Assembly (NCBI RefSeq): GCF_002294985.1
Contig: NZ_NSGE01000003.1
Coordinates: forward strand, 248,001 to 312,000
Direction of reading: 5' to 3'
DNA from: Mesorhizobium sp. WSM3862
GTDB lineage: Bacteria; Pseudomonadota; Alphaproteobacteria; Rhizobiales; Rhizobiaceae
Length of the DNA: 64,000 bases
Shown here: positions 1 through 64,000 of the stretch, piece by piece
Numbering within the stretch: the first letter of the stretch is position 1
Layout of the letters: each line of letters starts with the position of its first letter
Program-made: the position numbers and the translations under genes
The notes under the pieces: model-generated
The model's input: only the letters and a program-made list of their open reading frames with translations
The model's database searches: none
What the model was told of the DNA's origin: nothing

Positions 1-252
1 CTGTGCATTGATGCCCTCGACGGCGTCGACGAACAGCGAATCAGGATCGCAGAGCGCCAGCTTGGCCGTGTCATTGGAGTTCAGACGGACGGCGACACCG
101 GCCGGGAACGCCGCGTCGAAGGCGGCCTGTGTCGCCGTCGCGGCCTTGGCGAAGGGCATGCAAATGCCGACGACGCTCATCAGCGCATTCGACGGCACGG
201 CCGCCTCGTTGGTGTCACGGCGGATTGTGATCCCGAAGACGGGGTCGGTCAT
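1..252 (-). CDS. Phage tail sheath protein, N-terminal part
   Basis: The gene starts at ATG 252 and runs off the left edge, so only 84 residues are visible. The N-terminus (MTDPVFGITIRRDTNEA) and the following small, hydrophobic, regular sequence resemble contractile-tail sheath proteins of the P2 FI family, in which this region begins the domain that mediates sheath-sheath contacts. It lies immediately downstream of the tail fibre genes, as the sheath does in P2-like operons. Identification rests on a short N-terminus plus position. Confidence 0.7.
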   Translation of the reverse strand, partial: MTDPVFGITIRRDTNEAAVPSNALMSVVGICMPFAKAATATQAAFDAAFPAGVAVRLNSNDTAKLALCDPDSLFVDAVEGINAQ

Positions 253-278
253 GACAGTCTCTCCTGTGGGGTTGAAGT

Positions 279-309
279 GCGGGCATAGAAATGCCCGCTG
301 GAAGCGGGC
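279..309 (-). terminator. Overlapping alternative hairpins upstream of the sheath gene
   Basis: Three complementary arms lie in a row. GCGGGCAT (279-286) pairs perfectly with ATGCCCGC (291-298) around an AGAA loop, while GCCCGC (293-298) can instead pair with GCGGGC (304-309). The middle arm is shared, so the two hairpins exclude each other. On the minus strand the first hairpin is followed by ATTTCT, a weak terminator-like tail. It sits between the DUF4376 gene and the sheath start, so it may act as a partial terminator or attenuator, or as an mRNA-stabilising element. Confidence 0.45.
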
Positions 310-311
310 GG

Positions 312-953
312 TTATATGAGAGATCGAGACTTGAGCTGGCTACCTGGCCAGCCGCTCTCGAGATCGATAGCGTCGAGCCCGGCAAGATCAGCCGCGGCCA
401 TGATCTCCACCGAAAGGGCTTTCGCTCGGCTGAAGCACCCTTGGACATGCCGACCGACAGCGATGCCGATTGCCTGCATCGTCGGCGCGTCGAGCGTGAC
501 CCACACATTCGGTTGCGCCTCCCAATCGATCGTCTCGAGTTCGGGATCATTCTGGAATAGCGCGACCGCCCCGGTGATCTTGGCCTGACTGTTTGCGTCG
601 GTGCGGACTGGCGCCCCACCGACCACGATTCCGCCTGTCTCGACCTGCCAGCGCTTGTCAGTCAAGGCGGCAAGCTTAAGGTCGCGAACGGCGGAAAACG
701 GCAGATCAGCGACGACGTATCCAACGGTCGCCGTGCTATCCATGACTTCCCACTCTTCGATCGGCGCGAGCTGCCGCGTTTGCTTGGCCGGATCGAACGT
801 CGGCGGCTGATCCACGAGCTTCAATCCGAAGCCTGCAGCGACAAGTTCGTCGTCGGTCAAGAGCCGAGCCGTCTCCGGCGTGTCCCCAATCCGCCAACCG
901 GGATGCCCCTTGACCAAACGAGTGCCATCGATAAGTAGAACTAGAAATTGCAT
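312..953 (-). CDS. DUF4376-like phage tail-associated protein
   Basis: This 213-residue protein starts at ATG 953 (MQFLVLLIDGTRL). The C-terminal half, with the segment around VRDLKLAALTDKRWQVETGG and a following region that counts a grid of additions and a final helical part, is the DUF4376 pattern found in phage tail-fibre assembly or fibre-attached proteins. It lies between the fibre-like gene at 1100-1843 and the sheath gene. A chaperone-like or fibre-cap role is likely but not shown. The upstream GAGAG gives a weak ribosome binding site. Confidence 0.6.
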   Translation of the reverse strand: MQFLVLLIDGTRLVKGHPGWRIGDTPETARLLTDDELVAAGFGLKLVDQPPTFDPAKQTRQLAPIEEWEVMDSTATVGYVVADLPFSAVRDLKLAALTDKRWQVETGGIVVGGAPVRTDANSQAKITGAVALFQNDPELETIDWEAQPNVWVTLDAPTMQAIGIAVGRHVQGCFSRAKALSVEIMAAADLAGLDAIDLESGWPGSQLKSRSLI

Positions 954-980
954 GGTTTCTCTCGGGGAAGGGGTGGGGAA

Positions 981-1094
981 ATGGCTGGCACAGCAATCCT
1001 GATCTTAGCGATCGTGATCGCTCTGATCCTTCTGGCGGGTTTTATAGGGTTTGCTTTCCTGCCACAGACGTATCCCGAAGACGGTTCGGACTAG
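981..1094 (+). CDS. Putative 37-residue single-pass membrane protein, antisense to the tail operon
   Basis: A short plus-strand frame opens with ATG 981, preceded by a purine-rich stretch (GGGGAAGGGGTGGGGAA), and ends at TAG 1092-1094. The product is almost entirely one hydrophobic helix (residues about 4-29), with an acidic tail PEDGSD. It occupies the only sizeable gap (954-1099) in this part of the minus-strand operon. This could be a small regulatory or lysis-related membrane peptide, or chance. No homolog is recognised and no promoter is evident. Confidence 0.35.
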   Translation: MAGTAILILAIVIALILLAGFIGFAFLPQTYPEDGSD

Positions 1095-1099
1095 ATGCC

Positions 1100-1843
1100 T
1101 CAAGGCTGAGGCTTGAACGAAACAGCGACGCCGGCGCTGTCCGCGACGGAGCCAGATGCCGTTGCGGTGATCGCCACTCCGGTTGCTGCGGAAGCGTAGG
1201 CTTTGTGTGCTCCGGTCACATAGTCGTTGCTGAGCGTATCTCGCTCGAAATCCTCGACAAGCTCGGACCATGCCCACCCATTGCCACCGGTGAGAGTTCC
1301 TCGGCCCATTGCGCAGCTGATAATCACGCCGCCATCGGCAACATCGAGGGACATATTGATCGGGGACGTGGCGTCACTGGCCGTTGCGAGAGGCGTAATG
1401 TCAGCGCCAAACAGACTGAACACTCCGAGATCAGGGCCACCTGATGCGCCAGCGGTAAGGCTGACCGATGCCGTTCCAGACGAGCCGGTATTGACCACTG
1501 CGGCAGCTATGCCTGCGCGGCTCTGCCCGCTCCCCAACTCAACAAGCGGGGTAAGCGCCACCCCCATGACATTGCCGGAAGAGAAGCTGCCGCCGTTGAA
1601 TTGTCCCCAAGCAACAACCATGACCCGTTGCTGACCGACCTCGGGCAGCGGAACGCCGGAGAAGGTGAAACCCGGATCACCCGCGCCGTGGTAGGCAACC
1701 GCGATGTCGGAACTCCACACAGGCTTCCAGATGCCGGCGACATCTGCGAAGCCCTTTCTCACCTTCTGCCAAACACCGGCACGCCTGGTCCATTTGGGGG
1801 CGATTGGCTTCCAGATACCGGCGTCCCTCGCAAACGCGGCCAT
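1100..1843 (-). CDS. Phage tail fibre/tip-associated protein, unknown
   Basis: The product has 247 residues. I prefer ATG 1843, which has AGGTG seven to eight bases upstream and follows the upstream stop (1846) directly, over the TTG at 1861 that would overlap it. The N-terminus contains tandem motifs GIWKPI, GVWQKV and GIWKPV, typical of phage tail proteins with a repeated W-K-P ligand-like strip. The rest is a Gly/Ser/Ala-rich beta-type domain. It is coupled to the fibre gene and probably forms part of the fibre tip. Function is inferred from position. Confidence 0.6.
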   Translation of the reverse strand: MAAFARDAGIWKPIAPKWTRRAGVWQKVRKGFADVAGIWKPVWSSDIAVAYHGAGDPGFTFSGVPLPEVGQQRVMVVAWGQFNGGSFSSGNVMGVALTPLVELGSGQSRAGIAAAVVNTGSSGTASVSLTAGASGGPDLGVFSLFGADITPLATASDATSPINMSLDVADGGVIISCAMGRGTLTGGNGWAWSELVEDFERDTLSNDYVTGAHKAYASAATGVAITATASGSVADSAGVAVSFKPQP

Positions 1844-1845
1844 AC

Positions 1846-2796
1846 CTACACCTGAAACCAAACGTCGCCATCAACGCCACCGCTTGGCGCGGACGTCGAG
1901 ATCGTCAGCGATCGGCTCGCCATGGTCCCGATGCCGAGAATGGCTTTTGTCTGTGCAATGGATTGCGGGCGGGCGTAGTTGTCGCCGGTTCCGTCCGAAG
2001 AGACGCGCCCAAAAAAGCCCGTCACTGCATCGGCACCATTGGCATAGGTCGAGCGGAACAGGCGAGTTGTGATGTCGCCCGAGGCATCGCGTTGCGCGAG
2101 AGTGTTCGCGGTCGCGGCCGTTGCGGCGGCCACAAGCCCAAGCAGGGTCCGCATCGCAGCATAGTCGGCGGCTGAGATCAGCGACCGGCCGTTCGCCGAG
2201 GTGTCCGTGATGTCGGCGACGGCAATTGCCAAGGCCGTCTTCAGGCTGGCAGCGCTGATCGCGCCGGAAAGGCCGGCCACCGACGCCACGGCGTCGGTGT
2301 TGTCGATTTTCACCCATTTGGTGCCGTCCGAGACGACCCAATCGCCGACCTTCCAGTCGGTGATCCCGCCGACGCTCGTCGCGCCGGCCACGGACACCAT
2401 GTAGTACCAGCCCTTGTTTCCGGCCGCTGCCGCCGGGATGGTCGGCGTGTTCGTATTGGCGTTCCAATCGCCCTGATAGGACATCGCGCCGAAAAGCGCC
2501 GCCGGCAGTTGCGCGGCCGGAACCTTGCCGTCGGCGCCGAGGGCGGCGTAGCCGTTCGCGTTGCCCTTCTCCGCCAAGTCCTGCTTGCTGTCGAGCGCGG
2601 CCTGCAGTCCGGTCGTGTCGGCGATGACGTGGCTGTGGACCAGCAGCGCGCGTTGCGCCACCGAGACGAGCAGGCCGGCAATGTCGAGGTCGATCGCAGA
2701 GAGCGCCGCGATCAGCCGCAGGACGTCGTCTGCAAGATTGTTGCTGCCGTCCGGAAGCTGATAGCCGCGGTTCGGCGTGCTGTTTTCAACAGGCAT
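1846..2796 (-). CDS. Phage tail fibre protein
   Basis: This 316-residue protein starts at ATG 2796. It shows the repeat-rich composition of receptor-binding tail fibres, including VIADTTGLQAALDSKQDL (a common fibre collagen/trimer segment), KGNANGYAALGADGKVPAAQL, and a WYYMVSVAGATSVGGITDWKVGDW block found in many phage fibres. The C-terminus ends in GGVDGDVWFQV, a widespread fibre tip ending. It follows the DUF4815 gene and precedes another fibre-associated gene. It is the likely host-recognition determinant. Confidence 0.85.
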   Translation of the reverse strand: MPVENSTPNRGYQLPDGSNNLADDVLRLIAALSAIDLDIAGLLVSVAQRALLVHSHVIADTTGLQAALDSKQDLAEKGNANGYAALGADGKVPAAQLPAALFGAMSYQGDWNANTNTPTIPAAAAGNKGWYYMVSVAGATSVGGITDWKVGDWVVSDGTKWVKIDNTDAVASVAGLSGAISAASLKTALAIAVADITDTSANGRSLISAADYAAMRTLLGLVAAATAATANTLAQRDASGDITTRLFRSTYANGADAVTGFFGRVSSDGTGDNYARPQSIAQTKAILGIGTMASRSLTISTSAPSGGVDGDVWFQV

Positions 2797-2816
2797 TTGG
2801 CGGTCCTAAGCGAGGG

Positions 2817-5800
2817 TTACGGGGTTGAGATCGCCCGGAAGTCGTAGGCCATCGGCCGCGCCGCCGGGGTGCCGGTCAGCGTGATGCGGATGCGCCCAAC
2901 GGGATTGGCATTGAAGCCGACGACACTGTATTTGCGCTCGACCCAGCCGGCGTCCTGCAGCGGCGTCTGCGTCACCTGCGGAACCGGGGTCCAGACATCG
3001 TTGGCAGCGTCAGCATGCAGCGCGATCGTCGCGCCGGTCGGGATCTTGGTCTTCAGGTAGGACAGGATGTCGACGCCGGTCCCCATGTCGAAGGCGCGCG
3101 TCACATAGGTGCCCGTCGTCTGCAGTTCGCCCTCGATCGCCAGGATCACCGGGAACACCACCGGCGAGACCTTGGCCGAGCCGGTGAGCACGGCGCGGAC
3201 CTCGACATTGCCGGTGTAGAAGGCCTGCAGTTCCCAGGCCTGGTCCGGGTTGAGCAGGGTGACCGAACCGTCGTCGAGCTCGACCTCGAAATGCATCGCG
3301 GCCCCGGCGGTCGGCAGCTCGACCTCGGCGCGGATCAGGAGATCGCTCATGTTGGCGACCGCGAAGGTGCCGACATCGACCATCTTCGTCACGGGCGCGA
3401 ACTTGGCCGCGATCAACTGGAAGCAGATGTCCTCGTCCTGATGCGGCGTCCAGGTGACGGCATTCGACGACGACAACATGACGCCGACCGAATAAGGCTG
3501 CGCCGCGACTGGCTGCTGCAATTCGGCGTCGAAGTCGCCGAGCTTGGCGGTCTTGATCGAATGATTGCCGTCGTTCGTCTTGACGACAAAGGCGTATTCG
3601 ATGCCGCCGGCCAGCCGGATGGGGTAAGGGAAGCGGATTTCGGTCCACTGCCCGATCACCGCGTCGTTCATGTCGTAGAACGCCTGGGCGATGACGTTGA
3701 CCGTCGGGATGCCGTTCGCAACCTCGACCAGCTCCAGCACGATCGGGTTGTCCGGGTCGCCAACCAGACAGACCTTCAAGTTGACGCCGGCAATGTGCCG
3801 CCCCTCGGTCAGCGTGAAGGTCTGCGCCAGCGGGTCGGACCGGCTGCCGCCATTGCCGCCGCCACCGCCGCCGACACCTCCGGTCTCGCGCGGCGCTGTC
3901 ACCGAGGTCTGGTGCACGGTCGTGGTGACGACGCGACGCAGTGTCTCGATGTCGATCGTGCCCTGCCCGACGAAGATGGCGGCAGCCTTCGAGCCGCCGG
4001 CGCCCTCGGCGACGAGGCCCTTCGCGCCGGCCGGCACATTGGCCGGGACGGTGAAGCTGTTGACGATCTGGCCGGCGCCGTCGGCGGAAAGGCTGCCCGG
4101 ATTGACGTCGATGCCGTCGAACTCGAGCTTGGTCAGGTTTTCTCCCGCGCCGAAGCCATGAATAGTGAACTGCAGCGAGATCTGCCTGAGATAGGAAAGC
4201 CGCTCCTCGCGCGTCGAGCTCTCGATCGTCTCCTTCTGCGTCATCGTGGTCGTCGTCGTGGTGCGGCCGGTGGTCGACCTCGACGTGGTGATGACCACGG
4301 GCGACGACAAAGCCGCCGCGCTGTCGGAGGCCCATTCGGTGGCGCTCTCGGTCCAGTAGTCGACCGGCGGGTTGATCGTCATCGACGCCGGCAGCGGCGT
4401 GAAGTTCTGGTATGGGTTGATCTTGGTGCAGCGGGTGGCGAGAGCCTGCTCGACCGCGACTTCTTCCATCCAGTTCAGCAGCGTCACGCCGGGCAGGTTG
4501 ACCGCATGGAAGGTCGGGTCGATCGCCAGCCGCAGCAAGCCGCCGAACACGGCCGCGGTCTGCGCCTCGCCCTCGTCTCGGTAGCGGTCGGAGGTGAAGG
4601 GATCGACGAACACGCCGTTCTTCGAGATCGGCTCGCGGCTGTCGATGTCGCGCTGCAGGCGCTCGAGCGCGATCAGGTCCAGAGCGTCGACCAGGCTGTT
4701 ATACATTCGGTCGATCTTCGCCATGGTGTAGGCGCGCACGCCGATATTGGTGACGTTCGGCGTGCCGGTCCAGATGTTCTCGACCAGCGCGAGCGGCAGC
4801 ACGTCGGCCGGCACCGTCGGCGGCAGCGCGTTGGTGCGGCTGGAGACGCCCTTCAGGTAGACCGAGTTGCCGTCGCTATCCAAGCCGAGCACGTCGACGC
4901 GCGGCAGCTTGAAGTCATAGTCGACCTGTATCTGGCCGCCGTTCACGCCGCCGGCGACGGTGATCGAGGTCGCGGTGATGTCGGTCGGCGAGACGATGCC
5001 GAGATAGCGATACTTGACGGTATAGCTCGATCCGGTCGCCGGTTCGGCGCCGCCGGCCGCCCACGACACCAGGTCGCCGGCCTTGGTATAGTCGGCCGGC
5101 GTCGCATAGGTCGTCGCGCCTTGCTTCACCTCGAGGATGGCGGTGACGCCAGTGTTGGCCAGCGCGTCGGACCCGTTCCGGGTGCCGCCGCGAACGACCG
5201 TATCGGTCACCTCCTTCTCGACCAGGACTTCGCGAATGGTGGCGATCGGCCCATGGTTGAGCGTGACGACCGTCGGGTTGGCGCCGAAGGTGTGAACCTC
5301 GGTCGGGATGCGGAAGAGATCGAAGCTTTCCGTCTCGCGGTGGCGCAGCGCCGCATAGCGCGTGCGCTTCTGGCCCTTGATGTTGGCAACGCCCTCCGCG
5401 ATCGAGAAGACCTGGTCGGCGCCATCCTTGCCCAGCGCCGACACGGAGCAGCCGGACACGATATAGTTTCCGTTGGCGTCGAAGTCGTAGATCGCGAGCT
5501 GCGCGTTGATGCCGGTCAGGTTCGGCGGCGGCGTCTGGTCTATCGCGACGCCGTCCTTCAACAGGTAGACCGAGTAGAGGTCGCCCACGCCGCCGTCGCC
5601 GGAGAAGCCCCAGGCGAGCGCGTACACGACGCGGGCGGCGCCGGCTTCCCCCTCGGAGAGCGAGCCAGGCATCAGGCCGAGGAGAGCGGGCTCCTCCAGT
5701 TCGGTCACATAGGTTTTGAGCAGGCGCACCCCGATGTGCACGGCACCTGTCATCGGCACGTCTGTCAGCACCGCCGCCGGCGCGTCGAGAACGCGGCCTG

Positions 5801-6059
5801 CCACATAGAGCTTGCCAGCGATCAGCGTGACGGTTTCGGCCGCAACGTCGATGATGATGTCGGCGCCTTCGACGCGGTCGCCGTCGCGCGCGATCAGATT
5901 GCCGATCGAACGGATCTTCCGCTGAAGGATGGTCTGGGCCTCGACCATCTCGGCCGCCTGGCCGATCTTGCCCTCACGGTTTAGCACGCTGTCCCACAGC
6001 GTAAACTGCGGGGCGCGGTCATAGGCGCCGGTCAGGTTCGACTCGTGCTCGTAAGCCAT
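2817..6059 (-). CDS. DUF4815-family phage tail/baseplate protein
   Basis: This very large protein (1080 residues) starts at ATG 6059. The N-terminal 300 residues match the DUF4815 type: YDRAPQFTLWDSVLNREGK, then a region on adding and measuring values. The middle has a Thr-rich linker (repeated TTTT) and a Gly-rich stretch near residue 735. The C-terminal part is beta-rich. Such proteins sit directly after gpI in contractile-tail prophages and are thought to connect fibres to the baseplate. The role is by family and position only. The long plus-strand frame opposite it is a codon-bias shadow. Confidence 0.8.
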   Translation of the reverse strand: MAYEHESNLTGAYDRAPQFTLWDSVLNREGKIGQAAEMVEAQTILQRKIRSIGNLIARDGDRVEGADIIIDVAAETVTLIAGKLYVAGRVLDAPAAVLTDVPMTGAVHIGVRLLKTYVTELEEPALLGLMPGSLSEGEAGAARVVYALAWGFSGDGGVGDLYSVYLLKDGVAIDQTPPPNLTGINAQLAIYDFDANGNYIVSGCSVSALGKDGADQVFSIAEGVANIKGQKRTRYAALRHRETESFDLFRIPTEVHTFGANPTVVTLNHGPIATIREVLVEKEVTDTVVRGGTRNGSDALANTGVTAILEVKQGATTYATPADYTKAGDLVSWAAGGAEPATGSSYTVKYRYLGIVSPTDITATSITVAGGVNGGQIQVDYDFKLPRVDVLGLDSDGNSVYLKGVSSRTNALPPTVPADVLPLALVENIWTGTPNVTNIGVRAYTMAKIDRMYNSLVDALDLIALERLQRDIDSREPISKNGVFVDPFTSDRYRDEGEAQTAAVFGGLLRLAIDPTFHAVNLPGVTLLNWMEEVAVEQALATRCTKINPYQNFTPLPASMTINPPVDYWTESATEWASDSAAALSSPVVITTSRSTTGRTTTTTTMTQKETIESSTREERLSYLRQISLQFTIHGFGAGENLTKLEFDGIDVNPGSLSADGAGQIVNSFTVPANVPAGAKGLVAEGAGGSKAAAIFVGQGTIDIETLRRVVTTTVHQTSVTAPRETGGVGGGGGGNGGSRSDPLAQTFTLTEGRHIAGVNLKVCLVGDPDNPIVLELVEVANGIPTVNVIAQAFYDMNDAVIGQWTEIRFPYPIRLAGGIEYAFVVKTNDGNHSIKTAKLGDFDAELQQPVAAQPYSVGVMLSSSNAVTWTPHQDEDICFQLIAAKFAPVTKMVDVGTFAVANMSDLLIRAEVELPTAGAAMHFEVELDDGSVTLLNPDQAWELQAFYTGNVEVRAVLTGSAKVSPVVFPVILAIEGELQTTGTYVTRAFDMGTGVDILSYLKTKIPTGATIALHADAANDVWTPVPQVTQTPLQDAGWVERKYSVVGFNANPVGRIRITLTGTPAARPMAYDFRAISTP

Positions 6060-6102
6060 TTTGCCTCTGTTTTTCAGAAGAAGTGCCGCGCGCGGGCGTG
6101 CG

Positions 6103-7230
6103 TCAGGCGATCTTCAAGAGCGCGCGAAAGCGTTCGCGCGAGGTTTTGCCGAGAAGTGCCGGCGAGATATCGAAGCCGCCGACAACGGCGCCGCCGGCGA
6201 TGCCCGCGCCGGGCAGCCAGCGGATGCCGGCCGGGTGTACGCCGACGGGCGCGCCGCCGAGCGTGACGCTCCAGGAATGGATGGTCTCGCCCTCGCCTTC
6301 GCCGAAATCCATCATGGCTTCGACATAAAGGTTCGGGCCGGCACCGCTTGCCGCGACCCAGCTTTGCCCGGCGGCCTGGTAGTAGCCGCCGAAGGAAGCG
6401 TTGACCGGCCGGTAGACGCGCGCCTTGCGGAAGCCGATCGGCGAGCCGTCCTCACGATAGACGCCGATCCAGCACGGCTTGGCGAGCAGCGCGGTGCCGA
6501 TGATCTGCGCCCGCGACAGAGCCGCGTCCGAGACCCATTTCAGGCCGGGCGTGTTCCAGGGGAACGGTCCCCAGCCGATCGACCCGCCCTCGACCCGCTC
6601 GATCCAGGCGGCAAGCGCGCTCAGCTCGGCTTCCGTCAGATCGTGCTGGCCGGCATCGAAGGTGCGGCCGAAGGACCATTTGACGCCGCCGGCGCGGAGG
6701 AAGACGCCGGAATTGTCGCCCCAGATGCCGTCGCCCCACCTGGTATAGGCCCAATCGTGCTCGCGCACATTGTAGCCGTTCCAGGCGCGGTAGAACTCGG
6801 AGCGGACCGGGTCCGACAGGCGCACCACGGCCTCGATCGTGCCGAGATCGTTCTCGTCGTCGCGGAAACGGTCGAGCTCGAGCTCGTAGAGGTGCCAGCG
6901 GGTGCGGCGCACCGGCGCCTCGTAGAACGTCGAGAAGGCGTAGCCGACCCATGTCAGGCTTTCGGCGACACCCTGCGGCGTGCCCTTCACCCGCTGCCAG
7001 CGCAGGCCGTATTCGATGACCGAGGCGAGGTCGGGCAGGTATTGCGAGATCGCGCCAAGCCCGTATTCGACGACGAGCCAGGGCAGGATCGAGGGCTGCA
7101 CCGGCGCGAATTTGAAGCCGCGCAGCTCGTCGAAACCAGGCTCAAGCTCCGGCAGCCGGTCGAGCGATTCCGAGAGCGCGCGCTCGAAGGCCGTCGCGTT
7201 CTGCGGCAGCAGGTTCTGCCGTTCGCTCAC
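6103..7230 (-). CDS. I: Phage tail protein I (gpI-like)
   Basis: The 375-residue product starts with GTG 7230, overlapping the gpJ stop by four bases (GTGA). The N-terminal 180 residues (LLPQNATAFERALSES, LPWLVVEYG, LRWQRVKGTPQGVAESL) are the P2 gpI signature. The longer C-terminal part carries a W-rich segment (HDWAYTRWGDGIWGDNSG) not found in P2, which may be the fibre-docking portion. gpI and gpJ together close the baseplate wedge. Confidence 0.85.
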   Translation of the reverse strand: MSERQNLLPQNATAFERALSESLDRLPELEPGFDELRGFKFAPVQPSILPWLVVEYGLGAISQYLPDLASVIEYGLRWQRVKGTPQGVAESLTWVGYAFSTFYEAPVRRTRWHLYELELDRFRDDENDLGTIEAVVRLSDPVRSEFYRAWNGYNVREHDWAYTRWGDGIWGDNSGVFLRAGGVKWSFGRTFDAGQHDLTEAELSALAAWIERVEGGSIGWGPFPWNTPGLKWVSDAALSRAQIIGTALLAKPCWIGVYREDGSPIGFRKARVYRPVNASFGGYYQAAGQSWVAASGAGPNLYVEAMMDFGEGEGETIHSWSVTLGGAPVGVHPAGIRWLPGAGIAGGAVVGGFDISPALLGKTSRERFRALLKIA

Positions 7231-8090
7231 CGGTCGCGGCCGTTGAAGGTGAGCGTCACCGTGCCAAGCTTCACCGCGGCGCCGTCATCCACGGCCGTGT
7301 CGGTCACCGGAGCGGTCAGCGACACTTTCTGGACGCCCGGCACCTGGAGCTTGGAAACCAGCCAGGAGCGCGTCAGGTTGAAACCGAGCCCGCCCTCGTC
7401 GGCCAACGACTGACGCAACAGCGCCTCGAGGCTTTCGAAGACGGTCATCGGCGTCGTCGGCAGAAGCCAGATATCGGCGGCGACGTTCACCGTTGCGCTT
7501 GTGGCGGACACGACGGTGATGCGGTCGGAAATCACCCGCACGCTGTTCTTCTGCACCTCGGCGTCGACCGCGGCGAGCAGAGCGGCGTCCGGCTCGCCGA
7601 AATTGTCGGTCGCAAGCACGGCAATGCGAATGTCCGGGCCGGTACCGACGCGATAGACGGCGACATCCTTGACGCGGATGCTCGCCCGGAACGCCGCACT
7701 CTTGTACCAGTCCTCCGACCCGGCCGTGGAGCGGCCGGAGATCGCGGCGACGGTGCGGGCGCGAAACCGGGCATCGGTCTCGCCGTCGAGCCGCACCACG
7801 TCGTAGAAAGCGGCGAGATGGTCGAGGTCCGCGCCGGCGGCGAAGGCCAGGAGGTTGGCCTTGACGGCGTCGTTGATGGCCGCCCGCCACAAGACCTCGC
7901 GGAAGGCGCCGACCTGCAGCTGGATGTTGCCCGGCTCGCCCTCGAGGTCGATGATGCCGGAGACGTCGAGCCCGTAGCTGGTCGCCAGGTCGACAAAGAC
8001 CGCCTTGATGGCGGCAAGCGCGGCAGCCTCGGACGTGACGCTGATCGCCTGCGGATCGGGCAGGCCCTCGAGCGTGGACAGATCGAGCAT
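7227..8090 (-). CDS. J: Baseplate J family protein (gpJ-like)
   Basis: This 287-residue protein starts at ATG 8090. The segment LAFAAGADLDHLAAFYDVVRLDGETDARFRAR is the hallmark of P2 gpJ/Mu gp47 baseplate wedge proteins, followed by the usual SAGSEDWYKSAAF-like region and a beta-sandwich end. The gene lies between gp25-like and gpI genes, in the same order as P2. Its end overlaps the start of gpI, indicating coupled translation. Confidence 0.92.
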   Translation of the reverse strand: MLDLSTLEGLPDPQAISVTSEAAALAAIKAVFVDLATSYGLDVSGIIDLEGEPGNIQLQVGAFREVLWRAAINDAVKANLLAFAAGADLDHLAAFYDVVRLDGETDARFRARTVAAISGRSTAGSEDWYKSAAFRASIRVKDVAVYRVGTGPDIRIAVLATDNFGEPDAALLAAVDAEVQKNSVRVISDRITVVSATSATVNVAADIWLLPTTPMTVFESLEALLRQSLADEGGLGFNLTRSWLVSKLQVPGVQKVSLTAPVTDTAVDDGAAVKLGTVTLTFNGRDR

Positions 8091-8093
8091 TAC

Positions 8094-8486
8094 CTACCCC
8101 GTGACGATCAGTTGGCCGCCGGCCTGACCGAGGCGCAGCGAGACGGTGCCGGCCGGCGTGAAGTCGCCGAGATGGGCGCGCGGCCGGTAGATGCCTTCGA
8201 TGACCCAGGCGGAAGCGCCGGCGCGGTCGAGTGTCAGCGGCGAGATGCGCGTCGGCGTGAGGCGCGGCTCGAAAAGCAGGATCACGGCCGCGACCGACCA
8301 CTGGAAGCGGATGACGGTCTGGACGTTGGCGAGCTCGCCGAGCAGCGCCGGGACCGGACTGCCGACATATTCACGCAAGACGCGCTCGAAATAGCGTGTC
8401 GTCAGCAGGATCTCGATCGCCTGGATGACGTTGTCCCAGCCGCTCTGCCGCAGCCCGGTCGAGCGGTCCATGCCGAATTGCGTCAC
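8094..8486 (-). CDS. GPW/gp25 family baseplate protein
   Basis: The product has 130 residues and begins at GTG 8486, overlapping the stop of the preceding small gene (GTGA). MDRSTG then a helix with IQAIEILLTTR, the R-x-x-YGS-like REYVGSPVPALL and the following beta strands are the pattern of T4 gp25/P2 gpW lysozyme-like wedge proteins. It forms part of the baseplate inner wedge with gpJ and gpI. Confidence 0.9.
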   Translation of the reverse strand: MTQFGMDRSTGLRQSGWDNVIQAIEILLTTRYFERVLREYVGSPVPALLGELANVQTVIRFQWSVAAVILLFEPRLTPTRISPLTLDRAGASAWVIEGIYRPRAHLGDFTPAGTVSLRLGQAGGQLIVTG

Positions 8487-8671
8487 TTGCGCTTCCCGCG
8501 TCTGCCCTTCGCCGGAGCGTCGGCCGATCCATCAGCCTTCGGCTGCGCCGGCTCGACGGGCTCGACGACATGGCCGCGCAGCCGCTCATAGGCCGCCTGC
8601 GACGGCGTCATTTCGACGACGGTGCCGGCCACGCCAAGGTGCGGCGCGCGCTTGGTGACAACGAGTTTCAT
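8483..8671 (-). CDS. Small phage protein, unknown
   Basis: The product has 62 residues. ATG 8671 is preceded by AGGAGG at ideal spacing. The first 35 residues (KLVVTKRAPHLGVAGTVVEMTPSQAAYERLRGHV) look like a compact beta/alpha fold. The tail is Pro/Ala/Lys-rich and very basic (KGRRGKRK). It lies between gpV and gp25 genes and overlaps the latter. Similar small proteins occur at this place in related prophages, but I cannot assign a function. Confidence 0.7.
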   Translation of the reverse strand: MKLVVTKRAPHLGVAGTVVEMTPSQAAYERLRGHVVEPVEPAQPKADGSADAPAKGRRGKRK

Positions 8672-8680
8672 GGAGGCCTC

Positions 8681-9226
8681 CTAGTCGGCGGCGAATACTT
8701 TCGAGGAGCCCTCGACGATCGGCCAAAGGCCGGTCGAGGACCCCGAACTGACGTGAACCTTATCGCCTATGCGAGCGACCTTCCTGCCTTCTGCGCCGCC
8801 CAGGTCGACGCGCGGCGCCGACAGTTCGGCGCGGTCGCCGCCGCCATCGAACAACATCGCGGCGCCGCCGAATTTCGACAGGATCCGCGTGCCGGGATCG
8901 GAAGACGGCGCGGCGTTCTGGTCCGAAAAGGTCATCGGCAGCGCTACGGCCTGGCGCATGTCGCCATGCGGCGCGACCAGCATCATCTGCTGGCCTTGCG
9001 TCGGCGGCCGCCAGGACTTTTCGTCGCCGGCGATCTCACCCCACGGCCGCCAGGGCGACAGGAACTCGCGGCCATTGGCCTCGGACAGCAATAGCTGCAC
9101 GCGCTTGGCATCATGGTCGACCTTCTTGACGGTGCCGAACCGCAGATTGCCGGCCACCATGCGCTTCAGCGCGGCGATATCGGCTTGCAGGCCGAGGATG
9201 ACCTTCACCAGTTCCGTGTCATGCAT
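8681..9226 (-). CDS. V: Baseplate assembly protein V (spike, gpV-like)
   Basis: The product has 181 residues. ATG 9226 shares its A with the TGA of the upstream gene (TGATG); starts further upstream would read through that gene and are rejected. The order is an N-terminal helix, an OB-like domain (GTVKKVDHDAKRVQLLL, PWGEIAGDEKSWRPPTQGQQ, MMLVAPHGD) and a repetitive beta tail, as in P2 gpV and Mu gp45. These form the membrane-piercing spike of the contractile tail. Confidence 0.85.
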   Translation of the reverse strand: MHDTELVKVILGLQADIAALKRMVAGNLRFGTVKKVDHDAKRVQLLLSEANGREFLSPWRPWGEIAGDEKSWRPPTQGQQMMLVAPHGDMRQAVALPMTFSDQNAAPSSDPGTRILSKFGGAAMLFDGGGDRAELSAPRVDLGGAEGRKVARIGDKVHVSSGSSTGLWPIVEGSSKVFAAD

Positions 9227-10035
9227 CAGGCGGACCCGCCGAGATCGGGATCCGGCAGGATATCGTCCGTCAGTTCGGTCTGCTCGCCGTTGATGACGGT
9301 GCCGACCTGGTCGAACCCGACGACTTCGCCGGCATCGGGCGGCGCGACGCCCAGCATGGCCGGCACCGCGGCCGTCGTCATCAGGGTCGACTGGATCTTC
9401 TGCCAACTCATCAGGTCGACGCCCTTGGCGAACTCGCCGCGCATGATGACGACCGCAGACTGGTAGTCCGCGACCGTCGCCAGTTTGGTCAGTGCCGCGT
9501 CAATGACGGGAGGCAGCTCGGCGCCCGGAGCGGGATCGCAGACCGGCTCGATCTCAATCTCGACCATGCGGATGGCGTGCTTGCGGCCGCCCTCCGGATC
9601 GACGCCGCGAGCGGCCTTCACCGGCCCGATCGCGGCGACAAGCGAGCGAAAGCATTCCGCGAAGGCATTGTTGGGATCGGACAGCACGCGCCGCCACTGC
9701 CGGTCGAGCATGTCGAGCGAGAATTCAAGACCGGCATCGGTCGGCGCGATCTCGATCTGGTTGACCGCCTGGCCGTCGGTCGTCTGATAGGTGACGCTGC
9801 TGGCGACGATGAGGTCGAGCGCGAAGGTCACGGTGCCGGAGGTCACGAAGAAGCCTTCGTTCTGGGCGGCATACTTGGTTTCGTCGATGCGCACCAGGAT
9901 GACCGGCGCCTGCCGGTCGCTCATGATCGAAGACAGCGCCTCGATCGAGGAATCGGTAACGCCGTCGGCGGCAATGGTGTTGCCGCGCAGCGCCTGGACG
10001 GCCAGCATGCGCAGCATGGCATTAACCAGGCTCAT
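9226..10035 (-). CDS. Conserved phage protein, unknown (head-tail/tail region)
   Basis: This 269-residue protein starts at ATG 10035 inside an ATGA overlap with a tiny upstream frame. It begins SLVNAMLRMLAVQALRGNTIA, then MSDRQAPVILVRIDE and a beta-rich middle. It is located between the head completion genes and gpV. Proteins of this kind are conserved in rhizobial P2-like prophages and may be a tail completion or minor baseplate component. No catalytic motif is visible. Confidence 0.75.
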   Translation of the reverse strand: MSLVNAMLRMLAVQALRGNTIAADGVTDSSIEALSSIMSDRQAPVILVRIDETKYAAQNEGFFVTSGTVTFALDLIVASSVTYQTTDGQAVNQIEIAPTDAGLEFSLDMLDRQWRRVLSDPNNAFAECFRSLVAAIGPVKAARGVDPEGGRKHAIRMVEIEIEPVCDPAPGAELPPVIDAALTKLATVADYQSAVVIMRGEFAKGVDLMSWQKIQSTLMTTAAVPAMLGVAPPDAGEVVGFDQVGTVINGEQTELTDDILPDPDLGGSA

Positions 10036-10136
10036 CCGTTCTTTCCTTCGCGTGCCGCGGCTTTGCCGGCCGCTGCGGACGGCCGGCCAAACGTGCCCGA
10101 CGGGCGGTCGCCCTTGCTGCCTTCGGCGGAGATCAC
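10032..10136 (-). CDS. Putative 34-residue coupled small protein
   Basis: A GTG-initiated frame at 10136 overlaps the stop of the upstream gene (GTGA, 10133-10136). It ends in a TGA overlapping the start of the downstream gene (ATGA, 10032-10035). It therefore fills the 97-base gap exactly, with both junctions of the type used throughout this operon. The peptide is Gly/Ala/Lys-rich (SAEGSKGDRPSGTFGRPSAA), likely disordered and basic. It could be translated simply to carry ribosomes between neighbours. Confidence 0.5.
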   Translation of the reverse strand: MISAEGSKGDRPSGTFGRPSAAAGKAAAREGKNG

Positions 10137-10525
10137 GACGCCGCCTTCAGGTTCGACAGATAGAACACGATGACCTCGGGCAGGTCATCGACGACGCGCT
10201 CGATCGAATAGATCGGCTCGGCCGGGCGGCTGGTGACCTCGCACTGATCGCCGGCCTTCGGCAGCCAGGGCATGTCGGCGCGCGGGATCGAAACGGTGCA
10301 CAAGCGGCCGGCGTAGCGGGTCGGCGCCATGCCTCGATCGCGGCCGCCGAGGAATTCAAGGTCCGGGTCGATGTCGAACCGGCCTTTCAGGCCGACCATG
10401 GCCGGGCGCGACGGATCGTCGGCCACCGACATCTCGCCACGCTGCTTGGCGCGGATGGTGATCAGGTCGCCCATGCGGGAGCGCGTCTCATGGACAAGGC
10501 GCGATCGGGCTGCACGAATATCCAT
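10133..10525 (-). CDS. Phage head-tail joining candidate
   Basis: This 130-residue protein starts at ATG 10525 (MDIRAARSRLVHETRSRMGDLI). It has an initial helix and then a beta-rich body ending in IYSIERVVDDLPEVIVFYLS. Its size, and its position two genes after the capsid and before the tail genes, match head-tail joining or tail-terminator proteins such as lambda gpFII or gpU. Sequence recognition alone is weak. Confidence 0.6.
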   Translation of the reverse strand: MDIRAARSRLVHETRSRMGDLITIRAKQRGEMSVADDPSRPAMVGLKGRFDIDPDLEFLGGRDRGMAPTRYAGRLCTVSIPRADMPWLPKAGDQCEVTSRPAEPIYSIERVVDDLPEVIVFYLSNLKAAS

Positions 10526-10549
10526 GAAAGGCTCCGAAAAGGTGAGACC

Positions 10550-10786
10550 TCAGGCCTGGCCGAGGTCCATCTGGCTGGCCTCGTCCGCCTTCACGAGGTC
10601 AACCTTGCTGGCTGGGCGCGCGGCACCCTTAGCGACAAGATCGTCGAGCTGCTTCTTGTCGACGTCGATGATTGATCCAGGCGCCTTCACCTCGATTTCG
10701 GCGCGCTTGATTGTCTTGCCTTCCGGGCTCTTCTCGCCTGGCGACTTGCACAGGTGAACGGTGCTCAAAGCAACGGCTTTGACCAT
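10550..10786 (-). CDS. Small phage head-region protein
   Basis: The product has 78 residues. ATG 10786 is chosen over the TTG at 10801 because GGAG lies nine bases before it. The sequence (CKSPGEKSPEGKTIKRAEI, then VDKKQLDDLVAKGAARPA) suggests a small folded domain ending in a helix-turn motif, seen in many phage proteins encoded after the capsid gene. It occupies the slot of lambda gpFI. Its function is not assigned. Confidence 0.65.
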   Translation of the reverse strand: MVKAVALSTVHLCKSPGEKSPEGKTIKRAEIEVKAPGSIIDVDKKQLDDLVAKGAARPASKVDLVKADEASQMDLGQA

Positions 10787-10841
10787 GATGCTTTTCTCCA
10801 ATTGTGTTGAATTGCCGAGAAACGATGCCGGACCGGAGCAA

Positions 10842-11897
10842 TCAGCCGAGGACGGTCGCCTTCAGCGTCGCGTTCGGATTGACGGGCACCATCAGCGGCG
10901 CCGACTGGGTGAGGATCTGCTCGATCGCCACATCGCCTTCGGGAATGTAGTTGCGCGGGAAGATCGCCAGCGCCTCGAACTGCGCATGCACGTCGACGAT
11001 CGTGCCGAAGCAGCGATAGCCCTGCACGTTCGGACCGGTCAGCACGACATCCTTGGGCGACATGAACGGAGTGACCGAGCCGTTGACGGTGTAGTAGTCC
11101 TTATAGACCCAGACTTCGATGCCGCCACCGAGCGTGCCGCCATAGCGGACCTCGCCGGTGGTCATGAGCCCCGTCTTGATCGTCAGGTCGGCATTGCCGC
11201 GCCGGGTCAAGTCCATCTCGGCGAGGATCTCGCTGTCGCGCCGCATGACACCCCAGGCATCCGTGCCGACGGTGATGCGGTTCGGCGCGCCGCCGAATTC
11301 GGCCGAATGCATCATGTCGGCCCAGCCCTGGATATCGTCCAGGATGGACACGCCGGAATCGCCCCAGCGCGCGCCGGCGCCGAGCACCACAGTGTGTCCG
11401 GCGGCTCGACCGAAGTCGACCAGCCGCTGCGGCATGTCTTTGCCTTCGATGACGACCTTGCCATCGATAACGGCCTTGGCAGCCATCCATTCCCAGAGCC
11501 TTTCGACCGCGACGCGATGGAACTGCAGGATGTCGGCCTTGACCGCATCGTAGCGGGCCGCTGGGCTCTGCGCATTGGGACCGAGCAAGGTGCCCGGGCG
11601 GCGAGTCAGAGCCCGCAGCGGCGAGACAGGATCGCTGGCCTTGACATAACCCGGCTTGAAGCGCTCGACGCGCGCGCCTTCCTCGTAGATCGCCCGGCCT
11701 TGCGCCATCGGGGCGACAAAGGGCGCGAGCTTGCGACCCGAACGCGGAATTTTCTCCAGGTCGATATATTCGTCGGTCGATGACATCTGGTGGGCGAAGA
11801 GAAGATCGAGCCAGTAGCTCGGCACGATGTCGAGTTCGCGGAACACACCGAGCAGGGTGTGCGTATCCCAAAGTTCGTAGTTGTCGAAATCCGCCAT
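10842..11897 (-). CDS. Major capsid protein E (lambda gpE family)
   Basis: The product has 351 residues. ATG 11897 (MADFDNYELWDTHTLLGVF) is the real start of a longer open frame. SYWLDLLFAHQMSSTDEYIDLEKI, then RFKPGY, PLRALTRRPG and the C-terminal VLTGPNVQGYRCFGTIVD are characteristic of the HK97-fold gpE major capsid family. It forms the icosahedral shell and is stabilised by the decoration protein encoded just upstream. Confidence 0.92.
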   Translation of the reverse strand: MADFDNYELWDTHTLLGVFRELDIVPSYWLDLLFAHQMSSTDEYIDLEKIPRSGRKLAPFVAPMAQGRAIYEEGARVERFKPGYVKASDPVSPLRALTRRPGTLLGPNAQSPAARYDAVKADILQFHRVAVERLWEWMAAKAVIDGKVVIEGKDMPQRLVDFGRAAGHTVVLGAGARWGDSGVSILDDIQGWADMMHSAEFGGAPNRITVGTDAWGVMRRDSEILAEMDLTRRGNADLTIKTGLMTTGEVRYGGTLGGGIEVWVYKDYYTVNGSVTPFMSPKDVVLTGPNVQGYRCFGTIVDVHAQFEALAIFPRNYIPEGDVAIEQILTQSAPLMVPVNPNATLKATVLG

Positions 11898-11961
11898 GGT
11901 CGTGGCCCTTGTGAAAGATGCGGCCGGGGCCGCGATTGCGTTGAGGGTTTGCGCCCTGCGC

Positions 11962-12738
11962 TCAGAGCCGCTTGCGGATGAGGATGTTGGTGGGCGCCGG
12001 CGCGCTCCGGAAAGCCGCCTCGCGCTTGTCATCCGTGTTGAACGAGACATCCCAATTGAGCGCATCCGGATTGAAATTGCCGGCCCGGTAGATCGCGACG
12101 CGCTGCGCGGCATCGGTGTCGACCACCGGGGCAGTCGTGATGCCGAGCGGCGCCACACCGATCTGATCCGCCCCGCCGACGAGGGTGGTGTTCGAAAATG
12201 CGATGGCCGCGCCCGTCTCGATGGTTGCTATCGCGTTGCCGGGCGCTCCTGCGGCCTTGGCGACGATACCGACGATGCCGGCGGCATCGGATTGAGCGCT
12301 GACATCGGGATGGGGCGTGGTGAGCGAGCCGTATGCGGTGCCGGCACCAGCTCCGCCGTTGATCGCCGCGATCAAATTGCTGGCGGTCTCCGCCGCCGTC
12401 GCACCGATCTTGATCTGACCGGCGACAGTCGTCGGCGCAGCCTTCAAGGTATAGACCGTCGCGCCGAGGGTGATGGTGTCGTCGACAGCCCCGGCACCGG
12501 AGAACACCAGCCGGCCGGTCGCCTTGTTGCCGGGCGCATGGGCAAAAGTCGCCATGGCCAGGGTGTCCGTGGCCGCGAGGCCGACAACCGAGAAAGCCGG
12601 CAGCGCTAAATCCCCTGCCACCCGAAAGTCCTCGGTGACAGGGTGCGGTATGGCCGAATTGAAGATTTCGGCGGAGGTGAACGTATCGGATACGTCACGT
12701 GCCGCCATGCCCGGCTGCGCAAAGGGAATGCTGGTCAT
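11962..12738 (-). CDS. Head decoration protein D with an inserted domain
   Basis: The product has 258 residues. ATG 12738 has AGGG six bases upstream. The N-terminus (residues 27-75) and the C-terminus (LGITTAPVVDTDAAQRVAIYRAGNFN) match the gpD head-decoration family, normally about 110-140 residues. Residues about 73-190 are an extra domain with TGRLVFSG, ATVYTLKA, IGATAAETASNLIAAINGGAG, HPDVSA and GNAIATIETG. This module is known from other phage structural proteins, where it is likewise inserted. It would project from the capsid surface. Confidence 0.85.
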   Translation of the reverse strand: MTSIPFAQPGMAARDVSDTFTSAEIFNSAIPHPVTEDFRVAGDLALPAFSVVGLAATDTLAMATFAHAPGNKATGRLVFSGAGAVDDTITLGATVYTLKAAPTTVAGQIKIGATAAETASNLIAAINGGAGAGTAYGSLTTPHPDVSAQSDAAGIVGIVAKAAGAPGNAIATIETGAAIAFSNTTLVGGADQIGVAPLGITTAPVVDTDAAQRVAIYRAGNFNPDALNWDVSFNTDDKREAAFRSAPAPTNILIRKRL

Positions 12739-12784
12739 GATCGACCCTTTCAGGTGATGAGTTGCGGTTGGATGGTGCGAGGCA

Positions 12785-13216
12785 TCAGCCCTGCCTGGCG
12801 GGTGCCCCCGTCGAGGCGCGGTAATTGGCCAGGATCCGGTTGGCCGCTTCCTGCGATGCCGCCGCGGACTTCCCAGCGCCGGGCTGTGCCAAGCCGGCCG
12901 CGGCAAGGCGCGATTTCTCATAGACCTCGGCGTCCGCGCCGGCCGGCTTGAACGCCGCGACGTTGCCGACGACGAACGCGGCGACATCTTCACCCGTCAT
13001 GGCAGGCGACTTGGTCGCCAGGTCGAGCGCCGCCGCCATGCGACCGCCGTCTCCCTTGACGCCCTCGGCGCCAAGGGCGGTCGTCAGGCGCTTGTTCTCA
13101 TGCGCCACGCCGGTGGCATGGCCTTTGGTCTCGGCAGCCGCGACGGCCGCGTCGTGATCGGCTTTCGGAATGCCGGCAACTCCAATGGCTGCGGGCGCGC
13201 CGGGGTTCTCGCTCAT
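12785..13216 (-). CDS. Nested scaffold protein (Nu3-like internal start)
   Basis: This is an in-frame internal ATG at 13216 (MSENPGAPAAIG), preceded by AAAGGGAG at 7-8 base spacing. It sits exactly at the border between the protease domain and the alanine-rich scaffold portion. It would produce a 143-residue free scaffold, as Nu3 is produced from within lambda gene C. The internal ribosome binding site is seen directly; separate translation is inferred from the lambda precedent. Confidence 0.65.
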   Translation of the reverse strand: MSENPGAPAAIGVAGIPKADHDAAVAAAETKGHATGVAHENKRLTTALGAEGVKGDGGRMAAALDLATKSPAMTGEDVAAFVVGNVAAFKPAGADAEVYEKSRLAAAGLAQPGAGKSAAASQEAANRILANYRASTGAPARQG

Positions 13217-14119
13217 GGATGTGCTCCCTTTCTGCGGGGTTGAGCGCCCGCCGTTCGGCGTGGAGGCGCGGGAAAGTTCGGCAAGTACGCTTTCGAACGA
13301 ACCGACCCGGTCGGCGATGCCGGCGTCGACCGCAGCCTTGCCAATGAAAGTGCGTGCTTCCGTCTTGCGCGCGGCGGCTGCGGTGAGCCTGGAGCCCCGG
13401 CCTTTGGCTACCGTGCCGAGGAAGGCGCCGTAGAAGGCGTCAACTTCGGCCTGCAGGTCCTCGCGGACGGCGTCGGAAAGCGGCTCGAAAGGGTTGGCGT
13501 CGACCTTGTGGGCGCCGGCGTGGATGAGAGTCGGCGTGATGCCGTCGCGGTCCAGCTGCCGGCTGAAGTCGGCGTGCAGAAGAACGACGCCGATCGAGCC
13601 CGCTATGCCGGTTTCCGTGGTGACGATCTCGTTCGCGCCGGACGCGATGGCGTACATGGCCGAAGCCGCCATGCCGTTGACGACCGCGACGGTCCGCTTC
13701 CTTGCGGCAAGATCGCGCACGAGGGCCGCGGTTTCGAAGGCGCCCACGGCTTCGCCGCCTGGCGAATGCATGTCAAGAATGACAGACCTGACAGCCGGGT
13801 CGGCAGCTGCCGACTTCAGCTGGAAGCCGATCCCTTCGTAGGAGGTCAGACCGGAGCTGGCACCGACCCAGGCGCCGCGGTTGACCAGGGAGCCGGTGAC
13901 CGTGATGATGCCAACCCCGTCGCCGGTGACGCGATAAGGCACGGCGCGGCGGGCGCCGTTCTCGTCCTCGACGACCGATCCCCCCTCGAATCGCGAACTC
14001 TCGGGCGCATTGACGCCGAGCCTGCCGGCAAGGACGGAAAGCACCACCTCGGCCTTGTCACGCGTGATCAGCAGCGGCCGGTTCAGCACCCGGTCGGCGA
14101 TATGGATCAGCGATGTCAT
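12785..14119 (-). CDS. S49-family head maturation protease fused to scaffold
   Basis: This 444-residue protein starts at ATG 14119. Residues 65-300 form an SppA-like S49 peptidase: HSPGG at 118-122, the nucleophile Ser153 in GMAASAMYAIASGA, and the probable general base Lys205 in AGAHKVDANPF. The C-terminal 140 residues (alanine-rich, helical) are the scaffold portion, as in lambda gpC/Nu3. It lies between the gpW-like and decoration genes. The protease would cleave scaffold and portal or capsid ends during procapsid maturation. Confidence 0.93.
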   Translation of the reverse strand: MTSLIHIADRVLNRPLLITRDKAEVVLSVLAGRLGVNAPESSRFEGGSVVEDENGARRAVPYRVTGDGVGIITVTGSLVNRGAWVGASSGLTSYEGIGFQLKSAAADPAVRSVILDMHSPGGEAVGAFETAALVRDLAARKRTVAVVNGMAASAMYAIASGANEIVTTETGIAGSIGVVLLHADFSRQLDRDGITPTLIHAGAHKVDANPFEPLSDAVREDLQAEVDAFYGAFLGTVAKGRGSRLTAAAARKTEARTFIGKAAVDAGIADRVGSFESVLAELSRASTPNGGRSTPQKGSTSMSENPGAPAAIGVAGIPKADHDAAVAAAETKGHATGVAHENKRLTTALGAEGVKGDGGRMAAALDLATKSPAMTGEDVAAFVVGNVAAFKPAGADAEVYEKSRLAAAGLAQPGAGKSAAASQEAANRILANYRASTGAPARQG

Positions 14120-14127
14120 GGAAGCTC

Positions 14128-14400
14128 CTAGCGGATGAACCGCATCGTCTTGGCGTAGCGCGAACGCTTTCCGTTCTTTGCCGAGCAGGCGGCCGCAAGG
14201 CGCATCAGTTCGGCGTCGAGCGCCTTGATGTCGGCGCCGAAAAAACGAAGCTGCTCCCGGGTCACCGGGGACTGGATGGAAAGTTCCTCGACATGCTCGC
14301 CGGCGAGCGCGCGCAGCTTGACCGCATAGAGCGCCTGATAGAGCGCGCAGGGGTCATCCTGGTCGACGGCAACGCCGTTGATGGTGACGAGAGCCGGCAT
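14128..14400 (-). CDS. gpW-like head-tail connector
   Basis: The product has 90 residues, starting at ATG 14400, which overlaps the portal stop by one base (TAATG). The pattern LYQALYAVKLRALAGEHVEE, then a short beta hairpin and ALDAELMRLAAAC fits the lambda gpW family (small alpha/beta proteins bound at the portal after DNA packaging). In lambda, W precedes the portal gene; here it follows it. The C-terminus is basic (KRSRYAKTMRFIR). Confidence 0.7.
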   Translation of the reverse strand: MPALVTINGVAVDQDDPCALYQALYAVKLRALAGEHVEELSIQSPVTREQLRFFGADIKALDAELMRLAAACSAKNGKRSRYAKTMRFIR

Positions 14401-16004
14401 TAGGCATCTACCTTTTTCTTCGATGCCTTCTCGTCCTGGATGACGTCGTCCTTCGCGTCGCCCGGCCCCTGACCGAACGGCGACGGCATGCCCGCCTCGA
14501 CATAGCGCTTGTGCCAGTAGAGCCGGCGCTCGAAGACCTCCTCCGCGTCGGCCCCGATCTCCGCGCATTCCATGTCAAGCGTCGACGTCCCGTTGAGCAA
14601 CCGTTCGCTCGCCGCCTTGGCGCTCTTCTGGTCGTCGGCAGTGGCCTTGGCCGGGCCTTGCCACATTGCCCAAAGCACCCTGTCCCGGTTTGCGGAGAAA
14701 GCCTCGTAGCCACCCTTGAACGGCAGCCGGCCGGTGCCGATCAGCTCGTCCACCAGATGCTCGAAGCCGATCTGGCAAATCGGCGAAGCGATGCGATCGC
14801 GGCGGCGGGTGACAACCGGGTGCAGGGACGCCCCTTCCATTCTGGTCGAGGAATAGGTCGCGCCCTCATAGTTCATCGTGTAGCTGGCAACGCTGATGCC
14901 GATCGCGCGCGCCATGCCGCGCTGCAGCTCGTTGGACACGGGCAGGAATTGCGGCCCCGGAATGCCCGTCGACATCAGGTCCAGTTTCTCTCCGGGCGCC
15001 AGATGCGAGATTTTCGGATCGCTGCCGACCGAGATTTCGCTTTCGGCCGCCTTGTCCATGACGGCAAGGAAATAGTCGCGGAACTGGGCGCGCAGCTCCT
15101 TGCCGTCCTGGCTCTCGCCGAGCGCCTCAAGAGCCTCGAAGGCCTCTGCCGAAGGCTTTTCGCTGGTCAGCACCTGGGCAAAGACGGTCTGCAGGATACC
15201 GGTCTGGATCGTCACGTCGACCAGCGTCTCCCATTGCAGGTATTCCCGAAAGGCTGCGACGAGCCGAGAAATGCCGCGCACGTCGTTGCCGTCCACCGGG
15301 TCGAACACATGAGCGACCATCTGGCGCCCTTGCGCGTCAAAGGCCCGATGGTCGCGCTTGACGACGATGCCGGTTTCTATCTCGGCGAGACGGTAGGCGA
15401 CAGGGCGGCCGTTCGGATCGTGGATAACGCCCTGATACAGCCCCTCAAACTCACTGGTGTCCTGCACCAAAGCGGCGGGGGTCGTCAGGCACATCTTGGT
15501 GCCCGACGTGATGCCATAACGGCGGCGGTCGCCGGCGGACATATAGTCCATCAGCATCAGCGCCTCGCCAAAGACGACGTCGTGGCGGAGCGCGATGTCG
15601 ACCTTTTGCGGCACGATGAATTTGCCCTTGAGGTCGCATTCGCGCGCGTTCCACGCCCAGCGCTTCCACTCGGCCTTCAACAGCTTGATGAAATCGTCCG
15701 TCTCCTTCCTGTCGTAACCCAGCTTGGACAAATCCGGCATCGGATTGAGGATGAGCTCGACTCCGACGGTGTCGGCGATGACCTGGTCGACCGCGCCTCT
15801 CAGACGGCCGGAATTCTGGATGATGTCCATGGCAAGGCCGGCCGCGCGGCGCCAGGCGGTGCGGACCTCGTCGCGGTGGTCGCGCAGCGCGGTGCCGCGC
15901 GTCGACAGGATCCGCGAACGGCTGTCGCGCAGATACCCGGCATTTGCAGGCGGGCGCGGAGCGGACGGGCCTCCCCTGCCGAATAGCCGCTCCAGCAACT
16001 TCAT
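14400..16004 (-). CDS. Phage portal protein, lambda gpB family
   Basis: The product has 534 residues. I place the start at ATG 16004 (MKLLERLFGR), which overlaps the terminase stop as ATGA and has AAGG upstream; ATG 16019 is an alternative. Family signatures are RDHRDEVRTAWRRAAGLAMD, ALRHDVVFGEALM, GMARAIGISVASYTMNYEGATYSS and SSTRMEG. The portal dodecamer is the DNA channel of the head and binds terminase during packaging. The lysine-rich C-terminal tail may be processed by the S49 protease. Confidence 0.93.
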   Translation of the reverse strand: MKLLERLFGRGGPSAPRPPANAGYLRDSRSRILSTRGTALRDHRDEVRTAWRRAAGLAMDIIQNSGRLRGAVDQVIADTVGVELILNPMPDLSKLGYDRKETDDFIKLLKAEWKRWAWNARECDLKGKFIVPQKVDIALRHDVVFGEALMLMDYMSAGDRRRYGITSGTKMCLTTPAALVQDTSEFEGLYQGVIHDPNGRPVAYRLAEIETGIVVKRDHRAFDAQGRQMVAHVFDPVDGNDVRGISRLVAAFREYLQWETLVDVTIQTGILQTVFAQVLTSEKPSAEAFEALEALGESQDGKELRAQFRDYFLAVMDKAAESEISVGSDPKISHLAPGEKLDLMSTGIPGPQFLPVSNELQRGMARAIGISVASYTMNYEGATYSSTRMEGASLHPVVTRRRDRIASPICQIGFEHLVDELIGTGRLPFKGGYEAFSANRDRVLWAMWQGPAKATADDQKSAKAASERLLNGTSTLDMECAEIGADAEEVFERRLYWHKRYVEAGMPSPFGQGPGDAKDDVIQDEKASKKKVDA

Positions 16005-18001
16005 GCGCGCCTTTTCCATTTCTCGCGACGGGCTTGCGAGGCCTCGTCCGTCGTCGATTCCGTCGGGTCCGTGGTCTCAGGCTTCGGGGCATGGCGCAGG
16101 CCGTGAAGCAGATCCGGCTCCGAAGCCGGTCTCAGCCGCTCGCGCAGCGCCGCCCAGTCGTCCGCCCTGTTGGTCGACAGCCCGAGCATTTCCGCCATCG
16201 CCATGGCGTAGACCTGCGCGTCGAGGCAGTGATTGTCCGGCCGCAGGCGTTTCCATTCCTCATGGAACTTGCCGCGCACCACCTCGGCGACGAAGGCCTC
16301 CGCCGTGAGCTGCAGGAAATATTCCTTCGGCAGGAAGTCGCCGAAATGCACGTAGCCCGGCGGATCGGCCGGCTCGCCGGAACGCAGGCCGGGCTTGTGC
16401 AGATTGGCGAACAGTTCCGACTTGAGGCCCCATGTGCCGACCGGCCACAGCATGGCGCTGCCGAAACGCTTGCGCTTGCCGCGCTTGGTGACCGACTTCT
16501 TTGCCGGGACGCTGATTGCCGGCACACCGCGTCCGCCGACGCCCTTGACGGCATAGGCATTGGGGCGCCGCCGGCACCATTCCAGGACCTGGTTGGTGCG
16601 GCCGCCGTCGCCGCCGTCCACGGCCAGTGCCTCGATCCGGCGCCAGCCGCCGAAAGCGTCATGGAGCGGCCTGGCGAAGAACTCACCGAGCTTCGTCCAG
16701 GCGCCTTCGCCGGCGTTGTCCGTCGCACCCTCGAAGAAGCGGACCCCCAGCACCCAGCACTGCCGGTCTTCGCCAAAGGCGACGACGACGGTCCAGATGC
16801 CATTGTGCTGCACGTCGGCGCCGGCGACGAGAATGAGCCCATCGGCAGGGATCTTCATTTGCGCGAAGGGTTCACGGCGCTCCATCAGCCGCTCGTATTC
16901 CGGCGCGTTGCCCTTCACCTTTGCGGGAAGGCCGTACACCAGATTGAAAATACCCTTGTCGCCGAGACCGCCGGCCTTGGAGTGGTTAAGTATGTCCTCG
17001 GCGATCGCTTCGTAGCTCATCATCAGCGAGATGAAGGCATCGACGTGGAAGCCGGGGTGCCGGTCAGGACCGGTCAGGGTGGCGATGTAGCGCCCATTGC
17101 GGACGCCGATGACCCGCTCGGTTTCGCTGATGATGTGCCCGCAATGCGGGCAGACATAGAAGCTCTTGTGCGGATGCAGTCGATCGAGATGGAAGCCCTC
17201 GTGGCTTTGAACGAACTCTCCGCCACATTCAACGCAGGCAATGTTCCAGAAACGCTGGTCGGAGCGCTTGAAGGAGCGGTCGATCCGGCAATGCCCCGGC
17301 AGGTCGCCCAGGTCGTCGCCGGTGTCGATCTCCGGCGTCGACAGCTCGAAGATCTTGAAAGCCTTCGTGCGTCGGAAGGCGGTGAAGCGACCGAAGAAGA
17401 GCGTTTCCGGATCGTCGCCGCTGACATGGGTCTGCCACTTGGAGACCTCGTCCTTGACGCCGTAGCGCGTCGTTTTGCCCGAGAGGTCCGTCGCCACGTT
17501 GGCGTTGGCCAGCATCAGTGATCCGCCGGCGAAGCGCTTCTCGTAGATGGTCGAGCCCGAGCCGGACCGGCTTACGGCCGGAAAGATGACCTGCTTGCCA
17601 GTCTTCGCCTGCCAGGCCTCGATAAGCGGCTGCAGCTTCTGGCTGTTCATGTCCTGCAGGAAGTCGATCGACGGCAGGCCGTAGATGGTGTTGTCCGGCG
17701 CCGTGTCGGCGATGTAGAGCGACCAGGCAAGGGCGAGGATCGAGACGCCCGTCTGTTGCGATTTGCGCACCGTCACCAGATTGCAGGGATGCTCGAGCGA
17801 CAGGCAGTCGGCGATCTCGCCCAGATATGGCGCGTCTTCGAGCGCCCAGAGTTCACCCTTCTTAGGCCCGTCGACCAGCACGATGTTGTCGGGCAGCCAG
17901 TCACGAAAGCGCGCCGGCGGGCGCGGCCTGATCGCCTCCGCCAGTGCTACGCCGGCTAGGCGGAGCGCCCCCGGATGGCCAGGCCCGACATGGATGCTCA
18001 C
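16001..18001 (-). CDS. Terminase large subunit, lambda gpA family
   Basis: The 666-residue product starts with GTG 18001, overlapping the TerS-like stop (GTGA). The Walker A-like element VRKSQQTGVS is at residues 78-87, with a deviant P-loop as in gpA. DEVSKWQTH-like acidic residues follow, and a zinc ribbon has CVECGGEF and YVCPHCGHI near residues 255-285. The nuclease half has GADVQHN and LAVDGGDGGRTNQVLEW. It cuts concatemeric DNA and drives packaging, implying cohesive-end (cos) packaging as in lambda. Confidence 0.95.
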   Translation of the reverse strand: MSIHVGPGHPGALRLAGVALAEAIRPRPPARFRDWLPDNIVLVDGPKKGELWALEDAPYLGEIADCLSLEHPCNLVTVRKSQQTGVSILALAWSLYIADTAPDNTIYGLPSIDFLQDMNSQKLQPLIEAWQAKTGKQVIFPAVSRSGSGSTIYEKRFAGGSLMLANANVATDLSGKTTRYGVKDEVSKWQTHVSGDDPETLFFGRFTAFRRTKAFKIFELSTPEIDTGDDLGDLPGHCRIDRSFKRSDQRFWNIACVECGGEFVQSHEGFHLDRLHPHKSFYVCPHCGHIISETERVIGVRNGRYIATLTGPDRHPGFHVDAFISLMMSYEAIAEDILNHSKAGGLGDKGIFNLVYGLPAKVKGNAPEYERLMERREPFAQMKIPADGLILVAGADVQHNGIWTVVVAFGEDRQCWVLGVRFFEGATDNAGEGAWTKLGEFFARPLHDAFGGWRRIEALAVDGGDGGRTNQVLEWCRRRPNAYAVKGVGGRGVPAISVPAKKSVTKRGKRKRFGSAMLWPVGTWGLKSELFANLHKPGLRSGEPADPPGYVHFGDFLPKEYFLQLTAEAFVAEVVRGKFHEEWKRLRPDNHCLDAQVYAMAMAEMLGLSTNRADDWAALRERLRPASEPDLLHGLRHAPKPETTDPTESTTDEASQARREKWKRRA

Positions 18002-18588
18002 AACTCTTCGTCCTCGAGCACGTCGTCATGCTCGGCGGCTTTCTCGACGATGGCGCCAAGCCGATCGGCAATCTCGGTGTTCAGCTCGAAAGCGATGCTG
18101 CGCAACAGCACGCGCAGCCCATGAGCGCCTTCTCTGGAAACTGCCAAAGCCATGTCGTCGGCCTTGTTCTGCAGGCGGGCGATGCTCGATTGGATCTCCC
18201 GGCCGCAGACGGTCAGGGCTTCACGCATCCGGTCGGCACGAACCAACTGGCCGATATGCTCCTGCCGACGCAGCTTCTCGCGTCCGACTTTGAGCCAGGC
18301 TTCCTGCCGAAGCGCTTCGTCGCGCGACGTGCTGGAGTTGGCCGACGGCGCCGACGGCGCGTCCTTGCGAGCGGCGGCCGCAATCTTCTCGGAGCTGGCG
18401 AACTCGCCGCGGTAGTGATCGTAGTGCGCCAGCGAGAACCGGATGATCCGGTCGCGAGCGTCGCGCTCGACCGGAAGGTCATGCACGTCGACCAGTCGCC
18501 GCACAAGTTTGGTCACGGCCTGCTTCGTGACGCCATCGCGCGCCGCAACGTCGGCCGGCGTCGCCATCACGTTTTCTTCAGACGCCAT
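17998..18588 (-). CDS. Terminase small subunit-like protein
   Basis: The product has 196 residues. ATG 18588 (MASEENVMATPADV) is chosen because GAAGGGAAG precedes it at good spacing; the TTG at 18627 is less likely. The N-terminus has a winged-helix-like element (ATPADVAARDGVTKQAVTKLVRRL), then an alanine-rich linker and a helical C-terminus ending in an acidic tail (DDVLEDEEL). Gene order and the GTGA coupling to terminase suggest it recognises the packaging site (Nu1 role). Confidence 0.75.
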   Translation of the reverse strand: MASEENVMATPADVAARDGVTKQAVTKLVRRLVDVHDLPVERDARDRIIRFSLAHYDHYRGEFASSEKIAAAARKDAPSAPSANSSTSRDEALRQEAWLKVGREKLRRQEHIGQLVRADRMREALTVCGREIQSSIARLQNKADDMALAVSREGAHGLRVLLRSIAFELNTEIADRLGAIVEKAAEHDDVLEDEEL

Positions 18589-18744
18589 CCAGACAACTTC
18601 CCTTCGAGCCGCTGACAACCCTGACAACCCAACTTTTTCGATGGTCCGACTGGAGAAAATCCAGGGGCCGGTCTGCCCGTCCGAGGTCGAGGAGTGGGAT
18701 ACGGTCCCTATAACCTTGGGCGGCGGCGCGGCTGCCTTGCCAGG

Positions 18745-19341
18745 TCAGTCGAAGAAGCCGGGGAGCATGAAGCTGATCTCATTCATGACCCTCGGCGGCA
18801 GCTCTCGGTTGGCGAAGGCTGTGAACTCTTGCGCCGTGTTGCCCTTCACCATCTCGGCCGGGATGATGACCCCTGAATCCACGAATGAGACGGGCCGGCC
18901 CCACCTCCTCGAGGAGCGGTCCGGCGCGTAGACGTGGCCGCCCAAGCCCTTGACTTTGACGCGATTTGGGAACCGGCCTGCCTTGGTGAAATTTCCGGCA
19001 AACAGCCGCCGCGTGCCGAAAGGCGAAGCGGTCACGCCAGCCCGCGTCTCGCGCGGCTTGAAGTATTTGAGCGAGATGTCGCCGCCCTGCGTGCGCATGG
19101 CATAGGCGAGCTCGCCATAGTTGGCCCGCTCGACCTTGATCGCCCTACGGATCGTCCGGTACGGCAGGCCCGTCTGATTCGCGAGCGTCCGCGTCAGCTT
19201 GGTGCGCAACCGATCGCCGACATGATTGATGGCTCGCGCCAGCACAAAACTGCGCTGCATCTCGCTCAAGCAGCCCAGGGCGTTGTCGAGCCGCCTGAGC
19301 CCGGAGAGATCGGCCCACCTGATTGTCAGCAGGCCGTCCAC
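18745..19341 (-). CDS. Prophage minor tail protein Z-like (gpZ)
   Basis: This 198-residue protein starts at GTG 19341 with GGAG upstream. The helical N-terminus (MQRSFVLARAINHVGDRLRTKLTRTLANQTGL), the central basic part (KYFKPRETRAGVTASPFGTRR) and IPAEMVKGNTAQEFTAF match the lambda gpZ/phage minor tail protein family. Its place upstream of terminase rather than after the head genes is unusual. The plus-strand frame opposite is a shadow. Confidence 0.7.
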   Translation of the reverse strand: MDGLLTIRWADLSGLRRLDNALGCLSEMQRSFVLARAINHVGDRLRTKLTRTLANQTGLPYRTIRRAIKVERANYGELAYAMRTQGGDISLKYFKPRETRAGVTASPFGTRRLFAGNFTKAGRFPNRVKVKGLGGHVYAPDRSSRRWGRPVSFVDSGVIIPAEMVKGNTAQEFTAFANRELPPRVMNEISFMLPGFFD

Positions 19342-19360
19342 ACTCGCACTCCGAAAATGA

Positions 19361-19389
19361 AAAGCCCCGGTCGCGAGGAGCGCCGGGGC
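19361..19389 (-). terminator. Intrinsic terminator
   Basis: GCCCCGG at 19364-19370 pairs with CCGGGGC at 19383-19389. On the minus strand the stem is followed directly by TTTTC. It ends the transcript of the gene at 19438-20274, separating it from the gpZ-terminase operon. Confidence 0.75.
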
Positions 19390-19437
19390 GAGTTCTTTCT
19401 TACCGTGATCAGGTCTATGTCAAGTTTCTGCCGCCCG

Positions 19438-20274
19438 TCAACGGACGGAGGCAATTTTTTTCGCGCGCTGGTTAGCCGTGCTCCCTGCGAGCCATACGCC
19501 CGGCCTGTCCTCTTCAAGCCAGGGCGTCATCGAGCGGTCGGAAGACACCAGCCGATGCGCGATCAGCTGCGGCCCGAGCTCGGCCTCGAGCCAGCGCAAC
19601 GCCGCGACCCAGATCTGGTAGTCGAGGCGTCCCATGATGTCGCCGCTCGGATCGGTCGCGAACTCGTACTTTCGGTAAGCGCCCTTCGTCGGCCGCTTGA
19701 GGCGCTCGTCATAGCCATGCACCTCGATATCGTAGGCCTGGCCGTTATTGTCGATGACGCGCTTCATGACGAACCAGGCCGGCTTGCCGCCGCGCTCCGC
19801 CAGCCGAACCCTGGCAGGCTCCGCGGTCCAGTCCGGCTCCCGCCCGAGGATCGCGGTTCCGACGACCAGGCTAACAATGCCTTCGCCGCGTTGCGCGTGC
19901 GAACGGGCGCTATAGCGCTCAACCGCCCGCGCAACGTACAGCTCGGCCAAACCGTGCGTATCCGGCCAATCGGCCAAGCCATTCCAGCCCTGCGGGATGA
20001 TGACCTCGCAAGCGGCCAGCGCGGCCACCGCCCGGCCGACCGTCACCGCATCCTCGTGCGGCTCGCCCTGCTCGATCCAGAAATTCTCGTAGTCCTTGCG
20101 GCCGCCGTCTATCAGCGCGCCGAACTCGCCAAAGCTGGTGATCTTGCCCCATGAGGAAGCCTGCAGCACGCGCCAGGCCGAATGCGGATTTTCCAGACCT
20201 TCCACGCCACCGCCCTTCGGCAGCTCATGGACGAAAGCCCAGGTCAACAGCTCTTCTATGTTCACCGTCTTCAT
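19438..20274 (-). CDS. Conserved rhizobial prophage protein, unknown
   Basis: The product has 278 residues. ATG 20274 has GGAG nine bases upstream. It contains repeated aromatic-rich helices (LLTWAFVHELPKGGG, GRLDYQIWVAALRWLEAELG) and a conserved-looking end (HRLVSSDRSMTPWLEEDRPG). It lies between the replication operon and packaging genes with its own terminator and a 345-base upstream region. That arrangement suggests it is transcribed separately and could be a late regulator; this is only positional. Confidence 0.7.
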   Translation of the reverse strand: MKTVNIEELLTWAFVHELPKGGGVEGLENPHSAWRVLQASSWGKITSFGEFGALIDGGRKDYENFWIEQGEPHEDAVTVGRAVAALAACEVIIPQGWNGLADWPDTHGLAELYVARAVERYSARSHAQRGEGIVSLVVGTAILGREPDWTAEPARVRLAERGGKPAWFVMKRVIDNNGQAYDIEVHGYDERLKRPTKGAYRKYEFATDPSGDIMGRLDYQIWVAALRWLEAELGPQLIAHRLVSSDRSMTPWLEEDRPGVWLAGSTANQRAKKIASVR

Positions 20275-20619
20275 CCGAACTTTCTCCTTCGTCCCTATCT
20301 CACTCTTATCAACCCAACTCGCCGCTCTTCGTCCCAAGCTGACAAAATGCAGAGCCTAGCAAAATCAGCAGGATGGGCGGGGCGCCGGGAAGGAAGGGGC
20401 GCAAGGGACGATGAATCTCGCGCCATATATGAGGACACCTCGCCATCCGGTGATTTCTTTCGAGGTGACCTCATCGCGCGCACGCGCAAACCGACACAAT
20501 CGTCCCTAGCGTCCCTCGCGTCCTAACCTGCTGCTTTCCCAAACCCTTTGCGTCCGGCTCCCTTCCCCAACTCGCAATCTACCGTCCCTCGCGGCCTTGG
20601 CGCCCAAAAGGGGAAAGGG
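20275..20619. other. Intergenic regulatory region between replication and late genes
   Basis: There are 345 bases without a gene. They contain a 12-bp inverted repeat (20431-20472) and several GGGACG/CGTCCC copies (near 20395, 20510 and 20580). No clear sigma-70 promoter is recognised. It is the natural place for a late promoter or antiterminator site because both flanking operons are on the minus strand. Confidence 0.45.
20431..20472. repeat. Interrupted inverted repeat
   Basis: GAGGACACCTCG (20431-20442) and CGAGGTGACCTC (20461-20472) are complementary except for one position, with an 18-base spacer. Each arm is itself partly palindromic (GAGG...CCTC), so it could be two protein-binding sites rather than one hairpin. 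Confidence 0.5.
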
Positions 20620-22431
20620 TCAGCCCTCAAAGCCGCATGCCTCCGGCGAAGCGCCGGGATCGCGCCCTGGCGGCCGCACGAACTCGTCCTTGACCCTGAT
20701 GCCCCGGTAAATTGTGGTGCCGCTTTTCGCCTTCCAGAAGCGCTTCATCGCGCCTTCAGGCGATCGCCATGTCAGCCGCGTGTAATCGGGGAGCTTGCGC
20801 GAGAAGGTCGACGACTTGAACTCGGCCGCACCCTCGCGAGCTGCCCAATTGGCATAGCCGAGATGCAGGTCACCCGGCGAGGTCTCGTCCTCTTCCTTGC
20901 CCGTCACGATGCAGGCGTTCCGCAGGAAAGCACCGATCGGATCGCTCTCTTCCCGATATTCGCGGGTCGCGGCAAGCACGCTTTCCGGCGGTCGCAACCC
21001 ATAGTTCAAATAGTCGAGCGTTCCCCGCACCAGCCAGGCGAAGACGCCGTCGGCTTCGGCGCGCAGCTTCTTGGGCAAATCACGATCGATCCTCTCCTTC
21101 GAGATCTGGACTTCCCACGGCACGAGGTAGACGCGGCGCCAGATCCCGTCGGAGGTGTCGTCGATGCGCGGCTTGTGGTTGCCCGAAAGCAGGATCTTGA
21201 ACTGCGGCACCACCTCGAAGAAATCCTGGTGCAGCCGCCGCACCGCGATCTTCTCGCCGCCGGTCAGCGTCTTGATCAGCGCGTCCTTGAGCTTCACGCC
21301 CATTTCGGGTTCCGATGCGGCCACCAGCCGTGCCCCCGGCAGGCGCGCGAGGTCCGGCGTGGCCTCGTTGCCCCCTCGCCTGGTGTCGCCGGCGAAACTG
21401 TCGATCGACAGCGTCACGGCGAAATCGCCGAAAATCGAGCAGAGCAAGTCGACGAAGGTCGACTTGCCGTTCGAACCGGCGCCGTAGAAGAACACCAGGC
21501 ATTGCTCGACGGTGAGGCCGAGAAGGCAATAACCTGCAAAGCGTTGCAGGAAGCCCCTGATCTCGGAATCCGGCTGCACCTCCTTCAGGAAGGCGTCGAA
21601 GACCGGAGCCGCAGCTTCCGGTCGATACTTGGCCTCGCCACTCTTCGAGATCAGGTCGACCGGGTTGTGAAGGTCGAGGCGCGGTTGCCACTCATAGACA
21701 GGATCCTGCGGGTCGGATTCCTCGTGCTCCATCCGCACGAAGCGCAGCGTGCCTGAGCGGCAGTTGAAAGCGTAGACGTCCCTGTTGAGGTCGCCCACCA
21801 TCCTGGCAACATGCGGCAGCGCCTCCTTCATCATGTTGTCCAGCTTGGAGGAACCGGCCGAGCTTTTCGCATGACGATGCCGCGACGATTTCCTCGCATT
21901 GGCGCTCTTCCGCGCCTCATCGGCAGCGTCGATGATCTCTTCCAGCTCCATGAGCCGGCCGAGCTTCTCAGCGTCCCAGTCCTTCCTCGGCGCGCCTAAG
22001 CGCTTGCGCTCCAGGCGGGCGTTCCGGCCGGCCTCCAGGGCCCTTTCCTCATCCTCGGTCGCGCTCAGCAGCGCGGCCTCGGCCGAGATCAACTCGGCGG
22101 TTTTCTGGGCCAGCGGCCGGACCACCGAGCCATCTTCGTCCTCTTTCCACCGCATGCCATCGAAGCCATGCCAGCCAACGCGCGCCACATGCAGCACGCG
22201 CGAGCCGTGGCGGATCAGAAAACGGCGCCCATTGCCGATATCCGTTTCCGGTTCCGAGGCGCAGTCGCTCAGCACCGACTGCTCGTCGGGCTGTTCGGGC
22301 GGCCGCCGCCGAGGTTCACTCGCGCCGGGAAAGGGGGATCGGGGCTCTTTGGCATAGGCGGCGGCCTGGCGCTGGGCTTCCTCGAGCACGGCGGCCACCT
22401 GGTCCGGCATGGCGGGCTTCTTGCTGCTCAC
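20620..22431 (-). CDS. Phage/plasmid D5-type helicase (P4 family SF3)
   Basis: The product has 603 residues, starting at GTG 22431 within a GTGA overlap with the primase gene. The N-terminal 200 residues are charged and helical. The D5_N-like region starts near residue 225. The SF3 ATPase has Walker A GAGSNGKST near residue 320, Walker B VAASEPE and sensor motif LLSGNHKP, followed by a winged-helix end. It unwinds DNA at the phage origin together with the upstream primase. The frame continues upstream of the GTG, but that part is out-of-frame shadow of the primase gene. Confidence 0.92.
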   Translation of the reverse strand: MSSKKPAMPDQVAAVLEEAQRQAAAYAKEPRSPFPGASEPRRRPPEQPDEQSVLSDCASEPETDIGNGRRFLIRHGSRVLHVARVGWHGFDGMRWKEDEDGSVVRPLAQKTAELISAEAALLSATEDEERALEAGRNARLERKRLGAPRKDWDAEKLGRLMELEEIIDAADEARKSANARKSSRHRHAKSSAGSSKLDNMMKEALPHVARMVGDLNRDVYAFNCRSGTLRFVRMEHEESDPQDPVYEWQPRLDLHNPVDLISKSGEAKYRPEAAAPVFDAFLKEVQPDSEIRGFLQRFAGYCLLGLTVEQCLVFFYGAGSNGKSTFVDLLCSIFGDFAVTLSIDSFAGDTRRGGNEATPDLARLPGARLVAASEPEMGVKLKDALIKTLTGGEKIAVRRLHQDFFEVVPQFKILLSGNHKPRIDDTSDGIWRRVYLVPWEVQISKERIDRDLPKKLRAEADGVFAWLVRGTLDYLNYGLRPPESVLAATREYREESDPIGAFLRNACIVTGKEEDETSPGDLHLGYANWAAREGAAEFKSSTFSRKLPDYTRLTWRSPEGAMKRFWKAKSGTTIYRGIRVKDEFVRPPGRDPGASPEACGFEG

Positions 22432-23681
22432 GCCACCCTCGCGGCTTCGGCAGCCATGGAGGCGAAGTCGCAGCCAGGCCGCGGCCAGACGATGGGGATT
22501 GCCCTTCCCGGCCGCGCATGCCGGGCACGGGCGCGCGCCATCGCCGCCGCGGTCATAACGCGCTCGGAGTCGCCATCGGCGAGCAGCACGAGCTCGGTGA
22601 CCTGTTCGCCCATCCACATGGCGTCCTCGGGGTCCTGACCAGGTCGAGGAATCGGGCCGGCAATCATCACCGGTCGCGGCACGCCTTTCGAATCCGGCTT
22701 CTTCAATTCCGGATGGGCGAACCGCGAGGCGGAATCGGCCGGGCCGGCAAGATTGCCGAGATCGCCGGCGGCGAAATAGAACGTGTCCTCGCGCCAGCTC
22801 TCCCAACACGCAAAGGCCGCCCCGTTCTCGATACCCTCGCCGCCGACCCAGCGTGCGGCGGAAGGATCGCCGAAAAGCGGGATCAGCCCTCCCTTCTTCG
22901 AGCCCCGCATTTTCTTGGTCGGCAGGGCCTCGCCCGTCGCCGGATCGGTGAGCAGCGGCCGGCACTTCGGCGAGCAGCCGAGATCGATCCAGGTGATGTG
23001 GCAGCCGATCGCATTCAGGTCGGCATTGATGAAGGGCGCGACCATTGCCGGCCCAGTGTGGAGCTCGGTCGGCCGACCGTGCTGATCGTTGCCGTGCCAG
23101 TAGGCCAGTTCCGAAGCGCAGCGCAGCCATTGCGAGGCGCCAATGCGCCCGCAGCCGCGTGCCTCGAGATAGTCGATGACCAGCCGCCCGAATCGGCCGA
23201 CGGATGCGGCGGCCCCGTAAATAGACCGGGCATTTTGCCGTTCGCGCTCACGATAGCCGATCTGCCGTGTGGCGCGTTCAGCCGCCCATGTTTCATTCAG
23301 CCGCCGGCGCTCTTCAAGGCGGCTGCGGCGAGCGATGGCTTCGGCCTCTTCCTGGCCCGCCTCGCAGGGAATCGGCTGCTGGAGCACAATGGAGCACGCC
23401 TCCAGCAACGCCGAGCGACGATGCAGGTCGAGGCCTTCGCAGTGGGCAGCCATGCCGATGCCGTCATTGCCGCCGGCGCTGCCAGACCGGCAGTTCCATT
23501 TGTTCTTGGCGGTGTTGAACGCAAAGGTGTCCGTTCCGCCGCAGTGCGGGCATGGCTGCGGGTGCTCGTGCCGGCGGCCGGTGAATTTCAGGCCGAGCCG
23601 TTTGGCAGCGTCCTCGATCGAGACGGCGCGGGCGTCTTCGACGAACTGTTCAATGACGGAGCTGCCAGACTGCGCGCTCAA
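22428..23681 (-). CDS. Phage DNA primase with zinc-binding and Toprim domains
   Basis: This 417-residue protein starts with TTG 23681 in a TTGA overlap with the methyltransferase stop; AGGA lies nine bases before it. The zinc finger CPHCGGTDTFAF...WNC is at residues 44-66. The Toprim core includes GGEGIENGAAFA and the acidic motif VLLADGDSE. This is the P4-type primase architecture split from its helicase, which is encoded next. It makes primers at the replication fork. Confidence 0.88.
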   Translation of the reverse strand: MSAQSGSSVIEQFVEDARAVSIEDAAKRLGLKFTGRRHEHPQPCPHCGGTDTFAFNTAKNKWNCRSGSAGGNDGIGMAAHCEGLDLHRRSALLEACSIVLQQPIPCEAGQEEAEAIARRSRLEERRRLNETWAAERATRQIGYRERERQNARSIYGAAASVGRFGRLVIDYLEARGCGRIGASQWLRCASELAYWHGNDQHGRPTELHTGPAMVAPFINADLNAIGCHITWIDLGCSPKCRPLLTDPATGEALPTKKMRGSKKGGLIPLFGDPSAARWVGGEGIENGAAFACWESWREDTFYFAAGDLGNLAGPADSASRFAHPELKKPDSKGVPRPVMIAGPIPRPGQDPEDAMWMGEQVTELVLLADGDSERVMTAAAMARARARHARPGRAIPIVWPRPGCDFASMAAEAARVA

Positions 23682-24439
23682 AACAGCGAGTCCTGTTTCG
23701 GCTCAGCTGGTGCTTCGACAAACATGTCTGGCTGCGCACAGGCCTTTCGGATCCGCTCGCAGGCGATCTCGAAATAACCGGCATCAATTTCGATGCCGAT
23801 GAAGGGGCGGCCAAGCTTCGCGCAAGCGACTCCTGTGCTTCCGCTGCCCATGAATGGGTCGAGCACCGTCTCACCCGAACTCGTGAACAAACTAAGCAGT
23901 TCGCGCATCAAGGGGACGGGCTTCTCGGTTGGGTGGCGCCCATCACGGTCGGGCTGATTGGTCAGATGGGTGAATACACCCCTGCGACCTCCGCCATTCC
24001 AATTGCTTCGACCGGTTCCACACCAGGCTGCAGCGATGCACTCGTAGCCTTGAGCCGGCATCTGTCCGTTGAATTGGGGCGAGGAGTCGGGCTTCACCCA
24101 GGCCATGCCTCTTTTGTATTTCAGGCCCGCCACTTCCATGGCATCTCGCCAAGAAGCGACAGCCTCCACTTGGCAGAAAGCGAGCATCCATCCGCTGCAG
24201 TTGCTGGCAGCCCAATTTGGGACGTAGCGGCGAACCTGTTCTGTAATTGGTGCGAAGTTCAACTGTGCAGGAACGTTATCGCGAATGCTTCTTTGCGTTC
24301 GGCGGACGGGGGCGTGGGCCTCCTTCTCGCAAGGCGGGTCGGTAATGACGGCGTGAACGCTCCGCAGGCGTGGTAACGCCTCAGCGCAATCACCAAGGAT
24401 CAGACGGCAAGCGCCTATGATCTGTTCGCGCTGGTTCAT
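23678..24439 (-). CDS. DNA methyltransferase (N6/N4, beta-type motif order), DPPC variant
   Basis: The product has 253 residues. ATG 24439 overlaps the upstream stop (ATGA). Motif IV is DPPC at 34-37 rather than DPPY/W. Motif I, DPFMGSGSTG at 194-203, is near the C-terminus, giving the permuted order typical of the N6_N4_Mtase family. The region RSNWNGGGRRGVFTH and PTEKP (171-174) is conserved in phage homologs. No restriction partner is adjacent, so it is a phage orphan methylase, likely protecting phage DNA or regulating genes. Target sequence is not predictable. Confidence 0.88.
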   Translation of the reverse strand: MNQREQIIGACRLILGDCAEALPRLRSVHAVITDPPCEKEAHAPVRRTQRSIRDNVPAQLNFAPITEQVRRYVPNWAASNCSGWMLAFCQVEAVASWRDAMEVAGLKYKRGMAWVKPDSSPQFNGQMPAQGYECIAAAWCGTGRSNWNGGGRRGVFTHLTNQPDRDGRHPTEKPVPLMRELLSLFTSSGETVLDPFMGSGSTGVACAKLGRPFIGIEIDAGYFEIACERIRKACAQPDMFVEAPAEPKQDSLF

Positions 24440-24675
24440 TCGCACTCATTTCCGATGCCCTCGCCGCCGCGCGAGAAGTGACCTTCGGCTGCGACCAGCG
24501 CCCGCACCTGCCGGGCGGATAGCCCCAGGCGCGCGCGCACCTGCTCGGCGGTCTGGCCCATTTCGAACAGCAGCCGCACGCCTTCGGCCTGCATCGGCAC
24601 AGGCAGCTTGAACAGCGTCGCCGCGTCGATGCTGCCGGGCGTTCCGAAGATCGCTTTTGCAGGTCTATCCAGCAT
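24436..24675 (-). CDS. Small HTH-like phage protein
   Basis: The product has 79 residues. ATG 24675 has GGGAG at good spacing and overlaps the previous stop by eleven bases. The centre (TAEQVRARLGLSARQVRALVAAEGHF) reads as a helix-turn-helix. It is one of four successive small DNA-binding candidates between cro and the methylase. It could be a replication or middle regulator; no specific family is recognised. Confidence 0.65.
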   Translation of the reverse strand: MLDRPAKAIFGTPGSIDAATLFKLPVPMQAEGVRLLFEMGQTAEQVRARLGLSARQVRALVAAEGHFSRGGEGIGNECE

Positions 24676-24952
24676 CGCAGGTGCTCCCTGTTTCAGTGCT
24701 CTTCCCGTGAAACATCGCGCCGGCATCGCGCAGGGGCGGCAGGTAGAAGGCGCGGAAGGAAAGCCTCAGCCAATCGCAGACCGCGATGACCTTGGGCGCC
24801 GAGACGCCCTGGCCGTTGCAGATGCGGGAAAGGTCGGAAGCGCTTACCCCGATGTCGCCGGCGCATGCCCGCCAGCCGCGGCCGTCTTCCTCGAGCTTCG
24901 CCCGCAAGAGCTTGCCGAGCTCGCGATAATCATAGGCAGCGAGCCTGACCAT
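24665..24952 (-). CDS. XRE-like DNA-binding protein
   Basis: The product has 95 residues. ATG 24952 has AGGAGG six bases upstream, which decides the start over TTG 24973. An HTH_XRE-like stretch (CAGDIGVSASDLSRICNGQGVSAPKVIAVCDWL) covers residues 27-60. It is similar to phage CII or anti-repressor-type regulators by size and position only. Confidence 0.7.
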   Translation of the reverse strand: MVRLAAYDYRELGKLLRAKLEEDGRGWRACAGDIGVSASDLSRICNGQGVSAPKVIAVCDWLRLSFRAFYLPPLRDAGAMFHGKSTETGSTCDAG

Positions 24953-25220
24953 GCCTGGCCTCCTTTTTGACAAACAGCGCCGGCTCCTCGCCTATCCACG
25001 CGCAGAGCGCCAGGAACTCGTCAGCGCCCGGATCGCGGCCACGCGCGGCGCGAAAGACCGCGTCGACCTCGACCTCAGCCTCCCGTGCAACCCGCGTCGG
25101 CGACTTGCCGCGATGGATGCGCCGGGCTTCGAGGAAGAGCGCAAAGAGCGTGAAATCGACCGATGTTTTCTGGCCTTCTCGGCCGTTTTCCGGCACTTTG
25201 ATCGAGGAGGCGCGGCTCAT
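24930..25220 (-). CDS. Small phage regulator, HTH-like
   Basis: The product has 96 residues. ATG 25220 forms ATGA with the stop of the Cro-like gene. Residues 30-75 (FLEARRIHRGKSPTRVAREAEVEVDAVFRAARG) resemble a compact XRE-type fold, and the basic C-terminus is short. It is cotranscribed with cro from the operator-A promoter. Confidence 0.6.
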   Translation of the reverse strand: MSRASSIKVPENGREGQKTSVDFTLFALFLEARRIHRGKSPTRVAREAEVEVDAVFRAARGRDPGADEFLALCAWIGEEPALFVKKEARHGQARCL

Positions 25221-25465
25221 CGCGGCGCCTCCTCGCCGCTGCCGGTCACGGCTTGGGAGGATACGCGACCGGCAAGAATATCGGGACCGAAGAGGTCCGG
25301 GCGCTGCGCATGGCGCGAGATGCCGGTGGCGCGCTCGATGTCGAGCACGCGTTCGGCAGGCACCCGCTTCCATGAGTAGAAAGCCTGGTGGCGGATGCCG
25401 AGATGCGACGCGAGCGCGCCCAATCCGCCAACCTTGGCGGCTGCGATTCTGACGATTTCGATCAT
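25217..25465 (-). CDS. Cro/YdaS-like early regulator
   Basis: The product has 82 residues, from ATG 25465. The first 60 residues (VGGLGALASHLGIRHQAFYSWKRVPAERVLDIERATGI) are the P22 Cro/YdaS antitoxin-type helix-turn-helix, including the typical W-K-x-VP turn. It diverges from the CI-like gene with a shared 83-base operator region, the classic immunity arrangement. It should repress cI and tune early transcription. Its start lies about six bases after the predicted -10, so its mRNA may be leaderless. Confidence 0.85.
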   Translation of the reverse strand: MIEIVRIAAAKVGGLGALASHLGIRHQAFYSWKRVPAERVLDIERATGISRHAQRPDLFGPDILAGRVSSQAVTGSGEEAPR

Positions 25466-25471
25466 GGGCGG

Positions 25472-25501
25472 ATGGTAGGTATTACCTACCTACTCTGTCA
25501 A
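25472..25501 (-). promoter_or_regulatory. Early promoter/operator A (leftward, cro operon)
   Basis: Read on the minus strand, TTGACA (25501-25496) is followed by a spacer of 17-18 bases and CTACCAT as -10. The spacer contains a perfect 15-bp palindrome, GTAGGTA-T-TACCTAC (25475-25489), between -35 and -10, a position where repressor binding would block polymerase. A near-identical 30-bp copy lies at 44379-44408. Confidence 0.75.
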
Positions 25502-25512
25502 CAGGCAATCGC

Positions 25513-25540
25513 TTGCAAAAAAGTAAGCAATAATTACTAT
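25513..25540 (+). promoter_or_regulatory. Promoter of the CI-like repressor gene
   Basis: TTGCAA (25513-25518), a 16-base spacer and TACTAT (25535-25540) form a plausible sigma-70 promoter. The start codon lies eight bases after the -10, so transcription should begin at or next to the ATG. No Shine-Dalgarno sequence is present. This resembles the leaderless lambda cI transcript from PRM. Confidence 0.55.
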
Positions 25541-25548
25541 GCTGCGGC

Positions 25549-26253
25549 ATGATCGCGACCATACGCACCGACTCGACGACACTCGGACAGCGCCTGCGCC
25601 AGGCCCGCGAGGCTGCAGGCCTGACGCAGAACGACGTCGCCGATCACTTCGGCATCAAGCGTGTCTCCGTCACCCAATGGGAGGCGGACACCACCCGCCC
25701 CTCGATGGAGCGCCTGCCCGAGCTCGCCGCGCTGCTCAAGACCGATGTCGCCTGGCTGCTCGACGCTTCAGGCGCCGCACCGGTGCCGATCGTGCGCGAG
25801 CCGAAGCCGAAAGCCTCGCGCACGCCGATCATTCCCGGCCACGAGCTGGTCGGCGGCCGCGACCTGCCGATCTACGCCGCCGCCATGGGCGGTGAAGGCC
25901 ACATGATCGTCACCTTCGAGGCGATCGACTGGGTTAAACGACCGGCGGTGCTGCAGAATGTGCGCGGCGGCTACGGCATTCTGGTGCGGGGCGAATCCAT
26001 GATCCCCGCCTATTGGCCGGGCGACACCGCGCTGGTGAACCCGCATCTGCAGCCGGCGCGGGATTCGGACGCCGTGTTCTTCCATACCCCGCCCAAGGAA
26101 CGTGGCGACGAGGAAGCGATCATCAAGCGCCTGGTCGGCATGAACGATCGGGAGTGGACACTGGAGCAGTACCGCCCGGCAAAGACGTTTACAGAGAGCC
26201 GGGTCGACTGGCCGATCTGTCATCGGGTGGTGGGAAAGTATAACGCGAGATAA
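25549..26253 (+). CDS. CI-like phage repressor, HTH plus S24 peptidase
   Basis: This 234-residue protein starts at ATG 25549. An HTH_XRE domain covers residues 13-66 (LRQAREAAGLTQNDVADHFG, VSVTQWEADTTRPS). The LexA/CI S24 domain has nucleophile Ser150 in GESMIPAYWPGD and Lys193 in EEAIIKRLVG. The cleavage region near residue 110 reads YAAAMGG, lacking a plain Ala-Gly, so the exact scissile bond is uncertain. It should bind operators A and B to maintain lysogeny and self-cleave on RecA activation. Confidence 0.95.
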   Translation: MIATIRTDSTTLGQRLRQAREAAGLTQNDVADHFGIKRVSVTQWEADTTRPSMERLPELAALLKTDVAWLLDASGAAPVPIVREPKPKASRTPIIPGHELVGGRDLPIYAAAMGGEGHMIVTFEAIDWVKRPAVLQNVRGGYGILVRGESMIPAYWPGDTALVNPHLQPARDSDAVFFHTPPKERGDEEAIIKRLVGMNDREWTLEQYRPAKTFTESRVDWPICHRVVGKYNAR

Positions 26254-26268
26254 CACTGCCAACTGGGC

Positions 26269-27075
26269 TCATACCACGATCCCCAGCCACCTCCGGTTAA
26301 GGCCGAATCTCAGGAAAAGCTCTGCTTCTGGCTTGATGAGGAATTCTACCCATTTTCGCTTTGTATCGAAAACGTTTGCTCCATCGCTGCCATTCTTGAC
26401 GATGAATTTTGCAAACTTTCCCGACATATCAAAAATCAGAGACACTTCATCATTGGCGCGAACAAGAAATCCCTCTTGATTTAGCTTCGTGTCATACACG
26501 AACGGGCCGCCATAATACCGATTGCGTCGCGGATCGATCATCATGTTTCTACGAGGATCGATCGACATATTCCGGTTTGGATCGATCATCATGTTCCGGT
26601 TGGGGTCGATCATCATGTTCCGGTTTGGATCGATCATCATGTTTCGGTTTGGATCGATCATCATATTCCGATTGGGGTCGATCATCATGTTCCGGTTTGG
26701 ATCGACCAGCATGTTCCGGCGGGGATCGATCGACACGTTCTTATTGGGGTCGAGCATCATGTTTCGTCTTGGATCATTGGCGGTGGGAAAGCCGGTCGCT
26801 TGGCCTGCCTCGGATTCCTCGGACGAAAGGTCAAGCAGGAGAAGGTATTCCCCCTGCTGGTCGCTTTCCAGACTCGTGAAAACGGTGTACTCGCCCACCT
26901 CGAAGGTTATAAATCGCTCGCTTAGGGTGCGGACCCTGACGCCATCAGATCCAACAAGAATGTCCGATTTTTCCCTCGTCTCGATGAGCTCGATTACAGC
27001 TCCTAGTTCCCGAAGCCCGCTAGGGGAAACTTGGGTAAGTTTGGTGGTAAACTCGGGGGTTACGACAAACCTCAC
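26269..27075 (-). CDS. DPNRN octapeptide-repeat protein, unknown
   Basis: This 268-residue protein begins with GTG 27075, overlapping the upstream stop (GTGA). Residues 1-85 have a predicted beta-alpha-alpha-beta-beta-beta order (RFVVTPEF, two helices, VRVRTLS, RFITFEVGEYTVF, EYLLLLDLSS) that could be a RelE/ParE-like fold. Residues 101-188 are eleven octapeptides of form DP(N/R)RNMMI, five identical. Residues 189-268 are beta-rich (GFLVRANDEVSLIFDMSGKF). No signal peptide is present. It lies just beyond cI in the lysogenic-conversion slot, with lower GC than phage genes. Function is unknown; a scaffold, solenoid or toxin-linked role is speculative. Confidence 0.8.
   Translation of the reverse strand: MRFVVTPEFTTKLTQVSPSGLRELGAVIELIETREKSDILVGSDGVRVRTLSERFITFEVGEYTVFTSLESDQQGEYLLLLDLSSEESEAGQATGFPTANDPRRNMMLDPNKNVSIDPRRNMLVDPNRNMMIDPNRNMMIDPNRNMMIDPNRNMMIDPNRNMMIDPNRNMSIDPRRNMMIDPRRNRYYGGPFVYDTKLNQEGFLVRANDEVSLIFDMSGKFAKFIVKNGSDGANVFDTKRKWVEFLIKPEAELFLRFGLNRRWLGIVV
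26512..26775 (-). repeat. Tandem 24-bp repeats (eleven units) encoding octapeptides
   Basis: Eleven direct 24-bp units are arrayed without spacers, in phase with the reading frame of the minus-strand gene. Most contain a GATCGATC-like core, and two sub-variants (TTTGGATCG and TTGGGGTCG on the plus strand) alternate, suggesting unequal crossing-over or pairwise duplication. Confidence 0.95.
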
Positions 27076-27456
27076 TTCATGATCCTCTCGAATTCTTCCA
27101 TAGCGCTCGTCAGCTCGCCTACGTTCCCGCTACGAATGAGCTCCCTGTATCTGTCGGCAGCCTCAGGGAGACACTTACTCCTCATATACGCGCGACAATA
27201 ATCATTACTCAAAAACACCTCAATTTTGCGCTCATGGATATAAAGAGCGCGATGATAGAGGAACGTAATTGCCGACAACAACACCAGACCACAGAAGCTC
27301 TTTGAGATATAAACGTATGACCAGAGCACGTCTCCTGCAGAAGATTTCCGCTATAAATGTGCCTGAGAGAACACCGGCGGCTATAGGAACTACTACTCCA
27401 AAAAGCGTCTTCCAGCCGGGAGAGTCCAATATCTTTTCGAGCGTCTTGGCGGTCAA
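27072..27456 (-). pseudogene. Two-helix membrane protein, probably frameshifted
   Basis: Two overlapping minus-strand frames look like one protein. The first starts at TTG about 27456 with AGGA upstream and reads a helix LFGVVVPIAAGVLSGTFIAEIF, then loses sense near 27340. The second frame (27329-27072) carries a second hydrophobic segment (FCGLVLLSAITFLYHRALYI) and a charged tail ending in SAMEEFERIMK, and ends in the GTGA overlap with the repeat protein. The shift point lies around 27330-27345. Alternatively, the second part is an independent 85-residue protein starting at GTG 27329. It is likely the partner of the repeat protein. Confidence 0.5.
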
Positions 27457-27595
27457 AATAGAGTTTCCTAGGTCCAACCTTCGCAATCCAAAGACGGCAT
27501 CCGAACCTATAGGTTGTCAACGGTGGTTTGAACGAATGCCGAAACCAAACGATCGTTCGAACGGGACAGAGCTTTCCCGAACTACGATTGACCAG

Positions 27596-27832
27596 CTGGC
27601 GCGGTTCATGATCCTCGCCTGTTGGCCGGGGCGACGCCATCGGGCAGCCAGGCGACATCGGTCTTTAGAAGCGCGGCGAGCTCAGGCAGCCGCTCCATCA
27701 CCCGGTGAATCCACATCTGCAGCCGGCACGCGATTCGGACGCCGTGTTCTTCCACACCCACCCAAAGAGCGCGCCGACGAGGAAGCGATCATCAAAGCGT
27801 CTGGTGGGCATGAACGATCGCGAATGGACGCA
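27596..27832 (+). pseudogene. Scrambled remnant of a second cI-like repressor gene
   Basis: Segments 27596-27638 and 27704-27832 match the plus-strand S24 part of the intact repressor (MIPAYWPGD, then NPHLQPARDSDAVFFHT and the catalytic lysine region) with scattered differences and frameshifts. The 65 bases between them (27639-27703) match the repressor helix-turn-helix end (RPSMERLPELAALLKTDVAWL) but in inverted orientation, with about five mismatches over 60 bases by eye. It cannot encode a repressor. It records an old duplication plus a local inversion or template switch. Confidence 0.85.
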
Positions 27833-27898
27833 GGGGTATTTGCAGAGGTGAAATGGCGGCAGCGCGTCCTCGGGAAAGCAACACGCTTGTTCCCGAGC

Positions 27899-28300
27899 TC
27901 AGAGCGCTTCATTCTTCCAAAAGTAAATAAACGCCGCGAACATGCCTGATGCCAGTTGGCCTAGGCTGTTTATTTGGTTGAGCTGCATTGGAACTAGGAA
28001 AATTTCCGTTGCCAACGCCGCTGCAGTAAGTAGAGCGAACATAAGAAAAACCGCTTTGCCAGAATAACTTCGTAGCACGGTGTCACATGCACGTCTCGCT
28101 GCCATCATGCCGACGAACGATCCGATGGTCACTGCGAAAAACTCGATAATGCCCGGACGGACAACCGTAAGCAGAGTCTGGGTGAAATAGATAATCATGC
28201 CAGCAATTGTGGCCACGATCAGATAGACGACTAAAGCCAGCACCATTGCTACGACAGTCTGTAGCAGCAGCGAACCTTTCGAACCCTGCGCAGCTTCCAT
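27899..28300 (-). CDS. Four-helix membrane protein, unknown
   Basis: The product has 133 residues. Four hydrophobic segments lie at about residues 15-38, 48-66, 82-100 and 112-128. The cytoplasmic N-terminus is EAAQGSKGS. It is just downstream of another small four-helix protein gene on the same strand (gap nine bases), so the two are probably cotranscribed. No family is recognised. GC content is visibly lower than in the structural genes. Confidence 0.6.
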   Translation of the reverse strand: MEAAQGSKGSLLLQTVVAMVLALVVYLIVATIAGMIIYFTQTLLTVVRPGIIEFFAVTIGSFVGMMAARRACDTVLRSYSGKAVFLMFALLTAAALATEIFLVPMQLNQINSLGQLASGMFAAFIYFWKNEAL

Positions 28301-28309
28301 TAGTTGCCC

Positions 28310-28639
28310 CTACTTACCATTTGTCCGATACGCAGCGAACCCGAATAGGCCGGCAGCAGCGATATTAAATATTGCCCAGATTTCCCTCGGCAAATGTATG
28401 GGCAAGAATGGATTGAAAATCAACGCGGCGGCAAACAGGGACCAGACCAGCGACTTACCGTCCCCGCCAGTCGATCTCACGTACATCGCGCAGTAGACCG
28501 CAGCGAAGAATACAATCACGCGGAGCAATTGATAGTAGCCGTATGGCCACGGCAGTACGGCTAGCAGCGACAGAATCACGACAGCAACACAGACCAACCG
28601 AAATACGCTGGCTGGCGTTGACAACATCGTTTTCAGCAA
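28310..28639 (-). CDS. DUF6804-like small membrane protein
   Basis: The product has 109 residues and four transmembrane segments. The pattern YGYYQLLRVIVFFAAVYCAMYV, then WSLFAAALIFNPFLPIHLPREIWAIFNIAAA is typical of the DUF6804 family of tiny four-helix proteins common in accessory regions. It is divergent from the deoxyribosyltransferase-like gene at 28795. The biological role is not known. Confidence 0.7.
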   Translation of the reverse strand: MLKTMLSTPASVFRLVCVAVVILSLLAVLPWPYGYYQLLRVIVFFAAVYCAMYVRSTGGDGKSLVWSLFAAALIFNPFLPIHLPREIWAIFNIAAAGLFGFAAYRTNGK

Positions 28640-28794
28640 GGGACCCCTCCGACTCGGGATCGCAGAAGATCATCTTTGCTCGACCGGCGCAAGTTCGCCG
28701 TGTATCGCTTTGCTGTGTACGGAACTCCACACCAGTTGTATTTCGAAAGGCGACGAGCGAGCTTAGCACATTTGTGGAGTAGGGACGGGGTGAA

Positions 28795-29487
28795 ATGCCA
28801 GATACGAAGACAACCACGCCAGCGGTGAAAAAGTCCTGTTTTGTCGTGTGCCCCATTGGTCCGGAAGCAAGTCCGACCAGGCGGCACGCCGACTGGTTGC
28901 TGCATGAGATAATCGAGCATGTCCTTGACGCAAATTTCCATGATCAGTTCGAGCTTGTGCGCGCCGACAAGATCGACCAGCCCGGAATGATTGACGCGCA
29001 GATTATCAGTCATCTTTTGGACGATGATTTGGTAATCGCAGACATGACCGAGTTAAATCCAAACGTTTTCTATGAAATTGGCATAAGGCACATGAAGGAG
29101 TTGCCAATCGTTCACATGGTTAAGAAGGGAGACGCGATCCCATTCGATGTGAAGCTGTTTAGGGCAATCACTTATGACTATGCAGATCCGAACGATTTGA
29201 GGATAGCGCGAAGTGATCTACGTCGAACTTTGGAGACTGTGCTCAAGCCTGACTACAAACCAGATAATCCCGTTATCCGAGCCCGCGGCGTGGTGAAATT
29301 GGTCGAAAGCGCTGCGCCGGAAACTGCCATATTGCAGCAGCAGCTGAGCGAAATACTCAGAAGGCTTTCCGCCGTGGAGAATAGCCCGACGCTGTCGATG
29401 CTAAGATACGGCGACAGTTCCGGTGGAGTCGAATTTCCTAAGGCGGTACCCGCCCACCGGTACCGCGCTCGTTGTGGACCTCTCTAG
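28795..29487 (+). CDS. Nucleoside 2-deoxyribosyltransferase/TIR-like protein
   Basis: The open frame covers 230 residues from ATG 28795, with GGGG upstream. Residues 14-150 hold a Rossmann-like fold: CFVVCPIGPEAS, then DAQIISHLLDDDLVIADMTE and NPNVFYEIGIRHM, in which the Glu after NPNVFY corresponds to the catalytic Glu of deoxyribosyltransferases and related nucleotide hydrolases. After about residue 218 the sequence loses sense. A second frame (29423-29704) continues, suggesting a one-base insertion in CCCGCCC near 29450. Proteins of this type occur in defence islands as nucleotide-consuming effectors; that role here is inferred. Confidence 0.7.
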   Translation: MPDTKTTTPAVKKSCFVVCPIGPEASPTRRHADWLLHEIIEHVLDANFHDQFELVRADKIDQPGMIDAQIISHLLDDDLVIADMTELNPNVFYEIGIRHMKELPIVHMVKKGDAIPFDVKLFRAITYDYADPNDLRIARSDLRRTLETVLKPDYKPDNPVIRARGVVKLVESAAPETAILQQQLSEILRRLSAVENSPTLSMLRYGDSSGGVEFPKAVPAHRYRARCGPL

Positions 29488-29704
29488 AAATTACAGCGAA
29501 GACACGAAGAAAAACATCGTTGGATCAATAGAGAAGGTCGTTAATACCTATGAGCGGAAAGCGGCAGTTTATACTTTCGGCAACGAGGTTCTTGTGAAAT
29601 TCAGCGCCCAACTATCGGAATCGCTCCTTGCAACGATTTTTGACATGCTGAACTCTCATCCCGGCGTTTTGGGAGTCAAAATCTTTCCATCTGTCAAAAA
29701 GTAA
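29423..29704 (+). CDS. C-terminal domain of the deoxyribosyltransferase-like gene in another frame
   Basis: The frame opens with GTG 29423 but has no ribosome binding site. The coherent part starts at TGTALVVDLSRNYSEDTKKN and ends IFPSVKK at 29704. Removing one C from the run near 29450 would give a continuous product of about 302 residues (...FPKAVPPTGTALVVDLS...). It is therefore probably the detached C-terminal domain of the upstream gene, through mutation, sequencing error or, less likely, programmed frameshifting. Confidence 0.6.
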   Translation: MESNFLRRYPPTGTALVVDLSRNYSEDTKKNIVGSIEKVVNTYERKAAVYTFGNEVLVKFSAQLSESLLATIFDMLNSHPGVLGVKIFPSVKK

Positions 29705-29794
29705 GCGGCGACGTACCCTTTGATGCAGGAAAGAGCAGCAAACATTCAGTGTTGGGCAGAGCCGACTTTTCCTAACAGGGTATGGTGCAGGGTG

Positions 29795-30652
29795 CTATCG
29801 CTTCGACCGCCGCCAACCTGCAGCAACGGCTTCGCCTTCCGAGCAGAACCACCTTTCCCCTTTGGCCTGGTTGATGGTGGTGACGCTGTAATATCTCTGG
29901 CCGGGCACGTGATAGATGCGCTCGCCTTCTGCCGAAATGTTGCCCTTGATGTTGCAGCCGGCGCTGCCGCTGCCGAGCGCGAAGGTTGGCGTCGCCGGCG
30001 CCTGCACATCGTCGCTGTGCTGTGCCCGCCAGTCCCAAGGCGCTTCGAAGTTGCCCACCCATAAGCCGAGCTTCGCCGCCTGAGCCTTGGCCTGTTGCGC
30101 CGCGTAGGCGCCGCCGCTGTATTTCGGCCAGTCCAGCGCTTGCCCGTGCTCGACCATCCATGCGGCCACGTCGGCCCCGTCGGCGTGTGTGCAGTTGCCG
30201 ACAAAGCGCCCATATCGGTCCCATGTGACGAACGAGCATTGCACCGGCTTGGAGGCCGCAAGGAATTTGTCCAGCGCCTCGGCCGCGCGGCGGCCGCAAG
30301 GATATTCGAAGCCTTTGGCATCATCGCAATATTGCCGGCTCTCCGGCGCATCGATGCCGTTGAAGCGCACACGCTCACCGTGGATCTCGACCGTGTCTCC
30401 ATCGATCACCGATGCAACGCCGGCGATTGATGCCGGCCTCGGCTTGATGATGTTCTGCAGGTTGATTTCCGGTAGCGATCCGCTGTTGTGCATGACGAAT
30501 TGCGTGACCAAGGCAGAAAACGCAGCCACCGTCACGAGCACAAGACGAAGCGGCACGCTTGCCCATCGCCCGGATCGTGAGCGCTTGGAACCTGCGCGCC
30601 CTCGCCACTGGTCAGAGCGATTGTCGTAACGGGACCTGTCTATGCCGATCAC
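29795..30652 (-). CDS. Membrane-anchored thermonuclease (SNase-like) with sunset-like C-terminal motif
   Basis: The product has 285 residues. GTG 30652 in a GTGA overlap with the lipoprotein gene is preferred over the further start at 30733. A single transmembrane segment lies at 34-54. The SNase domain has SVIDGDTVEI, RFNGIDAPE (Arg and Glu of the active site) and DRYGRFVG (second Arg). The last 55 residues, GCNIKGN...IYHVPGQRYY...GERWFCSEGEA, form the Cys-containing motif seen in ExoI-type rhizobial nucleases. It is likely an exported nuclease anchored in the inner membrane. Confidence 0.9.
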   Translation of the reverse strand: MIGIDRSRYDNRSDQWRGRAGSKRSRSGRWASVPLRLVLVTVAAFSALVTQFVMHNSGSLPEINLQNIIKPRPASIAGVASVIDGDTVEIHGERVRFNGIDAPESRQYCDDAKGFEYPCGRRAAEALDKFLAASKPVQCSFVTWDRYGRFVGNCTHADGADVAAWMVEHGQALDWPKYSGGAYAAQQAKAQAAKLGLWVGNFEAPWDWRAQHSDDVQAPATPTFALGSGSAGCNIKGNISAEGERIYHVPGQRYYSVTTINQAKGERWFCSEGEAVAAGWRRSKR

Positions 30653-30987
30653 GGCGCGCCGCCCGGGCGGCTCTCGGCCGAGCGGCCGCCGCAGCGCGAT
30701 CCATCCGCCGCCCTGCTTTCGTCGGTCGGACAATTGCCGGTGTAGCCGCCTCCGCCTGATGCAGGCGATCTATAGCGTTGGATCACAGCCACGCTGCGTT
30801 GCCCGTCGCGTTCAATATGCGTGTTGTTGCTGTTCGGATTGAACGGATCGACCGTTTGCAGAAGCGAATTGGTATTGTTTGCGTCGCCGGACGCAAGCGT
30901 CATCGTATCGTAATTGTTCAAATGGTCGGCAGCACAGCCCGACAACAGCACCACACTCGCTGCGGCAAAATACGATCGCAAATCCAC
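30649..30987 (-). CDS. Small lipoprotein
   Basis: The product has 112 residues, starting at GTG 30987 with GGGGGA seven bases upstream. A short hydrophobic stretch ends in the lipobox LLSGC. The segment DTMTLASGDANNTNSLLQTVDPFNPNS...NTHIERDGQRSVAVIQRYR is a pattern common in small rhizobial lipoproteins. The last 35 residues are low-complexity and overlap the next gene's upstream region. It is coupled to the nuclease gene. Confidence 0.65.
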   Translation of the reverse strand: MDLRSYFAAASVVLLSGCAADHLNNYDTMTLASGDANNTNSLLQTVDPFNPNSNNTHIERDGQRSVAVIQRYRSPASGGGGYTGNCPTDESRAADGSRCGGRSAESRPGGAP

Positions 30988-31116
30988 TGAGGCATCCCCC
31001 GACACCGGCTGACATAATGCTCCATTTGCATTTTGTTGTCGAATCCCGCTTTGACGGCTTGCCATTCGCGCCAGGCTAAGCAACGTTGGCAGCGGGTCGG
31101 ACATATTGGGGGGACT

Positions 31117-31389
31117 ATGAAGCGGTTTGGTTTGACCGTCGCTGCTTTCGCTTGCATTGCGGGCTGCGCCACGCCACCGGACAAAATAGCAGGCGTGCCG
31201 AATGCTGGTCCTTGCACTCAGGCGGACAAAGAGCGTCTGGCGGTTCTGACCAATCAGCAGAACAAGGCCGCGACCGGCGATGCTTTGGGTGTGTTCCTTA
31301 TCGGCGTCCCGGTCTCGTCTATGTCTGGTGGCGACCACGAAACCGAAATAGCCGTTCTGAAGGGACGCTGCGGACCGCCTAAGACGTGA
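31117..31389 (+). CDS. Small lipoprotein
   Basis: This 90-residue protein starts at ATG 31117 with GGGGGG upstream. Signal peptide and lipobox are FGLTVAAFACIAGC. The mature part is small (PPDKIAGVPNAG, then a helix QADKERLAVLTNQQNKAATGDALG), with a hydrophobic glycine-rich segment. It is divergent from the other lipoprotein. No function is recognised. Confidence 0.7.
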   Translation: MKRFGLTVAAFACIAGCATPPDKIAGVPNAGPCTQADKERLAVLTNQQNKAATGDALGVFLIGVPVSSMSGGDHETEIAVLKGRCGPPKT

Positions 31390-31495
31390 TTGCGTCTTCG
31401 GCAAGAAGAGCTTCGAGTATTGCGGTGGCGGTTGCGTCCTCGAGCACAAGGCACAGGCTCACGACTTCCGCGTCGGCATCGGCCTGAAGTTCTAG
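31388..31495 (+). pseudogene. C-terminal fragment of an outer-membrane beta-barrel protein
   Basis: This frame has no start and reads FGKKSFEYCGGGCVLEHKAQ...DFRVGIGLKF then TAG 31493-31495. The terminal alternating pattern with a final Phe is the closing strand of Omp25/RopB-like porins. Only 35 codons remain, directly abutting the lipoprotein gene. It is a recombination scar from an outer-membrane protein gene. Confidence 0.5.
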
Positions 31496-31552
31496 CCGTA
31501 GCAAGCGAGTTGAGTTTAGAACGCCGGCATCGTCTCGCGGGGATTGGAGAGC

Positions 31553-32410
31553 TCAAATCCACGCGCTTCGTTCAGCGATCGGTGCACGTTTCTGAAACCC
31601 ACTTTGGCGAAAGTCGAGCAATTCCTGATACACCTCAAGGTGCCCGGCAAAATTGCGCGCCATAAACCGCACCAGCGTGGGGTTGTTCAGCAATCTGTCA
31701 ATATAACCGGTAACGCCGATCAGGTTGAGCACTGTTGCGCCATGGGTTCTGGCGGCGCTCAGATATTCATGGCTGACCTTGGCCAGGTCAGTTTGCATGT
31801 CAGCCAATTGCGTCGGGGAGATGCCCTCATATTGCTTTCTGGGCGCAAAGGGATCGGTGAGCCGCGATCGTGGTGTGAGCGCGATCAACACTCTCGCCAC
31901 CCGAAATTGCACCCGGTCCAACGCTAGCATGAGACGCACGATTTCAACCTGCCGGCTCGGCACGACCTCTCGCAACAAGGGGAAAATCTTCAAGGGGGCG
32001 CCGAAATCGTTCAGGAGGTCGAGAGCCTCGAGACAAACACCGCCGACAAGCTGCGGCTCGGCTGTGCACAACGAGGCTTGCTGATCCTCAGAACGGGAAT
32101 TCGGTCCGCCGCTTGGCGAACCTTGCGTCAAGATAGAAGGCAGCGTTGCGAGATCATGCGCCTGCAGCAAGGCGCGGAACGACGCGTTGGCCAGGATCTG
32201 ACCGGTGGCATTGACGACGACTTCCAGTTGATGCCGCGCTGCGACGGCTTCTCTGATGAAATCCTGCATCCGATCGAATTGGCGCTTGTAGGTCCGCAAG
32301 AATGCCGGGCCACGCAATGGATTCTGCGGCGCCTGCAAATTGCTCGTAAGACGGGTGGCATGCCGGTTGTTCTCGACGAAGCGACGAAGCTCGGCCTTGG
32401 TTACTGTCAC
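31553..32410 (-). CDS. RepB C-terminal-domain-like protein, partner of the serine recombinase
   Basis: The 285-residue product overlaps the recombinase stop by four bases (ATGA at 32407-32410). The central part (REVVPSRQVEIVRLMLALDRVQFRVARVLIALTPRSRL...PRKQYEGISPTQLADM) is the segment typical of RepB-C-like proteins of rhizobial plasmid partitioning. The N-terminal ParB DNA-binding part of true RepB is absent. Coupling suggests it assists the recombinase, perhaps as a directionality or DNA-bridging factor. Confidence 0.75.
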   Translation of the reverse strand: MTVTKAELRRFVENNRHATRLTSNLQAPQNPLRGPAFLRTYKRQFDRMQDFIREAVAARHQLEVVVNATGQILANASFRALLQAHDLATLPSILTQGSPSGGPNSRSEDQQASLCTAEPQLVGGVCLEALDLLNDFGAPLKIFPLLREVVPSRQVEIVRLMLALDRVQFRVARVLIALTPRSRLTDPFAPRKQYEGISPTQLADMQTDLAKVSHEYLSAARTHGATVLNLIGVTGYIDRLLNNPTLVRFMARNFAGHLEVYQELLDFRQSGFQKRAPIAERSAWI

Positions 32411-33969
32411 GGGATCGCCGAAATCGATTCTCGTCTCGCCATCTCCACGACAGGATCGAGCGAAGCGAAGAGGAAGGCATCAAGGCGCACGCCGTTGTTT
32501 GCGTTGAGCATGCGAAGGGCGGATTGCGCTTCATGCGCGGGCGCAATGAGGAAGTCACGAACAGTTTGATGATCAGGCTCCATTCTGATCAAAATCGTCA
32601 CATCTGGCCCAACGAGACCGCGGTTCCAAAATATCCAGCGTGGATAACCGGTGACGATAATCCGATAGCGCGCGATCCATATCGCGATGGAGAATTCCTC
32701 ATTGACGCGCAAAAGCTTTGTTTTGGGATCGTACAGTGCCGAACCACCGACCTTGTCAATGTTCGACATCAATTCCTCGACGACTTGTTGCCGGATCTGT
32801 TTGAGCCGGTTGCTGACATCGAGTTTCCGATAGTTCGCCGAGGCGTCGTATCCGATCAACTGGTAGGCGGCCTTCATGCTTCCAAATCGGTGCGCGTAAA
32901 TGGAGGCTGAATGACAGAAGGGGGCGGCGTCGATGATTGGGCTCGACAGCCTCCCCCGCTCTTTCAGCAGCTTGGTCAGATCGGCAAGCAGCTCCTCATC
33001 GGGCTTAAGGTAAGCGCGCGCGCGCCTGATAGCTTGCGCACGATCGAAAAGCGCCCGGGTCACGAGCGGCTCGATGACATTGTCGGCGCGAACAAATGCG
33101 CTTGGCGGATTTCTTACCCGGTCGTGTAGAAGCCTATGGGATATTCGATTCCAGACATTGTTACCGATATACTTCTCGCTCGTCAGTATCGTGCCCACGC
33201 ATGCTTTGGTCCATGGTCGGCCGCGTTCAGTAACCAGGCCGCGAGCGTTTAATGCAGTCGCAATTTCGGCTTCCGTTTTTCCCTTCACGAATTGATTGAA
33301 CATCCATCTTACGGTGGAGACCTCCTCTTTCGGCCCCGGCACTAGAATGACGCGATCGCTTGCCAGCCCTTTTCGCTCGTTGCGATGAAGCATTGCCTTG
33401 GGATTTCCGGAGCCGTCAACAAGAAGGCGCCTGAAGCCATAGCCGGCGGGGCCACCGCCGCTGAAACCCAGTTTGACGATGCGGCTTTGACCGGCGAAGA
33501 CCCTGTTCGACAGCATGCGGCTGTACTCCGCGGCCATGCTGCGTTTGATCGCCTTCAGAACGTCGGACCCGATGCTCCCATCGTTGACGAATAGCTCGGC
33601 GCAGAACTCGATCCGCACTCCGGCTATCTGGCACCGGTATTCATAGGTGGCGCTTTCATCGGTATTCTGGAAGCGCCCCCAACGGCTCACGTCGTAGACA
33701 ACGACGGTCTCGAAGTCGGCTCGCCGGCTTTCGACATCTTCCAACAGCTGCTGCAAGCCTGGGCGCCCCACGAGGCTGAGGCCACTTCGCCCGGGATCCT
33801 CATAGGTCGCGACAATGTCGTAACCCATGACCTTCGCATAATTGCGGATCGCATCTCTCTGGTTGTCGATCGAGTAGATCTGCCTGTCTGTGGACATGCG
33901 CAGATACTGGGCCGCACGGATCCTTGGCCTCCCTGGAGGAACGCTGCGGACCGCTGCAGACTTGTCCAT
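32407..33969 (-). CDS. Large serine recombinase
   Basis: This 520-residue protein is taken from ATG 33969 (MDKSAAVRSV). The resolvase domain has AQYLRMSTDRQIYSIDNQRDAI with catalytic Ser26, then DPGRSGLSLVGRPGLQQLL and VYDVSRWGRF. A recombinase domain follows (NPKAMLHRNERKGLASDRV, FVKGKTEAEIATALNARG, ILTSEKYIGNNVWNR). The C-terminal half is family-specific and lacks an obvious zinc ribbon. It is likely responsible for integration of a small element that entered the prophage. Confidence 0.9.
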   Translation of the reverse strand: MDKSAAVRSVPPGRPRIRAAQYLRMSTDRQIYSIDNQRDAIRNYAKVMGYDIVATYEDPGRSGLSLVGRPGLQQLLEDVESRRADFETVVVYDVSRWGRFQNTDESATYEYRCQIAGVRIEFCAELFVNDGSIGSDVLKAIKRSMAAEYSRMLSNRVFAGQSRIVKLGFSGGGPAGYGFRRLLVDGSGNPKAMLHRNERKGLASDRVILVPGPKEEVSTVRWMFNQFVKGKTEAEIATALNARGLVTERGRPWTKACVGTILTSEKYIGNNVWNRISHRLLHDRVRNPPSAFVRADNVIEPLVTRALFDRAQAIRRARAYLKPDEELLADLTKLLKERGRLSSPIIDAAPFCHSASIYAHRFGSMKAAYQLIGYDASANYRKLDVSNRLKQIRQQVVEELMSNIDKVGGSALYDPKTKLLRVNEEFSIAIWIARYRIIVTGYPRWIFWNRGLVGPDVTILIRMEPDHQTVRDFLIAPAHEAQSALRMLNANNGVRLDAFLFASLDPVVEMARRESISAIP

Positions 33970-34086
33970 CGCTTCGCGCCGTCGTACCGATTTCCTAGCC
34001 CAGTGACTTCGCCACATAAGGGCAGTGGGCCAGGGTGGAACCCTGGAAATAGACCCGCTGGCGTGGCTGACAAGGTAGAGAATGGC

Positions 34087-34392
34087 ATGCGCCGATACGT
34101 TGGGGTGATCCACAAGGACAATGACAGCGACTTCGGGCTATCTTTTCCCGATTTCCCGGGCGTCGTCACCGCCGGCAGGACAATTGCCGGAGTGCGTCGG
34201 CTCGCCGAGGAGGCGCTCGCCTTTCACATCGAGGGGCTCATAGAAGATGGCGTGTCGATTCCGGAGCCGACGCCGCTCGAACAGGTAGCAGCGAAAACCG
34301 ACGTACTCGCCACTTTCTCGGTGCCTCTGAAGCCTGCGACACGGTCAGCAGGTCGGCCGAGAAGAAGGTCGCATGTCTCTCGGCATCGCTGA
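34087..34392 (+). pseudogene. HicB-like antitoxin, truncated at its C-terminus
   Basis: The product has 101 residues, from ATG 34087. MRRYVGVIHKDNDSDFGLSFPDFPGVVTAG...EALAFHIEGLIEDGVSIPEPTPLE is the HicB RNase H-like domain. After KPATRS the sequence turns into GRPRRRSHVSRHR, so the C-terminal ribbon-helix-helix DNA-binding part is lost, probably by frameshift. No hicA toxin gene is found next to it. Confidence 0.75.
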
Positions 34393-34560
34393 GCCCGTCC
34401 CGTCGCACTGCACGCAACGCACGCTCACGCCGGGACATCTGTGTTGATGCGTTCCTGCCGGGCAGCAATGGCCGTTCGAGCTGCGCCATCTCGGACATTC
34501 GAACATCGTGCCGGTGCCGCCGCACCCTTGGCACTCGCCTTCGGAAAACGCCAGTTCCAT
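34345..34560 (-). CDS. Putative small zinc-cluster protein (DnaJ-like CxxCxGxG)
   Basis: The product has 71 residues, from ATG 34560. The pattern CQGCGGTG near the start and CVQCDGTG near residue 52 flank a Cys/His-rich centre (GHCCPAGTHQHRCPG), resembling the zinc-binding repeats of DnaJ. It overlaps the tail of hicB on the opposite strand and has only a weak ribosome binding site. It could be a genuine small phage or accessory protein or a remnant of a larger one. Confidence 0.4.
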   Translation of the reverse strand: MELAFSEGECQGCGGTGTMFECPRWRSSNGHCCPAGTHQHRCPGVSVRCVQCDGTGSAMPRDMRPSSRPTC

Positions 34561-34820
34561 GTTACCCGACCCACCGGCGTTGCAACGCCGCAAACCCAAC
34601 GTCGGCTGGCCCCCGCTAGCCGTCTGCAAACATTACGATAGGGCAATTAAGGTTTTTCTAAAGCAGGGGTGGCTTACAGCCATTGTCTGCGCGCTGGGTT
34701 GACCGACACTGGCACGTCGCCCGACGCGAGGATGCAAATGTCACCGCAGCCTTGCCATTATCTTAGTGATTGCTAAATTCATCACGGCTAAACTTCCATT
34801 TCTCTGTCCGGGATCGTCGG
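34561..34820. other. Intergenic, nothing recognised
   Basis: AT-richer DNA between the zinc-cluster frame and a small membrane protein gene. I see no convincing gene, hairpin or promoter beyond a few A/T-rich stretches near 34770. Confidence 0.5.
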
Positions 34821-34967
34821 ATGAATTTCCTGAGTCATGTTTTCTCCGGCCTGTGGGCAGCCGGAGTGTTGGCGATGGTCTGGCAGGTATGGAAGCGCCC
34901 GTCGCCGCCGCTTTCCGAAACCGAGCAGGAACGCGATTTGCGGGAATGGCTGGAAGGGCAAATGTAG
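34821..34967 (+). CDS. Putative 48-residue single-pass membrane protein
   Basis: ATG 34821 opens a frame with one hydrophobic helix (FSGLWAAGVLAMVWQVW) and a charged cytoplasmic tail (PLSETEQERDLREWLEGQM). The only ribosome binding candidate is GGATCGTCGG. It precedes the glycine-zipper lipoprotein gene by 160 bases. The amphipathic tail makes it more credible than a random frame. Confidence 0.45.
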   Translation: MNFLSHVFSGLWAAGVLAMVWQVWKRPSPPLSETEQERDLREWLEGQM

Positions 34968-35129
34968 CTCCCGCATCTTTCCTGTTTGGAAAGCATTCTG
35001 TTCAACAGCCGGGAAACCATGACTCAGTTCGTGAGCGGGCTCCGCCGCCGTTCCGCCGCAATGCGAGCCCACTTCGGCCAGGTACGCCCCTGTTTTAGTT
35101 GGTCTTTGGGGCTTGAAGGAGTTCTGGAG

Positions 35130-35447
35130 ATGATGATCAAGAAGGTTTTCTTAGCGGTGCTGATGACCGCGGCACTGGCCGGATGCGAGACCCAAACGGA
35201 GGGCCAGCAGCGTGCCACCACCGGCGCGCTGATCGGCGGCGCCGGCGGCGCACTGGTCGGCCAGGCAATCGGCGGCAACACCAAGTCGACGGTGATTGGC
35301 GCGGCAAGCGGCGCGCTGCTCGGCGCCGTCGTCGGCAGCGCCACGACCCCGCAGCGCCGCGGCGAGCAGCTCTGCCGCTATCGGGATCGCTACGGCCAAA
35401 TCTACACCGCGCCTTGCGACGATCGGTATTACCGCGGCGATTATTGA
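35130..35447 (+). CDS. Glycine-zipper lipoprotein
   Basis: The product has 105 residues. ATG 35130 lies within a longer frame; the lipobox LAGC and signal segment FLAVLMTAALAGC follow. GALIGGAGGALVGQAIGG and GAASGALLGAVVGSA form two glycine-zipper helices (YMGG/2TM type). A short C-terminal domain ends ICRYRDRYGQIYTAPC-like with two Cys. Such lipoproteins sit in the outer membrane of rhizobia. It is probably a host gene carried as cargo. Confidence 0.8.
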   Translation: MMIKKVFLAVLMTAALAGCETQTEGQQRATTGALIGGAGGALVGQAIGGNTKSTVIGAASGALLGAVVGSATTPQRRGEQLCRYRDRYGQIYTAPCDDRYYRGDY

Positions 35448-35483
35448 TATCGCCCCATCGGCTGATCTTCTCATCTGGGGAGA

Positions 35484-37559
35484 TCAGCCGGCAGGGTCGG
35501 TCTCGGGTGGAGAAGTCTCCCTTTCAGGAAGGAGACTTACTCGAAAAGCGCAATGCAGACCTGACCGTTCGTAGTTCAAGGCAACGCCACCGGCGGTCTC
35601 ATACTCGAATAACCTTTGCAATAGCTCCGTGCCAAACCCGCGCTTGCCAAGCGAGGCGGGCGGGCCACCTCTCTCATGCCAATCCAGTTCAAGGATCCGG
35701 CTCATCTCACCTTCCACGACCTTCCATGAGATCGAGATCGATCCCGTCGAATTCGACAGTGCTCCATATTTGATGGCGTTGGTCGTGAGCTCATGAAGGG
35801 CCAGCGCGAGGGAGAGCGCTATATTCGCAGCCAGCCAAACCTCCTCGCCGCAGAGATCGAACCGGGCAAGCGGTGCGTGGGGCTCGATCGAGGCGGCAAT
35901 GAGGGTTTGGAGATCGGCGCCGCTCCAGTTCTCCCGAGTAAGGAGATCGTGTGCCTTGGCCAGTGAGATCAGCCGGCTGGAAAGTGCCGCTCCCGCCTGG
36001 GCAAGGCTGGAGGCGTTGCGGATGGTCTGCCCCGCTATCGCCTGAACCACAGCCAACGTGTTCTTGACCCGATGGTTCAGCTCCTTGACCAGCAGTTGAC
36101 GCTGCTCCTCGCCGCGCTTGCGTTCGGAGATATCAAGGCTGATCTGCACCGCGCCTACGACTGAGCCTTCCGCGCTGCGGATGGGCCGCGCGCTAGAAAG
36201 GAGGTAGCGTTGCTCCCCCGACGGCAGCTTGTAGGCGAATTCTTCGCTTTGGATTTCCTCGCCGCGCATCGCCCTGCTCAGCGGGCGATCCTCCCGGCTG
36301 ACCGGTTGGCCGTTCTTGTAGGCCAGCGTGTCGATCACGAGTTCAGGCCTGCCGAATGTTTTCCGAGACTCCGTCGGCAGCCCCATCAATTCGGCAGCAA
36401 ACCGATTGCGTATCACCTGGCGGGCCTCCGGGTCATAGGTGAACCAAACGGCCGCGGGCACCGTTTCCAGAACCGTTTCCAACTCGCGCGTGCGTTCCGC
36501 GATTGCATGGCCGGCTTTGATCATAGCCTGGGCAATCGTGTCGAACTCGGTGACAGACGTCGACATAGGTTCGACCTGGCTTCCAGAGCCGAGCGCATCG
36601 GCGCGCGCGGCAAGGTCGACCGTGGCCTTGGTGAACCTTGTGCCGACCACGTAGCCCAGAGCCAGCGAAACAAGCAGCGCCGTGAAACCTGTTGCGCCAA
36701 TCTGCGCGAGCGACCACCAGAGAGGCGCCTGAACATCCGAGAGCGGAACATTGGCGGTGTAGAACCAGTCGGAATAGGGTGACCGGTAGTACCCGGCCAG
36801 CAGCGTGGTGCCTTCGAAATTGCGAGACCGGAACGTACCGGAGCGGCCGACGACCTTTGCTAGATATTCCGGCAAACCGGGCCTGCCGGTCCACTGATCG
36901 TGCAACTTTGATCTCGCAACATAATTGCCCTCACGATCACCGACACCGACCGTCCATCCTTGCGGTACAGCTGGCAGCAGGACGAGGCGAATACGCTCAG
37001 TCGGGACCGACATCGAAAGCAGCAACGGCTGGCCTTTCGAGCCCGACACTTGTCTGGTGACTGCGATCCGGTATGCGTTCGATCCCGGCGCGGCGAACAC
37101 GTTGCTGACCAGCACGCCAGCAAGATCCAGGTGTTCGCGCTCATCGGGCGTCAGCGGTTCGGCCGAAGGCTCGGAGCCCTTCGCGGATTGGGTGCTCACC
37201 AACGCGCGCCCGCCCAAATCACGCAGCGTGATTACCTGATCCGTACCCTGGACGAGGCGGCTCGCCTCGGTGCCAAAAGCCTGCAGATCACCATCGGCGA
37301 GAGCAGGCGACTTGGAAAGCCCTTCCAGAAGGGTCTTAATGTTTGCGAGCTCGCCATCAACGACGAGCGATATCTGACGAGCAGTCCAAAGCGCCTCCTG
37401 CTCGATCCGGTGCCGCTCATGCAGGGCGTAGGCGACGAACAGGTAGGCAGCAAACAGCCAGACCGGCAACACGGCGGCCGCGATTAGTCCAAGCAGATGG
37501 GCTCGTGCCGATCGACGAGGCAAACTCGCGTCCCCTGTCTGTCCCAACGTTGCAACCAT
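35484..37559 (-). CDS. HWE-family sensor histidine kinase
   Basis: The 691-residue product is taken from ATG 37559 (MVATLGQTGD); TTG 37613 is the alternative. There are two transmembrane helices (about residues 22-42 and 282-305) around a dCache-like periplasmic sensor, a HAMP-like linker, a PAS domain, and an HWE kinase core with His496 in KELNHRVKNTLAVVQ, LHELTTNAIKYGAL and the family mark WHERGGP. No response regulator is adjacent, so it is an orphan. The ligand is unknown. Confidence 0.88.
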   Translation of the reverse strand: MVATLGQTGDASLPRRSARAHLLGLIAAAVLPVWLFAAYLFVAYALHERHRIEQEALWTARQISLVVDGELANIKTLLEGLSKSPALADGDLQAFGTEASRLVQGTDQVITLRDLGGRALVSTQSAKGSEPSAEPLTPDEREHLDLAGVLVSNVFAAPGSNAYRIAVTRQVSGSKGQPLLLSMSVPTERIRLVLLPAVPQGWTVGVGDREGNYVARSKLHDQWTGRPGLPEYLAKVVGRSGTFRSRNFEGTTLLAGYYRSPYSDWFYTANVPLSDVQAPLWWSLAQIGATGFTALLVSLALGYVVGTRFTKATVDLAARADALGSGSQVEPMSTSVTEFDTIAQAMIKAGHAIAERTRELETVLETVPAAVWFTYDPEARQVIRNRFAAELMGLPTESRKTFGRPELVIDTLAYKNGQPVSREDRPLSRAMRGEEIQSEEFAYKLPSGEQRYLLSSARPIRSAEGSVVGAVQISLDISERKRGEEQRQLLVKELNHRVKNTLAVVQAIAGQTIRNASSLAQAGAALSSRLISLAKAHDLLTRENWSGADLQTLIAASIEPHAPLARFDLCGEEVWLAANIALSLALALHELTTNAIKYGALSNSTGSISISWKVVEGEMSRILELDWHERGGPPASLGKRGFGTELLQRLFEYETAGGVALNYERSGLHCAFRVSLLPERETSPPETDPAG

Positions 37560-37734
37560 ACCCCCAAGCTGACGAACGACAAGTGTGAAGTAGCTCCCGC
37601 TCCGATATCGCAACTAGGCGCTGGCACCTCATCGTCAGCCCGCGATGCACGGAGACGCTGCGTTCGCTTGCGTCATTCTTTTGTACTCTTTGCGATGTAG
37701 CACCATTTTGCGGCGGGCTAAGGAGGAGGTCGAG

Positions 37735-38352
37735 ATGACGACGACCCTTGCCGGCGCGCTGAAGGACCGTGGCAAGCGCGCGGTGAAACGGCTGATCGGG
37801 TACGATTCCCGCAACTGGCTGCGCATTCGCCAGATCGAGGCTTTCACGGCCTTCCTCGAAGCGGCCAATCGCAAATCCCGCGACGTCATCGAAATCTCAC
37901 CCGGCTGGAACCGCTACTGGCGGGCGATGTGCCCGAACTACCGCTCGGTCGATTTCCCCGAGTTCGACATCTGCCGCGACCGCACCGACGAGCAATTTTC
38001 GATTGTCATTGCCGACCAGGTGCTCGAGCACGTGCAGCGGCCGCTCGCGGCCGCCGCCAACATCCATGCAATGACCAAACAAGGCGGCTGGGCAATGGTC
38101 GCGACGCCTTTCCTGTTCCGGGTGCATGCCCGGCCGCACGATTACAACCGCTGGACGCCGGCGGGATTGAAGCAGGTCATGATCGAGGGCGGCTTCGCAG
38201 AAAATGACGTGCAGGTCTTCGGCTGGGGCAACAAGGCCTGCGCGAGGGCGCATATCGGCGGGCCCGTGCGGGCCTACGGCCTGTGGCGGGATCTCAGCAA
38301 CGACGAGGAGTACCCGGTGATGGTGTGGGCATTCGCGAAGAAGCGCTGTTAG
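37735..38352 (+). CDS. SAM-dependent methyltransferase
   Basis: The product has 205 residues. ATG 37735 has AGGAGGAGGT upstream. Class I methyltransferase features are seen: DVIEISPGW (motif I, somewhat degenerate), VDFPEFDIC, IVIADQVLEHVQRPLAAAANIHAMTKQGGWAMVATPF and a C-terminal beta part. It is similar to small rhizobial methyltransferases near polysaccharide genes. Substrate is not predictable. It is divergent from the kinase gene, with a shared 175-base promoter region. Confidence 0.8.
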   Translation: MTTTLAGALKDRGKRAVKRLIGYDSRNWLRIRQIEAFTAFLEAANRKSRDVIEISPGWNRYWRAMCPNYRSVDFPEFDICRDRTDEQFSIVIADQVLEHVQRPLAAAANIHAMTKQGGWAMVATPFLFRVHARPHDYNRWTPAGLKQVMIEGGFAENDVQVFGWGNKACARAHIGGPVRAYGLWRDLSNDEEYPVMVWAFAKKRC

Positions 38353-38626
38353 CCTCGGTCCGGGGAAGCCGATTTTGGGCCGGTGCCGGTCAGGCAGCTT
38401 GAAATGCCGACGATAGAAGCGGGAATGGTGAACTGTGCGTCCCACTTTCCACAGTTGCACGACATCGAACGACCGTTTGACGTCGCCAAAGAGTCCTTCC
38501 GTCACAGCAGAAATGCCATCTCGAATCCTTGCCACGTCTAGGTTTGACCTTACGGAAGCCGAGAGCTACAGATAGATTTATATTAGTGGATCATATATTA
38601 GGGACAATGGACGCGAGGGACCGCTA
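38353..38626. other. Intergenic, promoter region of the SARP-like gene
   Basis: There are 274 bases with no gene. The AT-rich part around 38570-38605 (TTATATTAG, CATATATTAG) is a plausible promoter for the downstream regulator. No operator is identified. Confidence 0.4.
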
Positions 38627-40318
38627 GTGTACTCGGATGGCCGTCCTTTCCTTAGATTGATTGGGCCATTCGCGATTGAGCGCGCGGATGGCGCGGACGT
38701 TACGCCGCATGGCAGACGGTCCAAAGCGCTCTTGGCCATGCTTGCCCTGGCACCCAACGGTACGCGGAGCCGAAAATGGCTGCAAAGCAAGCTCTGGAGC
38801 ACTCGCGGCGAGGAGCAGGGTGCAGCAAGCTTGCGTCAGGAACTGTCCGAGGTTCGGAAGTCGCTCCGCAACGCCGGCCTTGATCTAATCTCGACCGATC
38901 GTGATGTGGTTCGACTCGACGTCGCTTCGATCGGCATCGATTTGAAGGATCCGCCCGAAGGCTCTGCCACGCGTGATCTGCTTGAGGGCCTCGATATTCG
39001 CGACCCAGAGTTCGAGGATTGGCTTCGTGAGCAAAGAAGCCAATGGCCCCGACCTCGCACAGTGCCAGCAAACACCTGTCCTGTTGGCGCGGCAGATCCA
39101 TTGTCCGGACAGCAAATCGCCTCACCTCTGAATTCGTCGCGGCTATGCTTGGGCCTAGTTCGCGATGCCAGGTGGACGGAGGGCTCCGCTAACAGGGCCG
39201 TCGGTGACCTTGTCCTGGATCTTGTGGTTCGATCGATCCTGAATTTCGAAGTGGTCGACGTCGTGGATTTTCAAGCGCAGGGACCGCTGACCCAAGCGCC
39301 TGGCACTGCGTTACCGGACTGGCTGTTGCAAACCAGGGCAACGGTGGTGGGCAACAGAGTGGGCCTGACATTTGGATTGATTGCGCCCGGTGACAGCCGG
39401 CTCTTGTGGTCGCATACGGATTTTCTCGAGCTTGCCGAGCTGACTGGCCCGGCGAGCCAGAAGCTGATGTCGCTGGTCAATCAGATCGTGTTTTCGATCC
39501 TCGAATTCGTTCTCAATCCTAAGTCCATTCGCGACGAGCCCCGACACCGGGCGTCTCGGCTTGCATTGACAGCGCTGCGACAGGTGTTCCGCATGCGCGA
39601 TACGGACCTGGATTCGGCGGAGCGCATGCTCGCCGAAGCATATGAGCTCGACCCGCGTAGCACATATCTGGGGTGGCAGCTGTTTGTGTTTGTCACCCGC
39701 TTCGGCGAAAGACGGGTCGGCCGTTCGGGCACCTTTCACGATCAGGTTCGGGATTGCGCCAGTCGCGCCGTCGAAGCGGCCCCCTTCAATCCTATCACGC
39801 TGGCGTTGGCCGCTCATGCCCATTCGTTCGTCTTTCGTGAATACGCACAGGCACTGGAACTCGCCGATCGAGCGATAGCCGCTAACCCGCTGCAAGCCAT
39901 TTGCTGGGACATGCGGGCCCTGACGCTCGGCTATCTCGGCGAGGTGAAGCGTGGATATGAGGATGCGATGCGCGCACGTGCACTGGGCGGGCCTCCTCTT
40001 TATCGTTACTGCATCGATACCACGTGCTGCATCTTGGCAACTCTGAACGGGCGCTTCGAGGAGGGGATACGTCACGGCGAGCGTGTCCTTGCGCAGCAAC
40101 CTACATACCTACCCGCTTTGAGATACTCGGCTGCCTGCCACGGGCATCTGGGGCAGACTCTGGAAGCAGTTAGAACTGTCGAACGCCTGCGCGCCTCGGA
40201 GCCGGATTTCTCGCTCGAGCTGCTTTCGGACGAGAATTATCCAATTGCAGGCGTACTCGGAGTTTCGGTTATCCAGAGCGGGCTGTCGCGGATAACGCTG
40301 CCAAGGTACGCGCCCTAG
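38627..40318 (+). CDS. SARP-type winged-helix regulator with TPR-like C-terminus
   Basis: This 563-residue protein starts with GTG 38627 (GAGGGA six bases upstream). Residues 8-100 form an OmpR-like winged helix of the SARP/CadC-like kind (RLIGPFAIERADG...RRSKALLAMLALAPNGTRSRKWLQSKLW...SLRQELSEVRKSLRNAG). A long alpha-helical second half from about residue 320 consists of TPR-like repeats (AYELDPRSTYLGWQLF, ADRAIAANPLQAICWDMRALTLGYLG). There is no transmembrane helix. It probably controls the adjacent PAP2-subtilase genes. Confidence 0.85.
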   Translation: MYSDGRPFLRLIGPFAIERADGADVTPHGRRSKALLAMLALAPNGTRSRKWLQSKLWSTRGEEQGAASLRQELSEVRKSLRNAGLDLISTDRDVVRLDVASIGIDLKDPPEGSATRDLLEGLDIRDPEFEDWLREQRSQWPRPRTVPANTCPVGAADPLSGQQIASPLNSSRLCLGLVRDARWTEGSANRAVGDLVLDLVVRSILNFEVVDVVDFQAQGPLTQAPGTALPDWLLQTRATVVGNRVGLTFGLIAPGDSRLLWSHTDFLELAELTGPASQKLMSLVNQIVFSILEFVLNPKSIRDEPRHRASRLALTALRQVFRMRDTDLDSAERMLAEAYELDPRSTYLGWQLFVFVTRFGERRVGRSGTFHDQVRDCASRAVEAAPFNPITLALAAHAHSFVFREYAQALELADRAIAANPLQAICWDMRALTLGYLGEVKRGYEDAMRARALGGPPLYRYCIDTTCCILATLNGRFEEGIRHGERVLAQQPTYLPALRYSAACHGHLGQTLEAVRTVERLRASEPDFSLELLSDENYPIAGVLGVSVIQSGLSRITLPRYAP

Positions 40319-40399
40319 GGTTGCGCACCGCACTTACGTCGAGGCCCCGACCACCAAGTCGCGCGGATCGAATTTGCAAGCTTTAGTTGAGGGGTGGAC

Positions 40400-41422
40400 A
40401 TGATGGCGATAATTGATCTTAACAACAAGTTGTTTAACGCTCGCTTCCTGGTCAGAGGATCGGACATACGACAATATCCGTTGATATTGGGTGACGCAAA
40501 ACCTGAAAAAGCTCTTGAGGAATACATCAAAAATAGAGGCGGCGAAAAACTGCATCCTTTCGTGGCCATGATGGCCAAGAGCAGCGTTCTGTCGATTCAA
40601 GATGAGCAGATCGTGATAACGATTTCCGATGACCCTGTGGAGGGTGTCATGCGCCTTTCGCCAGCCTTCCGGGCGGGGCCGAGCGCAGGTCGAGGTCGAG
40701 GCAGGGGCAGAGGGCGCGGACGAGGACGGGGACGCGGCAGAGGGCAGACGGCTTTCGAAACTGGCGAGGAGGCTTTGCCGGCGTGGCACGACAAGCGTGC
40801 CCTGCACACGATCGGACTAAGCGTCGCCAACAAATATCTCGGCGCGATCTGGGAGGACATTCTTATCGATCCCCCGCCCGGACCTTCAGAGAGCCTCAGA
40901 GAGACAGAAGCGCTTCTCGATCTGCAGAACAGGAGGGAAGGTGACCCGGTGCGGCGCGAGGAGATCGTCCGCCAGGCATCGTTCGGGATTTTGGACTACA
41001 CGGCACCGCTCGGAATAGACACTCTCGCGGGCTTCGAGGGGACATGCGCATTGATTGTTGCGATCCTCGAACTCACAGAGGAGATCGGGCTCAACTACAA
41101 AGATCGATTCAATCGGCCGCGGCCCAACATCATTGAGCAGAGGCTGCGGCCGGCGCTTCCGGTTCCTTCGCACGCTTCCTACCCGTCCAACCATTCATTT
41201 CAGTCATTTGCGGTGGCGAACGTTCTGCAACGCATGTTGCCCGAGCACGCAGGCGTAACCGCGCTTTATGCGCGCGCCCGCCGGGTGGCCGAGAACAGGG
41301 AATGGGCAGGGCTGCACTACGCCAGCGACACCGATGCCGGCGAGGAACTGGCTGCGCGCATTTCTCCGTACTTGGTGGACGCGATGGATGAAACGATCCG
41401 ACGTGCTCAGAGCGAATGGTAG
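40400..41422 (+). CDS. PAP2/vanadium haloperoxidase-like enzyme with Gly-Arg tract
   Basis: The product has 340 residues. ATG 40400 has GAGGGG upstream. Residues 97-115 are nine consecutive Gly-Arg pairs. The C-terminal domain carries the acid phosphatase/haloperoxidase signature: KDRFNRPRP, then SHASYPSNHSFQSFA (PSxH-like) and RRVAENREWAGLHYASD (R-x5-H-x3-D). No signal peptide or membrane helix is present, so it is a soluble cytoplasmic enzyme. Phosphatase versus haloperoxidase activity cannot be decided from sequence alone. Confidence 0.85.
   Translation: MMAIIDLNNKLFNARFLVRGSDIRQYPLILGDAKPEKALEEYIKNRGGEKLHPFVAMMAKSSVLSIQDEQIVITISDDPVEGVMRLSPAFRAGPSAGRGRGRGRGRGRGRGRGRGQTAFETGEEALPAWHDKRALHTIGLSVANKYLGAIWEDILIDPPPGPSESLRETEALLDLQNRREGDPVRREEIVRQASFGILDYTAPLGIDTLAGFEGTCALIVAILELTEEIGLNYKDRFNRPRPNIIEQRLRPALPVPSHASYPSNHSFQSFAVANVLQRMLPEHAGVTALYARARRVAENREWAGLHYASDTDAGEELAARISPYLVDAMDETIRRAQSEW
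40688..40744 (+). repeat. Gly-Arg dipeptide tract with mixed codons
   Basis: Nine GR dipeptides are encoded by varied codons (GGT/GGC/GGG/GGA with CGA/AGG/AGA/CGC/CGG), so the repeat is conserved at protein rather than DNA level. RGG/GR tracts usually bind RNA or polyphosphate. Confidence 0.8.
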
Positions 41423-41431
41423 GAGGGTGCC

Positions 41432-42979
41432 ATGACGGACGACATCAAGAAGGGCGAAGGCCATCTTTGTTATGACTGGTATCACTACCTCTGGCACCTG
41501 ATCGCAATCGGCGCCTTACGCGATCGTGCGCGCATCCCTGAAACGCGGTTGCCGCACGAGGCCGCATACCTGCTGGAGGCCGACGCCTGGGATTTGTTGG
41601 CTACTGACAAGCCCGGTTACGGCGAGGTCATTGCCCAGATTGATACGGGGGTGAACTCAAGCCATCCCAATCTCGACCCTCGTATCCGTCCTGCGGTCAG
41701 CTTCGCCGCTCACCCATTCGGGTTGAGTTACGTCACACCCAAGCAGCAACCGGCCGTCTTGCGAGGGCCGGAAAAACAGCAGAGCAAGAGCTTTGTGGGC
41801 GACGATACCTGGGCATGGGCGGCAGGCCTGATCAAATCGAGAAACAATGCGCAGGAAGTCGAGGTTCAGAAATCGCTGCTTCGAGCACTGAAAGATGGGC
41901 GCGGCGTAATTCAGGAGACTGCTGAGACCTCGCGTATGCGCTACTCAGCGCACGGGACCGCCTGCGCCGGGCTGATGGTCGGCGCCCCTGAGGCCTCGCC
42001 TGCGAAGTTGAGGCAATTTGGCAACGGTGAAGGCGCGATACCTTATTGGGGCGCCGCCCCGGGCGCTGAACTCCTGCCGATCGAGATTTCCGCACGGCCC
42101 GACGCAGCGCAGCTCATTCTGGCGTTCCTCTATGCCCGCGACCAGAAGGTTTCAGTCATACACTTTCCCCGGGAAGTACCCGATCCATGGCGAGCGCACC
42201 GTTCCTATCCTGGATATGGCGACAGCAGATATACTTCGGTCGAACAGGCAAAGCCAATTTGGGATTATTTCGAGAAGCTTTTTGAGGCGATCAGCGAGGA
42301 AATCCCCATCATCTGCGCAGCCGGCAACGATGGCTGCGACCATCTGATTTACCCGGCGAGCAAGGCCGGCGAAAGCAACGGCGTGATTGCGGTAGCGGCC
42401 GTCACTTATCGGGCGAGACGTTCAGCATATTCCAACTACAGCGGCGATCCGACCGACAATTCCGTCACCATTTCCGCGCCATCCGACGACCAGGAGGTGT
42501 GCACGCGCTGCCAAATACGACTGGACAGGGAGTCGCCGCGTTCACGTGACCACAATTTCGATATCTATGGGAAGCTCCCCCAGGTTGAATACGCGCCGCA
42601 GGGTGTGCTCACCACCGACATCCCGGGCTACCACGGCTATTCCGGCGGACAGTTGGAAGGGATCCAGCCACCGAGCGTCGAAAGCAGAGACCGCGCCGGG
42701 CTGTACACGGTGTTTGGCGGAACATCTGCCGCCTCGGCCATCGTCGCGGGAGCAGCCGCTTTGTTGCAGTCGAAACATCGGTCCACCGGTAGGCCGCTCA
42801 ACGGCATAGAAGTTAAGGCGAAGATGATCCAGTCGGGCGCAAAGGAGGTTTCATGGCCTTGGCTTGAAAAAGCTAACGTTCCGATTTTACCAGACAGCCC
42901 TAATTGCGAGAGAAGGGTGCCTTCGTTCGATCAGCAGTTTGGAGCGGGGCTGCTTGACCTCCGTAAGTTGTTGAGCTGA
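41432..42979 (+). CDS. Cytoplasmic S8 subtilisin-like peptidase
   Basis: The product has 515 residues. ATG 41432 has AGGAGG at six bases, nine bases after the PAP2-like stop, so the two are cotranscribed. The catalytic triad is Asp71 (IAQIDTGVNSSHPN), His174 (YSAHGTACAGLM) and Ser432 (FGGTSAASAIVAG), with oxyanion Asn299 (CAAGND). No signal peptide or propeptide is seen. A Cys pair, CTRC (357-360), sits in a surface insertion. It resembles subtilases that act in regulated proteolysis rather than secretion. Confidence 0.9.
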   Translation: MTDDIKKGEGHLCYDWYHYLWHLIAIGALRDRARIPETRLPHEAAYLLEADAWDLLATDKPGYGEVIAQIDTGVNSSHPNLDPRIRPAVSFAAHPFGLSYVTPKQQPAVLRGPEKQQSKSFVGDDTWAWAAGLIKSRNNAQEVEVQKSLLRALKDGRGVIQETAETSRMRYSAHGTACAGLMVGAPEASPAKLRQFGNGEGAIPYWGAAPGAELLPIEISARPDAAQLILAFLYARDQKVSVIHFPREVPDPWRAHRSYPGYGDSRYTSVEQAKPIWDYFEKLFEAISEEIPIICAAGNDGCDHLIYPASKAGESNGVIAVAAVTYRARRSAYSNYSGDPTDNSVTISAPSDDQEVCTRCQIRLDRESPRSRDHNFDIYGKLPQVEYAPQGVLTTDIPGYHGYSGGQLEGIQPPSVESRDRAGLYTVFGGTSAASAIVAGAAALLQSKHRSTGRPLNGIEVKAKMIQSGAKEVSWPWLEKANVPILPDSPNCERRVPSFDQQFGAGLLDLRKLLS

Positions 42980-43144
42980 GGGTCCCGCCGAATTTGACTG
43001 AAAAGGTCGGCTGCAAGCCGCTAAATCCGGGCTGAATGGATTTCTGACGTAATTCTGACGTGCCCCCCACGGCAGGCTTACGATCCGCCTACGCCGTCCA
43101 GTCATATTCGAGCGACGTTTGAAATCGCTCGGGGCCGGACTCCA

Positions 43145-43846
43145 ATGCATCCGATCACTGCCTATACGAATTCACAGACTGACCGCGTGCTCCCGTCATT
43201 CGGCATCGGTGAAACGAAATTCCAGCGCGCCATCGCCACCATCATGTTTACCGACGTGGAGGACTCGACCGGCTTGGCGAACGCGCTTGGCCTGGTCGAA
43301 ACCACGCGGTTCATGATCGAGCACTTCGCGTTGACCCGCCAGGTCGTGGTGGCCCATGAGGGGACCGTTCAAAACTTTACCGGCGACGGCGTGCTAGCGC
43401 TCTGGCCGGGGAGCGAAATGACGCCTAGCGAAACGGCACTAAAGGCGCTGGCCGCCGTCGCGGAACTGGTACCGCAAATCTCGCTCGGCAACGCTTGGAA
43501 GCGTTCTACGGGCTCCCTGTCGCGTCGCATCAGGATCGGCTTACACTCCGGCGAGGTGATGTTCGTCAACGATCGCCAGTGGGATTTCTCTTTTGTGGTC
43601 GGTTCGGAGGTAAATTTCGCCCGCCGCGTCGAGCAGGCTGGCAAGAGGGAGAATGGTGCAGGGGTCGACGCGCTGGTGATGGTCAGCGGTGCGACCCTCC
43701 ACCTTGCTGGCCTGGCGACTGCGTCCATCGACCCCTACGAGCTTGTGCGGCTAACCCCCGCCGAACTGGCTCATCGCCAATCGGTCGACTGGCGTCGACC
43801 GTGTTCGCGGAGCAGAACTATAGCGCGTGCAAATGTCGGCCTTTGA
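43145..43846 (+). CDS. Class III adenylate/guanylate cyclase
   Basis: This 233-residue protein is essentially a single catalytic domain. Metal-binding Asp37 lies in MFTDVED and Asp81 in FTGDGVLALW. Transition-state residues Asn157 and Arg161 lie in VGSEVNFARRVEQ. All key catalytic residues are present, so activity is expected. It follows the subtilase gene by 165 bases. The regulator of the cassette might sense its product, but no cAMP-binding domain is visible nearby. Confidence 0.88.
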   Translation: MHPITAYTNSQTDRVLPSFGIGETKFQRAIATIMFTDVEDSTGLANALGLVETTRFMIEHFALTRQVVVAHEGTVQNFTGDGVLALWPGSEMTPSETALKALAAVAELVPQISLGNAWKRSTGSLSRRIRIGLHSGEVMFVNDRQWDFSFVVGSEVNFARRVEQAGKRENGAGVDALVMVSGATLHLAGLATASIDPYELVRLTPAELAHRQSVDWRRPCSRSRTIARANVGL

Positions 43847-44010
43847 GGCGTTAGCTGACGCTGAACCCCACTTCAGCCAAATGGCGGCTCCTGGCGCACC
43901 TGCGACCCCCAGCGCAGTCGCCGGCAATGTCCGCTTTAAGGCAGTGGCACCGCTAACTTTAATGACCGAGATGCGGCGCAAAGCGGCCGGGGCTGAGGGT
44001 GGCTCAACGT

Positions 44011-44262
44011 TCAACAGGCTACCGGCATTTCAGCCTCAAGCGCTGGAACGATCCCGTTGGCGTAGAGAATGATGGCCTCTTCGAACTCGCCGGTCGAAGG
44101 ATCGCCCGTACGGCTGAACGCCACGACGCCGGCCGAACATTCCGCCAGTTTCTCTGCCAGTCGCAAAGCATGCTCGATGTCCTGTACTTCCACCGCCGCT
44201 CCAGCGGCGATCGCTCCTTTGGGCGTGAAATTGAAACTCTGAACCACGAAATATGTCAGCAA
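44011..44262 (-). CDS. Small conserved rhizobial phage-associated protein
   Basis: The product has 83 residues, started at TTG 44262 because GGAGG lies five bases before it; no ATG is suitable. FVVQSFNFTPKGAIAAGAAVEV...ALRLAEKLAECSAGVVAFSRTGDPSTGEFEEAIIL is a compact alpha/beta pattern found in small rhizobial proteins close to prophage genes. Function is not known. It lies downstream (minus direction) of operator B. Confidence 0.65.
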   Translation of the reverse strand: MLTYFVVQSFNFTPKGAIAAGAAVEVQDIEHALRLAEKLAECSAGVVAFSRTGDPSTGEFEEAIILYANGIVPALEAEMPVAC

Positions 44263-44378
44263 TGCCGCCTCCTTAGCCGCGTCAATCTGACTCAGCCTGC
44301 AGAACAAAACAAGTACAGATGCAGCGGGCCGATGCGACAAATCCACAAGCCCAGGGGTGCACAGCAAACCTACCTGTC

Positions 44379-44408
44379 TTGACAGAGTAGGTAGGTATTG
44401 CCTACCAT
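44379..44408 (+). promoter_or_regulatory. Promoter/operator B, second copy of the CI operator
   Basis: TTGACA (44379-44384), a 17-18 base spacer and CTACCAT form a promoter-like element. It matches operator A (25472-25501, reversed) at 28 of 30 positions. The palindrome GTAGGTA-T-TGCCTAC (44391-44405) has one imperfect pair. An additional half-palindrome, CCTACCTGTC, lies just upstream (44370-44378). It points rightwards, toward the excisionase-integrase block, and would bring these genes under CI control. Confidence 0.75.
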
Positions 44409-44440
44409 TGGGAATTACCATTTGGAGCCGGGCGGTGAAA

Positions 44441-44782
44441 TCAATCTCTGAAGCGCAGCACTCCCGCGATCTTTCCGCTCGGCCCGTAGAGCATCAGCAC
44501 TGCCGCGCAGGCGAGGTCTTCGCTTTTGCCCTCCCAAGCCCGGACGGTTTCTTTGACCTTGCTCCGAATGACCGCGGCAACCGTCGGGTCGTCGAGCTTG
44601 ACGTCCTCGGCGGCCAGCATCAGCGCCATGGCGCCTTCATTGATTTCCAGCTTCGGACAGATCTTGGTGCCGGCGATCGCCTGCCCGACATGGGACATAA
44701 CCGCCATTTGCCCATCGCTGTAGGCAAAGGCCGAACCGGGCATGACGAACAGCGAGACGGCAGCTCGCACCAACTTTCGCAT
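44441..44782 (-). CDS. Secreted small protein, unknown
   Basis: The product has 113 residues. ATG 44782 is preceded by AGGGGG at six bases. A cleavable signal peptide, RKLVRAAVSLFVMPGSAFA, ends before YSDGQ. The mature 94 residues are helical with one Cys pair (ICPKLEIN, DLACAAVLM). It lies antisense within the transcript expected from promoter B. Similar periplasmic proteins occur in rhizobial prophages; function is unknown. Confidence 0.7.
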   Translation of the reverse strand: MRKLVRAAVSLFVMPGSAFAYSDGQMAVMSHVGQAIAGTKICPKLEINEGAMALMLAAEDVKLDDPTVAAVIRSKVKETVRAWEGKSEDLACAAVLMLYGPSGKIAGVLRFRD

Positions 44783-44929
44783 CCGATACCCCCTGCCCGC
44801 AATGCGCGGTTTGAACGCTATCACAAGGACGAAGCCGTCGCGAACCGGCTCGCTGCGGCTGCTTTCATTGCTGCCACCCTTTTCTGCGCCGCCGTGACAG
44901 TCGGCGCGCTCTGATCAAGGAGACCCGTC

Positions 44930-45445
44930 TTGCTCGATAAAGTTCAACGTTCATCGCAAACCCGCCGAGAGTTTCCGGAAGCTGGGTTCGACACCCATCC
45001 GCGCTGCCTGGAAATGGCAGAGGCTATGCGAGATCTGTTTGCTGTTGGCGGCGGCGTTCGGCTTGAAGACCTGGTCGGCGCCGGCTTCACAAGCGCCGAG
45101 ATCATCGAGTTTCAGGACAGCGCCGCACGTCTGGCTTTGCTCGCCAGCACCAAGCAGATCACCATCCGTCCGGATCTGCTTGCAGATATGATTGAGAAGG
45201 CCCGGCACGCAGCGCCCAATCGGCCACCGCTGCCCGGCGGCGCGCAGCCTACACAGAGTCTCATCCTGGCCTGGGGCCAGTATTGTGCGGCCCGCGGCGC
45301 GCTGCTGCTCGATCCCTGGTCGGGTCAACGCGAACGCTGCATTTCGGTGCTGTCGGGCTATCTCGACCGGCTGCCGATCTTCCCGGCCATTCGCTCGAGC
45401 GTTCTCACCGCCGTCGAAGCAGCCATGCCGCAGGTGCACCAATGA
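44930..45445 (+). CDS. Phage protein, unknown
   Basis: The 171-residue product starts at TTG 44930, justified by AAGGAG seven bases before it. An alpha-helical region (LEDLVGAGFTSAEIIEFQDSAARLAL) is followed by a second helical block (ILAWGQYCAARGALLL). It is the first gene of the excisionase-integrase block and overlaps the next gene by four bases (ATGA). No homolog family is recognised. Confidence 0.7.
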   Translation: MLDKVQRSSQTRREFPEAGFDTHPRCLEMAEAMRDLFAVGGGVRLEDLVGAGFTSAEIIEFQDSAARLALLASTKQITIRPDLLADMIEKARHAAPNRPPLPGGAQPTQSLILAWGQYCAARGALLLDPWSGQRERCISVLSGYLDRLPIFPAIRSSVLTAVEAAMPQVHQ

Positions 45446-46131
45446 GGTCCGCCAGCCACGCGCCGAGCGATAGACCCGCCATGATCCCAACCTTCAAGCC
45501 GGACGGGTCGGCCTTCGACCTCCTCGAGCCGAAGGCGTCCGACATCAGCTTCGCCGATATGGCCAACACGCTGTCCAAGCTGGCGCGGTTCAATGGTCTC
45601 TATCGCTGCCCGGCCTACTCTGTGGCGCAGCATTGCGTGATGGGTGCCGACGCGCTGTTCCGCGAAGCCGGCGACGGCGTGGCCGCCGGCTATTTCCTTC
45701 TTCATGACGGACATGAATACGCGCTCGGCGACATCACCAGGCCGGCAGTCGACCTGATCCAGCATCACATTGCACAGTTGGCCACAGCTGCCGGGCTAAA
45801 TTGTGCAGGATTCGTCGACCAGCTCGCCCACCGCGCGATCGCGTCGGTCAAGCGCAGCATCGACCTTGCGATCTACCAGGCGGCTGAATTGCCCAACATC
45901 GACACAGTGCCGGCCTATGCCCGTCAGATCCGCGATATGGATAATCGCATGCTGGTTGCCGAGGCCGCCGCCCTGTTCGGAGCCAGGCCGACCAGCGCTT
46001 GTCTGCCGCGCGTTTCGCTGCCTCCGCCAAAGCTTGTCGGCGCGATCGAGCCGTGGGGCGCGATGAAAGCAGAGCTTGCCTTCATCGACCGCCTGCAGCG
46101 CTATCTCGGCATCGCGGCGCGGACGTGCTGA
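45442..46131 (+). CDS. HD-domain phosphohydrolase (YfbR-like)
   Basis: The product has 229 residues. ATG 45442 lies in the ATGA overlap. AYSVAQHCVMGADAL, LLHDGHEYALGDITRPA and the downstream ADE-like MDNRMLVAEAAALFG are the HD-superfamily metal ligands and core of phage 5'-nucleotidases. It may tune nucleotide pools or dephosphorylate dNMPs during infection, as known for HD enzymes of related phages. The C-terminal part is less conserved. Confidence 0.85.
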   Translation: MRSASHAPSDRPAMIPTFKPDGSAFDLLEPKASDISFADMANTLSKLARFNGLYRCPAYSVAQHCVMGADALFREAGDGVAAGYFLLHDGHEYALGDITRPAVDLIQHHIAQLATAAGLNCAGFVDQLAHRAIASVKRSIDLAIYQAAELPNIDTVPAYARQIRDMDNRMLVAEAAALFGARPTSACLPRVSLPPPKLVGAIEPWGAMKAELAFIDRLQRYLGIAARTC

Positions 46132-46173
46132 ACGTGCAGTTTTCGCCATGAACACCAGCGGCAACGGCACTCA

Positions 46174-46590
46174 ATGAACGGGTCCGATGAGTACACGGAA
46201 AACGCGCCGCTGCGGCTGGACATCGCGGCCCGGATTGCTTTCCCTGATGGCTCGATGGGCCCAGCCGGTTTGCGCAAGGAGCGCGACCGCGGGCGGCTAG
46301 AGACGGAAATCATCGCCGGCAAGGAATACACCACACTCGCAGCAATCGGGAGAATGAGGAAGCTATGCCGCGTCCAAGCAAGGGAATCCGACTCGTCTGG
46401 CGATCCGAGAGCCGAAAGGCCGACGGCAGCCTGCGCAGCAAGGCCGGCTGGTACATCGAGGACGCCGGACGACGACATCCCACTGGCTGCGGCAAGAGCG
46501 AGCTTGTTGAAGCTCAAAGGCAGCTCGCCGACTACATCAGCGAAAAACATCAGCCGACGCGCCAGCGCAACCGCGACCCCGACCAAGTAA
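46174..46590 (+). CDS. Excisionase-like protein, overlapping the integrase gene
   Basis: The product has 138 residues, from ATG 46174. PLRLDIAARIAFPDGSMGPAGLRKERDRGRLETEIIAGKEYTTLAAIGRM is the typical rhizobial excisionase HTH pattern (MerR-like). The C-terminal 70 residues are Ser/Ala/Arg-rich and are encoded in another frame inside the integrase gene (overlap 226 bases). The same long overlap, with similar low-complexity tails, is known from related excisionase-integrase pairs, so it appears to be conserved. Confidence 0.8.
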   Translation: MNGSDEYTENAPLRLDIAARIAFPDGSMGPAGLRKERDRGRLETEIIAGKEYTTLAAIGRMRKLCRVQARESDSSGDPRAERPTAACAARPAGTSRTPDDDIPLAAARASLLKLKGSSPTTSAKNISRRASATATPTK

Positions 46591-47660
46591 AGATCGCCGA
46601 CGTCGTCAACGTCTATGCGGAAGACGTCGTCGCGCTCAATCCGTCGCAGAGCTATCGCAAGGAAACGGCCGCGCGCCTGCTCGCCATTTTAACCTTCTTC
46701 ACCGGTACGGTCGCCGACATCTCAGGCGCACTCTGCCGGGAATATGTCAGCGGCCCGGCCAAGAACGGCCGGATCCTGCCGACGCCAGCGATGGGACGCC
46801 GGCAGCTGGAGGATCTGCGCGCGGCGATCAACCACTATCACGCCGAAAAATACATCACGGCCGTGCCGAAGATCGTGTTGCCGGCGCGATCCGAGAAGGC
46901 CAAGCGCGCGCTGACGCGATCTGAGGCGGCGAGGCTGCTCTGGGCAGCCTGGCAGATGCGGCAGACCTGGAAGGGACAAGAGAGCGATCGCCGGACCGGC
47001 CGGCACGTGGCGCGCTTCATCCTGACCGGGCTCTACACCGGCACGCGATCCGCCGCCATCTGCGGGGCCGCGACACGGCCCACAGTGGGGCGCGGCTTCG
47101 TCGACCTTGAGCGCGGCGTCTTCTTCAGGCGAGCCGCCGACATGGTCGAGACCAGGAAGCGACAGCCGCCGGTCAGGCTGCCGGACCGGCTGCTGGCGCA
47201 CATGCGCCGCTGGGCGCGTACCCCGGTTGACATCAAGACCAAGGGACGCGGAAAAAGCCGCACGATCGGCCGCATGATCGCACACGATTTCATCGTTGAA
47301 TGGGAAGGCGGCCCGGTTCGCTCCGTTCGCAAGGCGTTCAAGTCGGCCTGCGAGATCGCCGGCCTCGGCTGGTATGAGACGCGGATCCTCAAAGGCGTCG
47401 AGAGCAAAGTCTTCGTCACAGATGTCACCCCTCACACGCTGCGTCACACTGCTGCGACGTGGCTGATGCAGAACGGCGTCGAGCTCTCGAAGGCCGCCGA
47501 CTTCTGCGGCATGACGGAAGCCGTGCTGCGCAAGCACTATTACCACCATCACCCCGATTTCCAGGCCGACGCCGCCGCGGCGATCACCGCCAAGGCGCCG
47601 GCGCCGCGCCAGAAGAGCAACATCGTCCGATCGGGCGTCTCCCACCTGAAACCCACCTGA
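46365..47660 (+). CDS. int: Tyrosine recombinase/integrase
   Basis: This 431-residue protein starts at ATG 46365 (MPRPSKGIRLVWR). An arm-binding-like N-terminus is followed by a core-binding domain (residues 75-165) and a catalytic domain with Arg228 (GLYTGTRSA), His357 and Arg360 (TPHTLRHTAATW) and Tyr392 (KHYYHHHP). It reads toward the tRNA-Pro fragment, as expected for a tRNA-targeting prophage integrase next to attR. Confidence 0.96.
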   Translation: MPRPSKGIRLVWRSESRKADGSLRSKAGWYIEDAGRRHPTGCGKSELVEAQRQLADYISEKHQPTRQRNRDPDQVKIADVVNVYAEDVVALNPSQSYRKETAARLLAILTFFTGTVADISGALCREYVSGPAKNGRILPTPAMGRRQLEDLRAAINHYHAEKYITAVPKIVLPARSEKAKRALTRSEAARLLWAAWQMRQTWKGQESDRRTGRHVARFILTGLYTGTRSAAICGAATRPTVGRGFVDLERGVFFRRAADMVETRKRQPPVRLPDRLLAHMRRWARTPVDIKTKGRGKSRTIGRMIAHDFIVEWEGGPVRSVRKAFKSACEIAGLGWYETRILKGVESKVFVTDVTPHTLRHTAATWLMQNGVELSKAADFCGMTEAVLRKHYYHHHPDFQADAAAAITAKAPAPRQKSNIVRSGVSHLKPT

Positions 47661-47716
47661 AACCCCGGAAACAAACGTGAACAAAAGCCCCAAAAGCGGC
47701 CGTTCAGTAATCGCAA

Positions 47717-47740
47717 AAGCCCGGAATTCCGGGCTTCTTC
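47717..47740 (+). terminator. Perfect palindrome, probable integrase terminator
   Basis: AAGCCCGGAATTCCGGGCTT (47717-47736) is a perfect 20-bp palindrome followed by CTTCT, about 60 bases after the integrase stop. It would form a strong stem. It may also stop transcription entering from the host operon on the other strand. Confidence 0.7.
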
Positions 47741-47755
47741 TGGCAAGACAGCTTG

Positions 47756-47800
47756 TTCGGGACGATGGGGTCGCAGGTTCAAATCCTGCCACTCCGACCA
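47756..47800 (+). other. attR: duplicated 3' half of tRNA-Pro(CGG)
   Basis: From the anticodon loop TTCGGGA (anticodon CGG) through variable loop, T-arm (GCAGG TTCAAAT CCTGC) and acceptor strand to CCA, this matches the 3' half of a proline tRNA. The 5' half is missing: upstream bases do not pair with the anticodon or D stems. This is the footprint left when a phage integrates in a tRNA gene and duplicates the 3' end; the intact tRNA should lie beyond the left edge. Confidence 0.9.
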
Positions 47801-47942
47801 GAACGAAATCTCCCGAAAGTCTTTAGTTTCCCTGATTTATTCAAACCTTTCGGCGTCGCGCAGAGAACCGTATCGCTGCGTGACGCTTCAAGACGCGACG
47901 CGCTTGCCGCATGTCAATACTCAAGCCGAACTGATGATCCCC

Positions 47943-49733
47943 CTACGGCGCCAGGAAGGAAGGGCTTGCCGTCGCGCGCACCGGCTCGGAACGAGCATAA
48001 CCGTCACGCCTGATGCCGCCATGGTCGATCAGGCGAGCGATCACGGCGCGCCGTGCGTGATACGGCGTCAGCGTGTGGTCGGCATTCGGCAGCGAGACCC
48101 TGGTCACGCCGCGAATGCTATCGAGCCGCTCTTCCTCCGAGCCAAAATGGCGGGCGATCTCCTTGAGGCTCAGATCGCCTTCCGAGGTTACGAGGAGGAC
48201 CCGCACGCCGCGGCCGCATAGGTCGCGCATCCAGCGTTCCACCCGCCGCTGTCCAAGCAGCGCGGCCGGATGCAGCATCGACAATGTGGACTTGATCGCC
48301 TCAAGCCCGCGCCGGACGATCAGCCGGGCGCATCGCGAAGCGATCCCGCGCCATGCGGCGTCGGCCGGCTCGCGGCTCTCCTGCCTGGCGGCAGCGTTCT
48401 GCCCGAGCACGGCCTTGGACGTCTCGTAAGTCTTCCAGACCGCCATCTCCAGCGCGTAGGAACCGTTCCAGGCGAAGCAGAGCGGGTTGATCATGGTCAG
48501 CATCCGTACCCGCCGATCGGCCCGCGCGGCGTGAAAAGCCTGAAATGCGCCAGCGCAGGTGCCGACCAGGCCGACCCCGGGGTAGCCGGCTCGCTCCATC
48601 CAGTTGATCGCACGACTTACATCATGGCGCGTGCGCCGGTCATAAAGGAACAGGCGCCCTTCCTCGGTCGGATCGCTGAGGCCAAGTCCGGGCAGGTCGA
48701 CGCGCAGCGAGGCTACGCCTTCCGCGGCCAGGGCTCGCGCCGCTTCCACCGTGCCGCGCGCCCAGCCGACATGCGGCACGCCACCGGCATTGAGGAAGAT
48801 CACCGGCTCGGCCTCGGTCTGGCGTTCGCGCGGTCGGCAAAGCACACCGCAGATCAACGGCGCCGGTCCAATCAGCACCGGGCTTTCCGTGTAATGCGGA
48901 CCGTCCAGAATCTGCGACACATCGCGCGGCATGGCCTTTCCCGCTGCCGCTTCGGCAGCCTGGTCGGCGATCCAGGCGGCGCAGCGATCGAGAGCGGCGG
49001 CCGGAATCCGGTTAGCGGTCGGGTCGCACATCAAGAGAGGATAGCCATCGAACTCGGCCGTCGCGATTTCCGCAGCGCCAGCCGTGTCGCCGAGCACCTC
49101 TTCGGCAGCCAGCGGCTTGCCGTTTGTAAGCACCAGCATCGGCAGGGATGGAAGGCCAGCCGCGGCATGCCGCCAATCGAGCGCTGAGAGATCAGCCAGC
49201 GTTTCATGCGAAATTCGGAAGCCGGCGGCCTCGCGCCCCTCGGTGAAAACCCCTTCGCCCGCCGAGCGGCTGGCCAGCGGCGCGTCGATCATGCGCGACA
49301 TGGCTGTGATCTCGCGAACATAGGCCTTGCCGGAGGACGGCGGCGCGAGCAGCACGAGACCCGCCACGTCGTCGCGTCCGGCCGCCGCCAGCGGGGCCAG
49401 CAGGGCACCAAGCCGGAAGCCGACCAAAATGACGTCCGCCACGCCGCAATCCTGCTTCAGCCGATCGATCGCCGCGCCTATGCTCGCCGTCCACCGTTGC
49501 ACCTGACCGGGCGTTGAATGGTCCCCGGCGGCATTGCCGCAGCCGGGATAGTCGAATTGCAGCGCCGGCAGACCGTTTTCGGCCGACTTGTCAGCCAGAA
49601 GCCGCAGGAAACGCCGGCTGCACAGGTCCTCGTGGCCATGCGCCCCAGCGATCACGACACCCCGGCCGCGCCGCCCGGTGCCCCTGCCTTCATGAAGCCA
49701 GCCGATCGTGTCGGCGAAGACGACCCCCTTCAT
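47943..49733 (-). CDS. Tandem alpha/beta hydrolase
   Basis: The 596-residue product overlaps the upstream gene by ATGA. There are two alpha/beta hydrolase domains. In the first (residues 1-255), the nucleophile elbow position reads GFRLGA, lacking Ser. In the second (residues 290-575), GTCAGA replaces G-x-S-x-G with Cys, and HTLTPYH provides a His. Serine replacement suggests acyl transfer (Cys) or loss of catalysis. It is the last gene of the amino-acid:carrier-protein ligase operon and may release or transfer aminoacyl groups. Confidence 0.75.
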
Positions 49734-52282
49734 GCCACGCTCCCGGCAGGCCGCAACGACCGCATGCTCTCCACCCTGGTCTCGACAGTGTCGGCTTGCG
49801 GCGCATCGTAGGCCACCTCGCGATCGCCATTCAGCGCCGTCACGACGCCGGCCGGAGTGGCATAGGCCGGCCCATCCAGGCCAATTTCCTTCACCGCGCC
49901 CGGCATCAGGTGGAAGCCGTTCTCGCGCGGGAAGAACAGCCCATCCTTGATGGCGACGTGATAGGCGGCGCGTCTGCAGGCGAGCCGCAGGCGCCAGCCG
50001 TCGCTTCCGCGCATCAGCCCTGCGGACAGGCCGACATCGCGTCGCGCGGTCATGGCGCCTGGAAGCACATGAAAGGCTTCGGCCAGGATCTCGCCGTCGT
50101 GGCCTTCCAGCCTTGCCACCGTTACTTCGTGCCCGGCTGGGCCGAAGCGATAGGCGTAAGACAGATCAAAGAAGGCGCCGAGCAGCGAGAATGCCGACAG
50201 CGACTGCGCCCCGCGCGCCTGCAGAGTGACCGGCCGGCGCGCCGCCACCACCGGGGTGACGCCGTCGCGCAGGCAGGCAAGCGATAGCGTCGCCTCGACT
50301 GCCCTTGCCGTGTCATTGACGAGATGGACGCCCAGCCCGTTGACGCCCTCGTCGCTCAGCGTCAGCCGGAGCGGCGCGAAGGCGCGTCTCAGCGCATGCC
50401 AGACCGATTTCGGCCGACCGGCAGAATCGACGACGCCCCACCCTGCTCCCGGGCGCAGATCCTTCCAAAAGAACACCAGCGCGCCCGCCGTCGGGGAGGC
50501 CGGTCTGCGCCATTCGTCGATCGTGCGCTCAACCACCTCGGCAATGACGGCGCGCGAGAGGTCGAGGTAGCGCGCTGGATCCTCCATGCGCAGCCGGCGA
50601 GCATCGACGCCGAACAGCGTCTCCAGATAATGCTCGCGCACGTCCTCGAAATCCCACGACGCACCTGCATCGCGCGGCACGCCGGCCTTCCAGCGCGGGT
50701 CGTGGCCGGGCGGAACGGGCAGATGCTCATCGAGCGTCGCCTGTTCCGGCACGTTGGCGAAGGCGAGGCATTCGCTGGCGAAACGCACCTCCGCGCGGCG
50801 CGCGTCCTCCAGCGGCCGGCAATAGGCGCCGACGCCATAGTAGTGCGTCGGGCCGCCATCCGCGGCAAAGGGCAGGCTGCCGCCGGAGGGCGAGGAGGAC
50901 ACCAGCGCCAGATCGGGCAGGATCGCCTGCGCGGCCGGACGCACGACATCGTCGAACCAGGGTGTCGGATCCATCGCCACCGGCATGCCGAGCATCGCGG
51001 CCTGCTGCGCCACCTCGCTGCCGCCGCACAGCACCGCCAGCGACGGCGAATGCCGAAGCCGCCTCAACAGGTTCTCCACCTCGCGCGACAGCGCCGCCCG
51101 CCAGGCCGCGCTCTTCGCCGGATAGTCGAAATTGGCGAGCATCAGGTCCTGCCAGACCAGAATGCCCATCTCATCGCACAGCTCGTGGAAGGCATCGCTT
51201 TCATAGGCGAAGGTGCCGCCGACCCGCAGCATGTTGACGCCGGCTTGGCGCGCGAGATCGAGGTCGGGCTCGATTTCGGCTCGCTCGCAGGGCAGTCGCA
51301 CGGGATCGGAGGGCGTCCAGACCGCGCCGCGGCAGAACACCGGCACGCCGTTGACGACCAGGCGAAAATCGCGTCCGTCGGCACCGCGATCGATCTCAAT
51401 GCGGCGGAATCCGACCCGGCCCAGCCGGCTGCGCACCGTGCCCAGCGTCGCCATCACTTCGTGCAGCGCCGGCTCGCCATGACTGTTCGGCCACCATGGG
51501 GCGACATCGGCAATGGCCAATTCCGCGGTCAGCCGGGTGGGTGTCTCGAACTTGAGGGGCGCGCGCACTCCGGCACAGCTGACATGCGCCCTTTGCGCAT
51601 TGTCGAAGGGTTCGGCGAGGGTGATCGCAACGGCAAGATGCCCGGTGGCGCCGTCGAGCCTGGCGCGCATATGGGCATCGAGGATGCGCGGCCCGCCAAC
51701 TTCCCGAATCAGCTTGATGGGACGCCACGGCCCGACGACATCGAAGCTCGGACACCAGCCCGGCATATGGCCGATCAGGGTCGTGCGCACCAGCCGCAGC
51801 CGCTGATCGTCGATCATGCGAGGGCGCCAGCGGGCGCGCGGACCGATCGCCGTTTCCAGATGGCGGTCGAGACTGCGAAAGACGATGGCGAGCTGCTCGC
51901 CCCCTGAAAGGCTTACCGCAGCCTCATGGCGCTCGAACATCGAGGTCGAGGTGAGCAGCAGCCGCTCGCCAAGCCAGACCTCGGCGACAGTCGCCAGCCC
52001 CTCGAACACCAGCCGCACCGGACCGGTCGCGTCGAGCCTGCGGCTGTACCAGACATCGCGGTCGTGCAGCCGGGTTGGCTGCTTGCGGTCCCAGCGGCCA
52101 TGCTTTTCCAGCGTGGCGGCCGCCGTGCCGGGACAGGCCGCGCCCAGCCATTCGGCGTTTGCGTCGATGTCATTCGGCGAAGCCCAGGCACCGGCCGCCG
52201 AGATAGCCATCCGCCACCCACGATCCAGCAATCCGGCAGTGCCGGCGATCGACACCGTGGCGTCCATTCCCCCACCCATCAT
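49730..52282 (-). CDS. GH2 beta-mannosidase-like protein
   Basis: The product has 850 residues. ATG 52282 ([12 protein letters not shown]) is chosen with GAGGCG upstream. It has a galactose-binding-like N-terminus, immunoglobulin-like domain and TIM barrel of GH2: [49 protein letters not shown]. The acid/base region reads [10 protein letters not shown] (Glu kept, the usual Asn before it replaced by Ser), and the nucleophile region [10 protein letters not shown] contains Glu. It is probably active on an unusual sugar conjugate. It is coupled to neighbours in the ligase operon. Confidence 0.85.
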
Positions 52283-52304
52283 CAAATGCGCCTCGGCCGG
52301 CCCG

Positions 52305-53303
52305 CTAGGCCGCCTTGGAGGCGACACCGGCCATGCGGGCGTCCAGCACGTCCATCACCGTTTCGTAAGCCTGCGCCATCGGCGCGATTGCTTCGGTCAA
52401 GCCGTCGAAGCGCTGCCGCGCCATCGCGCGGGCGAGCTTGAACTGCATGACCTTGGCGCCCTCGGCAATGTTACCGGCGGCTTGCACCGCCTCTGCCAGA
52501 CAGGTTTCGCCGTGCTGCCCCAGCCATTCGAGATGACTGCCAAGAAGTTCGAAATTCGCGCCGACCTGCCGCAGCGTGTTGAAGGCATAGGTGTGGAAAT
52601 AGGCAGGCGACTTTGTCGCCAGCCTTTCAGCGTGGCGGCCGAACGCGGCCGCATAGGCGCCGAGCGGATTGCGCTTCGGCCGCCGCTTCAGGTGATGTGC
52701 GAGCAGCGCCGCCGCGGTCCCGACCGCGTCGCGGACCGGGCGCGCGGCGTCGAGCTTCACGAATTCCGCGTAAGGAAACAGGGGCAGGTCGCCTGCCGAC
52801 ACACCATCCCATTGGCCGAAGATGCCGTCATAGTCTTGGCCCTCGAGCGCGAAGTAGCCGTCATTGTGGAAGTAGCGCATGTGCCGCGCCTCGGGATCGA
52901 GCGCATTGATGCCGACTGTGGTCTTGGAATGGCCGCTGCGGTAGGTGATGCCTTTGGTGTCGGGCAGGTAGAAGGCATCGACCTCGACCAGCGGCAGCCG
53001 GCCGAGCTCGACTTGCGTCAGCACATGCGTCTCCAGCCGGTCGAAGACCGCCAGCTCCTGGATGTCCAGCCCCGCCAGCCTCTGCAGGTCGGCGGTCGGG
53101 AACTTGAAAAACGTGAACTGATCACCTTCGAAATCCTGCGCCGCGGTGAAACCGAGCGCTGCGACCGGATCGTGCCCGGTCGCGTGCAGAACCTCGATCA
53201 GAAGGTCGACATAGCAGTTGGTCTGCGGCCACCGCCTTTGCGGATCGTGCAGCCAGTGCGGCCGGTAGGTGGCCGGATCGAGGCCGGCGATCGCTCTCAG
53301 CAT
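52305..53303 (-). CDS. DUF1839 family protein
   Basis: This 332-residue protein starts one base after the ligase gene ends. [56 protein letters not shown] and HSKTTVGI are the DUF1839 signature. DUF1839 genes are regularly found with amino acid:[carrier protein] ligases, and the fold suggests a papain-like (Cys/His) transferase that could take the aminoacyl group from the carrier. Catalytic Cys would be that of NCYVDLL (inference). Confidence 0.88.
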
Positions 53304-53304
53304 C

Positions 53305-54228
53305 TCACACGCCCCACAGCACGTCGCGGACCGCCGCCGGCCAGGCTTCAGCGTCCGGCCCGTGGTGGCGGAACAGCGCCAGCGCCACGCGCTCCAGCCC
53401 GAAGCCGACGCAGGCCGAATGGCAGAACTCCCCGTCGGCGAACTTCAGGCCCCAGGTCTGGCCAAAATGGTCCTGGTGATAATTGAAGCTCAAACAGGCG
53501 GTCGGCTTCTCGATGCTGGTCACCGGAATCAGCAGCTCGAATTTCAAGCCCTGATCGCGCTGGTTGTTGGCCATCATCCTGCCGCCTCGGCCGAAGAACG
53601 GATCGTTGGCAAGATCGACCTCGCAGGGCAGGTCGAGCGACTCGATCATGGCCCTGCCGCGCTTCAGCCAGCTTTCGCGGAACGAGCGCACCTGCTCGGC
53701 CGTGCCGATCTTGACGAACTCGCGCATGCGGAAGAGCTGCATGCGCGCCGGGTCCTTCGACGGCTCGTGGCGGAAGCAGTAGGAGGAGAGTTCGAAAAGA
53801 AGGCCCTGCGCCGGCACCGGGCCGCGCGCAGCTATTGTGGGATAGAGCGGATAGCAGGCGGCGGGTGTCAGCGCGAGGTCCGTCGCCTTCTGCAGCTCCG
53901 TCCAGTCTCCGCCGTCAGCCATCATGCCGAGCAGCTGCGCATGCTCCCGCTCGCCGCCCATGAAGGAATGCACGCAGCCGGCAAGCTGCGGAAAGCTCTT
54001 CATGTAGCCGCTCTTCTCCAGCGTCGCGCGGCTCATGCCCGGCGGAAAATGGATGCGGGTGGCCTTGTCGGGCGCGCCGAGGCGGGTGACGAGACGCTCG
54101 AACCGCTCGATCACGTCCTCGAATGCGCCCGAACGGCCATAAAGGCCGTCGACGCCGGATTCGAACAGGATGCCGTTCTCGAACAGGCTGTCCAGCAGCG
54201 ACTTGGAGTCGAATGTCTTGGCGTCCAT
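53305..54228 (-). CDS. Amino acid--[acyl-carrier-protein] ligase
   Basis: This 307-residue homolog of the seryl-tRNA synthetase catalytic core lacks the tRNA-binding arm. Class II motif 2 is [21 protein letters not shown] and motif 3 is [13 protein letters not shown]. Cys in ACYPLYP, Glu in RMREFV and Cys in HSACVGFG are the likely zinc ligands. Bradyrhizobium and Agrobacterium homologs are known to load glycine or alanine onto a carrier protein. The cognate carrier is the ACP two genes upstream. Confidence 0.93.
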
Positions 54229-54229
54229 C

Positions 54230-55435
54230 TCAGCTCCCCAGGCCGGTGTCGAAGCGGCTCATCAGCATGAGCGTCGCGGTATTGGAAAGGATGCGGTCGT
54301 TGGAGATCATCACCGGCGCCGAGGTCACGTCGCGCAGGTGCCGGCCGACGCTGAACGGGGTGCCGTTCTTGTAGCCAAGAATGCCGTTGACCAGCATGGC
54401 GAGACGCACCACGGCGCCGGCTTTCTCGCTGGCCGCGACCTTCAGCGCGTTGATCTCGGCGGCGAAGCCGATCGAAGACAGCGCGTCGTCCTCGCCCGCG
54501 GCCGCTTCGAAGCGGTGGATGGCGGCCGCAAGGTGGCCTTTCATCTCCTGCAAAAGGGCGGCCGCTTCGGCCAGCCTCAGCGCGCCCGGCGGCATGGAGT
54601 CGGGCTGCTTGCGCGCCGCCGCCTTGACGAAGGCCTGCGCCCGATTGAAGGCGTCGGCGGCGATGCCGAACCAGGTCGCCGCCCAGAAGATGTGCGAGCT
54701 GGCCAGCATCGACTGCGCCGCGATCTCGGAGAACGGCTTCGGGAATATCTGCGCCGCGTCACCCGTGGCGACCAGATGAAAGCCGTCGGAGCAGGTGCCG
54801 CGCATGCCGAGCGTGTCCCACACCGACGTGCGCTCAAGCGTGCGGTTGGCATCGGCCGGGATCACCACCATCATCTGATCGGAGCTGGCCGCATCGGGGG
54901 CGCGACGCGCCGTGGCGAGGATGGCGTCGGCATAGTTACCATAGGAGATGACGGTGGCTTCCTTGGTCAGCGCGAAGCGCCCGCCGGCGACCTCGACCGC
55001 ACAGATCGAATTGCGCAAATTGCCGCCGATGCCGGCCTCCGTCGTCGCGGAAGCCATCAAAAGCTGCTCGTCGGCGATGCGCCGCATATAAGCGCGGTGC
55101 CAATCGCTGGCGCCTCCGTGAGTGACAAAGCTCGACGTCTTGATCTGATGCATGGCATAGATCATCGCGCTCGAGCCGCAGGCCTGGCCGAGCTGCACGA
55201 TGAGGTCGGCGATCTGCATCGTGCCGAGCCCCTCGCCGCCATGTTCGATCGGGATCGCCACGCCGAGCAGGCGCTCGCGCTTCAGCGCCTCGATCGTCTC
55301 CGCCGGGAAACGCCCCTCCTTGTCGACGGGGTCGGCATGGCCGGCGGCGATCTCGGCGACGCGGCGCATGCGCTCGGTCGCGACTTCGGGCGCCTCCGCG
55401 AGCGAGGCCGCCTCTATCTTTCTCAACACGTTCAT
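54230..55435 (-). CDS. Acyl-CoA dehydrogenase-like protein
   Basis: The product has 401 residues. [59 protein letters not shown] and [15 protein letters not shown] are the acyl-CoA dehydrogenase fold with FAD-binding residues. The catalytic base (usually Glu near the C-terminus) is not evident in [20 protein letters not shown]. In this operon it may oxidise the aminoacyl chain on the carrier protein, as in NRPS-linked dehydrogenases. Confidence 0.88.
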
Positions 55436-55437
55436 GG

Positions 55438-55683
55438 CTACGCCGCCTTGCGCGTCAACTGCGAAACGGCATCCGCGATGCTGGCCAGCGAAGAGAAGGT
55501 GCGCCGCGTCAGCATCGTCTCGGGGAATTCGATGTCGAACTCCTCTTCGAGCGCCAGCATCATCTGCACCGAGGCGAAGGAGGTCAGCCCCGCGTCATAG
55601 AGATTGGCGTCGTCGGCGAGCGCGCCGAAATTCAGCGGAATCATCGGATGCTGCTCGAGCAGCGAACGTATCTGGTCGATCAT
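55438..55683 (-). CDS. Acyl carrier protein
   Basis: The product has 81 residues, from ATG 55683. The phosphopantetheine site is Ser in AGLTSFASVQMM, where DSL is replaced by LTSF. Acidic helices follow (LALEEEFDIEFPETML). It is first in the operon and the presumptive substrate of the ligase, distinct from the fatty acid ACP. Confidence 0.9.
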   Translation of the reverse strand: MIDQIRSLLEQHPMIPLNFGALADDANLYDAGLTSFASVQMMLALEEEFDIEFPETMLTRRTFSSLASIADAVSQLTRKAA

Positions 55684-56036
55684 GGAGGCCCCACCCTTGC
55701 GTTGTGCAGCCGGCAATATCGCAGACGCAGCGCAACCGTGGCGTTAACGCCGCAGAGCAGTTTCAACCATGCCTAAGGATCGGTAACGGACCGCAATACA
55801 ATTTTACGGCTCTCGATTCGGAGGGGCCTCTGTCCGGGATTTTTTGTGGCTGCGTGTCCGCATCGATATCACGCCACGGCCCCTCCGCCGCCGCCGCGAC
55901 CTGGCAAAAGCCTGCCGTCAATCAATCGATCAGATAAATGGTCGACAATGGGCCCTCACTTTGGCCTAATGGTTGCCGCTATCCCATTCGAGAGCTGCTG
56001 GACGATTTTTGGAACGGCGAGACCGGGGTAAGAGTA
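55684..56036. other. Intergenic between carrier-protein operon and lipoprotein
   Basis: There are 353 bases with no gene. This is the promoter region of the minus-strand operon and of the plus-strand lipoprotein gene. A T-rich element (GGGATTTTTTGTGG) near 55840 and ATCGATCAGATAAATGG near 55925 are noted, but no convincing sigma-70 pair or operator is identified. Confidence 0.4.
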
Positions 56037-56359
56037 TGAAGTTCACGCTGCGGGCTCTCTTGCCGTTGACCTTGATCGCAGGCTGCTCGTCGAGTGTTGC
56101 GTCGATCAATCCGGCGAAATACGACGGGATGAGCTGCGCCGAGCTCAACAGCGCGCTCGGCGACACCGCCACCGATATTTCGCGGACGGCAATCAGCCGC
56201 GGCAAGGTCGCCAATACCAGCGTGCCGACTTGGCTGCTCGGCGGCGAGCGCGTGAAGACGGTCGTGGCCAATCGCGATACCGCCAGGATCGAGCGGCTGC
56301 AGCAACAGCAGCAGGCGATCATCGCTGCCAGGAAGAGCCGCTGCCCGTCCTCGCAGTGA
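56037..56359 (+). CDS. Small lipoprotein
   Basis: The product has 107 residues, from ATG 56037. Signal peptide RALLPLTLIAGC ends in a lipobox Cys17. The mature part has SINPAKYDGMSCAELNSALGDTATDIS and a glutamine-rich coil (RLQQQQQAIIAARK) with a final Cys. It is a typical host small outer-membrane lipoprotein. It is convergent with the opp operon. Confidence 0.8.
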
Positions 56360-56386
56360 GCAGGGCGTCGCCGAGCGGCGGAAATC

Positions 56387-58003
<1,617 letters not shown>

Positions 58004-58020
58004 GTCGGCGATCCCCATCC

Positions 58021-59145
58021 TTATCGATCTTTGGGGTCGAGCGCGTCGCGCAGGCCGTCGCCGACAAAGTTCAGCGCGAACAGCGTCGAAACGAGGAAGA
58101 AGGCCGGGAACAACAGCAGCCAGTTGGCATAGCCGATGTTCTTGGCACCGACCGAAATCAGCACGCCCCAACTGGTCATCGGCTCCTGCACGCCAAGCCC
58201 GAGGAAGGACAGGAAGCTTTCCAGGATGATGACCTGCGGCACCAGCAGCGTCATGTAGATCACCACCGGCCCGAGCAGGTTGGGGATGACGTGGCGCACG
58301 AGGATGCCGCGCTGGCCGACACCCATCGCTTCCGCCGCCTGAACGTATTCTTGCCTGCGGATCGACAGCGCCTGGCCGCGCACGATGCGCGCCATGTCGA
58401 GCCACAGCACCGCCCCTACCGCCAGGAACATCAGCACGAAGTTGCGGCCGAAGAACACCACCAGCATGATGACGAAGAAGATGAAGGGCAGCGAGTAAAG
58501 CACGTCGACGATGCGCATCATCACTTCGTCGACCCTGCCGCCGGCAAAGCCGGCCGTCGCGCCGTAGATCACGCCGATGACGCCGGCGACGACACCGGCA
58601 AGCAGGCCGATCGCGAGCGAAATGCGCCCGGCCATCAGCGTGCGAGACAACAGATCGCGCCCGGTGTTGTCGGTGCCGAAGAAGAAATACTGCTGCTTGA
58701 CGGCCGCGCTCATGGTCATTTCGAGCCCATCGGGCGACTTGCTCTCGATCTTCGTGTCGTCGAAGGCGTCGGAGCGGTCGAGATAGCGGATATTGCGGTC
58801 GTCGATCGGCTTCTTGGAGGTGACGGTGACGACGACGCGGCTGCCGTCCTGGTGCCACTCCTTGATGTCGACGCGCATGCGTTTGATCGCGTCGCTCAGC
58901 GCGCCCTGGATCATGTCGGGCTTCGGATAGGCCGACAGGCTCGGCGGCGTGCGCACATAGTCGCCGTAGATGGTCGTGTATTCATGCGGCACGACCATAG
59001 GGCCGAATACGCTGATGACGGCAATGAATGCCAGATAGTAGAGGCTGAACATGGCGGCGCGGTTGCGCTTCAGCCGCGCCCAGGCATTGCCCCAGAGCGA
59101 GCGGCCGACGATCGGCTCCGGAGCGGCTACGGCAAGCTCAGTCAT
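58021..59145 (-). CDS. Oligopeptide ABC permease, OppC type
   Basis: The product has 374 residues. ATG 59145 overlaps the oppB stop by eight bases. It has an N-terminal membrane helix, then a long periplasmic loop of 120 residues, then the BPD_transp_1 domain with EAMGVGQRGILVRHVIPN as the EAA loop for the ATPase. The extended periplasmic loop is larger than in most OppC. Confidence 0.92.
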   Translation of the reverse strand: MTELAVAAPEPIVGRSLWGNAWARLKRNRAAMFSLYYLAFIAVISVFGPMVVPHEYTTIYGDYVRTPPSLSAYPKPDMIQGALSDAIKRMRVDIKEWHQDGSRVVVTVTSKKPIDDRNIRYLDRSDAFDDTKIESKSPDGLEMTMSAAVKQQYFFFGTDNTGRDLLSRTLMAGRISLAIGLLAGVVAGVIGVIYGATAGFAGGRVDEVMMRIVDVLYSLPFIFFVIMLVVFFGRNFVLMFLAVGAVLWLDMARIVRGQALSIRRQEYVQAAEAMGVGQRGILVRHVIPNLLGPVVIYMTLLVPQVIILESFLSFLGLGVQEPMTSWGVLISVGAKNIGYANWLLLFPAFFLVSTLFALNFVGDGLRDALDPKDR

Positions 59146-60061
59146 AGCGCACCCTCGGATCGACGACCGCATAGAGAAGATCGACGATCAGGTTGAAAAC
59201 GATCGTGAAGAGCGCGATCACCACCACGGTTCCCATGACCAGCGTGTAGTCGCGGTTGAGCGCAGCGTCTACGAAGTAGCGGCCGACGCCTGGAATGGAG
59301 AAAATGGTCTCGACGATGATCGAGCCGGTGAGCAGCGCCGCCGCCGCCGGACCGGTGAAGGAGACGATCGGCAGCACGGCGCCGCGCAGCGCGTGCTTGA
59401 CCACCACCGACCAGTCGGAGAGGCCGAGCGCACGGGCAGTGCGGATGTGGTGCGAGCGCAGGCTCTCGATCATCGAGCCGCGCATCAGGCGGGCGACGAT
59501 GGCGATCTGCGGCAGGGCAAGCGTCAGCACCGGCCCGACCTTGTTGATTAAGGCGCCGTCGCCCCAGCCGCCGATCGGCAACAGCTTCCAGGAAAGGCCG
59601 AAGACGAGCTGGATCACCGGCGCGGTGACGAAGGTGGGGATGGTGCTGCCGGCGGTGGCTAAGGCGATCACCGAATAGTCGGCTATTTTATTTTGGTTGA
59701 GCGCCGCGATCGTGCCGAGGATCGAGCCCAGCAGCAGCGCCAGCACCAGCGCCGAGGTACCGATCTGCACCGAGATCGGCAGGCCCTTGGCGAAGAGTTC
59801 GGTGACGGTGAAATCCGGCAGGTTGTAGCTCGGTCCGAAACTGCCGCGCAAAAGATTGCCGAGATAGTGGAGATATTGCAGCCAGAGCGGATCGTCGAGG
59901 CCGAACTGGGCTTCGAGATTGGCCCTGATCTCGGGGCTCAAGCCCCGCTCCTGGTTGAACGGGCCGCCTGGCGCGACGCGGATCAGGAAGAACGCCACCG
60001 TCACGATGACGAACAGCGTCGGGATGGCGGTCAATAGCCGCCGGAAGACATAACGCAGCAT
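59138..60061 (-). CDS. Oligopeptide ABC permease, OppB type
   Basis: The 307-residue product has the classical DppB/OppB start MLRYVFRRLLTAIPTLFVIVTVAFFLI, PGGPF and the EAA region RTARALGLSDWSVVVKHALR. Six membrane helices are predicted. It is preceded by a hairpin (60188-60220) that separates it from the substrate-binding gene. Confidence 0.94.
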   Translation of the reverse strand: MLRYVFRRLLTAIPTLFVIVTVAFFLIRVAPGGPFNQERGLSPEIRANLEAQFGLDDPLWLQYLHYLGNLLRGSFGPSYNLPDFTVTELFAKGLPISVQIGTSALVLALLLGSILGTIAALNQNKIADYSVIALATAGSTIPTFVTAPVIQLVFGLSWKLLPIGGWGDGALINKVGPVLTLALPQIAIVARLMRGSMIESLRSHHIRTARALGLSDWSVVVKHALRGAVLPIVSFTGPAAAALLTGSIIVETIFSIPGVGRYFVDAALNRDYTLVMGTVVVIALFTIVFNLIVDLLYAVVDPRVRYD

Positions 60062-60187
60062 CGGCGCCCCGCTTCAGCCAGGGCGACGGCTCTCCAGACG
60101 AGATCGTGGCGCGCTGGCATCTCTGATCTTCGCACCGCGATCGCCGAAAATACAATGCGACTTTCGGCCCGGCACGACGACAGACCG

Positions 60188-60220
60188 CGGCCGCCGTTCC
60201 CTAAAAGAGAGCGGCGGCAC
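60188..60220 (-). terminator. Hairpin between oppA and oppB
   Basis: GCCGCCG (60190-60196) pairs with CGGCGGC (60212-60218) around a 15-base loop, without a T-run. Such hairpins usually stabilise the oppA message or partly terminate, so that the binding protein is made in excess of the permease. Confidence 0.5.
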
Positions 60221-60235
60221 GGCCAAGGTTCCTTG

Positions 60236-61828
60236 TCAGTCCTTGGAGATGAAGCGAGACGGATGAATGTCCATGACATTGTCCTCGAAGCCATGCAGCT
60301 TGGAGGAAACGATATCGTGGTAGCTGTAGTAGAGCAGCGGGATCTGGCCGACATCGTCGACGAGGATGCGCTCCGCTGCGGCGAGGTCCTTCATGCGCTC
60401 CTCAGGCTTGCCGCCGGCGGCGGCTGCCTTGTCCATGGCGGCTTCATAGGCAGGGCTGTTGTAGTTCGAGTAGTTGTTACCGCTCGCCTTGCGCGAGATG
60501 CCGAGGAAGGTCTCCGGATCCTTATAGTCGGCGATCCAGGCTGCGCGGGCGACGTCGTAGTTGCCCTTCTGCTCGAGGAAGCCATAGTGGGTCTTGGTGT
60601 CGGTGTTGAGCAGCGTCACCTCGATGCCGAGCGGCTTCAGCTGTTCCTGGATGGCGACCGCCGTGTTCTTGTGGTTCTCCGAGGTGTTGTAGCGGATCTC
60701 CATCTTCAACGGATGCTCGGGTGTATAGCCCAGCTTTTCCAGCACTTTCTTGGCCGCATCCTCGCGGTCGATCTGAGACATGTCGGCGTATTTTGCCAGT
60801 GCCGGCGTGTAGCCGTCGATGCCCGGAGGAACCATCGAATAGCCGGGCAGCATCGAGTTCTGCCAGACCTTCTCGGCGAGGAAGTCGCGATCGATCGCCA
60901 TCGAGATGGCGTTGCGCAGCTCGACGTTGTCCCAAGGCGCCTTGTCGGTCTTGACCGCATAATAATAGGTGCCGAGATATGGCCCCACACGGATCTGGTC
61001 ACCGAATTTGGTTTTGAGATCGGCGAGCTGTTCGGTCGGCAGGTCGCCATAGCTGTCGAGTTCGCCGGCCTCGAAGCGCTTCATCGCGGACGAGCGATCC
61101 TCGGTCGGGATGTAGTTGACCACGTCGAGCTTGACGCTCGCGGCGTCCCAGAACTTCGGGTTCTTGACCAGTTTCATGTGGTCGTTGGGAACCCACTCCG
61201 CCAGCGTATAGGCGCCGTTGGAGACCAGCTTGCCCGGTTTGATCCAGTCGGCGCCGAGCTTGTCGATCGAAGCCTTGTTGACCGGATAGGTCGCCTGGTG
61301 GGTCAGCATCTCCAGGAAGTAGGGCGTCGGAGCCTTCAGCGTGACTTGCAGCGTGTTGGCGTCGATCGCCTTCACGCCCATATCCTCGGCCTTGCCTTTC
61401 TTAGTGTTGAAGTCCTCGGCGCCTTTCACCGGATAGAGCATCGAGGCGTATTCTGCAGCGGTGGCCGGGTCTTCCAGCCGATGGAACGAGTAGACGAAGT
61501 CGTCCGCCGTCACCGGGCTGCCATCCGACCACAGGCCGTCCTTGCGCAGCTTGAAGGTGTAGACAGTGCCGTCGTCGGACACCGTCCAGCTTTCGGCGGC
61601 GCCCGGAATGAGGTTCGTCTTCGGGTCATGCATGACGAGGCCCTGGAACAGGTCGCGTATAATATCGGCCTCGTAGACCGTCGACGTCTTGTGCGGATCG
61701 ACCGTCTCCGCCTCGGCAGCGGATCCGCGATTGTAGACGGTCTCGGCAAAGGCAGGCGTGTAGAAGGCACCGGTCGCCAAAGCCATCGTGGTGGCGAACA
61801 CGGTCGCCTTCAGCAGGTTTTTCAGCAT
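60236..61828 (-). CDS. Peptide ABC transporter substrate-binding protein
   Basis: The product has 530 residues. Signal peptide LKNLLKATVFATTMALATGAFYTPAFA precedes ETVYNRG. SBP_bac_5 features are AAEAETVDPHKTSTVYEADIIRDLFQGLV, WSDGSPVTADDFVYSFHR and a C-terminal DIHPSRFISKD. It is first in the opp operon and delivers peptides or related solutes to OppBC. Confidence 0.94.
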   Translation of the reverse strand: MLKNLLKATVFATTMALATGAFYTPAFAETVYNRGSAAEAETVDPHKTSTVYEADIIRDLFQGLVMHDPKTNLIPGAAESWTVSDDGTVYTFKLRKDGLWSDGSPVTADDFVYSFHRLEDPATAAEYASMLYPVKGAEDFNTKKGKAEDMGVKAIDANTLQVTLKAPTPYFLEMLTHQATYPVNKASIDKLGADWIKPGKLVSNGAYTLAEWVPNDHMKLVKNPKFWDAASVKLDVVNYIPTEDRSSAMKRFEAGELDSYGDLPTEQLADLKTKFGDQIRVGPYLGTYYYAVKTDKAPWDNVELRNAISMAIDRDFLAEKVWQNSMLPGYSMVPPGIDGYTPALAKYADMSQIDREDAAKKVLEKLGYTPEHPLKMEIRYNTSENHKNTAVAIQEQLKPLGIEVTLLNTDTKTHYGFLEQKGNYDVARAAWIADYKDPETFLGISRKASGNNYSNYNSPAYEAAMDKAAAAGGKPEERMKDLAAAERILVDDVGQIPLLYYSYHDIVSSKLHGFEDNVMDIHPSRFISKD

Positions 61829-62118
61829 GAAGTTTCTCCCTTTGGGCGCGGCCCCTCAACCACGCCTTGAGTGTTGACGCCCCGGAACCGTCAACGGGTC
61901 CCTTTTGAGCGCGCCCCCGGTTCCCTTCCGGCGGCTGGTGGCGGGAGACTAGACAGAGGAATATCTTATTTCAACTGCCCGCTGCTTGACGTTGAGTGAG
62001 CAGCGTTTCGCTAAAACAGCGATATCTAAAGCTTAGGCGCCCCGTTCAACTGTGTGCACCTTTCGGTTGTTCCAGCCGTTTTCTGTTTTTGCAAGCAGGT
62101 TTTGGCATTCTCCGGCCC
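61829..62118. other. Divergent promoter region of opp and tad genes
   Basis: There are 290 bases without a gene. The AT-rich part (61955-61975, AGGAATATCTTATTTCAA) probably contains the opp promoter on the minus strand. A run resembling AACAGCGATATC near 62015 is upstream of tadE. No operator is recognised. Confidence 0.4.
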
Positions 62119-62565
62119 ATGCTGAAGAACCGAAATTTCCTTGCTCCTTGGTTCCGTTTCCGGGCTGACGCCGCGGGCACATCGGCGGTCGAGTTCGCCA
62201 TGCTGGCGCCGATCTTCATCCTGCTGTTGCTCGGAATGGTTGCATACGGAATCTATTTCGGCGCCAGCCATTCGGTCCAGCAGATCGCCGCGGACGCGGC
62301 GCGAACGGCGATCGCCGGCCTCAACCAGACGGAGCGCCAAGCGCTGGTCACCGATTTCATCAGCCATGACGTCGCGGGCTATGCTTTTGTCGACCCGAAA
62401 AAGCTGACGGTGGACGCCAAGGACAGTACCGTCGACGGCAGCCAGTTCATCGTCTCAGTCAGCTATGACGCGCGCGACCTGCCGATCTGGAGCCTGTTCC
62501 GGACACTGCCGTTGGCGGGGACCACGATCCAGCGCCAGTCGACGATCCGGGTCGGAGGCATATGA
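62119..62565 (+). CDS. TadE-like pilus assembly protein
   Basis: This 148-residue protein starts at ATG 62119. ADAAGTSAVEFAMLAPIFILLLLGMVAYGIYF is the TadE pseudopilin signature, with Glu at position 5 of the hydrophobic segment; a short periplasmic domain follows. It overlaps the next gene as ATGA. It is part of a Tad/Flp pilus locus, though no CpaF or Flp gene is in view. Confidence 0.9.
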   Translation: MLKNRNFLAPWFRFRADAAGTSAVEFAMLAPIFILLLLGMVAYGIYFGASHSVQQIAADAARTAIAGLNQTERQALVTDFISHDVAGYAFVDPKKLTVDAKDSTVDGSQFIVSVSYDARDLPIWSLFRTLPLAGTTIQRQSTIRVGGI

Positions 62566-64000
62566 TGCGCTACTCCGCGGGGGGAGTGATGGACGCTGCG
62601 CGACGGCTGATCGCCGATGGGCGCGCCAATTTCGCGGTTATGACCGCGCTCTGCACGCCAGTGGCGCTGACGCTGACCGCGTTCGCGATCGATGAGGGCT
62701 CGCTCTATAACGAACGCCGCGCCGCGCAGTCGATCGTCGACCTCGCCGCGATCACCGCCGCCGCCAACATCAACAAAGCCCAGCAAGCCGTACTGACGAC
62801 GTTGAAGGACAACGGAATCACGTCCGTCGCCGTGCAGCAGCAGGGCACCAACATCGTGCCGACCGCCAGCAAGGCGGTCGTCGAGGTCGTGCCCGGACGC
62901 TATTCGGGGGTCAGTTCCATCGCGGCCGGCAGCCGCTTCGAAGCGGGCAAGCTGCCCTACAATGCCGTCCAGGTGTCGATGAAGAAGCTCGGCACGCTCT
63001 ATTTCGCCGCTTCGGTGATGGCCCCGCCGGTGATCGGCACGACAGCCACCGCAAGCGCCCAGCCCGCAGCAGCATTCTCGGTCGGATCGCGGCTCGCCAG
63101 CGTCAATGGCGGCATCCTCAACGCGCTGCTCGGCGCGCTTCTGGGCGGCAACCTCTCGCTCAGCGTGATGGACTACAATTCGCTGATCTCGGCCGATGTC
63201 GACGTGCTTTCCTTCACCGATGCGCTGGCGACGCAGCTGCGTCTGACCGGTGTTACCTATTCGGATGTGCTCGGCTCGAAGGCAACGGTCGGCCAGATCG
63301 CCACCGCGATGGCCAACGTGCCCGGGCTCGACCGCACCGCCAAGCTCGCGCTGCAGACTCTGGCCTTGAGCGCCACCAACTCGGTCAAGATCCCGCTTAG
63401 CCATCTCGTCGACCTCGGTTCGGTGGGCAGTCTGGGGCTCGGACAGAAGCCCGCCGGGCTTTCGGTCAGCGCCAGCGCCATGAGCATGCTGAGCGCAGCC
63501 GCGGCGCTCGCCAACGGCACGAACAAGGTTACGGTCGACCTCGGGGCGACGATACCGGGACTGACATCGACGACGCTCCAGGTCGCCATCGGCGAACCCA
63601 TGCAGTCCTCGCCATGGCTGGCGGTGGGAGAATTGGGCACGGTGGTGCGCACGGCGCAGACGCGCATCAAGCTCAATGCCAGCGTCGGGATTGGGAACGG
63701 GAACAACGGCAATGGCTTCGGCAACGGCACCGGAAATGGCACAGCCGGCATTAATCTGGGCGGCGGCGTCAAACTGCTTGCCGTCAACCTGCCGCTCAAT
63801 ATCGAGGTCGCTTATGCCGAAGCCAAGCTGACCGACATCAGCTGCCCGACCGGCCGCTCCAGCATCAAGGTCTCCATCGCCGCGCAGCCGGGCGTCGTCG
63901 CGGCCCATCTCGCCGACAGCAACGCCAGCGGCTTCGCGGATTTCGGCAAGCCGCAATCCTTCAGCGACGCCGACATCGCCGACGTCAGCCTCAAGATGAT
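62562..64000 (+). CDS. TadG-like pilus assembly protein, partial
   Basis: It starts at ATG 62562 in the overlap with tadE and runs off the right edge after about 479 residues. The N-terminus (RLIADGRANFAVMTALCTPVALTLTAFAIDEGSLYNERRAAQSIVDLAAITAA) is the TadG membrane anchor and first beta segment. A Gly-Asn repeat region (GNGNNGNGFGNGTGNG) is near residue 385. No stop is reached in the window. Confidence 0.88.
   Translation, partial: MMRYSAGGVMDAARRLIADGRANFAVMTALCTPVALTLTAFAIDEGSLYNERRAAQSIVDLAAITAAANINKAQQAVLTTLKDNGITSVAVQQQGTNIVPTASKAVVEVVPGRYSGVSSIAAGSRFEAGKLPYNAVQVSMKKLGTLYFAASVMAPPVIGTTATASAQPAAAFSVGSRLASVNGGILNALLGALLGGNLSLSVMDYNSLISADVDVLSFTDALATQLRLTGVTYSDVLGSKATVGQIATAMANVPGLDRTAKLALQTLALSATNSVKIPLSHLVDLGSVGSLGLGQKPAGLSVSASAMSMLSAAAALANGTNKVTVDLGATIPGLTSTTLQVAIGEPMQSSPWLAVGELGTVVRTAQTRIKLNASVGIGNGNNGNGFGNGTGNGTAGINLGGGVKLLAVNLPLNIEVAYAEAKLTDISCPTGRSSIKVSIAAQPGVVAAHLADSNASGFADFGKPQSFSDADIADVSLKM

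Follow-up and report, generated by a model that had tools for sequence, protein, structure and literature searches.

A SARP-TPR regulator, a repeat-tagged cytosolic PAP2 enzyme and a cytosolic subtilase as the conserved core of a module found in a Mesorhizobium prophage

The locus and its proteins

The window analysed here, a stretch of 64,000 nucleotides from Mesorhizobium sp. WSM3862, carries the following features.

38462..43984, plus strand: shared four-gene block, 94.9% DNA identity with Mesorhizobium amorphae L035
38467..38482, plus strand: degenerate 11-bp repeat GAACG-N6-TGACG upstream of the regulator gene; weak, altered in L035
38627-40318, plus strand: SARP-TPR regulator gene, 563 aa; predicted soluble one-component regulator (Pfam, AlphaFold, Foldseek) with a SARP-like winged helix (about aa 1-140), a CadC/TolB-like alpha-beta domain (about aa 174-295) and a TPR superhelix (about aa 304-554)
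40394-41422, plus strand: PAP2 gene, 342 aa; cytosolic, class A acid-phosphatase fold, motifs K236-x6-R243-P244, S265-N-H267 and R302-x5-H308-x3-D312
40688..40741, plus strand: repeat tag of nine exact Gly-Arg units (aa 99-116 of PAP2); low model confidence, disordered
41432-42979, plus strand: S8 subtilase gene, 515 aa; cytosolic, triad D71/H174/S432, oxyanion N299
43042..43061, plus strand: direct repeat with an 11-bp period, TTCTGACGT-aa-TTCTGACGT; putative SARP operator of the cyclase gene
43145-43846, plus strand: class III cyclase gene, 233 aa; stand-alone nucleotidyl cyclase, metal residues Asp37/Asp81 kept, Asn77
46365..47660, plus strand: tyrosine integrase of the prophage context, bounding the cargo region

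The four plus-strand open reading frames of the initial annotation are all real, and the tight coupling it reported between the PAP2 and protease genes is reflected in an intergenic gap of 9 bp. Its prophage setting is equally well founded, given that terminase, portal, capsid, head protease, baseplate, repressor and integrase are all present. The identity to L035 covers exactly 38462..43984 (5.5 kb), no alignment being retained in the flanks, and no transposon ends were recognised when the edges of the block were compared by eye with L035 only.

The regulator had been described as a DNA-binding TPR protein. The TPR part of this description holds (Pfam TPR_19, 2e-7), while the winged helix is visible in the sequence only as a weak Trans_reg_C match below the cut-off (0.008), and DNA binding is predicted. 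The AlphaFold model (mean pLDDT 86.8) places short strands and helices at residues 8-97, and Foldseek retrieved TPR superhelices and the CadC periplasmic domain, with target TM-scores mostly below 0.5 among the top ranks. Pfam gave no hit in the regulator, at E 0.1, to the BTAD family that forms part of classical SARPs. According to PMC10936776, AfsR has an OmpR-like N-terminal DNA-binding half and a C-terminal TPR sensor, a layout that the regulator studied here may share, and in PMC10936776 and PMC5930380 both AfsR and the PimR-type SARP-LAL proteins use 11-bp direct-repeat operators, as may be the case here. The present regulator differs from both in that BTAD is undetected by Pfam, no NOD/ATPase match is found, the middle domain is CadC/TolB-like, and its gene lies beside those of a PAP2 enzyme and a protease, mostly in Alphaproteobacteria.

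The PAP2 product (Pfam PAP2, 2e-7) had been called a soluble PAP2/haloperoxidase-type enzyme with a Gly-Arg tract. No signal peptide is apparent at its N terminus by inspection, in agreement with a soluble protein; secretion to the periplasm is thus not indicated, untagged relatives contrasting with tagged ones. A haloperoxidase identity, in turn, is less likely than an acid phosphatase one: the nearest solved fold to the model is acid phosphatase 7f17 (target TM-score 0.76), an acid phosphatase sequence profile matches at 1e-24, and haloperoxidases rank behind by both sequence and fold. The KX6RP, SXH and RX5HX3D motifs are all kept in 80 of 81 PAP2 proteins, the exception being locus L065. 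The fold and these three motifs are common to class A acid phosphatases (PDB 7f17, PhoN, PhoC), from which the enzyme differs in having no signal peptide, in being repeat-tagged, and in being encoded with a regulator and a protease.

The subtilase (Pfam Peptidase_S8, 9e-24) was correctly reported to have a complete triad and no export signal: D71/H174/S432 and N299 are kept in all 80 aligned S8 proteins (79 loci and the window), and no signal peptide is apparent by inspection. Its S8 domain and triad are shared with the cyanobactin PatA/PatG and mycosin proteases; in contrast with these, it falls below the NCBIfam cut-offs of both families, has no signal peptide, and is partnered with a tagged PAP2.

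Core genes and lineage-specific cargo

Among the 80 closest named PAP2 loci, the regulator lies within 5 kb of PAP2 in 77 and an S8 protease accompanies it in 79, with the order of the core genes retained throughout. Contig ends explain the missing genes in every case except L065, a decaying copy that lacks not only a regulator but also the KX6RP motif and an exact tag. Hence, the conserved core consists of three genes: a SARP-TPR regulator, a cytosolic PAP2 and a cytosolic subtilase. The survey found these genes together in nearly all loci rather than scattered, yet the fixed four-gene cassette first proposed is too narrow, as the cyclase directly follows the S8 gene only in the window and two of the 80 named loci (L035 and L036). 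Other genes occupy this position elsewhere, and the cyclase is lineage-specific cargo. As part of the best overall explanation, itself held tentatively, the four genes would be a mobile core of three genes joined by a single cargo gene.

The association extends to 34 distant loci, which were fetched with wide flanks on account of their tagged PAP2. A TPR regulator of SARP or cyclase type is found in 34/34, the type labels coming from small profiles built from the same loci, and a protease in 32/34 (27 S8-like and 5 A4); those with none detected are L032 and L201, the latter at a contig end. A set of 29 PAP2 loci comprised 22 tagged and 7 untagged. All 13 untagged PAP2s, which were scored for the regulator only and include three with unclear N termini (L019, L021, L227), have no regulator in their flanks of about 1.5 kb. 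Regulators of the same type were without a tagged neighbour within about 1.5 kb on each side at 28 of 30 best-per-genome loci, the remaining two being tagged PAP2 loci. Profiles A1, A2 and A3 include the window and some of the loci scored later (L028-L033 among them), which makes results obtained with them partly circular. A search of 397 genomes of the order with an S8 profile found five genes at E 1e-40, each adjoining PAP2; since all five had gone into the profile itself, the result shows only that no family S8 turned up apart from PAP2. The distribution across these genomes is sporadic. One copy of the module lies on plasmid pRL12 of the laboratory strain Rhizobium johnstonii 3841, where its genes are RL_RS36050, RL_RS36045 and RL_RS36040 and its tag is of NK type. 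No description of the module or the tag was found in the open-licence text of PubMed Central, and the module is apparently widespread in bacteria and undescribed.

In Rhizobium loci, the position after S8 is taken by a HEXXH protein annotated as a putative peptide-modification protein, a ThiF protein and a 73-aa protein. These genes bear on a reading in which the S8 protein would be a PatA/mycosin-like protease maturing a peptide or secondary metabolite and PAP2 a tailoring enzyme. The sub-cut-off NCBIfam matches to mycosin and PatA/PatG agree with it, as does the repeat site found ahead of the HEXXH/ThiF genes in 12/12 such named loci. However, beyond 12 of the 80 named loci those genes occur in just three others, Neorhizobium or unnamed, on which ground a RiPP reading was rejected; moreover, no precursor conserved across the family was seen and the fold of PAP2 most resembles that of an acid phosphatase, all of which leaves maturation very improbable.

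The cyclase (Pfam Guanylate_cyc, 9e-8) had been described as catalytically intact. Both metal-binding aspartates, D37 and D81, are retained, but Asn77 aligns with the CyaC lysine, which we take to be the base-contacting residue, and L036 has a cysteine there; intactness is thus only partly shown in the sequence. The protein matches the Pycsar PycC models (9e-14), PycC being a class III cyclase. Unlike in Pycsar, no PycTM or PycTIR effector was found among the adjacent genes scanned, and several other genes serve as cargo besides the cyclase.

An anti-phage role for the module is possible. The initial annotation had considered the module potentially defensive because it is prophage cargo; the setting stands, while the step from it to defence is weak, given that the best 80 viral-contig relatives of PAP2 are untagged and no PADLOC model matches the core proteins. 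In the specific form considered, the regulator or the cyclase would sense infection and a released phosphatase or protease would halt growth. Along with the cargo position and the PycC match, its sporadic distribution and a shared block with different flanks are in its favour, and in M. amorphae a Gabija gajA gene is found about 3.6 kb away from this block, which is suggestive only. Conversely, PADLOC models gave no match to the SARP, PAP2 or S8 proteins at E 0.1, the few neighbours scanned hold no Pycsar-type effector (a TIR-like protein is encoded about 14 kb away), and a PycC match is expected of generic class III cyclases too. Phage records gave no match to the window PAP2; on viral contigs, the window PAP2 protein alone as query found none, no S8 relative was confirmed, and the tag, the regulator and S8 were absent in the best 80 of 491 PAP2 relatives. 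These searches argue against typical phage cargo, and we consider an anti-phage or abortive-infection module unlikely. The vWA-MoxR-VMAP and related conflict systems, as presented in PMC7159879, similarly combine a fixed core with variable parts, including cyclases, peptidases and TPRs; in contrast, no vWA or MoxR genes were found by Pfam among the limited neighbours scanned here, and the main text of PMC7159879 mentions neither PAP2 nor SARP.

Putative operators

An 11-bp spacing is a hallmark of SARP operators in PMC10936776 and PMC5930380. The search ran from -350 to +50 relative to the starts of mechanical ORFs, and 2-mer block shuffles served as the control. A period-11 repeat precedes the regulator gene at 51/72 loci, against about 0.4 expected, a count that is partly circular given that the pattern derives from sites ahead of the regulator gene and from the cyclase site of the window. 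L104, in which the regulator is on the other strand, was omitted from these counts, and 3 of the 51 sites begin at or inside the ORF start. After S8, where the count is more independent, the repeat occurs at 27/79 loci against about 0.3 expected; other periods are found at 0-7 loci. Since near-identical Rhizobium loci inflate the per-locus counts, sites were also counted by group (by genus, with loci lacking a genus name grouped by family or taken singly, and with the window placed in Mesorhizobium), which yielded 26/37 at the regulator and 11/40 after S8.

The cyclase-gene site TTCTGACGT-aa-TTCTGACGT is the same in L035 and missing in L036. Counting against the operator model, an exact site at the regulator gene is absent from all three of the window, L035 and L036, the very part of the tree that holds the window. 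At distant loci, the repeat lies upstream in 2/17 of those with a SARP-type regulator, which does not exceed the yield of other periods (about 1.3), and in 0/15 of those with a cyclase-type regulator. Together with the co-occurrence of the core genes, these SARP-type repeats favour the signalling-controlled effector module first envisaged, except for its four-gene composition.

The repeat tag and a model for the module

The nine Gly-Arg units belong to a wider pattern. An exact dipeptide repeat is present in 80/81 PAP2s (near family and window), each with at least four repeats, compared with 15/1,973 other mechanical ORFs of at least 150 aa, 14 of which overlap a PAP2 gene on the opposite strand by coordinates and one of which is unrelated. 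The tract is therefore a feature of the PAP2 family and not chance. In distant tagged PAP2s the unit is a different one, 2-5 residues long, which brings the total to about 30 kinds; the tag is located at the N terminus, internally or at the C terminus.

Although the repeat is exact in the protein, its codons are mixed. Adjacent identical DNA units number 122/663, against 136 expected after codon shuffling, and 14/244 against 14.7 in a second set. Among the members of that set are L205 and L206, which are near family and window, L207 and L210, which coincide in place with L012 and L018, and L215, for which a wrong three-unit repeat was scored. Slippage as the origin of the tract is hence rejected, and the scrambled codons indicate that selection acts on the protein.

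The tag type follows the PAP2 tree, with six changes in the near family (L065 being labelled NK), which argues against fast switching there and makes any tag-protease coupling inseparable from shared ancestry. The A4 proteases pair with [A/T/S]-[G/S]-N tags in 5/5 loci, and genomes with two tagged copies have different tags in 3/3 cases (NAE/GGF, GNQ/TAM, NAD/TSN). Certain S8 alignment positions presumably line the subtilisin S1 pocket; none holds an acidic residue, though basic tags would suggest them.

One reading of the tag is as a self-assembly element: short repeats would stack (cross-beta or polyglycine-II-like) into phosphatase filaments or condensates, different units would keep paralogues separate, and the protease would resolve the assembly. 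Exact periodicity with arbitrary units, the variable location and the differing tags of two-copy genomes suit this reading. Nevertheless, a templating partner is not seen in the near family, where three tandem tag units occur in 0/80 S8 and 0/78 regulator ORFs, strongly charged (NR)n or (GR)n should stack poorly unless bound to a polyanion, and the tag is unordered in the model; self-assembly is therefore doubtful. Multi-copy precursors, as with alpha-factor precursors and RRNPP signalling, suggest an intracellular counterpart in which the protease would cut the tag into identical peptides serving as ligand of the TPR domain. This accounts for exact copies, clade-stable units, mixed codons, and the presence of a protease and a TPR regulator alongside. 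A single bad copy should be tolerated by such a precursor, yet the tag is uninterrupted in 77/81 proteins and interrupted in only 4/81 arrays; in addition, no conserved exporter or importer was noticed at the loci inspected, and L032 and L201 lack a detected protease. We regard it as rather improbable.

Our preferred reading, which we advance tentatively, has an acid-phosphatase-like enzyme under SARP control, with a tag recognised by the protease or the regulator. The regulator would be a soluble SARP-type activator with its CadC-like/TPR half as sensor, binding 11-bp direct repeats (TNACG-N6-TNACG) to switch on its own operon of regulator, phosphatase and protease, while a second operator would switch on a lineage-specific gene, here the class III cyclase. 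PAP2 would be kept in the cytosol, where unregulated activity could be harmful, and its disordered, exactly periodic tag would be a control handle, read by the protease, which would cleave or degrade it in whatever register, or docked in the TPR groove of the regulator, or both. Such reading would tie PAP2 level or activity to the sensor. The sensed signal, the phosphatase substrate and the benefit to the cell are points on which we can only infer.

Low-complexity tracts are easily dismissed as slippage products. Tags that are exact in the protein, codon-mixed, lineage-specific and accompanied by a regulator and a protease point instead to a function demanding periodicity itself. A bolder, and unlikely, extension is an unrecognised proteobacterial signalling module in which exact peptide repeats would form an enzyme-borne identity code, the protease releasing identical peptide ligands or the TPR sensor reading the code directly, so that each genome copy would be an insulated channel. 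The repeat sites suggest a SARP-type operator rule in Alphaproteobacteria by which further regulon genes may be located, and the copy on pRL12 opens tag, protease and regulator to direct testing.

Gene set and prophage setting

The initial annotation described four plus-strand genes in series, whose coordinates proved exact when the window sequence was read again:

38627-40318 (+), regulator (Pfam: TPRs and a weak winged helix)
40394-41422 (+), PAP2 enzyme (Pfam: PAP2)
41432-42979 (+), S8 subtilase (Pfam: Peptidase_S8)
43145-43846 (+), cyclase (Pfam: Guanylate_cyc)

The intergenic gaps are 75 bp (regulator-PAP2), 9 bp (PAP2-S8) and 165 bp (S8-cyclase). The suggested setting as prophage cargo is borne out by PHROGs matches to terminase, portal, capsid, head protease, baseplate, repressor and integrase, and the cassette lies within a cargo stretch with the repressor (25549) on one side and the integrase (46365-47660) on the other. 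Four other genes of this neighborhood are of note:

28795-29487 (+), TIR-like protein (PADLOC effector model, E 2e-10), in the same cargo region, with about 14 kb between it and the cyclase
32407-34113 (-), second recombinase inside the cargo region (PHROG integrase, E 2e-62, and a DNA invertase family match), which suggests nested elements
35484-37613 (-), HWE histidine kinase that also matches PAS and, weakly, Cache, near the cassette and outside the block common with Mesorhizobium amorphae
45283-46131 (+), match to phage deoxyribonucleoside 5'-monophosphate phosphatase, adjoining the integrase

The closest relative found, M. amorphae CCNWGS0123 (locus L035), has the same four genes. Window 38462-43984 aligns to it with 94.9% identity, and no other stretch aligns at that level; this block coincides almost exactly with the annotated cassette, cyclase included, and the flanks differ between the two. 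In M. amorphae, a gajA gene lies about 3.6 kb from the block (L035:15190-17026; PADLOC E 1.6e-233). With the window PAP2 as query, none of eight other genomes of the genus presented a match.

The PAP2 had been called haloperoxidase-type, yet vanadium haloperoxidases rank behind class A acid phosphatases, its closest solved structures (7f17, profile E 1e-24, target TM-score 0.76). The AlphaFold model of the regulator presents a TPR superhelix and a CadC-like domain, with modest TM-scores. The S8 protein is a subtilisin domain, and the complete triad noted in it is kept in 80/80 S8 proteins.

A regulator, PAP2 and S8 core

Named genomes were scanned with a PAP2 alignment, and the best 80 of 454 relatives were kept. 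Among these 80 loci, the regulator is found within 5 kb in 77 and S8 in 79. Given that the contigs of loci L069 and L108 open with the PAP2 gene and the L039 contig stops after it, only locus L065 truly lacks a part: its regulator is not detectable, its KX6RP motif is broken and its tag is degenerate. This decaying copy fits a mutual dependence of the module parts. Three members of the proposed four-gene set do co-occur in nearly all loci, whereas the cyclase is lineage-specific and not part of the core.

Regulators of this broad kind occur in many genomes (52/150 at E 1e-30, often several per genome), and their density is too low for proximity to PAP2 in nearly every locus by chance. When 397 genomes of the order were searched with an S8 profile, five genes reached E 1e-40, each beside the PAP2 found there; since the profile rows included those five genes, the search adds only that S8 members of the family were not seen away from PAP2 in these genomes. 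Plasmid records gave 89 PAP2 and 71 S8 matches, and the order regulator, PAP2, S8 is present in the inspected Phyllobacterium, Rhizobium and Aliiroseovarius records.

The periodic tag

The GR tract of the window PAP2, nine Gly-Arg units, is a family-wide feature and not a one-protein curiosity. Among 81 PAP2s (the 80 loci and the window), the dipeptide tag is (NK)n in 37, (NR)n in 34, (GR)n in 3, (SR)n in 2, (AQ)n in 2, (TK)n in 1 and (AH)n in 1, and L065 is the sole protein without four exact units. From first to last doubled unit, the array is interrupted in 4/81, L065 being counted on its residual units. Tag type is stable along the PAP2 tree, where the seven types require six changes, the minimum possible. 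Recent slippage as the source of the tag would raise the number of identical adjacent hexamers, and was rejected given that codons are mixed (122/663 identical, against 136 after codon shuffling); the absence of an excess indicates the repeat is maintained at the protein level. In the AlphaFold model of the window PAP2, the catalytic domain, starting near residue 131, is confident apart from a dip at 141-150, while pLDDT falls below 50 over the greater part of both the N terminus and the tag. A window protein other than PAP2 (26269-27075, minus strand) carries 11 octapeptide copies around (I/V/L)DPNRNM-; their codons are mixed too, and the protein has no PADLOC match.

In distant PAP2s the exactly repeated units are different ones, 2 to 5 residues long, and their codons are equally mixed (14/244 adjacent units identical, 14.7 expected). 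Merging circular permutations and including the seven near-family dipeptides, the count comes to 31 units.

Table. Tag units of distant PAP2s.
2-3 residues: MT, SL, AGN, TGN, TSN, ADG, DAR, GGA, GGF, GGH, GGI
3 residues: AGV, TGV, SGV, SGA, AGR, GNQ, NAE, NAD, NSF, QTQ, TAM
4-5 residues: SGGA, GGNWF

A regulator lies within 5 kb in 34/34 distant tagged loci; its N terminus is SARP-like in 17, a class III cyclase instead in 15, and assigned to neither in 2. A protease is present in 32/34, S8-like in 27 and of the unrelated glutamic family A4 in 5, and was not detected in loci L032 and L201, the contig of the latter stopping just past PAP2. Eight large S8-like proteins were compared with Pfam; three gave no match and were assigned through tblastn to the others. 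All five A4 loci have [A/T/S]-[G/S]-N tags, and the three genomes found to have two tagged copies carry a different tag on each copy (NAE/GGF, GNQ/TAM, NAD/TSN).

As controls, the regulator is absent from the flanks (about 1.5 kb) of 13/13 untagged PAP2s, most of which have signal-peptide-like starts. A tagged neighbour is absent in 28 of 30 other regulator loci, the remaining two being tagged PAP2 loci, and 0/80 viral-contig PAP2s (best 80 of 491) are tagged.

Repeat sites, cargo and proposed function

SARP operators are known to consist of direct repeats at 11- or 22-bp spacing (PMC10936776, PMC5930380). An exact 9-bp direct repeat with an 11-bp period lies 84-103 bp upstream of the window cyclase, and is present in L035 and absent in another relative's locus, L036. 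Upstream of the regulator, exact 7-mer repeats peak at 11 bp (26/72 loci), all other spacings from 8 to 30 yielding at most 7. The pattern TNACG-N6-TNACG is present in 51/72 loci at the regulator gene (0.4 expected) and in 27/79 within 300 bp downstream of S8 (0.3 expected), compared with 1/78 before PAP2, 0/79 before S8, and 0 to 7 loci for control periods. Counting against the SARP reading, an exact site at the regulator gene is lacking in the window, L035 and L036, the best one in the window being degenerate, and distant SARP-type loci present no excess of 11-bp repeats (2/17, about 1.3 expected). Given the core pattern is not rare in the whole window (2 matches, 1.47 expected), the case for the cyclase site lies in its position, in halves that match exactly over 9 bp, and in its relatives.

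Downstream of the second site, the one after S8, lies the cyclase in the window and L035 and a second subtilase in Halocynthiibacter; in all 12 named loci that carry it, a HEXXH-type gene with ThiF takes this place, and some loci of Phyllobacterium and Aliiroseovarius have short ORFs there (85-91 aa). Since these genes vary with lineage, the cyclase is best read as cargo regulated via a putative SARP site. Its description as catalytically intact holds for the metal Asp residues, which are kept, but Asn77 aligns where CyaC has Lys. Rhizobium cargo (L006:9439-12611) comprises a protein annotated as HEXXH-type, a ThiF adenylyltransferase, a 73-aa protein with a Gly-Gly end and DUF982; locus L114 has the same genes downstream of a repeat site. 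In Palleronia sp. THAF1 (L027:9847-13604), S8 is followed by an animal-haem-peroxidase-family protein and, by annotation, a C1 peptidase, another enzyme-protease pair.

A defensive role, raised in the initial annotation, is a possible but improbable reading of the module, and PADLOC models match none of the core genes (SARP, PAP2, S8). As less probable alternatives to the handle proposed below, the tag may be a self-assembly element or, slightly less probably still, a source of multi-copy peptide ligands. No description of the set or the tag was found in open-licence papers, and neither PAP2 nor SARP occurs in the main text of the most relevant-looking conflict-system paper, PMC7159879. The component families are already known; on this literature coverage, the set of regulator, tagged PAP2 and protease is provisionally new. 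As the favoured, tentative proposal for its function, the SARP regulator would switch on an acid-phosphatase-like enzyme, whose periodic tag may serve as a handle gripped by the partner protease, the TPR sensor, or both.
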